Shown here: one piece after another, positions 1 to 23,825 of the stretch
How positions within the stretch are numbered: the stretch's first letter is position 1
Layout of the letters: every line of letters starts with the position of its first letter
From: a virus
Length of the DNA stretch: 23,825 bases
Strand: one strand, 5' to 3'
IMG/VR virus record: IMGVR_UViG_3300002835_001091
Span: 1-23,825 of that record
Program-made: the position numbers and the translations under genes
The notes under the pieces: generated by a model
The model's input: only the letters and a program-made list of their open reading frames with translations
The model's database searches: none
What the model was told of the DNA's origin: nothing

Positions 1-765
1 GGAACTTCAGGGTCATCAGGAACTTCAGGGTCATCGGGAACTTCAGGGTCATCGGGAACTTCAGGGTCATCAGGAACTTCGGGGTCATCAGGAACTTCAG
101 GGTCATCAGGAACTTCAGGGTCATCAGGAACTTCAGGGTCATCAGGAACTTCAGGGTCATCAGGAACTTCAGGGTCATCAGGAACTTCAGGGTCATCGGG
201 AACTTCAGGGTCATCGGGAACTTCGGGGTCATCAGGAACTTCAGGGTCATCGGGAACTTCAGGTTCATCGGGAACTTCAGGTTCATCTGGTACATCAGGT
301 TCATCTGGTACATCAGGAACATCAGGAACTTCAGGGTCATCAGGAACATCAGGTTCATCTGGTACATCAGGAACATCAGGAACTTCAGGGTCATCAGGAA
401 CATCAGGTTCATCTGGTACATCAGGTCAGAATGGTTCATCAGGAACATCAGGAACTTCAGGTTCATCAGGAACATCGGGAGAAAATGGTTCATCAGGAAC
501 ATCGGGAACTTCAGGGTCATCAGGAACTTCAGGGTCATCGGGAACTTCAGGGTCATCAGGAACTTCAGGGTCATCAGGAACTTCAGGGTCATCGGGAACT
601 TCAGGGTCATCAGGAACATCGGGAACTTCAGGTTCATCTGGTACATCAGGATCATCTGGTACATCAGGTCAGAATGGTTCATCAGGAACATCAGGAACAT
701 CAGGTCCTCTCGGTCCAGCTGGAAGTTCTGGTACTTCCGGTACAAGTGGGTCGTCTGGATTATCC
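1..765 (+). repeat. 18-bp tandem repeats coding Gly-Thr-Ser-Gly-Ser-Ser
   Basis: The dominant unit is GGAACTTCAGGGTCATCA (18 bp), repeated many times with A/G changes at the last base of codons. From about 265 onward it degrades into variants using ACA for Thr and insertions such as GGTCAGAAT. All six frames are nearly free of stops because the unit has none in any frame, so shadow frames look open. Confidence 0.9.
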
Positions 766-1599
766 GGCGGGTGTGCAAAATACTTGTATGATAATTTAGG
801 ACTACCTATTAGTGCAAGTATTTATAGTACGGGTGGTACATTTTCTACAGGATCAACAACTATATCGGTTAGTGATTTAGATTTTTATGGAGATGATTTT
901 TCGTTTGAATTATCAAACGTCGATTCAAACTGTATTTTAGTTATTTCAGACAATGGTGGTAATAGTGTTCGGTATGAAGTAACTTCATCGTCATATACGA
1001 GTTATTATGTATTTACAGTTGGTTATCTATCGGGAGATACATGGTCTCCGGCATCAAACTCAGAATTAAAACTGTGTATTAAATGCAACTGTTGTGGTAC
1101 ATCGGGTGGAGGATCTCCAACTAACGGTACATCCGGTACATCAGGACAGACAAATGGCACATCGGGTACATCGGGTACATCCGGTACGTCTGGAAGTTCG
1201 GGTACATCCGGTACATCATCTACCGGTAATCCAAATACCATATCACTATTATATGCAGATGAGACTGTTGTCCACAATAGTGTAACAAATACAAATGTAA
1301 AATCTGCGTTAGTAACATTCAATGGATATTCAAAATACATAGTTGAAACGGAAGTTAGACTCGAACAACAGACAGATAATGAATGTAGTGTCAGTTATAG
1401 TTTAGTGAAAGGATCGGGTACAACACTTAGAACATTAGATATAGTTACACCACTAAACGGTTCAACAAAATCTTCCGGAATCATAAAATATTCAGAGGTA
1501 ACGTCGAGTGTTTCTATGTCATTTACGTCAAGTGTGTCAGTTAACTTGGGAGCCGGTGAATGGTTTGTTGAAAGTTTTAGAATATATGGTGTTGCTTGA
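1..1599 (+). CDS. Collagen-like tail fibre / adhesin protein, 3' part (5' end outside window)
   Basis: The frame is open from base 1 to TGA at 1597-1599, with no start needed inside the window, so this is the C-terminal 532 residues of a longer protein. Residues 1-255 are uninterrupted Gly-X-Y triplets, mostly GTS and GSS with occasional GQN or GEN. A globular domain follows at about 256-365, rich in Ser, Thr and Tyr and ending in a Cys cluster (CIKCNCC). A second short Gly-X-Y linker covers about 376-406, then a beta-rich C-terminal domain of about 125 residues ends in FRIYGVA. This layout (triple-helical stalk with a terminal knob) fits a trimeric fibre whose last domain binds the host; that role is inference. 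An internal TTG at 784 could be mistaken for a start, but the upstream frame is open and repetitive. Confidence 0.85.
   Translation, partial: GTSGSSGTSGSSGTSGSSGTSGSSGTSGSSGTSGSSGTSGSSGTSGSSGTSGSSGTSGSSGTSGSSGTSGSSGTSGSSGTSGSSGTSGSSGTSGSSGTSGSSGTSGTSGTSGSSGTSGSSGTSGTSGTSGSSGTSGSSGTSGQNGSSGTSGTSGSSGTSGENGSSGTSGTSGSSGTSGSSGTSGSSGTSGSSGTSGSSGTSGSSGTSGTSGSSGTSGSSGTSGQNGSSGTSGTSGPLGPAGSSGTSGTSGSSGLSGGCAKYLYDNLGLPISASIYSTGGTFSTGSTTISVSDLDFYGDDFSFELSNVDSNCILVISDNGGNSVRYEVTSSSYTSYYVFTVGYLSGDTWSPASNSELKLCIKCNCCGTSGGGSPTNGTSGTSGQTNGTSGTSGTSGTSGSSGTSGTSSTGNPNTISLLYADETVVHNSVTNTNVKSALVTFNGYSKYIVETEVRLEQQTDNECSVSYSLVKGSGTTLRTLDIVTPLNGSTKSSGIIKYSEVTSSVSMSFTSSVSVNLGAGEWFVESFRIYGVA
1126..1218 (+). repeat. 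Short Gly-X-Y linker repeat between two globular domains
   Basis: Ten regular triplets of the GTS/GSS type, broken once by the four-residue step GQTN, separate the Cys-rich middle domain from the C-terminal domain of the fibre protein. Codon choice (GGTACATCC, GGTACATCG) differs from the main repeat at 1-765, so it is probably not a recent copy of it. Confidence 0.75.
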
Positions 1600-1607
1600 T
1601 ATTTATA
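1599..1607 (+). promoter_or_regulatory. Candidate late-promoter element ATATTTATA
   Basis: Begins on the last base of the fibre stop codon and ends 37 nt before the ATG at 1644. The same 9-mer lies at 8913-8921, also 37 nt before its ATG, and close variants occur in five other gaps. A promoter role is inferred from position and recurrence. Confidence 0.5.
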
Positions 1608-1643
1608 CAAAAGTAAATATATTAGTATTATTTAAGAGAATTT

Positions 1644-3995
1644 ATGAATATTTTAGAAAAAATAATAAACGAATTAAAACTCCAAATTTTTTCAGAGGAG
1701 GAAGTCGGTGATACAAAAATTATTGCAATTTACCCCGGTCGTTTTCAACCGATGGGTCTTCATCATAAGACTTCATACGATTGGTTGGCCAATAAATTTG
1801 GTAAGGAGAATACATATATTGTTACTTCAGATAAAACTGATCCTCAAAGGTCTCCTTTTAATTTTAATGAAAAGAAAAAAATAATAAATAAACATGGAAT
1901 ACAAAATGTTGTAAAGGTAAAAAATCCATATTTACCACGAGAAATTATTTCAAAGTTTGATCCAAAGAAAACTGTTATAGTTTACATGATTGGGGAAAAA
2001 GACGCCGGTAGATTATCGGGGTATAAAAGATTAATGAAGTATAACAAAACAACATTAATTCCATATAAAGATATAGATAATCCGTATGCATATTATGTAT
2101 ATGCACCCCATGTTAAAATAAACATACCCTCATTTGGCGAAATGTCAGGTACAATTATTCGTAAGGCATTAGGAGACCAAGAGGTAAAATTATCAGAGTT
2201 AAAACAAAGATTTAAATCAATCATGGGTTGGTTTGATGCCGATATTTTTAACATGGTGATTAAAAAAATGAATAGTAATCGTGGTAATTTGAAAGAAGAT
2301 TTAAACGAATGGATGAAGGCACTTCTAAACATGACAGATGTTCAAAGTCAATTATTTTTCGGTACTCTTAAAAAAGAATATGGTGACACCAAAGATTTAT
2401 TACCTATAATTCGTAAGTTTATAAAAACAGGAAAACTAACAGATGAGGAAAAGAAAACTTTCCGTAAACAAATGAAAGACAACTTAAAGTTACTTGGTCT
2501 TGGTGCAATAGCGGCAATACCTTTGCCGGGTACTATGTTAATGATTCCTGTAATAATAGAACTTGCTAAAAAAGTCAATATAAATCTTTTACCCGAAAAT
2601 ACAGAACCAAAAAAAGAAAGGTTATCCATAGTTCGTAGAGAATTTTGGGATAAAGTTTTTGAAGGAGTTGTCAAACAAGATGATTTTGTGATTTGTGAAG
2701 AATGTGGAGAGAAGATGAAACAAATACAATATCGTCAAATAAACTCGTCAAATAAAATAGATGCTCGTCAATTACTTGTGTGTGGTGGTGCCGCAGGACA
2801 CATGAGCCATCCGTTTGATGATATGGAGTTGACATTCGGTGATATGAAGGAAATGTTTAAAATGGGATTATCTGGTGAGATAACAACAACAGGTGCCCCG
2901 TCTGAAAAATTAGACGGACAAAATTTATTTGTAACATTTAAGGCCGGTAAATTATATGCCGCTAGAAATAAAGGTGACATTAAAACGGGTGGTATGGACT
3001 ATAAATCCATAACAACAAAGTTTAAAGGGCGAGAACAAATCGAAAGAGCATTCACATACTCCTTTTCAGACTTAGAACAGGCAATACAATCTTTAAGTCG
3101 AAACCAACAACTGATGATTTTTAAGAACGGAACCGTTTGGATGAATCTTGAAATACTTTATCCCGAAACCGAAAATGTTATAAATTATGATGGGGCGTAT
3201 ATTGTTTTTCACGGAAGTGCTGCGTATAATAAAAACGGAGAAAAGGGAAAATCTTATCCAGAATATGCAAATATATTGGCCGGTATGATAAAACAAGTAA
3301 ATGCAGAAACTCAAAAAACATTTAGTATATCCAAACCAAAGGCATTGACTATTGAGAAGTCTAAAAAATTTGAAGATAAATTATTTTATTACGTAAGTGA
3401 ATTAACAAAATTACAAAATAAAATGAAATGTACCGATTCAGATACGCTTGGAATGTGGCATCAAAAATGGTGGGAAAAATATATCAAACAGAATGTAAAT
3501 AGATTGGGGGTATCTATTGATGAAAAAACTATGGAAGGATTAGTGAATAGATGGGCATTTATGGATAAAAAATTTAAGTTGGATAGTAACAATATATCCA
3601 ATGTTGAATTACTTAATTGGGCAAAAGAAGTTGATAAAACAAAATACGAAGAACAACAGAAAAAGAATATTCAACCGTTTGATTCTTTATTTTTAAAATT
3701 TGGGGCAGATGTTCTTAAAAACGTTAAAGATGTTATGTCAATTAATCCAACAAAGGCAACTAATAAAATAAAAACAGAATTAGAAACTGCAATAGATACT
3801 CTTTCAACTTCGAGTGATATTAAAGATTTGGCATTTTTGAAAAAACAATTAAAACGAATTGAGGACGCTGGTGGTATGGATGCAATAGTTCCACTCGAAG
3901 GGGTTGTATTTAATTTTAAAGGTAAAACTTATAAACTAACGGGAACATTTGCCCCAATAAACCAATTATTAGGTTATTTTAAATTTGGTAAATAA
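1644..3995 (+). CDS. Fusion protein: NMN-adenylyltransferase-like domain, LETM1-like segment, RNA/DNA-ligase-type nucleotidyltransferase
   Basis: 783 residues in three recognisable parts. Residues 26-175 look like a cytidylyltransferase/NMNAT fold: YPGRFQPMGLHH at 30-41 is a changed HxGH loop and EMSGTIIRKA at 166-175 matches the ISxTxxR motif. Residues 250-320 (KTGKLTDEEKK, then a hydrophobic stretch and LLPENTE) resemble LETM1-like domains. Residues 350-783 look like a covalent nucleotidyltransferase of the ligase superfamily: CEEC at 351-354, GGAAGHMSHPF at 381-391, motif I EKLDG at 421-425 with Lys422 as the likely AMP-accepting residue, ARNKG at 440-444, MNLEI at 500-504, motif IV LEGVVF at 751-756 and motif V YKLTG at 763-767. 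Likely roles are NAD metabolism plus nucleic-acid end joining or repair. Domain calls are by motif reading; the combined function is unknown. Confidence 0.75.
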   Translation: MNILEKIINELKLQIFSEEEVGDTKIIAIYPGRFQPMGLHHKTSYDWLANKFGKENTYIVTSDKTDPQRSPFNFNEKKKIINKHGIQNVVKVKNPYLPREIISKFDPKKTVIVYMIGEKDAGRLSGYKRLMKYNKTTLIPYKDIDNPYAYYVYAPHVKINIPSFGEMSGTIIRKALGDQEVKLSELKQRFKSIMGWFDADIFNMVIKKMNSNRGNLKEDLNEWMKALLNMTDVQSQLFFGTLKKEYGDTKDLLPIIRKFIKTGKLTDEEKKTFRKQMKDNLKLLGLGAIAAIPLPGTMLMIPVIIELAKKVNINLLPENTEPKKERLSIVRREFWDKVFEGVVKQDDFVICEECGEKMKQIQYRQINSSNKIDARQLLVCGGAAGHMSHPFDDMELTFGDMKEMFKMGLSGEITTTGAPSEKLDGQNLFVTFKAGKLYAARNKGDIKTGGMDYKSITTKFKGREQIERAFTYSFSDLEQAIQSLSRNQQLMIFKNGTVWMNLEILYPETENVINYDGAYIVFHGSAAYNKNGEKGKSYPEYANILAGMIKQVNAETQKTFSISKPKALTIEKSKKFEDKLFYYVSELTKLQNKMKCTDSDTLGMWHQKWWEKYIKQNVNRLGVSIDEKTMEGLVNRWAFMDKKFKLDSNNISNVELLNWAKEVDKTKYEEQQKKNIQPFDSLFLKFGADVLKNVKDVMSINPTKATNKIKTELETAIDTLSTSSDIKDLAFLKKQLKRIEDAGGMDAIVPLEGVVFNFKGKTYKLTGTFAPINQLLGYFKFGK

Positions 3996-4027
3996 TTATA
4001 GATATAGTTTCATTTAAAGGATAATAT

Positions 4028-4648
4028 ATGTCAGATATAAAAATCAATGGTATTGAGGATATAAAAGATATACTTAAAGGTAATCACTCATATCAAAACA
4101 GAATACAAGTGGGATATAAACCAGAAGAACAGCCAAAAGAAACCCGTGAAGTTGGGGAAAAATGGTTTGATTCCGACGGACATGAGTGGGAACAAAGACA
4201 AGGTTATGCCGTAAAACTCGGTAAAGAATGGCAACAAGAATTACATGAAGAAATAAATAGTTTTCCGAACTGTCAAAAGGAAACGTGTACTTGTAATAGT
4301 CTAACCATAAAAAAATTAGACGAAAAAATGAGAAAATTACATGGTATGTGTTTTGATTGTGTTACAACGATGGAACATAAACTTAGAATACAAAACAAGT
4401 GGGAAGACTACGAAAAAAGTAAGATGAAAGAAAATGCTATTGCCTGGTTAAAAGAGGCGGAAAAAGACAAAAATTTAATCGCGGAAGAACTCTCAAAATT
4501 ACAATTTGCAAATGAATTTGGTGATGTTGAAAACTGGGAAACCGGAAAAACAAAAGAAGATTTTATAAAACAAATAGAAGAAGAGTTTCAGAAATTTCGT
4601 GAAGATTTCATAAATAAATTGGAGAGCACAGATGTGGAAAAAAATTAA
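4028..4648 (+). CDS. Conserved phage protein with paired cysteines, function unknown
   Basis: 206 residues. The N-terminal part holds a VGEKWFDSDGHEWEQRQGY stretch (residues 42-60) that I recall from hypothetical proteins of marine T4-like phages. A likely zinc site is formed by Cys near 81-88 (C-x4-C-x-C) and CFDC near 112-115. The C-terminal 80 residues are strongly charged and helical, probably a coiled coil. AAAGG at 4016-4020 is a plausible ribosome site. Its 3' end overlaps the next gene by 17 nt, so the two are likely co-translated. No enzymatic motif is visible. Confidence 0.75.
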   Translation: MSDIKINGIEDIKDILKGNHSYQNRIQVGYKPEEQPKETREVGEKWFDSDGHEWEQRQGYAVKLGKEWQQELHEEINSFPNCQKETCTCNSLTIKKLDEKMRKLHGMCFDCVTTMEHKLRIQNKWEDYEKSKMKENAIAWLKEAEKDKNLIAEELSKLQFANEFGDVENWETGKTKEDFIKQIEEEFQKFREDFINKLESTDVEKN

Positions 4649-4880
4649 AGACGTACTAACGTCTATGATTTCAGATGTAGATGGTGATATTTCATCTAAA
4701 AGAATTATTACGTTTTTATTTGCGTTTGCAGTTTTAACAACATGGGCTGGTAATTTATTTTGGGGATTACAAATCTCACAATTTATTTACGATGGTCTAT
4801 TAAACATTAATGGAATTGGATTAGGAACTATAATCGCTGAGAAGTTTTCTTCAAGAGGAACAAATACTCCCAACGGATAA
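4632..4880 (+). CDS. Small membrane protein, holin-like
   Basis: 82 residues. A charged N-terminus containing SDVDGDISSKR (residues 14-24) precedes one clear transmembrane helix at about 25-45 and a second weaker hydrophobic segment at about 52-69. The tail is short and polar. Size and layout fit small phage holins or holin-like proteins, but no family motif proves it. The start is well supported: GGAG at 4621-4624 is 7 nt before the ATG, inside the end of the upstream gene. Nearby coiled-coil membrane proteins (5458, 5778) make a lysis role plausible. Confidence 0.55.
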   Translation: MWKKIKDVLTSMISDVDGDISSKRIITFLFAFAVLTTWAGNLFWGLQISQFIYDGLLNINGIGLGTIIAEKFSSRGTNTPNG

Positions 4881-4883
4881 TCT

Positions 4884-5435
4884 ATGAATGTTGATTTATT
4901 TAAATCTTTATTAAAATCATATTGGGAGAGCAACTCCACTACTGATTTTGATGATGCGGCAGAAAAAATTGCAACTGCATACCATTTATCGAATATTGGC
5001 AGCACTCAAACTTTTTTTGGTGCAAGATTAATAAATGGTGATAAAGATACACTAAAAAGTTTTTTATCGTTGGGTATGAAAGTTAATTTTTTATTAAAGT
5101 TTAAATCAAAGGATGTCACTCCTGGATTTAAATTAATGTCACTTGGTTTTTGTCTATATTGGTCATCCGCGGTATTTTCTCCCGTCCCACCATTACCACC
5201 AATTATTGCACCAACAACAGGTGTTAAGGTAATATTTCCCGGTGTACCACTAGGATTGGATAAGGGTCTAAAAGAATCTTTTGATAATACTACCATAGAT
5301 GCTACATTGGACTCGTTATCTACGGTTTTAAAATTACATTTACTAACAATTAGTGGAATTTATGCCGGAACAACTTTGGTGGGAACGGTTCCAACGCCAA
5401 TGGTATTGCCTTGGACATCGTTATTGGGTAATTAA
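4884..5435 (+). CDS. Hypothetical protein, possibly structural
   Basis: 183 residues starting 3 nt after the previous stop. The N-terminal half is a soluble alpha-helical region (DFDDAAEKIATAYHLSNIG at about 21-39). The middle has a Pro-rich hydrophobic stretch (PVPPLPPIIAP) and the motif VIFPGVPLG, and the end is moderately hydrophobic. I do not recognise a catalytic motif. Proteins of this look occur as unknowns near terminase genes in marine T4-like phages (from memory, not checked). Its position between a holin-like and a coiled-coil membrane protein leaves both lysis and virion roles open. Confidence 0.65.
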   Translation: MNVDLFKSLLKSYWESNSTTDFDDAAEKIATAYHLSNIGSTQTFFGARLINGDKDTLKSFLSLGMKVNFLLKFKSKDVTPGFKLMSLGFCLYWSSAVFSPVPPLPPIIAPTTGVKVIFPGVPLGLDKGLKESFDNTTIDATLDSLSTVLKLHLLTISGIYAGTTLVGTVPTPMVLPWTSLLGN

Positions 5436-5457
5436 TAAATTAGTAGAAGGACTTAAA

Positions 5458-5775
5458 ATGAAAAGAAATATTATTGAAATAGTTTTTATGTTGGTCGTAA
5501 TAATAGGGATAGGGTTTACATTTTATGATATTTTTAAATTAAATGAATCCGTTTCTCATAATGGTAGAATAATCGATTCACTCAAAACAGAAATGAATCG
5601 GTATCAATTTAAATACGATAGTCTTCAATTAGTGGTAACAAAATTGGATTCTACTGTTACTAATCAAGAAGAGCGGGTGAAGATTGTAAAACAATCTTTC
5701 TATTTTTTTAAAACACCGATAATCAATGACTCCGATAGTGCGACTAAATATATTAAAGATTTTATTAGGGAATAA
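5458..5775 (+). CDS. Membrane-anchored coiled-coil protein, inner-membrane spanin-like
   Basis: 105 residues. The ATG at 5458 is chosen over an in-frame ATG at 5353 because GAAGGA lies just upstream and the longer form would put 35 Trp-rich residues, overlapping the previous gene, in front of a clean membrane anchor. Residues 4-23 form one transmembrane helix behind a basic start (MKRN), and residues 25-80 a Ser/Asp/Leu-rich coiled coil (IDSLKTE, YDSLQLV). The short end reads DSDSATKYIKDFIRE. This is the architecture of an Rz-type i-spanin, but other single-pass coiled-coil proteins look the same. Confidence 0.6.
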   Translation: MKRNIIEIVFMLVVIIGIGFTFYDIFKLNESVSHNGRIIDSLKTEMNRYQFKYDSLQLVVTKLDSTVTNQEERVKIVKQSFYFFKTPIINDSDSATKYIKDFIRE

Positions 5776-5777
5776 AT

Positions 5778-6155
5778 ATGAAATGGAACTTATTATTTTT
5801 ATCATTGGTTTTAACGATTTCTTGTTACGGACAACCACAAGACTCTGTGGTTTGTTTACCCAAGAGTGATATTGTTACATTGGCAAACAAAATACGATTA
5901 TTACGTGATTCTTTAAATTATCGTGGTGCTATTATTTTTGCACAAGATACTTTAATAGATTCACAGAAAAAATTAATATCAGCACAGAAAGACCAAACAA
6001 AAGTTGCAAATGATATGGTTTTGAATTTAAAAGAAGAAAACAAAGTTTTAAATGATACCGTTAAACTATTACAACCAAAGTGGTATGATAATAAATGGCT
6101 TTGGTTTAGTGGCGGATCGGTATTTGTAACGGCAATAATCCTATTGAGTAAATAA
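5778..6155 (+). CDS. Secreted coiled-coil protein with C-terminal membrane helix, u-spanin-like
   Basis: 125 residues. The N-terminus is a signal peptide (MKWNLLFLSLVLTISCYGQ, 1-19) with Cys16 in a near-lipobox context (LTISC). The centre (55-98) is a helical coiled coil with repeated D-S and K-rich heptads. Residues 106-123 are a C-terminal transmembrane helix. An N-terminal lipid or outer-membrane anchor plus a C-terminal inner-membrane helix is the hallmark of unimolecular spanins. The lipobox is imperfect (Thr at -3), and an ordinary cleavage after the Gln of CYGQ, as in many Bacteroidota secreted proteins, is the alternative. It follows the previous gene by 2 nt and precedes the terminase by 3 nt. 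Confidence 0.6.
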   Translation: MKWNLLFLSLVLTISCYGQPQDSVVCLPKSDIVTLANKIRLLRDSLNYRGAIIFAQDTLIDSQKKLISAQKDQTKVANDMVLNLKEENKVLNDTVKLLQPKWYDNKWLWFSGGSVFVTAIILLSK

Positions 6156-6158
6156 CAC

Positions 6159-8894
6159 ATGAGTAAGATATTAAAAGATATTATTCGTGAAGAATATCTT
6201 AAATGTGCAGCGAATCCTGTTTATTTTATGAAGAAATATGCAAAGATTCAACACCCAACAAGGGGGACGATACTTTTTGATTTATGGAACTTTCAGGAAG
6301 ATGTACTTAAAGATTTTCAGGAACATAGATATAATATATGTTTAAAGTCACGTCAGTTGGGTATATCCACACTTATTGCCGGTTACTCATTATGGATGAT
6401 GTTATTTGGTAATGATAAAAATATTCTCGTTATTGCAACAAAACAAGAAACTGCAAAAAATCTCGTTACAAAGGTTCGTGTTATGTATGATAACCTACCT
6501 TCATGGTTAAAGACTGCCGTTGTTGAAGATAATAAACTTTCTCTACGTTTAAAGAATGGTTCACAGATAAAGGCAGTATCTGCCGCCGCAGATGCCGCTC
6601 GTTCTGAGGCACTTTCTCTTCTTATCATAGATGAGGCGGCGTTCATAGATAACATCGAAGAAATATGGGCATCTGCCCAATCCACAATCAATACGGGTGG
6701 TAGTGCAATTATAAATTCAACTCCGAATGGTGTTGGTAATTTTTATCATAAACAATGGGTTGGTGCAAAGACAGGTGAAAATTTATTCAATCCGATATTT
6801 CTTCATTGGACCGTTCACCCTGAGAGAGACCAGTCGTGGCGAGATCAACAAGATATTATCCTTGGCCCTTCACTCGCTGCACAGGAGTGTTTTTCTGGGA
6901 ATGTACGAGTTATGACTGATATGGGATGGAAACCAATATCTGATATAGAAGTTGGTGATTTCGTACTTTCACATAAAGGAAAATTCCAAAGAGTGGTACG
7001 TAAATATGTTGACAGTAAGAATAATTTATACCGAGTAAAAAGCTCTAAAAATTATAAAGATGATTGTTACATAACATCAAACCATCCAATAGCTATAAAA
7101 AATAATCTTGATATTTCATTTATTCCTGTTAATGAATATAATAAAAATATGCATGGGGTACTATCTCCGAATATAGATGGGTTTGATAAAGAAATAACAT
7201 TAGATGTATATGATTTAGTAAGTCCAAAATATTTTAAAAAAGTTCTTTTAGATAATAGTTCACAATTTTATATTAATGACAGAAAACATAAAGTAATTCA
7301 TAACAGATATATTGCCGTTGGATATGATTTTGGATATTTTATTGGACTGTACTTGGCTGAAGGATCCGGATGTAGATTGAGAAAAACATTTTCATTCAAT
7401 GCTCTAACCGAACAGAATACATGGCCAGGTGACGTTCAACGTATATTATCAAATTTATTTGGTATCCAGAACACTCAGATTCGTATAGTAAATCAGTCAT
7501 GTGGTTATTTAAATATATCTTCTGAAATTGTGGCATCGATTATAGATAAATTCGTTGACGGAAATCGTGCATGGAAAAAAAGACTATCGCCGTTTGCCTA
7601 TAAAGTTGGGAATAAAAATTTTTGGAAGGGTGTTTTGGATGGAATATTTACAGGTGATGGGTGTAATACAAAGACTGCAAATCATGCAATATCAATCACT
7701 TCACCGGAATTAAGTTACGATATATTATTTGCAAGTTATATGTCTGGTATATTTGGTGTGTCATCTACAATAAATGAGTCATCTGAAACTGTGTTAAAAA
7801 AATCCAATTTTAGATTGGGAAACAGTACATTACATCATAAATCTACTGTTAGATTTTTAAACACAAAAAATACAGACACCTCACGTATAACACACAATTT
7901 AAATTTAAAGAATGATAATGGTGTACAATGGAATTTTGAAGAAATTGATAATTCTATAATAAAAACCGTTTATAACTTGGAAGTGGAGAATGATAATACT
8001 TATGTTACTGAATTTGGATTAGTGCATAATTGTGACGGCGATTTTCTATCATCCGGTAATTCCGTAGTTGATGGTAATATAATCGATTGGTATCAAAAAA
8101 CTTATGTAACAGAACCAAAAGAACGACGTGGTGCAGAAGACTCACTTTGGATATGGGATTACCCGGATCCAAACAAAACTTACATGATTTGTGCAGATGT
8201 TGCTCGTGGTGATGGAAAAGATTATTCTGCATTTCACATTATAGATATAGAAAACGTAGAGCAGGTCGCCGAATACAAGGGCAAATTAGATACGAAATCT
8301 TTCGGAAATCTTTTAGTTTCGATTGGAACTGAATATAACGATGCATTACTTGTAGTTGAAAACGCAAACATCGGATGGGCGGTGTTACAACAGATAATCG
8401 ATCGTGGTTATACAAATTTATACTACACATATAAAGAAGATGGTTATACCGATCCTTCGGTTCATATTCCAAAGGGGTATGACTTAAAAGATAAATCACA
8501 GATGGTTCCCGGATTCTCAAATACGGCAAAAACACGTCCACTTATAGTTTCAAAATACGAAATGTATTTCAGAGAACGAGTGCCTATTATTAAATCCACA
8601 CGTTTATCCGAAGAAATGTTTGTCTTTATCTGGAAAGGTGGTAGGGCAGAGGCACAAGTTGGTTACAATGATGACTTAGTAATGTCTTTTGCAATAGGTC
8701 TTTGGGTTCGTGATAGTGCCTTAAAACTTCGTCAAGAAGGTTTGACAAGAACTAAGATGAGTTTGGATTATATTACAAAATCTTCTGTTATACTTAATTC
8801 TGCAAATATGATAGATTTGAAATCTAAGACGGGATGGTCTATGGGCGTCGGGGATAACAAGAAAGACGAAGATTTAACTTGGCTTGTAAAATGA
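6159..8894 (+). CDS. Terminase large subunit (gp17-like) carrying an in-frame intein
   Basis: 911 residues, 530 after removal of the intein (244-624). The protein is the ATP-driven DNA-packaging motor and headful nuclease. The ATPase half has a P-loop-like KSRQLGIST at 63-71, where the usual GKT Lys is replaced, Walker B LLIIDE with Asp158 and Glu159, and the coupling motif STPNG at 187-191. The C-terminal RNase H-like nuclease has Asp680 (ICADVARGDG), Glu734 (LVVENAN) and Asp838-Asp839 (GYNDD). The exteins join as AAQE then CDGDF, the normal linker between the two domains. The start ATG follows the previous stop by 3 nt. No small terminase subunit is seen in the window. Confidence 0.95.
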   Translation: MSKILKDIIREEYLKCAANPVYFMKKYAKIQHPTRGTILFDLWNFQEDVLKDFQEHRYNICLKSRQLGISTLIAGYSLWMMLFGNDKNILVIATKQETAKNLVTKVRVMYDNLPSWLKTAVVEDNKLSLRLKNGSQIKAVSAAADAARSEALSLLIIDEAAFIDNIEEIWASAQSTINTGGSAIINSTPNGVGNFYHKQWVGAKTGENLFNPIFLHWTVHPERDQSWRDQQDIILGPSLAAQECFSGNVRVMTDMGWKPISDIEVGDFVLSHKGKFQRVVRKYVDSKNNLYRVKSSKNYKDDCYITSNHPIAIKNNLDISFIPVNEYNKNMHGVLSPNIDGFDKEITLDVYDLVSPKYFKKVLLDNSSQFYINDRKHKVIHNRYIAVGYDFGYFIGLYLAEGSGCRLRKTFSFNALTEQNTWPGDVQRILSNLFGIQNTQIRIVNQSCGYLNISSEIVASIIDKFVDGNRAWKKRLSPFAYKVGNKNFWKGVLDGIFTGDGCNTKTANHAISITSPELSYDILFASYMSGIFGVSSTINESSETVLKKSNFRLGNSTLHHKSTVRFLNTKNTDTSRITHNLNLKNDNGVQWNFEEIDNSIIKTVYNLEVENDNTYVTEFGLVHNCDGDFLSSGNSVVDGNIIDWYQKTYVTEPKERRGAEDSLWIWDYPDPNKTYMICADVARGDGKDYSAFHIIDIENVEQVAEYKGKLDTKSFGNLLVSIGTEYNDALLVVENANIGWAVLQQIIDRGYTNLYYTYKEDGYTDPSVHIPKGYDLKDKSQMVPGFSNTAKTRPLIVSKYEMYFRERVPIIKSTRLSEEMFVFIWKGGRAEAQVGYNDDLVMSFAIGLWVRDSALKLRQEGLTRTKMSLDYITKSSVILNSANMIDLKSKTGWSMGVGDNKKDEDLTWLVK
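6888..8030 (+). mobile_element. Intein with LAGLIDADG homing endonuclease inside terminase
   Basis: 381 residues, in frame, from Cys244 to Asn624 of the precursor. Splicing blocks are complete: Cys1 with CFSGNVRVMT at the N end, GDFVLSH near 23-29, TSNHP at 63-67 (block B His66), the C-terminal VYNLEVENDNTYVTEFGLVHN region ending in His380-Asn381, and Cys as the +1 residue. The central endonuclease has two LAGLIDADG helices, FIGLYLAEGS (intein 151-160, acidic Glu158) and LDGIFTGDG (250-258, acidic Asp257). Both catalytic acids are kept, so it may still be a mobile, active element. Flanking Glu and Cys reconstitute the normal terminase linker. Confidence 0.93.
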
Positions 8895-8912
8895 TTTAAA
8901 AAATAGAATTAC

Positions 8913-8921
8913 ATATTTATA
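8913..8921 (+). promoter_or_regulatory. Candidate late-promoter element ATATTTATA
   Basis: Lies in the 63-nt gap between terminase and portal, ending 37 nt before the portal ATG, exactly the spacing seen at 1599-1607. It sits inside the near-palindrome ACATATTTATATGT (8911-8924). Confidence 0.5.
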
Positions 8922-8957
8922 TGTATGGTTTAACCAATAATATAGAAAGAATTTTAA

Positions 8958-10844
8958 ATGGCTGAAAAAAAATCAATATTCGATAGGCTTAAAACACTAT
9001 TTAGCACAAATGTGGTCGTGCGTAATGTTGGTGGTAAAAGACTTAAAGTAGTTGACACCGCTCGTTATCAGGCAGATGGAAACCCACACACATCTAAAGT
9101 TATTGATCGTTATGGTAGATTACACGGTTCTCGTGGAACTCCCATATCTGTTTATAATCAGTATAATTCATTTTCTGCAACAAAGATAGATTTGTACACC
9201 GACTATGAGGCAATGGACACGGATGCTATTATTTGTTCTGCATTAGACATTTATTCCGATGAATCGACTCTTAAAAATGCACACGGGGATGTGTTAACCA
9301 TTAGAACTGACAATGATAATATCAGAAAAATTTTACATAATTTATTTTATGATATTTTAAATATCGAATATAATCTCTGGCCGTGGATTAGAAACTTATG
9401 TAAGTATGGAGACCATTATCTTTATCTCGATGTTAAAGATGAAGTTGGTATTACAAACGTTGTTCCACTTTCTCCGTATGAAATGCAACGTGATGAGGGA
9501 ACTGATCCGGAACACATCTATATGACAAAATTTATTTATGAGGGTCCACTCGGAAAGGGTGAATTTCAAAATTACGAAATTGCACACTTTCGTTTAATCG
9601 GTGATACAAACTTTTTACCGTATGGTAAATCTATGTTAGAAGGTGCCCGTAAACTCTATAAACAACTTGTTCTTATGGAAGATGCTATGTTGATTCATCG
9701 TATTATGAGAGCGCCTGAAAAAAGAATATTTAAAGTTGACATTGGCAATATCCCTCCGGCTGAAGTTGATCAATATATGCAAAACATTATTGATAAGATG
9801 AAAAAAGTTCCCGTGGTAAACGAACAAACGGGACAATATAATCTTCGGTATAATATGCAAAATATTCTTGAGGATTTTTACCTTCCTGTTCGTGGTGGTC
9901 AAGCCGGAACCACAATCGAAACCCTACCCGGATTACAATATCAGGCAATCGAGGACGTAGAGTATCTTAAAGGAAAGATATTCGCTGCTCTTAAAATACC
10001 AAAGGCATATCTTGGATATGATGAATCTCTTGAGGGTAAGGCAACCCTTGCCACACTCGATATTAGATTTGCAAGAACAATCGAAAGAATCCAAAGAATA
10101 GTTGTATCTGAATTAACAAAGATTGCCATCGTACACTTGTATGCTCAGGGGTATGAAAATGCAGACCTTGTAAATTTTGAGCTATCTCTTACCGGCCCGT
10201 CTATTATTTATGAACAAGAAAAAATTGCTCTTATGAAGGAAAAGGTTGATCTTGCCGGTTCACTCATAGAGAAAAAATTGCTTTCAATGAAAACAATTTA
10301 TGCCGATATATTCAATCTTTCAGAGGATGAGGCGGAGATGGAAAAGAATAATATACTCGAAGATATTAAACACGCATTCCGTCAAAAGCAAATTGAAAGT
10401 GAAGGAAATGACCCAATGATAACGAAGGAATCTTTTGGTACACCACACGATTTGGCAACTATGAATATTTATGGTGGTAAAAAAGTTAGACCAATAAATG
10501 ATGTTGAAGTTCCCGAAGGTGGGTGGCCAGGGGCAGGAAGACCGCCGGAACATGGTTCTACTTATGGTACGGATGCATCTAATTTTGGACGTGATTCCAC
10601 GGGACGAAAGGATCTTGGAAAATCTTTAAGTGTTGATTTGTCACCGAAACATAATTACAGAGGTTCTGCTATTCGTAGTGAAAACAGAGATAATAATAAA
10701 CAAATTTCCGATATTGTAAAAAATATGAGTGGATTTAACATAAAAACTAAATCCATAATATCTGAAAGTTTAAAACCATCTTCTGAAAACGTAAAAAATG
10801 AATCAAATTTCTTAAATGAAAACAATTTATTAGAAGAAATGTAA
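8958..10844 (+). CDS. Portal vertex protein (gp20-like)
   Basis: 628 residues, forming the dodecameric ring through which DNA enters and leaves the head and on which the prohead is built. Signature stretches of T4-type portals are present: RIMRAPEKRIF at 248-258, DIGN at 261-264, LEDFYLPVRGG at 304-314, ETLPG at 321-325, EDVEYLKGKIFAALKIP at 332-348. The last 120 residues are Gly/Ser/Asn-rich and low in complexity (EGGWPGAGRPPEHG onward), longer than the T4 tail, which accounts for the larger size. It has its own candidate promoter at 8913 and directly follows the terminase, without sheath and tube genes between. Confidence 0.95.
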   Translation: MAEKKSIFDRLKTLFSTNVVVRNVGGKRLKVVDTARYQADGNPHTSKVIDRYGRLHGSRGTPISVYNQYNSFSATKIDLYTDYEAMDTDAIICSALDIYSDESTLKNAHGDVLTIRTDNDNIRKILHNLFYDILNIEYNLWPWIRNLCKYGDHYLYLDVKDEVGITNVVPLSPYEMQRDEGTDPEHIYMTKFIYEGPLGKGEFQNYEIAHFRLIGDTNFLPYGKSMLEGARKLYKQLVLMEDAMLIHRIMRAPEKRIFKVDIGNIPPAEVDQYMQNIIDKMKKVPVVNEQTGQYNLRYNMQNILEDFYLPVRGGQAGTTIETLPGLQYQAIEDVEYLKGKIFAALKIPKAYLGYDESLEGKATLATLDIRFARTIERIQRIVVSELTKIAIVHLYAQGYENADLVNFELSLTGPSIIYEQEKIALMKEKVDLAGSLIEKKLLSMKTIYADIFNLSEDEAEMEKNNILEDIKHAFRQKQIESEGNDPMITKESFGTPHDLATMNIYGGKKVRPINDVEVPEGGWPGAGRPPEHGSTYGTDASNFGRDSTGRKDLGKSLSVDLSPKHNYRGSAIRSENRDNNKQISDIVKNMSGFNIKTKSIISESLKPSSENVKNESNFLNENNLLEEM

Positions 10845-10852
10845 GTTTCACT

Positions 10853-10861
10853 ATATTTATT
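10853..10861 (+). promoter_or_regulatory. Candidate late-promoter element ATATTTATT
   Basis: In the 45-nt gap after the portal gene, 29 nt before the next ATG. It matches the recurrent element at 8 of 9 positions. It would start the head-assembly operon that runs to 15319. Confidence 0.42.
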
Positions 10862-10889
10862 TATTGAATAATACTCCTGGGTAACATAA

Positions 10890-11723
10890 ATGAAAAAAAT
10901 TAAACATTCAAAATATAAGAATACAGGTATGTTGTTTGAACTCTTAACAAGACAGATAACATCCGATATTATTTCCTCAAAGGAATCGGTGGCCACAGAG
11001 ATTTTGAAAAAATTCTTCAATAAGAATAGTGAACTTTTAAAAGAGTATTCACTTTATAAAACTTTGTGTGAACAGAGATTTCCCTCTGAATATAAATCCA
11101 ACATCCTAATCGATGCGGTTTTACGTGCAAGAGGCGCTAACATCGACCGTGGTAAATTAAAGGAAGAAAAATACCAATTAATAAAGGCAATAAACGAAAA
11201 TTTTAATATAGATAATTTTTTTCAAACAAAAGTACAGAACTATAAATTACTGGCATCCATCTATAAGATTTTTGAATATAGTGAATTTGATAATCCTACA
11301 ACATTTACACAATCGAAAGTTACTATAATTGAAAATTTAATGTCTGATAAAAAATCTCGTATTGTTGAGAATCACGTCAGTATTTCGGAAGAACCAAAAG
11401 AAGTTAGATTACTTTCATATAAGATACTTGTTGAGAAGTTTAATACAAAATACGAAGAACTTTCGGCAGAACAGAAAACAATTCTACGTGAATACATTGG
11501 AAACATCAGTAACACTAACAATTTAAAAGACTTTATGAAGACTGAGGCAACTCGTATTCAAGAAGTTCTTACTAAGAAAATAAAATTTGTTAAAGATAAG
11601 CCTTTAAAAATAAAATTGAAAGAAGTCATAGAACTTTTAAATCAATATAAAACACTTAAAACAATAGACGAGAATCATGTATCTGCTTTGTTAAGATATT
11701 ATTCTTTAATAAATGATTTATAA
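10890..11723 (+). CDS. Conserved helical protein of T4-like phages, function unknown
   Basis: 277 residues, basic and almost wholly alpha-helical. The N-terminus (KKIKHSKYKNTGMLFELL, residues 2-19) is the most distinctive part, and I recall it as a conserved start in hypothetical proteins beside the portal gene of marine T4-like phages. No signal peptide, membrane segment or catalytic motif is visible. Position between portal and protease, where T4 has the small prohead core genes 67 and 68, suggests a head-assembly role, but it is far larger than those and sequence similarity to them is not apparent. Confidence 0.75.
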   Translation: MKKIKHSKYKNTGMLFELLTRQITSDIISSKESVATEILKKFFNKNSELLKEYSLYKTLCEQRFPSEYKSNILIDAVLRARGANIDRGKLKEEKYQLIKAINENFNIDNFFQTKVQNYKLLASIYKIFEYSEFDNPTTFTQSKVTIIENLMSDKKSRIVENHVSISEEPKEVRLLSYKILVEKFNTKYEELSAEQKTILREYIGNISNTNNLKDFMKTEATRIQEVLTKKIKFVKDKPLKIKLKEVIELLNQYKTLKTIDENHVSALLRYYSLINDL

Positions 11724-11735
11724 TGGAGATATAAA

Positions 11736-12053
11736 ATGCCAGAACCAGGACAACCGTATAACTTTCCAGCATCACAGGCAGACCAATTTGAAAGAAGTGG
11801 TCATCCTGGAAAATTTTTGTACTCAATAACGTGTACAACTGGAACAACAACATTTACTTCTTCATATTATGGTGTTGGTGGATTGATTGTTCCAAGTGGA
11901 ACAACGGGAACCGCCTCTTTATCTGCCGGTGGCACAATCCCATTGGCTACATTGGCAACTACATCACCGAATATTTGGGAACTATCTTTACGTAGTGTTA
12001 AAGTCGATAGTGGAACTGTATATGCTTTAATTCGTAATCAACTTATTAGGTAA
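11736..12053 (+). CDS. Small beta-rich protein, probable virion component
   Basis: 105 residues, rich in Gly, Thr and Ser, with alternating beta-like segments (GGLIVPSGTTGTASLSAGG at about 48-66 and ELSLRSVKVDSGTVYALIR at about 84-102). This resembles small head-decoration or tail-decoration proteins in composition, though I cannot name a family. GGAG at 11725-11728 is 7 nt before ATG, one of the best ribosome sites in the window, which suggests high expression. It follows the previous gene by 12 nt in the head operon. Confidence 0.7.
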   Translation: MPEPGQPYNFPASQADQFERSGHPGKFLYSITCTTGTTTFTSSYYGVGGLIVPSGTTGTASLSAGGTIPLATLATTSPNIWELSLRSVKVDSGTVYALIRNQLIR

Positions 12054-12057
12054 TGTT

Positions 12058-12555
12058 ATGAACACAGAGTTATTCATAAAAAAAATACAACAAATGGAAT
12101 CATATCAGAAATTTAAAAATGAATTATCTGAAATGAACGTAACAGGCGCGGTTGCCGGGTATGAAACACCAAACGCGTTTTCCCCATCCGAGAAAGACTT
12201 TGAACGTCATAATAAAGAAACTGCAGAAGTGTATGGTTACACTATGGTTCCAAAGGGAAAGAAACGAAATTTTGAATCGTTATATGTACAGGCAATGAAT
12301 GCGTTACATGAAGGTTCTTATAAATCATATAAGACGGATGAAACAAGAACGGTTAATAGTAAAATAAATCAATCTATAAAAGAAATAAACCGTTCGATAT
12401 ATGAGATAGAACGAGTAGTGAATCACGCTTCACGATTGAAATTAGAAATGGGAGTTGACCAAAGAACTCTATGGTCTTCGTCACACAAAAGACTCCACAA
12501 GATTGGTGAAAGATTAAATAGAATCGGTAAAAAAATTAATGAATTAGGTGCTTAA
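12058..12555 (+). CDS. Helical head-operon protein, function unknown
   Basis: 165 residues. A motif near the N-terminus, VTGAVAGYETPNAF (29-42), is a type of sequence I recall from structural or prohead-associated proteins of marine phages. The remaining part is charged and helical (repeated K-I-N/E-I patterns at 100-165), a likely coiled coil. It lies immediately before the prohead protease, whose ATG at 12557 is just past this stop. A core or scaffold-associated role is inferred from position only. Confidence 0.7.
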   Translation: MNTELFIKKIQQMESYQKFKNELSEMNVTGAVAGYETPNAFSPSEKDFERHNKETAEVYGYTMVPKGKKRNFESLYVQAMNALHEGSYKSYKTDETRTVNSKINQSIKEINRSIYEIERVVNHASRLKLEMGVDQRTLWSSSHKRLHKIGERLNRIGKKINELGA

Positions 12556-12556
12556 A

Positions 12557-13216
12557 ATGAGACAATTACTTGTAGATACAATGCTTTTTAGCATGACTCC
12601 AAAACAAATAAATGAGTCAAGAAAAGAAGACGGTAAAATAATCGTTTCAGGTGTATTGCAACGTGCCGAGGCAAAGAATCAAAATGGACGTATCTATCCA
12701 AAAAAGATTCTTATGCGAGAAGTAAAGAAATACCAAGAAAATCAAATTAAAGAAAATCGTGCTCTTGGTGAGTTGGATCACCCCGATTCATCTGTTATCA
12801 ATCTTCGTAACGTTTCACATAATGTTCTTGATTGTGATTGGGATGGGAATGATGTAGTTGGTCGTGTTGAAATATTACCAACACCTTCGGGAAATATTCT
12901 GAAACAACTTCTTCACGCCGGAATACGATTGGGAATTTCCTCACGAGGATTGGGTTCCGTAAAAGAAGTAAACGAAAATACCGTTGAAGTTCAAGATGAT
13001 TTTGAATTGATTGGGTGGGATTTTGTATCGAATCCGTCAACACAAGGGGCGTTCATGTACAAGGATGGATTGGGTGAAAACATCATAAGAGAAGGTGTTG
13101 ATATGAAAACCATAACTAAAATAGATCCTAAAATTAAACGTATAAATGAAAACATAACAAATATTATTTGTGAAATCGGTAACATCTGTGAATGTATTTT
13201 TGAAGGGAGAAAATAA
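12557..13216 (+). CDS. Prohead maturation protease (gp21-like)
   Basis: 219 residues from ATG 12557. A GTG at 12548 in frame would add three residues and overlap the previous gene; ATG directly after the upstream stop is preferred. It is a herpes-assemblin-fold serine protease that cleaves scaffold and capsid proteins during head maturation. The family motifs are clear: GRIYPKKIL at 44-52, ALGELDHP at 69-76 with catalytic His75, GISSRGLGSV at 126-135 with the catalytic Ser at 128 or 129, and GWDFVSNPS at 153-161, whose Asp155 may complete the triad. The C-terminal 40 residues beyond the domain end in a Cys-containing tail and may be an autocleaved propeptide. Confidence 0.92.
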   Translation: MRQLLVDTMLFSMTPKQINESRKEDGKIIVSGVLQRAEAKNQNGRIYPKKILMREVKKYQENQIKENRALGELDHPDSSVINLRNVSHNVLDCDWDGNDVVGRVEILPTPSGNILKQLLHAGIRLGISSRGLGSVKEVNENTVEVQDDFELIGWDFVSNPSTQGAFMYKDGLGENIIREGVDMKTITKIDPKIKRINENITNIICEIGNICECIFEGRK

Positions 13217-13839
13217 TGCCATCAAGTAGTAAACAACAACAAAAATTTATGGGACTTGTTCTTGCATACAAGCAAGGAAAAGTACCGGCATCAAAAGTTA
13301 GTAAGAATGTAAAACAAGTTGCAAATTCAATGTCCGTAAAAGAACTCGAAAAATATGCCGGTACATCACATAAAGGGCTTCCTAAAAAGGCAGAATCCTT
13401 TGATGTTTCAAAACTTAATAGGAATGCAATTACAGAACTAAAGTCAATAATATCAAACACGGTTGACCGTGTTTTAAAAGAAGGGGTTAAAGAAAAACAA
13501 GAAGATCCTTTATTAACACCCGAACAAAAGAGAGAATTTATTGAACAAGTTTCTAGATTTAATGAATATGGTCAGGCGATATACCGTCAGAATAATTTAA
13601 AAGAAGCATACAAAAATATTAAGAGTGTTGTTGAGTTTGCATCAAAACACATAACAGAGGAGTCTGGCGACTGGTTTGACCAAGTAACTTTAGGAAGGCA
13701 TAGTAAAAAATTAAAAGAATCTATGAAGATATTTGAAAAGACTGTTGCCGAATCTATTAAACTACAACAGAGACTTGAGTCTGTATATGAAGAAATCGGA
13801 GAAACACTCAACAGATATTATAAGATAAACGGTAAATAG
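13216..13839 (+). CDS. Helical protein with a short phage N-terminal motif, function unknown
   Basis: 207 residues. The start codon shares one base with the protease stop (TAATG), and GGGAG upstream at 13205-13209 supports it. The first 60 residues (SSKQQQKFMGLVLAYKQGK, then KNVKQVANSM and SVKELEKYAGTSHKGLP) match a type of small phage domain seen as a stand-alone protein or N-terminal module; the exact family is uncertain. The rest is a long charged helix region (150-207) without catalytic motifs. Co-translation with the protease suggests a role in prohead assembly or as a substrate of cleavage; this is inference. Confidence 0.7.
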   Translation: MPSSSKQQQKFMGLVLAYKQGKVPASKVSKNVKQVANSMSVKELEKYAGTSHKGLPKKAESFDVSKLNRNAITELKSIISNTVDRVLKEGVKEKQEDPLLTPEQKREFIEQVSRFNEYGQAIYRQNNLKEAYKNIKSVVEFASKHITEESGDWFDQVTLGRHSKKLKESMKIFEKTVAESIKLQQRLESVYEEIGETLNRYYKINGK

Positions 13840-13864
13840 TTTTAAACATTAAGAAAGGTTACAG

Positions 13865-14086
13865 ATGTCAGATTACAGTACAAGACCACAAACGGCACAC
13901 GTTAAGGTTAAAGGAAACGGAATGAATATTGATTTTATGCTTAAGGTATTTAAGAAAAAAGTCAAGGAATGTGGAATACTCGAAGAGTATAAAATTAAAA
14001 GTGAGTATCGAAAACCGTCGGAAATAAAAAAAGATAAACGAAATGCAGCAAGACAGAGGCAACGAAAACTTGATATGGAACAATAA
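13865..14086 (+). CDS. rpsU-like: Ribosomal protein bS21 homologue encoded by the phage
   Basis: 73 residues. From residue 13 the protein follows bacterial bS21: a V-x-V start, the D-x-x-L-x-x-FK helix (DFMLKVFKKK, 23-32), the turn ECGILEE (35-41), the EYRKPSE step (47-53), and a very basic helix (KKDKRNAARQRQRKL). bS21 sits on the 30S platform near the 3' end of 16S rRNA and helps mRNA initiation. Phage-borne bS21 genes are known, including in pelagiphages and in large lake phages, where expression was reported late. Here the gene is inside the head operon, preceded by AAAGG, and 2 nt before an ADP-ribosyltransferase. It probably swaps into host ribosomes; the effect is not readable from sequence. 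Confidence 0.82.
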   Translation: MSDYSTRPQTAHVKVKGNGMNIDFMLKVFKKKVKECGILEEYKIKSEYRKPSEIKKDKRNAARQRQRKLDMEQ

Positions 14087-14088
14087 TC

Positions 14089-15162
14089 GTGATTAAACTC
14101 AAAGATATATTACTTGAAAAAGACAATAAACTTGATAGTGAAAATCCAGATAAAATTCTTGTAAAAAACAAGAAGAGTGGTGAGACGTATTATATCAACA
14201 AAGACAATTTCAACACATCTATCCACGAAAAACCAAAAGGTCAAGAAGACACCAAAACTTCAGACGATAAAAAGTCGAGTGATAAAGATTCAAAAGAAAA
14301 AACTAAAACGGGTGGTATAGATTTGATGGCCGGTATTAGCGACGATGCCGGTGACAAAGATACCAATAAAAAACCAACCGATGATACCGATTCGTTAAAA
14401 TCTAAATTTTTAATGAGTTCGTATGATATGGATAATCTGATTAAAAAATTTAAGGGAATACGTCCTGACTTAGAAGATAAACTTTTAAGATACAATTACA
14501 ATGCCTTATTTGATGAATATAACAATTTACAGATACAAGGCATGGATGACGAGAAATTAAAATCAGTTATAAGAAAATTTCAATCTGTTTCTTTGGCAAA
14601 ATTTAGTTTGTTATCACAAAAAGAAAATGATGTAAATGTTATTGAATCCACAATCATATATCGTAATAATTCAAATGAAATAAATGATATATTGCAGAAA
14701 AAAGAAAAACTGATGACAAGACAACAAGTAGAATCTGAATTAGAAAAAACAGGTCAACCAGAAGAATTAAAATATGAATTGAAAAAAACTCTCGCGATTT
14801 ATGTAATGGATGATCATTTTAAAACATCTGGTGCAAGATTAGAACACCCCGTTACTGTTTATCGTGCGGTTGATAAATCTATAATAGATAGGTTCGATGA
14901 GGCAAATACATGGACAGACAATGGATTTGTCTCTACATCATTGAATCCTATTATTTCCGAAATACCTGAGAATAAAGAAAGAAATCCACTTTTAAAAATA
15001 CACTTAAAAAAAGGGGATCCAGTTTTAATCTTATCTAAAGACGAGGATAAATATTTTTATGAAACTGAAGTTACCTTACCCCGTAAGTGTAGATTTAAAG
15101 TTGGAAAATATGATAAAGTAAAGAACTCATACGATGTTTCTGTGGAGTACCAAAATGCCTGA
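14089..15162 (+). CDS. ADP-ribosyltransferase of the R-S-E class, possible head-packaged effector
   Basis: 357 residues, GTG start 2 nt after the bS21 stop, giving MIKLKDILLEK. Residues 50-105 are a charged, Lys/Asp/Ser-rich linker, and 106-240 are helical. The C-terminal 110 residues carry the classic triad of arginine-type toxins: YRAVD with Arg259, GFVSTSLNP with Ser282-Thr283-Ser284, and YETEV with Glu325-x-Glu327. The enzyme would transfer ADP-ribose from NAD to a host protein. T4 carries related activities (Alt, ModA, ModB), and Alt is packaged in the head and injected. Placement among head genes, before the scaffold, suggests the same for this protein, and the N-terminal segment could be a packaging tag; both are inferences. 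The target is unknown. Confidence 0.8.
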   Translation: MIKLKDILLEKDNKLDSENPDKILVKNKKSGETYYINKDNFNTSIHEKPKGQEDTKTSDDKKSSDKDSKEKTKTGGIDLMAGISDDAGDKDTNKKPTDDTDSLKSKFLMSSYDMDNLIKKFKGIRPDLEDKLLRYNYNALFDEYNNLQIQGMDDEKLKSVIRKFQSVSLAKFSLLSQKENDVNVIESTIIYRNNSNEINDILQKKEKLMTRQQVESELEKTGQPEELKYELKKTLAIYVMDDHFKTSGARLEHPVTVYRAVDKSIIDRFDEANTWTDNGFVSTSLNPIISEIPENKERNPLLKIHLKKGDPVLILSKDEDKYFYETEVTLPRKCRFKVGKYDKVKNSYDVSVEYQNA

Positions 15163-15319
15163 TAAAAAAGATAACACTAAAAAAGAAGAGTTTTTTATTC
15201 GTACTGATAGATTTATTTACACGAAAGATGACTTAAAACATATTATCGGTCTCGATGAAGAAAAAAAATCTACTATTTTACTAAAAAAAATGTTACCAGG
15301 CAAGAAAAAAATGAAATAA
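15155..15319 (+). CDS. Small basic protein, function unknown
   Basis: 54 residues from ATG 15155, which overlaps the ADP-ribosyltransferase stop by 8 nt; an earlier in-frame start at 15134 would lie wholly inside that gene and is less likely. Composition is Lys-rich (start PDKKDNTKKEEFF, end KKMLPGKKKMK) around a core FIYTKDDLKHIIGLDEE. No family recognised. Translational coupling and the tight position at the end of the operon argue that it is real. It could be a small prohead core protein like T4 gp67/gp68 or an accessory of the enzyme upstream; neither is supported by motif. Confidence 0.55.
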   Translation: MPDKKDNTKKEEFFIRTDRFIYTKDDLKHIIGLDEEKKSTILLKKMLPGKKKMK

Positions 15320-15327
15320 ATTTAAAA

Positions 15328-15342
15328 ATATTTATATTTATG
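15328..15342 (+). promoter_or_regulatory. Two overlapping candidate promoter elements ATATTTATA / ATATTTATG
   Basis: The motif occurs twice, at 15328-15336 and 15334-15342, in the 109-nt gap before the scaffold gene. It is the only place with a tandem copy, in front of the genes expected to be most strongly expressed. Confidence 0.5.
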
Positions 15343-15350
15343 TTTATAAT

Positions 15351-15373
15351 ACTCTATCTTTATAGAGTTTTCT
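15351..15373 (+). terminator. Hairpin followed by T-rich stretch in the scaffold leader
   Basis: ACTCTAT (15351-15357) pairs with ATAGAGT (15362-15368) around a 4-nt loop, then TTTTCTTATTTT follows. The 7-bp stem is weak and AT-rich. It could end the upstream operon, but it lies after the tandem promoter-like motif, so it may instead be a 5' leader hairpin protecting the scaffold/capsid mRNA. Confidence 0.4.
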
Positions 15374-15428
15374 TATTTTATGTTTGATTAGAGTTATCAA
15401 TAACTTTAGAAATTAGTTGGAGATGTTT

Positions 15429-16487
15429 ATGACAGATTTATTGAAAGAAGCAATAGCAGACGCAAAGGCAGTACGTGAAGTCGCTTTGGCAAATGCAAAA
15501 TTGGCTTTGGAAGAGGCATTTACTCCGAGACTTCAATCCATGCTCGCTTCAAAACTTTCCGAAGAAGCTGAGGAAGAAGATGGCGAAACCGTAACTGCTG
15601 AAGGAGAAGGTGAGGAAGAAGAAACAACTGACGAATCTTATTTCTTTGAAGGTGACGATGAAGAAGAAGCGCCTATGGGAGAAGGAGAAGGTGAGGAAGA
15701 AGAAACAACTGACGAATCTTATTTCTTTGAAGGTGACGATGAAGAGCCTGCAATGGAAGAAGGAGAGGATGAGGAGCCTGCAATGGAAGAAGGAGAGGAT
15801 GAAGAAGAATCTATGGACGAGGATTTGATGGAAATAATCCGTCAACTTGAAGAAGATATTGATTCATCTGAAATTGGAACGGGTGACAATAAAAAGCCAT
15901 CCAAGACTGCATCTGACTCTACAACCGATATGAAGAAGGAAAAACTTGTTCAGATGGTTGAGGGGGAAGAGGAAGAGACGCCGGTAGAAGAAGGTGAAGA
16001 GGGTGAAGACGAAGTTGATATTCAAGAAATTCTACGTGCTCTTCGTGAAGAAGAGGAAGGTGGAGAAGAGTCTATGGAAGAGGGTGAAGATGAAGAGGCA
16101 CCAGCCGAAGAACCTGCCCCCCAAACAGAAGCAAAACTTCGTGAGGCATACGCTGTTATTCAATTCCTTCGTGGTAAGTTGAATGAAATCAATCTTTTAA
16201 ATTCTAAACTTTTGTTTTCAAACAAACTTTTCCGTTCACATTCTTTAACCGAATCACAAAAGATTACAGTTATTGAAAACTTTGATCGAGCAACAAGTCT
16301 TCGTGAAGTTAAATTGGTTTACGCAACACTTGCAGAATCTTTGAGAGGTACAAAGAATAAAACAATGAAACCTATTAGAGAATCATACGCAAGTAAACCA
16401 GTTGCAAGCACACGTCCATCTAAAGCAATCTTAACAGAAAGCAATCAGATGGCGGATAGACTAAGAAAATTGGCAGGAATAAAATAA
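15429..16487 (+). CDS. Prohead scaffold / core protein (gp22-like)
   Basis: 352 residues from ATG 15429. GGAG at 15419-15422 sits 6 nt upstream, which favours this start over ATG 15423. The N-terminal helix (LLKEAIADAKAVREVALANAK, ending EEAFTPRLQSMLASKL) is the part I recognise from gp22 of marine T4-like phages. Residues about 40-230 are an extreme Glu/Asp/Gly region with internal duplications. The C-terminal 120 residues are helical and basic (KLREAYAVIQFLRGKLNEIN onward, ending RLRKLAGIK), as expected for a scaffold that contacts the capsid shell and is then digested by the gp21 protease. It lies 21 nt before the capsid gene, so the pair is likely co-transcribed. Confidence 0.87.
   Translation: MTDLLKEAIADAKAVREVALANAKLALEEAFTPRLQSMLASKLSEEAEEEDGETVTAEGEGEEEETTDESYFFEGDDEEEAPMGEGEGEEEETTDESYFFEGDDEEPAMEEGEDEEPAMEEGEDEEESMDEDLMEIIRQLEEDIDSSEIGTGDNKKPSKTASDSTTDMKKEKLVQMVEGEEEETPVEEGEEGEDEVDIQEILRALREEEEGGEESMEEGEDEEAPAEEPAPQTEAKLREAYAVIQFLRGKLNEINLLNSKLLFSNKLFRSHSLTESQKITVIENFDRATSLREVKLVYATLAESLRGTKNKTMKPIRESYASKPVASTRPSKAILTESNQMADRLRKLAGIK
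15600..15745 (+). repeat. Direct repeat of about 65 bp in the scaffold gene (81-bp offset)
   Basis: 15600-15664 and 15681-15745 read the same and both encode the Glu-rich stretch ending in TTDESYFFEGDDE. The identity at DNA level implies a recent duplication in the acidic core of the scaffold protein. Confidence 0.85.
15741..15800 (+). repeat. 30-bp tandem repeat in the scaffold gene
   Basis: Two adjacent copies differing at about one base encode E(E/D)EPAMEEGEDE-type units, directly after the 65-bp repeat. The reading frame is preserved, so only the length of the acidic segment changes. Confidence 0.8.
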
Positions 16488-16508
16488 TAAACTATTGGAG
16501 ATAATTAC

Positions 16509-18140
16509 ATGAGTATTAAAACATTATTAGGTTCATCTGATGGTCAACACAGAAAATTGATCGAAGAGAATCGTGGTACTGTACGCAAGTGGCAAAAAAC
16601 TGGCCTTCTTGACGGTATCAACACAGAGTATGAAAAGAACTCTATTGCAGTTCTTTTGGAAAATCAAGCAAAGCAACTTATCGATGAATCAAACCGTACA
16701 GGTACGGCTGCTGGTTCCGAAGAGTGGGCTGGTGTGGCACTTCCGCTTGTACGTCGTATTTTTTCTGAAATTGCGGCAAAAGATTTCGTTTCGGTTCAAC
16801 CTATGAACCTCCCGTCAGGTCTTGTATTCTACTTGGACTTCAAGTATGGTACAGCACAACCTGGCTTTACAACAAATTCCGGTAAGGATTCACAGGCAGA
16901 TTCTGTATTCGGTGTTACCGGTGCTGCTGCTAAGAATGCCGATCCTTCAGGCGGTCTTTATGGCGCTGGTCGTTTTGGTTATTCCATTAACGAATCACTT
17001 GTTAGCGCCGGTTCGGGTAGCTCACTTACAACAACAAACTTTACAACTGGTTCTGTAACAACATCATCTGCGGTAACTTATCAATTCGATAAGGAGTTCC
17101 AAGATGCTTATCTTGCAGATCTAAACGGTGGTAAATTCTTTACCGTTACCGTTAGTTCAAGTTTGCTTGCTAACTACGATGCTGAAGCAGTTCGCTCCTT
17201 CTACATTAGTGGTTCAACAATTAAACAATACTTCCCTCAGTACACAACTACAAACGCGGCAAATACACAAATCACATTTGTTGTTTCTGCATCTGCTGTT
17301 CCTACTGATATTGGTATCGCTTATTCAAAACAACCTACAGCGATTTCACGTGGTGACTTTGAAGATCAAGGTTCAAACCTCGATATTCCTGAACTTAATC
17401 TCGAATTACGTTCCGAGTCTATCGTTGCTAAAACACGTAAGTTGAAGGCAGTTTGGACACCTGAATTTGCTCAAGACTTGAACGCATATCACTCAATCGA
17501 CGCGGAAGCAGAATTGACTTCTATGTTGTCAGAGTACATTTCACAGGAAATTGACCTTGAAATCTTGGATATGCTTATCAAGAACGCACAGACAACCGAA
17601 AGATGGTCTGCTCGTATTGGTCGTACCTATGATGCTTCTACCGGTTTGTTTGGTGATTATTCATCTTCACAGGCGCAGGCATCGGCATTCAATCAACAAA
17701 CATGGTTCCAAACACTTGGCACCAAGATTCAAAAGGTATCTAACGTTATTCATCAAAAGACACTTCGTGGTGGTGCAAACTTCTTGGTTTGTTCTCCTCA
17801 AGTTGCTACATTGCTTGAATCAATGCCTGGATACGCGGTTGACGGTGAAGGTATGAAGTTTGCGATGGGTGTTCAAAAGGTTGGACAACTTAATGGTCGT
17901 ATCACAGTTTACAAGAACCCATATATGCTCGAAAACCAAATTCTTGTTGGTTTCCGTGGTAGCCAGTTCCTTGAAACAGGTGCGGTGTATGCTCCTTACA
18001 TTCCTCTCGTGATGACTCCGTTGGTATATGACCCAACGAACTTCACACCACGTAAGGGTGTAATGACTCGTTATGCAAAGAAGATGGTTCGTCCTGAATT
18101 TTTCGGTTTGATTCAAATCGATTCATTGGGTGACATCTAA
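16509..18140 (+). CDS. Major capsid protein (gp23-like)
   Basis: 543 residues, close to the usual T4 gp23 length. Recognisable stretches include the N-terminal region (LIEENRGTVRKW), EEWAGVALPLVRRIFSEIAAK at about 72-92, PMNLPSGLVFYLDFKYG at about 98-114, DFEDQGSNLDIPELNLELR, RKLKAVWTPEFAQDLNAYH, and the C-terminal part NPYMLENQILVGFRG and YDPTNFTPRKGVMTRYAKKM. It forms the HK97-fold hexamers of the head and its N-terminus is normally removed by the prohead protease. GGAG at 16497-16500 is 8 nt from ATG. Its codon use is visibly richer in C-ending codons (TTC, AAC, CGT, GGT) than neighbouring genes, as expected for a very highly expressed gene. Confidence 0.96.
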   Translation: MSIKTLLGSSDGQHRKLIEENRGTVRKWQKTGLLDGINTEYEKNSIAVLLENQAKQLIDESNRTGTAAGSEEWAGVALPLVRRIFSEIAAKDFVSVQPMNLPSGLVFYLDFKYGTAQPGFTTNSGKDSQADSVFGVTGAAAKNADPSGGLYGAGRFGYSINESLVSAGSGSSLTTTNFTTGSVTTSSAVTYQFDKEFQDAYLADLNGGKFFTVTVSSSLLANYDAEAVRSFYISGSTIKQYFPQYTTTNAANTQITFVVSASAVPTDIGIAYSKQPTAISRGDFEDQGSNLDIPELNLELRSESIVAKTRKLKAVWTPEFAQDLNAYHSIDAEAELTSMLSEYISQEIDLEILDMLIKNAQTTERWSARIGRTYDASTGLFGDYSSSQAQASAFNQQTWFQTLGTKIQKVSNVIHQKTLRGGANFLVCSPQVATLLESMPGYAVDGEGMKFAMGVQKVGQLNGRITVYKNPYMLENQILVGFRGSQFLETGAVYAPYIPLVMTPLVYDPTNFTPRKGVMTRYAKKMVRPEFFGLIQIDSLGDI

Positions 18141-18162
18141 TTTGTAAATAATTGGACACGAA

Positions 18163-18202
18163 ATAATGGGTGGTGAGATTTCTCATCACCCATTTTTTTT
18201 TT
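18163..18202 (+). terminator. Strong intrinsic terminator after the capsid gene
   Basis: ATGGGTGGTGAG (18166-18177) pairs with CTCATCACCCAT (18182-18193), 12 bp with one G-U pair and loop ATTT, followed by a run of ten T. It closes the scaffold-capsid transcript 25 nt after the stop codon. Confidence 0.93.
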
Positions 18203-18229
18203 GAAAACGTATTTTTCATTTTATAGAAT

Positions 18230-18238
18230 ATACTTATA
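18230..18238 (+). promoter_or_regulatory. Candidate promoter element ATACTTATA
   Basis: A one-base variant of the recurrent ATATTTATA element, placed after the capsid terminator and 31 nt before the homing-endonuclease ATG. Confidence 0.35.
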
Positions 18239-18268
18239 TTAAGGAATTACTATTTTTTTAGAGGAGTT

Positions 18269-19651
18269 ATGAAACGAGTTGTAGATAAAACACCCATTAT
18301 TTGTAAAATATGTTATCGTCATTTAAATGTTGGGGGATTCAGAACTCATTTGCAAATGAAACATCCAGACTATGATACAGATAGGTATGTCTCTGAGTTT
18401 GGTGAATTTAGACCTAAAAAATTAAAACATATAGAAAATACTAATAAAAGTGATATTGTATGTGAAGAATGTAATAAAAAAATGGCAACACATAAAGAAT
18501 TGATGCATCATATACGTGTTCACAACATGAATTACGAACAATATCACATAAAATATAAATTTGGTGGTATTCATCCGGTATGTAAATGTGGATGTGGAGT
18601 TAAGGTTAAAATAATAAAAGGTGGTATTCTTGATGATACGGGTAAACGAGTATTCGCCAGAGACTTTATAACGGGACACAATACCTGTATGTCGATTGGT
18701 GTTCAAACAAGAACTTTTGAGTCAAGAATGAAAATGCGAGAAAGTGCTATAAAACGTATGGAACGAGATGGCAATAGATTTTCCCCAAAAACATCATCGG
18801 CTCAACGAGAAATATATGAATTTATTCAAAGCATATCTGACGGCTTTATGGAACAAGATACTTCATTACTTTATGGCAGAGAGATAGATATAGTAAATCA
18901 TGAAAAAAAAATTGGAATAGAGTACAATGGACTTTATTTTCATTCAGACATTTATAGAGATAGAAAATATCATCTATCTAAATTAAAAGAAATGGAGAAA
19001 CTTGGGTATCGTCTTGTTTATATCTGGGAAGATTGGTGGGTTAGAAAAAAGGAAATTGTAAAATCCATGTTATCGTCGGTTTTGAGTGTAGGCGGTACTA
19101 AGATATATGCTAGAAAATGTGATGTTCGAGAAATAACAGACGAATCTGCGAGAATATTTCTTGGTAAAAATCACATACAAGGGCCATCGGTTTCAAAAAT
19201 ACGAATTGGTCTTTTTTATAACGAAGAACTAGTTTCTGTTATGACCTTTGGGAAATTAAGAGCAACATTGGGAAGTAAGTCAAAAGAGGGTCATTGGGAA
19301 ATGATGAGATTTTGTTCCAGTTTAAATACCACGGTGGTTGGTGGTGCATCTAAATTATTTTCCTTTTTTATAAAGAAATATAATCCAATTTGTGTGATTT
19401 CATTTGCCAATAGAGATTGGTCGGTCGGTAACGTGTATGATAAAATTGGATTCAAACTTCTTGGTGCAACTGAACCTGGATATTTTTATGCAAAAGGTAA
19501 ACGAAGGTTCAATAGATCTATGTTTACAAAACATAAGTTGATAGAATCTGGAGCGGATAAGGCAAAAACAGAATCAATTATAATGAAAGAACGTGGTTAC
19601 ATGAAAATTTGGGACACTGGTAATATTAAATTTGAATGGAAACCCAAATAA
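18269..19651 (+). CDS. Free-standing homing endonuclease: zinc fingers, Vsr-like nuclease, GNAT-like C-terminus
   Basis: 460 residues. Two C2H2-type fingers open the protein (C12-C15-H27-H32 and C65-C68-H81-H85), followed by a small Cys cluster CKCGCG at 105-110. The nuclease core at about 203-257 reads REIDIVN (Asp207), IGIEYNGLYFHSD (Glu218, His225) and GYRLVYIWEDWW, the pattern of Vsr-like/EDxHD phage endonucleases. Residues 278-415 (KIYARKC, LVSVMTFGKLR, VVGGASKLFSFF, DKIGFKLLG) look like a GNAT-type fold often attached to this family. Such genes spread by cutting phage genomes that lack them. It stands between a terminator and the next promoter-like element, with AGGAG only 2 nt before ATG. 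Confidence 0.8.
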   Translation: MKRVVDKTPIICKICYRHLNVGGFRTHLQMKHPDYDTDRYVSEFGEFRPKKLKHIENTNKSDIVCEECNKKMATHKELMHHIRVHNMNYEQYHIKYKFGGIHPVCKCGCGVKVKIIKGGILDDTGKRVFARDFITGHNTCMSIGVQTRTFESRMKMRESAIKRMERDGNRFSPKTSSAQREIYEFIQSISDGFMEQDTSLLYGREIDIVNHEKKIGIEYNGLYFHSDIYRDRKYHLSKLKEMEKLGYRLVYIWEDWWVRKKEIVKSMLSSVLSVGGTKIYARKCDVREITDESARIFLGKNHIQGPSVSKIRIGLFYNEELVSVMTFGKLRATLGSKSKEGHWEMMRFCSSLNTTVVGGASKLFSFFIKKYNPICVISFANRDWSVGNVYDKIGFKLLGATEPGYFYAKGKRRFNRSMFTKHKLIESGADKAKTESIIMKERGYMKIWDTGNIKFEWKPK

Positions 19652-19673
19652 AAATTTATTTTTTAAAATAACC

Positions 19674-19682
19674 ATATTTATT
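19674..19682 (+). promoter_or_regulatory. Candidate promoter element ATATTTATT
   Basis: In the 77-nt gap after the endonuclease gene, 47 nt before the next ATG, in the context CCATATTTATTGGTA. The element at 20609 has nearly the same flanks. Confidence 0.45.
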
Positions 19683-19728
19683 GGTAGTTTAATTATGTTA
19701 GAATTTATAACAATATGAGAGAAACAAC

Positions 19729-20544
19729 ATGGCAAAATCAAGAAATATAAAAACCTCAATTACGTCTGGGGTTAATGGGATGAGACTTAAAAATGTTTTA
19801 AATCAAATCAAGGAAATAAATCATAAAAAAACAAATATTATTAGTCCAAAACTAATAAATGAAATAAGAACACAAATAACAAAATACTTTTTAAATGAAG
19901 ATGATGAAAAGATGCCACAAGATAATGCAGTAAATTCTGCACTCGGTACAATAGATGATGAACTTGGTAAAATTGCAAAGGATGTTGAAAACAAAATGAA
20001 AGACGATGCTCAAGTACAGGCAGCTTTAAAAAAGGCACCAGAACTTGCTAAAGTTGCAAACGAATCAATCAGTAGAAAACATTCTGCTTTAATTGAAGGC
20101 AATGATTCGGCGGTTATAAAAGAGGAATTAACGATATTATTTGCAGCATCTGTTGCAATGGCTATCCCAGCAATCGTTAAGTTAATAGGTGTTATAATCA
20201 AGAAGATTTCGGTTGCCATGGGTGGTGAAGGGAAAGTTGGAGAATACTTAGAACATAAGGGTGATCATTGGCATCACATGATAACGGATTTTGTTCTAAA
20301 AGGATTACAATTAATGCCTGGATTTAAAAAATTACCAACGGATAAACAACAAAAAATTGCAAATTTAGTTCATACTGTTATTGTTGCTAGTTTGGCAGTT
20401 GCATCCGGCGCTGGTGCGATAAAGGCATTATCACAGGGATCAAATGCTATGGCCGGTGTTGAAGGCGCTTTAACTGCGGTAAAGGCCGGTGAAATTGGCG
20501 TGGGCACGTTCCTTAAAGCCAGTATTGCAAAAATATTAACATAA
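19729..20544 (+). CDS. Membrane-inserting phage protein, function unknown
   Basis: 271 residues. A basic, helical N-terminal third is followed by a hydrophobic helix at about 134-157 (LFAASVAMAIPAIVKLIG), a His-rich spot at 176-183 (HKGDHWHH), the motif MPGFKKLPTDKQQKIANL at 196-213, a second hydrophobic helix at about 214-232 (VHTVIVASLAVASGAGA), and a Gly/Ala-rich end (EGALTAVKAGEIG). I recall similar proteins as unknowns in marine T4-like phages. The helices could act in a virion protein that enters the membrane at infection, or in a late membrane protein. It is a single-gene unit bracketed by a promoter-like element and a terminator. Confidence 0.7.
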   Translation: MAKSRNIKTSITSGVNGMRLKNVLNQIKEINHKKTNIISPKLINEIRTQITKYFLNEDDEKMPQDNAVNSALGTIDDELGKIAKDVENKMKDDAQVQAALKKAPELAKVANESISRKHSALIEGNDSAVIKEELTILFAASVAMAIPAIVKLIGVIIKKISVAMGGEGKVGEYLEHKGDHWHHMITDFVLKGLQLMPGFKKLPTDKQQKIANLVHTVIVASLAVASGAGAIKALSQGSNAMAGVEGALTAVKAGEIGVGTFLKASIAKILT

Positions 20545-20568
20545 TATAGTATCTTAAAATAATATCAT

Positions 20569-20600
20569 AAAGGGCAACTAATGTTGCCCTTTTTTATTTG
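20569..20600 (+). terminator. Intrinsic terminator after the 271-residue membrane protein
   Basis: AAAGGGCAAC (20569-20578) pairs perfectly with GTTGCCCTTT (20583-20592) around the loop TAAT, followed by a T run. It lies 25 nt after the stop codon and 9 nt before the next promoter-like element. Confidence 0.92.
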
Positions 20601-20608
20601 TACCAGCC

Positions 20609-20617
20609 ATATTTATG
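20609..20617 (+). promoter_or_regulatory. Candidate promoter element ATATTTATG
   Basis: In the context CCATATTTATGGTA, directly after the terminator and only 18 nt before the next ATG. If it is a -10 element the mRNA leader would be very short, about 8-10 nt, yet still include the GGAAG at 20623-20628. Confidence 0.45.
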
Positions 20618-20634
20618 GTAAATGGAAGACGTGA

Positions 20635-21249
20635 ATGAATAATAAAATTTTTATAGATTTAATGAATACCACACCTCTCATAGATTTATTGACTTCGAGT
20701 TTAGTTACACTACTCGGTGCATTTGTCTCGTGGTATCTACGATATAAATACGGTGAATATAAACAAAACAAAATGAACCGTGAGGTTTCTCAATCTAAAC
20801 TAATACAAACGATATTAGAACAACAATTAAATGAATATGGGTGTCAACGTGCATTTATATTACAAAGACACAATGGCGGTAAGTATGGGACGGGTAAATC
20901 GATGAATAAATTATCTACAACATTCGAGGCATTAGAAGAAGGAGTTAGTACAGAGTTTAAAGAATATCAAAACTTACCAACATCACTTTATACAGGATTG
21001 ATAGAAAAGGCAATGAAAAATCAAGGGGTATTCCCTATTGTTGAAAATATAGAAGATTTATTAGTAAAGGCATTTTTCGTGCAACGTGGTTCAAAATCGG
21101 CAATAGTATATCCGATAAAACAAGATAAAGAAATGGTTGGTATTGTTGGGTTTGAATGGACACACGTTATTAAAGATATGGAATCACTTTTAAAAAATAT
21201 TAAAGAAGACGGTGAGGTTATAGGAGAGACGCTATCTAAATTATTATAG
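20635..21249 (+). CDS. Membrane-anchored GAF-like domain protein
   Basis: 204 residues. One N-terminal transmembrane helix (about 15-34, LIDLLTSSLVTLLGAFVSWYL) is followed by a basic stop-transfer segment and a short helix. Residues 60-200 look like a GAF-type sensor fold: an early strand with RAFILQRHNGGKYG (72-85), a TFEALEEGVS strand, and a C-terminal KSAIVYPIKQDKEMVGIVGF hairpin. The HNGG motif recurs in similar phage and bacterial proteins I have seen. The ligand is unknown; regulatory or receptor roles in the infected cell are possible. It starts the PhoH transcription unit, with 9 nt between the two genes. Confidence 0.65.
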   Translation: MNNKIFIDLMNTTPLIDLLTSSLVTLLGAFVSWYLRYKYGEYKQNKMNREVSQSKLIQTILEQQLNEYGCQRAFILQRHNGGKYGTGKSMNKLSTTFEALEEGVSTEFKEYQNLPTSLYTGLIEKAMKNQGVFPIVENIEDLLVKAFFVQRGSKSAIVYPIKQDKEMVGIVGFEWTHVIKDMESLLKNIKEDGEVIGETLSKLL

Positions 21250-21258
21250 GAGACTGAT

Positions 21259-21987
21259 ATGACGGAAAACCAAAATGATTCTCTTGAATTTGACGATATT
21301 GAAATTGATGGGTTGGACACAAACGGAATAAAAAAAGGAAGAAAGAATATAAAAAACAAAGTTAAGTTTGGAATATCTCTTAATAACGAACAAAAAGAAG
21401 TAAAGGCAAAAATGTTAACCGATACAATATCGGTATTAACAGGGAAAGCGGGTAGTGGTAAAACACTCTTGGCAACACAGATAGCGTTGGAATATTTGGT
21501 ATATCGTGAAGTGGACAAAATAGTAATAACAAGACCGACGGTTTCAAATGAAGACTTAGGATTTCTGCCGGGTACTATGAAAGAAAAAATGGATCCGTGG
21601 GCATCTCCAATACAAGCCAATATGGTAATGCTTCACGGTAAACAAAAGATTGAGAAACTAATGTCAGACGATATAATTGAGATCGCACCAATATCATTTA
21701 TGCGTGGTAGAACATTTTCAAATTCTTGTGTTATTGTAGATGAATCACAGAATATAACTTTACCACAAATGGAAATGATAATATCGAGATTAGGTATTAA
21801 TTCTAAAATGATTCTTACCGGCGATTTATCACAAATCGATTTAAAATACAAAAAAGATAGTGGGTTTCCATATTTATTTAGTATGAAGGATAGAATAAAA
21901 GGTTTGGGTGTATATGAACTAAAAACCAATCATCGTCATCCAATAGTGGAAGATGTATTAAAATATTTTGAAGAAGTACAAAAATAA
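21259..21987 (+). CDS. phoH: PhoH-like ATPase
   Basis: 242 residues. After an acidic N-terminal 35 residues comes the PhoH domain: Walker A GKAGSGKT at 62-69, ITRPTVSNEDLGFLPGTMKEKMDPW spanning 90-114, MRGRTF at 148-153, Walker B CVIVDESQN at 157-165, and the sensor-like LTGDLSQIDL at 186-195. PhoH is a predicted RNA-dependent ATPase/helicase-type protein, very common in marine phages; its role in infection is not settled. AGGAG sits just before the ATG at a normal distance. It is shorter than host PhoH because the N-terminal portion is reduced. Confidence 0.93.
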   Translation: MTENQNDSLEFDDIEIDGLDTNGIKKGRKNIKNKVKFGISLNNEQKEVKAKMLTDTISVLTGKAGSGKTLLATQIALEYLVYREVDKIVITRPTVSNEDLGFLPGTMKEKMDPWASPIQANMVMLHGKQKIEKLMSDDIIEIAPISFMRGRTFSNSCVIVDESQNITLPQMEMIISRLGINSKMILTGDLSQIDLKYKKDSGFPYLFSMKDRIKGLGVYELKTNHRHPIVEDVLKYFEEVQK

Positions 21988-22001
21988 TGGAGAAATAATA
22001 C

Positions 22002-22367
22002 ATGAGAGCCGGTAAATATAACATAACAGTAGAACAAGGTGCAACGTTAGATTTTGACATTGTATATGAAGATTCAACCGGGAGTGCGGTGGATTTAACG
22101 GGGTATTCTGCAAAGATGCAATTACGTCCTGATTATGCAGACTTAACTAATGTAACATATCTAACTATTAGTTCATCATTGGATCCAGATGGCACTGGAT
22201 TGGCAATAACTCCATTATCTGGATCTATAAATGTTTATGTTAGTGCACAAAAAACAGATTTATTTACGTTCGATGATGCATATTACGATTTGGAATTATA
22301 CAGCAACGATATAGTTATACGGTTGGTTGAGGGTAAAGTTAAAGTTAAAAAATCGGTAACACGATAA
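22002..22367 (+). CDS. Small beta-rich baseplate/tail protein (BppU N-terminal-like)
   Basis: 121 residues. The sequence MRAGKYNITVEQGATLDF at the start, SAVDLTGYSAKMQLRPDY at about 29-46 and DLELYSNDIVIRLVEGKVKVKKSVTR at the end follow a widespread phage domain found at the N-terminus of BppU-type baseplate proteins and as a stand-alone gene next to fibre genes. It is probably an adapter between baseplate or tail and the collagen-like fibre encoded 13 nt downstream. GGAG lies upstream of the ATG. The family assignment is by recall of the pattern. Confidence 0.72.
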   Translation: MRAGKYNITVEQGATLDFDIVYEDSTGSAVDLTGYSAKMQLRPDYADLTNVTYLTISSSLDPDGTGLAITPLSGSINVYVSAQKTDLFTFDDAYYDLELYSNDIVIRLVEGKVKVKKSVTR

Positions 22368-22380
22368 TTTGGGATAACAG

Positions 22381-23825
22381 ATGAGTAATTGTAGTTCAAA
22401 TAGTGGTATAATCGTAAAAGTGGATTCACAAACTAATGTAGTTCGTGTAATTTCCGAAGGACCACGTGGTGTTTCCGGAACAGCTGGAACATCAGGACAA
22501 ACTTATGGTACATCGGGAACATCCGGATTTTCAGGAAGTTCTGGTACTACCGGTACATCCGGAACATCGGGTAGTTCGGGTACGTCCGGTAGTTCCGGTA
22601 CATCGGGAACACGTGGTTCATCAGGAACATCGGGATCATCTGGAACATCAGGGCAAACTGGGTCTTCAGGGACATCAGGTCAAACTGGTTCATCGGGAAC
22701 ATCAGGACAAAACGGTTCATCTGGAACATCGGGTTCATCGGGAACTTCAGGATCATCGGGTTCATCTGGAACATCAGGACAAACTGGTTCTTCAGGAACA
22801 TCAGGACAAACTGGTTCATCTGGAACATCAGGACAAACTGGTTCATCGGGAACATCAGGACAAAACGGTTCATCTGGAACATCGGGTTCATCGGGAACTT
22901 CAGGATCATCGGGTTCATCTGGAACATCAGGACAAACTGGTTCTTCAGGAACATCAGGACAAACTGGTTCATCGGGAACATCAGGACAAACTGGTTCTTC
23001 GGGAACATCAGGACAAAACGGTTCATCTGGAACATCGGGGTCATCGGGTTCATCGGGAACATCGGGAACATCAGGACAAACTGGTTCTTCGGGAACATCA
23101 GGACAAACTGGTTCATCTGGAACATCAGGACAAAATGGTTCATCGGGAACATCAGGACAAAATGGTTCATCGGGAACATCAGGACAAAACGGTTCATCTG
23201 GAACATCCGGTTCTTCGGGAACATCGGGTTCATCTGGAACATCAGGACAAACTGGGTCATCGGGAACATCAGGACAAACTGGGTCATCGGGAACATCCGG
23301 GTCATCGGGAACATCAGGACAAACTGGTTCTTCAGGGACATCAGGTCAAACCGGTTCTTCGGGGACATCAGGTTCTTCGGGAACATCAGGACAAACTGGA
23401 TCATCTGGAACATCAGGACAAACTGGGTCTTCGGGTACATCAGGTTCATCGGGAACATCAGGACAAACTGGTTCTTCGGGAACATCAGGACAAACTGGTT
23501 CATCTGGAACATCAGGTTCTTCGGGAACGTCTGGAAATTCCGGTGATAGGTATGCAACTACGTCCACAACCTCGTTAACAATAGGTACTGGGTCAAAAAC
23601 ATTAACCGTGGGCACTGGATTACAACTTAGTATAGGTCAATCCGTTATTATTGCATTTGATGATAATAATAAAATGGAAGGCAATATAACGTCGTATAAT
23701 TCCATTACAGGTCAATTAATTGTTAATGTTACAACAATTACTGGATCCGGAACATATTCAAGTTGGAGCGTCTCTTTATCTGGAACACCCGGACCATCCG
23801 GTACGTCAGGAACATCGGGTTCATC
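22381..23825 (+). CDS. Collagen-like tail fibre protein, 5' part (3' end outside window)
   Basis: ATG 22381 opens a frame with no stop to the last base (481 complete codons). The first 26 residues (start MSNCSSNSGIIVKVD) look like an attachment peptide. Residues 27-387 are Gly-X-Y triplets, mainly the nine-residue unit GTSGQTGSS, with one break (GQTY) near the start. Residues 388-467 form a globular beta domain (RYATTSTTSLTIGTGSKTL, then SIGQSVIIAFDDNNKMEG), and a second Gly-X-Y segment starts at 468. It is likely a trimeric fibre, and its partner is probably the BppU-like protein just upstream. Codons differ from the fibre at 1-1599, so the repeats grew independently. Confidence 0.87.
   Translation, partial: MSNCSSNSGIIVKVDSQTNVVRVISEGPRGVSGTAGTSGQTYGTSGTSGFSGSSGTTGTSGTSGSSGTSGSSGTSGTRGSSGTSGSSGTSGQTGSSGTSGQTGSSGTSGQNGSSGTSGSSGTSGSSGSSGTSGQTGSSGTSGQTGSSGTSGQTGSSGTSGQNGSSGTSGSSGTSGSSGSSGTSGQTGSSGTSGQTGSSGTSGQTGSSGTSGQNGSSGTSGSSGSSGTSGTSGQTGSSGTSGQTGSSGTSGQNGSSGTSGQNGSSGTSGQNGSSGTSGSSGTSGSSGTSGQTGSSGTSGQTGSSGTSGSSGTSGQTGSSGTSGQTGSSGTSGSSGTSGQTGSSGTSGQTGSSGTSGSSGTSGQTGSSGTSGQTGSSGTSGSSGTSGNSGDRYATTSTTSLTIGTGSKTLTVGTGLQLSIGQSVIIAFDDNNKMEGNITSYNSITGQLIVNVTTITGSGTYSSWSVSLSGTPGPSGTSGTSGS
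22459..23541 (+). repeat. 27-bp repeats coding Gly-X-Y units (GTSGQTGSS)
   Basis: The main unit is GGAACATCAGGACAAACTGG plus GTTCATC-type ends, 27 bp. It alternates with shorter GTSGSS units in longer blocks: the segment around 22690-22830 is nearly repeated at about 22850-22990. The lack of stop codons in other frames makes long false frames on both strands here. Confidence 0.9.
23782..23825 (+). repeat. Second Gly-X-Y segment of the fibre, cut by window end
   Basis: After the globular insert, triplets resume with GTP, GPS, GTS, GTS and GS- and run off the end of the window. Its full length is unknown. Confidence 0.8.

Follow-up and report, generated by a model that had tools for sequence, protein, structure and literature searches.

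A fused nucleotidylyltransferase and RNA-ligase-type gene of an uncultured T4-like phage probably encodes a head-packaged cargo polyprotein

The window, as we call the whole stretch of DNA analysed here (23,825 nucleotides; IMG/VR virus record IMGVR_UViG_3300002835_001091), carries on its + strand a gene at 1644..3995 that probably encodes a cargo polyprotein packaged into the phage head and processed by the head protease. Its 783-residue product consists of a short leader, an NMNAT-like domain, a variable middle and an RNA-ligase-type domain. In the proposed mechanism, the gene would be expressed late and the leader would act like a T4 capsid-targeting sequence (CTS), bringing the chain into the prohead core. 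A gp21-type prohead protease would cut after [LI]-x-E in the leader and between the modules, freeing at least the NMNAT-like nucleotidylyltransferase and the RNA-ligase-type enzyme. The freed enzymes would remain in the head and enter the host along with the DNA, where their likeliest task would be to mend or modify RNA ends and nucleotide cofactors as soon as infection begins. We infer packaging, cutting, injection and reaction of the window protein, virion presence being published for its relative GC190 only, and for the window copy the step that we trust least is the cutting between modules.

The open reading frame was confirmed, and its product is 100% identical in two further IMG/VR contigs (L001 and L002). 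A relative of its C-terminal domain is encoded in at least 581 IMG/VR stretches (581 of 600 candidates among the matches listed), a family that excludes a chance reading frame. The window itself is a fragment of a T4-like phage, with recognisable genes for a terminase containing an intein, a portal protein, a gp21-type protease, gp23 and PhoH; its gp23 is nearest, among named phages, to that of Microcystis phage Mel-JY01 (75% identity). The gp21-family prohead protease at 12548..13216 (+; Pfam Peptidase_S77, E 3.4e-32) is the proposed processing enzyme. A likely second head cargo is encoded at 14089..15162 (+), where the leader VIKLKDILLE supplies a site ahead of a candidate ADP-ribosyltransferase. 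Its R-S-E motif, picked out by eye, is presumably the ADP-ribosyltransferase pattern, and we liken it to T4 Alt; Pfam and PHROG scans of this product returned no match. Of 158 family loci, 128 have a terminase homologue close to the gene and only 2 a gp21 homologue, the flanks being short. The T4-type late promoter TATAAATA occurs 5 times in the window against 3.6 expected, which is no enrichment, and is absent from the + strand near 1644.

The N-terminal domain (about residues 22-210; 1707..2273, +) is by its predicted fold a HIGH-superfamily, NMNAT-like nucleotidylyltransferase (NTase), with NAD synthesis as a putative activity. The initial annotation had proposed an HxGH-type nucleotidyltransferase here, with a changed HxGH loop and an ISxTxxR-type motif, and the superfamily is borne out. 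The family profile matched PPAT and NMNAT entries of the PDB (best E 4.4e-5), and Foldseek searches with the N-terminal model, which is confident over about residues 25-210, gave NaMN/NMN adenylyltransferases as top matches (best E 4.4e-5). Taken alone, the window protein matches Pfam CTP_transf_like weakly (E 0.0022) and a PHROG cytidyltransferase at 1.6e-7, and scores below the cut-off of NMNAT profile models.

The motifs of this domain are GRFQP (1737-1751), the conserved His41 (1764-1766) and SGTIIR (2145-2162), all on the + strand; the last forms part of MSGTIIR, a motif of the (I/S)SxTxxR type. H41, T170 and R173 are invariant in an alignment of 47 rows, and GRFQP, the second His (H41) and GTxxR are conserved in one of 14 rows. 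The window sequence reads GRFQP-MGLHH and fails the HxGH motif test, since the first His is replaced by Gly, giving GxHH. A canonical loop (HKGH, HRGH or HIGH) is kept in L019/L022, L025 and L021, and GxHH belongs to the window's branch. NMNAT, NaMNAT and PPAT share the fold and the GRFQP, TSDK and SGTxxR motifs with the window NTase, but have HxGH where this branch has GxHH.

The C-terminal domain (residues 381-783; 2784..3992, +) is, by its motifs and family, a predicted covalent nucleotidyltransferase of the RNA-ligase type. Motif I (EKLDG, 2904..2918, +) contains the predicted nucleophile Lys422 at 2907-2909, motif III provides Glu503 (3150..3152, +), and motifs IV (EGVV, Glu752) and V (YKLTG, Lys764) lie at 3897..3935 (+). 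Numbered within the domain, K42 (= Lys422), E123 of motif III, E372-G373 of motif IV and K384 of motif V are invariant in 52/52 aligned relatives, so that the KxDG ligase-type domain with motifs I, III, IV and V claimed initially stands. Since both halves fall into named superfamilies and the Lys is kept throughout, neither a loss of Lys422 in homologues nor two unassignable halves was found.

Structure prediction had been suggested at the outset as a check. The C-domain model (49 sequences; pLDDT 91, pTM 0.86) was compared by VIA, and the best 50 rows were all ligases or capping-type nucleotidyltransferases, at middling Z values (fungal Trl1 8.4, Naegleria Rnl 8.2, T4 Rnl2 7.6, T4 Rnl1 7.5); Foldseek with the same model reached a best E of 1.2e-3. 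Pfam RNA_ligase (PF09414) stays below its curated cut-off for the window protein (14.0 bits vs 27) and matches 23 of 52 members at E up to 0.5, with a best value of 0.0043. A PDB sequence search with the whole protein or the C-domain profile gave nothing relevant. Trl1, Naegleria Rnl, T4 Rnl2 and Rnl1 have motifs I, III, IV and V in the same order as the window domain, which differs from them in having some 200 additional helical residues that separate motif IIIa from motif IV. Unlike in these RNA ligases, no separate nucleic-acid domain was identified in the window C domain.

The case for packaging and processing begins with the leader. MNILEKIINE (1644..1673, +), a putative capsid-targeting leader modelled as a helix over residues 2-15, has an [LI]xE site at residues 8-10; another Glu downstream (residue 18, in IFSE) has Phe at P3 and hence is no strict match. 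T4 gp21 cleaves after L/I-X-E, and the leaders of T4 internal proteins direct them to the head, according to the available portions of PMC9026906 and PMC5694885. [LI]xE occurs in the leader of 34 of the 37 relatives whose leader does not exceed 60 aa; 2,000 shuffles gave 16 on average and never more than 24. In 44 non-redundant proteins, leaders and linkers contain 283 such triplets where shuffling predicts 164; the ligase domain is depleted (61 vs 139 expected), and the NTase has 32 vs 37. Linker controls ([LI]xD, [LI]xN, [LI]xQ, [LI]xS and [VFM]xE) lie near expectation, and [LI]xK, Ex[LI] and [LI]xxE are moderately raised.

The position directly before the ligase is more sharply defined. In 51 non-redundant relatives, P3 is Leu or Ile in 51/51 and P1 is Glu in 45/51, with P2 variable. 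These representatives were required to carry GG..G[HR][ML].HPF[DE], which dropped L025, a relative with no Glu before its ligase; counts outside the 51 are not independent, because loci overlap and include near-identical contigs. A second signature, the N-leader motif G-x-[WY]-[LI]-x-x (as in LGKWLANQI..E), recurs ahead of the ligase: in 94 distinct proteins it occurs 31 times in N-leaders, 6 times within 40 residues upstream of the ligase and twice in about 74,900 other residues.

Counted over whole proteins, the triplet is a blunt tool, because three T4 substrates, Alt, gp67 and gp24, lack an overall excess (z 0.1, 0.4 and 0.7) while the DNA ligase gp30, with no known substrate role, has one (z 2.5). 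Other T4 substrates do show an excess (gp22 z 5.1, gp21 3.1, gp23 2.3, gp68 2.3), as do window genes starting at 10890 (z 4.1), 12548 (the protease, 3.4), 12058 (2.8), 13216 (2.8) and 16509 (2.5). The window fusion protein has no overall excess (10 found vs 8.6 expected, z 0.6), and it has a few triplets inside its domains.

Comparison of the relatives indicates that the middle is a swap zone for unrelated modules, ranging in length from about 4 residues (L063) to over 1,000 (L015). The modules that Pfam recognises in this zone, or ahead of the NTase, are a poly(A) polymerase head (L106, 1e-29), NUDIX (L050, 5e-15), AAA_33/zeta-type kinases (L075, L103, L094) and a zinc-protease model (L072, 2e-7); ParB-like, HExxH and KOW-like labels on other modules were assigned by eye, not by profile. 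The window's own middle (2310..2690, +) is a helical, low-confidence segment common to close relatives only, with 10-residue block means of 30 to 79 from residue 211 onward and no credible Pfam match. An earlier reading of this segment as LETM1-like was abandoned: Pfam listed no LETM1 family for the middle alone at E up to 5, nor at E up to 0.01 when this segment was scanned in a set of 38 that lie in the middle or upstream. Directly after the NTase domain, the family pattern suggests two candidate [LI]xE sites, LKE and LNE (2289..2309, +).

Between this middle and the ligase lies a 31-residue stretch, ICEECGEKMKQIQYR...LLVC (2691..2783, +), which is absent from L003. In L005, a longer in-frame insert occupies the same place (about 855-1565). 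Because the 31 residues match the two ends of that insert, the window seems to have acquired an inserted element and since lost most of it, and we read the stretch, by eye, as the remnant of an inserted homing-endonuclease-like gene. The L005 insert matches phrog_5104 at 7e-10, a family annotated 'unknown function', and no RNA element or group I intron was found at the insertion site at the Rfam gathering threshold (window, L003, L004 and L005). The pre-ligase triplet is LVC in the window where L003 has ITE, the site Glu being replaced by Cys; a chance ICE site is present within 2691-2783. The window copy is less clean than its relatives, having lost the canonical pre-ligase site.

Further support for cutting at these junctions comes from a C45-type Ntn-hydrolase module, found inside fusions and also as separate genes with short leaders. 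The Cys of such a hydrolase must be N-terminal to act. [LI]xE stands directly before the predicted catalytic Cys in 20/20 loci examined, most of them separate genes, and in 3/3 fusions. These 20 were taken from 26 loci; L193 and L195 were left out, as their matches start after the Cys, as were L197, L204, L207 and L208, whose listed identity is the same as that of included loci. In an alignment of 13 members, neither this Glu nor the Cys varies. Pfam AAT (PF03417) is above cut-off in 2 of 5 scanned proteins (L201 and L205), just under it in P0002 and absent for L188 and L198; a search of PDB sequences with the module gave nothing relevant. Genes for the hydrolase alone, with a short leader whose terminal [LI]xE abuts the Cys, were seen at L188-L209 and in Chryseobacterium phage MA9V-1 (L210:2965-3786).

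In one lineage, the pre-ligase Glu is replaced by Met (LLM-GG; L053, L057, L066, L073, L087, L090, L095, L096 and L108). Of 9 distinct sequences of the Met variants, 8 have a Shine-Dalgarno (SD) match of at least 4 bases ahead of that ATG, compared with 30 of 97 at the corresponding position of Glu sequences and 0 of 4 of Cys sequences. The ligase of this lineage may, to judge from these signals, be made by an internal start instead.

Cyanophages provide one of the closest known counterparts. The accessible text of PMC3037559 reports the cyanophage protein T4-GC190, a putative cytidylyltransferase, in S-SM1 virions by mass spectrometry. The S-SM1 GC190 gene product starts MKKFSAFLNE|A, and a gp21-type leader is present on GC190 in S-SM1, P-SSM4 and S-BM1, likewise on the P-SSM2 NTase; such a leader is absent from 3/10 cyanophage-type NTases and 9/11 KWDG proteins read. 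NMNAT-like proteins are reported in S-CREM2 and S-SCSM1 virions in the available parts of PMC10665884 and PMC9602691, whose authors caution that such virion proteins may be co-purified, and the S-SZBM1 proteome table of PMC9146016 includes a cytidylyltransferase.

The NTase of cyanophages usually neighbours, as a separate gene, one for a KWDG protein (T4-GC71 or its counterpart), as in MED4-213, P-HM2, S-CAM9, ACG-2014h, S-BM1, P-SSM4 and S-SM1. One PHROG, phrog_455, covers both, the KWDG part followed by the NTase part. GC190 and GC71 (phrog_455, phrog_3041) thus place an NTase of the same superfamily beside, or fused to, a KWDG nucleotidyltransferase-like protein, and differ from the window protein in their reversed order or lack of fusion. 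Kinship between the KWDG family and the window C domain is stated as possible, because their profile-profile match is weak (E 0.04-0.05, probability 1%); a 591-aa S-PM2 protein (BFVD) matches the C-domain model by fold only, at E 8e-4. In the S-PM2 record, the KWDG and NTase parts form two open reading frames, p141/p142 (L213:38025-39804), probably one fused gene split by sequence differences.

The recurrence of this pair, fused in the window, as adjacent genes in seven cyanophages and joined in phrog_455, would also suit an intact bifunctional enzyme in which, for example, the NMNAT-like domain regenerates NAD from the NMN of NAD-dependent ligation, and the window copy does lack a canonical pre-ligase site. 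We consider this unlikely in view of a middle that varies so widely in length and holds unrelated modules, the [LI]xE triplet before most ligases and Met variants that resemble internal starts. The proposal of the initial annotation that a single polypeptide couples the making or sensing of a dinucleotide to end repair likewise found no support, because the junctions resemble cut sites, the middle is freely replaced and the cyanophage pair is usually encoded by separate genes. A functional link between the NTase and the ligase-type or KWDG protein is nevertheless likely, because the two come together repeatedly: fused, in the opposite order or in adjacent genes.

An RNA or NAD enzyme that is expressed early or in the middle period and never packaged would fit the position of the cyanophage GC71 and GC190 genes, which sit among replication and nucleotide genes outside the head cluster, and the pre-ligase hydrophobic pair with its Glu could then be a structural element. 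This reading appears quite improbable to us: P2 varies freely, one lineage has a start codon in place of the Glu, and the triplet also stands ahead of the Cys in the Ntn module, which is unrelated. Residues 1-8 of the C domain are also modelled as disordered, though the model started there, and GC190 was found in virions in the part of PMC3037559 noted above. Delivery as a whole polyvalent protein sensu Iyer et al. 2017, with any release due to its own peptidase domains, would accord with the many-domain architecture of the relatives, which includes kinase, poly(A)/CCA polymerase, NUDIX and peptidase-like modules. We regard it as very unlikely, since Pfam finds no embedded peptidase domain in the window protein and the junctions fit a head protease, whereas embedded peptidases are the ones named in the available text of PMC5512222.

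The head-packaged cargo polyprotein resembles known systems in part. The internal head proteins and Alt of T4 are led by a CTS, processed by gp21 and injected, and the window protein likewise has a short N-leader ending in [LI]xE and a gp21-family protease encoded in the same genome. T4 cargo, however, consists of single proteins cut near their ends, whereas the window family combines several enzyme modules with leader-like junctions. Polyvalent proteins, as described in the parts available of PMC5512222, are also many-domain phage proteins with conflict-related enzymes; processing is proposed there by embedded peptidases and here by the head protease. The main text of that paper, as far as available, contained no cytidylyltransferase or LETM1, and we found no description of such gp21-cut cargo polyproteins in open-access papers.

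Extended to the family, our reading is that cargo polyproteins occur in many uncultured T4-like phages, with CTS-like leaders and gp21 sites ahead of their modules, and that head maturation itself would cut out a delivered set of RNA- and nucleotide-repair enzymes and, in the case of the Ntn hydrolase, switch the enzyme on; we lean slightly towards this broader proposal. Repair of RNA ends or restoration of NAD and nucleotides at the start of infection is tentatively the likeliest use, given that ligase, kinase, CCA/poly(A) polymerase and NUDIX, the modules found together here, act on RNA ends and nucleotides. If the proposal is true, capsid targeting as known for single T4 proteins also serves polyproteins that are processed within the capsid, and genomes would suffice to predict injected cargo by a rule on sequence, a leader together with [LI]xE. 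The cytidylyltransferase found in cyanophage virions would gain a testable setting, and repair of RNA or NAD as infection begins would look like something that phages of sea and fresh water commonly need. Where the head protease exposes the nucleophile of an Ntn hydrolase, virus maturation would, moreover, activate an enzyme.

Several other features of the window were observed. The terminase large subunit gene (6159-8894) contains an intein-like insert with Hint and LAGLIDADG matches at about residues 244-624. The gene at 18269-19651 encodes a zinc-finger homing endonuclease that resembles Mom-like DNA modification proteins in its C-terminal part (matches to phrog_3339 at 5e-100, phrog_1384 at 4e-10 and PF25680 at 1.2e-5). 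Long low-complexity repeats at 431-799 and 22466-23578, near both ends of the fragment, are probably repetitive structural genes.

Follow-up and report, generated by a model that had tools for sequence, protein, structure and literature searches.

What does a phage gain by carrying a gene for the small ribosomal protein bS21 among the genes that build its head? bS21 is the ribosomal protein most commonly found in phages, and its occurrence near head genes and its expression late in infection have both been described already (Mizuno 2019, Chen 2022). The question is raised here by a 73-residue open reading frame in the viral record IMGVR_UViG_3300002835_001091 of IMG/VR, which we analysed over its whole length of 23,825 nucleotides (the window); the window is the complete record, and the record is itself a fragment. 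A first-pass annotation made from the sequence alone had proposed that late synthesis would let the phage replace host bS21 and bias initiation toward its own structural mRNAs. We therefore consider the identity and position of the gene, its conservation, a residue that bears on Shine-Dalgarno (SD) use in a studied bS21, and the likely host, before weighing what the protein may do.

A bS21 gene within the head operon

The open reading frame, which begins with ATG, is a true bS21 homologue, confirming the annotation. A check against the Pfam family had been proposed with it and was positive: PF01165 (Ribosomal_S21) matched with an E-value of 5.1e-11 and 42.6 bits, against a gathering cut-off of 27 bits, residues 17–67 corresponding to profile positions 5–55 of 55. 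PHROG 21469 (“ribosomal protein S21”) also matched (E 7.3e-6), and the family profile found PDB bS21 chains with a best E-value of 2e-9 (3e-6 for F. johnsoniae 7jil). The core helix, turn and basic tail read from the sequence are borne out by the alignment of related phages (the clade described below) and of PDB bS21 chains, in which an FKR-type helix, a G-[IV]-L turn, a KP[ST] motif and a basic tail are present, and G37, L39, K50-P51-S52 and the basic tail are conserved across the clade. AlphaFold2 placed the expected helices at residues 22–36, 38–46 and 51–72 (mean pLDDT 76, pTM 0.37), and a Foldseek search with this very small model gave zero matches. It is the sole bS21 in the window.

Homologues of gp20, gp21 and gp23 occur in T4-like order around the gene (Table 1), with three small genes separating the portal from the prohead protease. 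The proposed location between the protease region and the scaffold holds as a position in the head operon, while the direct neighbours are a gene with a DUF3008 domain and an ADP-ribosyltransferase (ART) gene. The scaffold as the gene right after bS21 was rejected, that gene being the ART; the scaffold-like gene lies further on and has no family match in Pfam or PHROG.

Table 1. Features of the head-gene region (window positions; nt unless stated)
Feature	Position	Strand	Basis or remark
Portal Gp20	8958–10844	+	PF07230, 6.9e-72
Prohead protease, T4 gp21-like, Peptidase_S77	12548–13216	+	PF03420, 3.4e-32
DUF3008 domain protein, 207 aa, upstream neighbour of bS21	13216–13839	+	PF11450, 3.4e-11; clade synteny
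bS21 leader, SD-like (aagaaaggt)	13846–13860	+	modest, about -6.4 kcal/mol
bS21 (rpsU-like), 73 aa	13865–14086	+	PF01165 match, 7jil_z alignment, clade conservation
ADP-ribosyltransferase	14089–15162	+	invariant residues, Vis profile match, AF2 model/Foldseek
Small ORF	15134–15319		between ADP-ribosyltransferase and scaffold-like gene
Acidic probable scaffold/prohead core protein	15417–16487	+	pre-MCP position, composition, clade conservation
Major capsid protein Gp23 (MCP)	16509–18140	+	PF07068, 1.8e-78
Intrinsic terminator-like hairpin and T run after MCP	18165–18194	+	13-pair stem, T tail

The spacing of the genes is tight, with 25 nt from the DUF3008 gene to the bS21 start and 2 nt from the bS21 stop to the ART start, so that co-transcription of bS21 with the head genes is likely. 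A scan of the window found no forward terminator-like site from 8000 to 18165, where the strong hairpin after the MCP gene probably marks the end of the head operon. From the shared strand, the 25-nt spacing and this terminator-free stretch it is reasonable to expect late synthesis of bS21, since a protein transcribed with the head genes would probably be made late.

Directly downstream, the ART gene encodes 357 amino acids in which R259, S282-T283 and E327 are invariant among homologues; the R, STS and ExE motifs are all present, and the fold is that of an ART. Against the PDB, the family profile matched the arginine ADP-ribosyltransferase Vis (E 2.6e-4), and the AF2 model matched ART structures in Foldseek (E about 1e-8); Pfam and PHROG contained no match to the family. 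The protein starts with MIKLKDILLE. An [IL]xE motif occurs at residues 8–10 in 16 of 16 ART homologues, against 3.9% of clade ORFs, a conserved MI[KR]LKxIL start occurs in 15 of the 16, and this start is kept in members that lack the linker following it. Packaged internal proteins of T4 carry an N-terminal (I/L)xE processing tag. The ART N-terminus looks like such a capsid-targeting and cleavage tag, and on this analogy the enzyme is probably packaged in the head like T4 Alt. The MIKLKDIL.E start is also shared by several unrelated clade ORFs, which suggests a set of packaged proteins.

Other features of the window are recorded here in their own right. The TerL gene (6159–8894) encodes 911 aa where relatives have about 530, and has an intein-like insert with Hint domain matches and an end at VHN|C that is absent from most relatives read. 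Between the MCP gene and the next core gene, positions 18269–19651 encode a protein of 460 aa that weakly matches a nuclease family (MTES_1575) and Mom-like proteins; it was not found in the relatives read and is perhaps a mobile endonuclease. A 783-aa protein (1644–3995) has a weakly cytidylyltransferase-like N-terminus and, further on, a KLDGQN nucleotidyltransferase/ligase-like motif seen by eye, possibly an NAD or RNA repair fusion. Long collagen-like GTSGSSG repeats lie at both ends of the fragment (1–1599 and 22381–23823), in proteins that are probably tail-fibre-like.

Conservation of bS21 in the clade

The search with bS21 gave 48 viral contigs or loci with a homologue in the same gene order, one of them a longer contig of the window's own sample with an identical gene, and at all loci read the order was the same and bS21 was on the strand of the head genes. 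A portal-based search, which avoids selecting on bS21, gave 80 loci, 25 of them spanning protease to MCP. All 25 of these contigs carry bS21, while ART is present in 20 and absent in 5. The bS21 gene is under strong purifying selection, with a median pairwise dN/dS of 0.074. Given its presence in every spanning contig and this constraint, bS21 belongs to the core genes of a T4-like phage clade from freshwater and estuarine waters.

Residue 54 and Shine-Dalgarno use

Tyr54 of F. johnsoniae bS21 stacks on A1534 and helps to sequester the anti-SD; a Y54A change or a C-terminal deletion of bS21 increases SD-dependent translation, and the rpsU genes of Bacteroidia have an extended SD of their own, of -14 to -21 kcal/mol (PMC9976891). 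In the window, Gln64 aligns with this Tyr54 (alignment to 7jil_z). Among clade members long enough to judge, position 54 is always Lys, Arg or Gln and never aromatic, Gln being the residue of the window and Lys or Arg that of the others. The SD before the clade bS21 genes has a mean of -5.9 kcal/mol and is -8.4 at its strongest; a very strong rpsU-type SD (below -13 kcal/mol) was looked for before these genes and was absent.

The clade is also rich in SDs. Assuming a canonical anti-SD, as all SD energies here do, pairing at or below -5 kcal/mol was found for 49% of 413 clade genes versus 13% of control windows. SD-bearing genes make up 43% in the window, 69% in the head region of the isolate Mel-JY01 and 6% in Flavobacterium phage immuto (MW353175.1). 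The latter carries no bS21 across its 160 kb, and SDs are rarer before its genes than in control windows from the same phage, in keeping with a host that likewise avoids SDs. At loci with Tyr or His54 bS21, including those of four phages of 634–735 kb, SDs are near background. Phages whose bS21 has the anti-SD-sequestering residue and phages whose bS21 lacks it thereby offer a clean comparison, as they differ sharply in SD use. By analogy with F. johnsoniae, the clade bS21 would be of a non-sequestering type, and the anti-SD should stay free for SD pairing. The correlation is imperfect, because LR756508.1, a distantly related, uncultured phage of 484 kb with an MCP 54% identical, combines Met54 with few SDs; its divergent bS21 lies about 2 kb before the MCP gene, on the same strand.

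Within Mel-JY01, SDs precede 59% of structural genes versus 38% of replication genes and 29% in small-gene regions (p 0.002). We rejected SDs as a mark of late genes only, since those of early genes are weaker yet well above background (p 7e-11). The proposed bias of initiation toward phage mRNAs is favoured indirectly, by an SD-rich clade with a non-aromatic bS21; for a bias toward structural mRNAs in particular, the SDs on early genes and the residue type shared with the nearest cellular bS21s weigh on the negative side.

The probable host

The closest isolate is Microcystis phage Mel-JY01 (PP395634), with an MCP 75% and a bS21 51% identical. Its intergenic regions (PP395634.1) hold 20 promoters of the form TTG-N18-21-TAnnTTTG against 0.77 expected, many of them 30–50 nt ahead of annotated starts, and no excess of sigma-70 promoters. 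We take this form to be the Bacteroidota promoter type. A smaller excess was found on the contig of one further locus (L045), and Flavobacterium phage immuto gave no enrichment in the same test, which is to that extent unvalidated on that phage. From the Bacteroidota-type promoters of Mel-JY01 and its lack of a sigma-70 excess we doubt Microcystis as the host of the clade, and the evidence suggests that the host recorded for Mel-JY01 is wrong. The intergenic regions of immuto are rich in TATTTATA-like motifs, which are common to the clade and are possibly a late promoter.

Among 395 Bacteroidota genomes, the best matches to the phage bS21 reach 54% identity and have Arg at position 54. In the genomes with these matches SDs precede as many as 73% of genes, with a few genomes near background, and the Flavobacterium control showed none. 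The best-matching class outside Bacteroidia (52%, E 2.5e-11) has a match in each of its 61 genomes, and Arg or Lys occupies position 54 in the members read. Within class Bacteroidia, the best E-value is 2e-7 at 36% identity, and the top matches (36–45%) are nearly all Tyr54. In addition, MetK of Mel-JY01 is nearest (43–51%) to genomes with Arg54 bS21. A published survey gives SD use as 32% in Ignavibacteria, 13% in Chlorobia and about 1% in Flavobacteriia (PMC10783764). Because the nearest bS21s and MetK come from Arg/Lys54 genomes, the host is likely an SD-using member of the Bacteroidota outside class Bacteroidia. The bS21 tree itself (72 rows, 73 columns) is poorly resolved and does not place the clade firmly. 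MetK neighbours in three genomes (G218, G150 and G234) were considered as a link between phage and host and set aside, as their surroundings look chromosomal rather than phage, and a search of genome-bin contigs with the clade bS21 motifs found no relative.

What the phage bS21 may do

We favour, at a probability of about 0.6, the reading that host bS21 is replaced late in infection by a matching, SD-permissive type, to the advantage of phage mRNAs. bS21 would be made late together with the head proteins. It would then take up the bS21 position on the 30S subunit of the host, whose own bS21 exchanges easily and would be replaced or replenished. The exchange would favour initiation on the abundant late phage mRNAs, and the anti-SD, left free, could pair with the SDs on about half of the clade's genes. 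The likeliest host would be a member of the Bacteroidota outside Bacteroidia with an Arg/Lys54 bS21 and SD-using genes of its own, to which the phage would supply a matching or improved copy of a host part, the ribosome not being rewired. Two published results bear on these steps: phage bS21 is transcribed alongside late genes (Chen 2022, PMC9723584), and pelagiphage bS21 enters E. coli ribosomes (Mizuno 2019, PMC6375957).

A more far-reaching effect is conceivable if the host were instead one of the SD-blind Bacteroidia. There, a phage bS21 free of Tyr54 would displace the Tyr54 protein and release the anti-SD and the 16S 3' tail, and ribosomes would become SD-dependent, preferring phage mRNAs, whose SDs host mRNAs lack. 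The gain in SD-dependent translation seen in F. johnsoniae when bS21 carries Y54A or is missing its C-terminus (PMC9976891) agrees with this, as do the Bacteroidota-type promoters of the clade, the SD avoidance of the Flavobacterium relative immuto, the near absence of SDs from all Tyr/His54 bS21 phages examined beside an SD-rich non-aromatic clade, and the higher share of SDs in the structural genes of Mel-JY01. We first considered this reading in a strong form and then lowered it, the nearest bS21 sources being Arg54, SD-using Bacteroidota outside Bacteroidia; together with their Lys54 counterparts they explain the same features with no such release. Moreover, the early genes carry SDs, yet SD-blind ribosomes would have to translate them first, and LR756508, though SD-poor, also lacks the aromatic residue. 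Because SDs are not a late-only mark, we hold this release of the anti-SD to be less likely than a match to the host, and regard it as unlikely.

The replacement could also be inhibitory, because pelagiphage bS21 nearly abolished translation by E. coli ribosomes, leaving about 5% activity in vitro (PMC6375957). A phage bS21 that poisons or slows host-type initiation in a dominant-negative manner would free resources for the phage with no selection among mRNAs, and the adjacent ART is of a kind with which T4 is known to modify the machinery of its host. However, the pelagiphage assay relied on a mismatched host, the gene here belongs to the operon whose translation is needed most, and strong purifying selection holds a normal bS21 core, so that we think a shut-off of this kind quite improbable. 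A role off the ribosome, in which a bS21-like basic protein serves head assembly, DNA packaging or RNA-binding regulation, would fit its fixed place among head genes and its small, basic, helical nature. It seems very improbable to us, however, in view of the full-length match to a ribosomal profile above the curated cut-off and the conserved FKR, G-I-L and KPS core, and bS21, unlike the adjoining ART, has no capsid-targeting tag. The contrast between bS21 phages with and without the sequestering residue means that the tools known from F. johnsoniae can be used to ask directly whether phage bS21 adjusts initiation to the leaders of phage mRNAs.

Comparison with known systems

A close parallel is with the lake Bacteroidetes phages of Chen et al. 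2022 (clades a–e; PMC9723584), large T4-like myoviruses with an inferred Bacteroidota host and with bS21 among the TerL, portal, protease and MCP genes, for which late bS21 expression was established from metatranscriptomics. In those phages, however, bS21 and the head genes lie on opposite strands and residue 54 is aromatic throughout, whereas the bS21 of the present clade shares the strand and the operon of the head genes and is non-aromatic, and the phage genes bear SDs. Mel-JY01 has bS21 at the same place, followed by an ART homologue, and is likewise SD-rich; unlike the phage of the window, it is cultured, and it is recorded on Microcystis while having Bacteroidota-type promoters. The Pelagibacter phages HTVC008M and Mosig (PMC6375957) are also T4-like myoviruses that encode bS21, but the sequence is distant (34% to Mosig, E 0.05); the HTVC008M protein, shown to enter E. 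coli ribosomes, was traced to the alphaproteobacterial host of that phage (Mizuno 2019, PMC6375957).

The ART shares the R-S-ExE catalytic motif with T4 Alt, ModA and ModB and the (I/L)xE N-terminal tag with packaged T4 internal proteins, but differs from them as a family outside Pfam and PHROG. The bS21 of Bacteroidia, for example that of F. johnsoniae (7JIL; McNutt 2023, PMC9976891), is of the same fold family, with a core about 40% identical, yet it has Tyr54 and a very strong SD of its own, neither of which the phage gene has; an exchange of bS21 was already the subject of speculation there (McNutt 2023, PMC9976891). Against the literature we searched, what is new is a clade in which an in-operon, same-strand, non-aromatic bS21 is coupled to SD-rich genomes, along with the constancy of bS21 in that clade, its ART partner, and the evidence against a Microcystis host for Mel-JY01.
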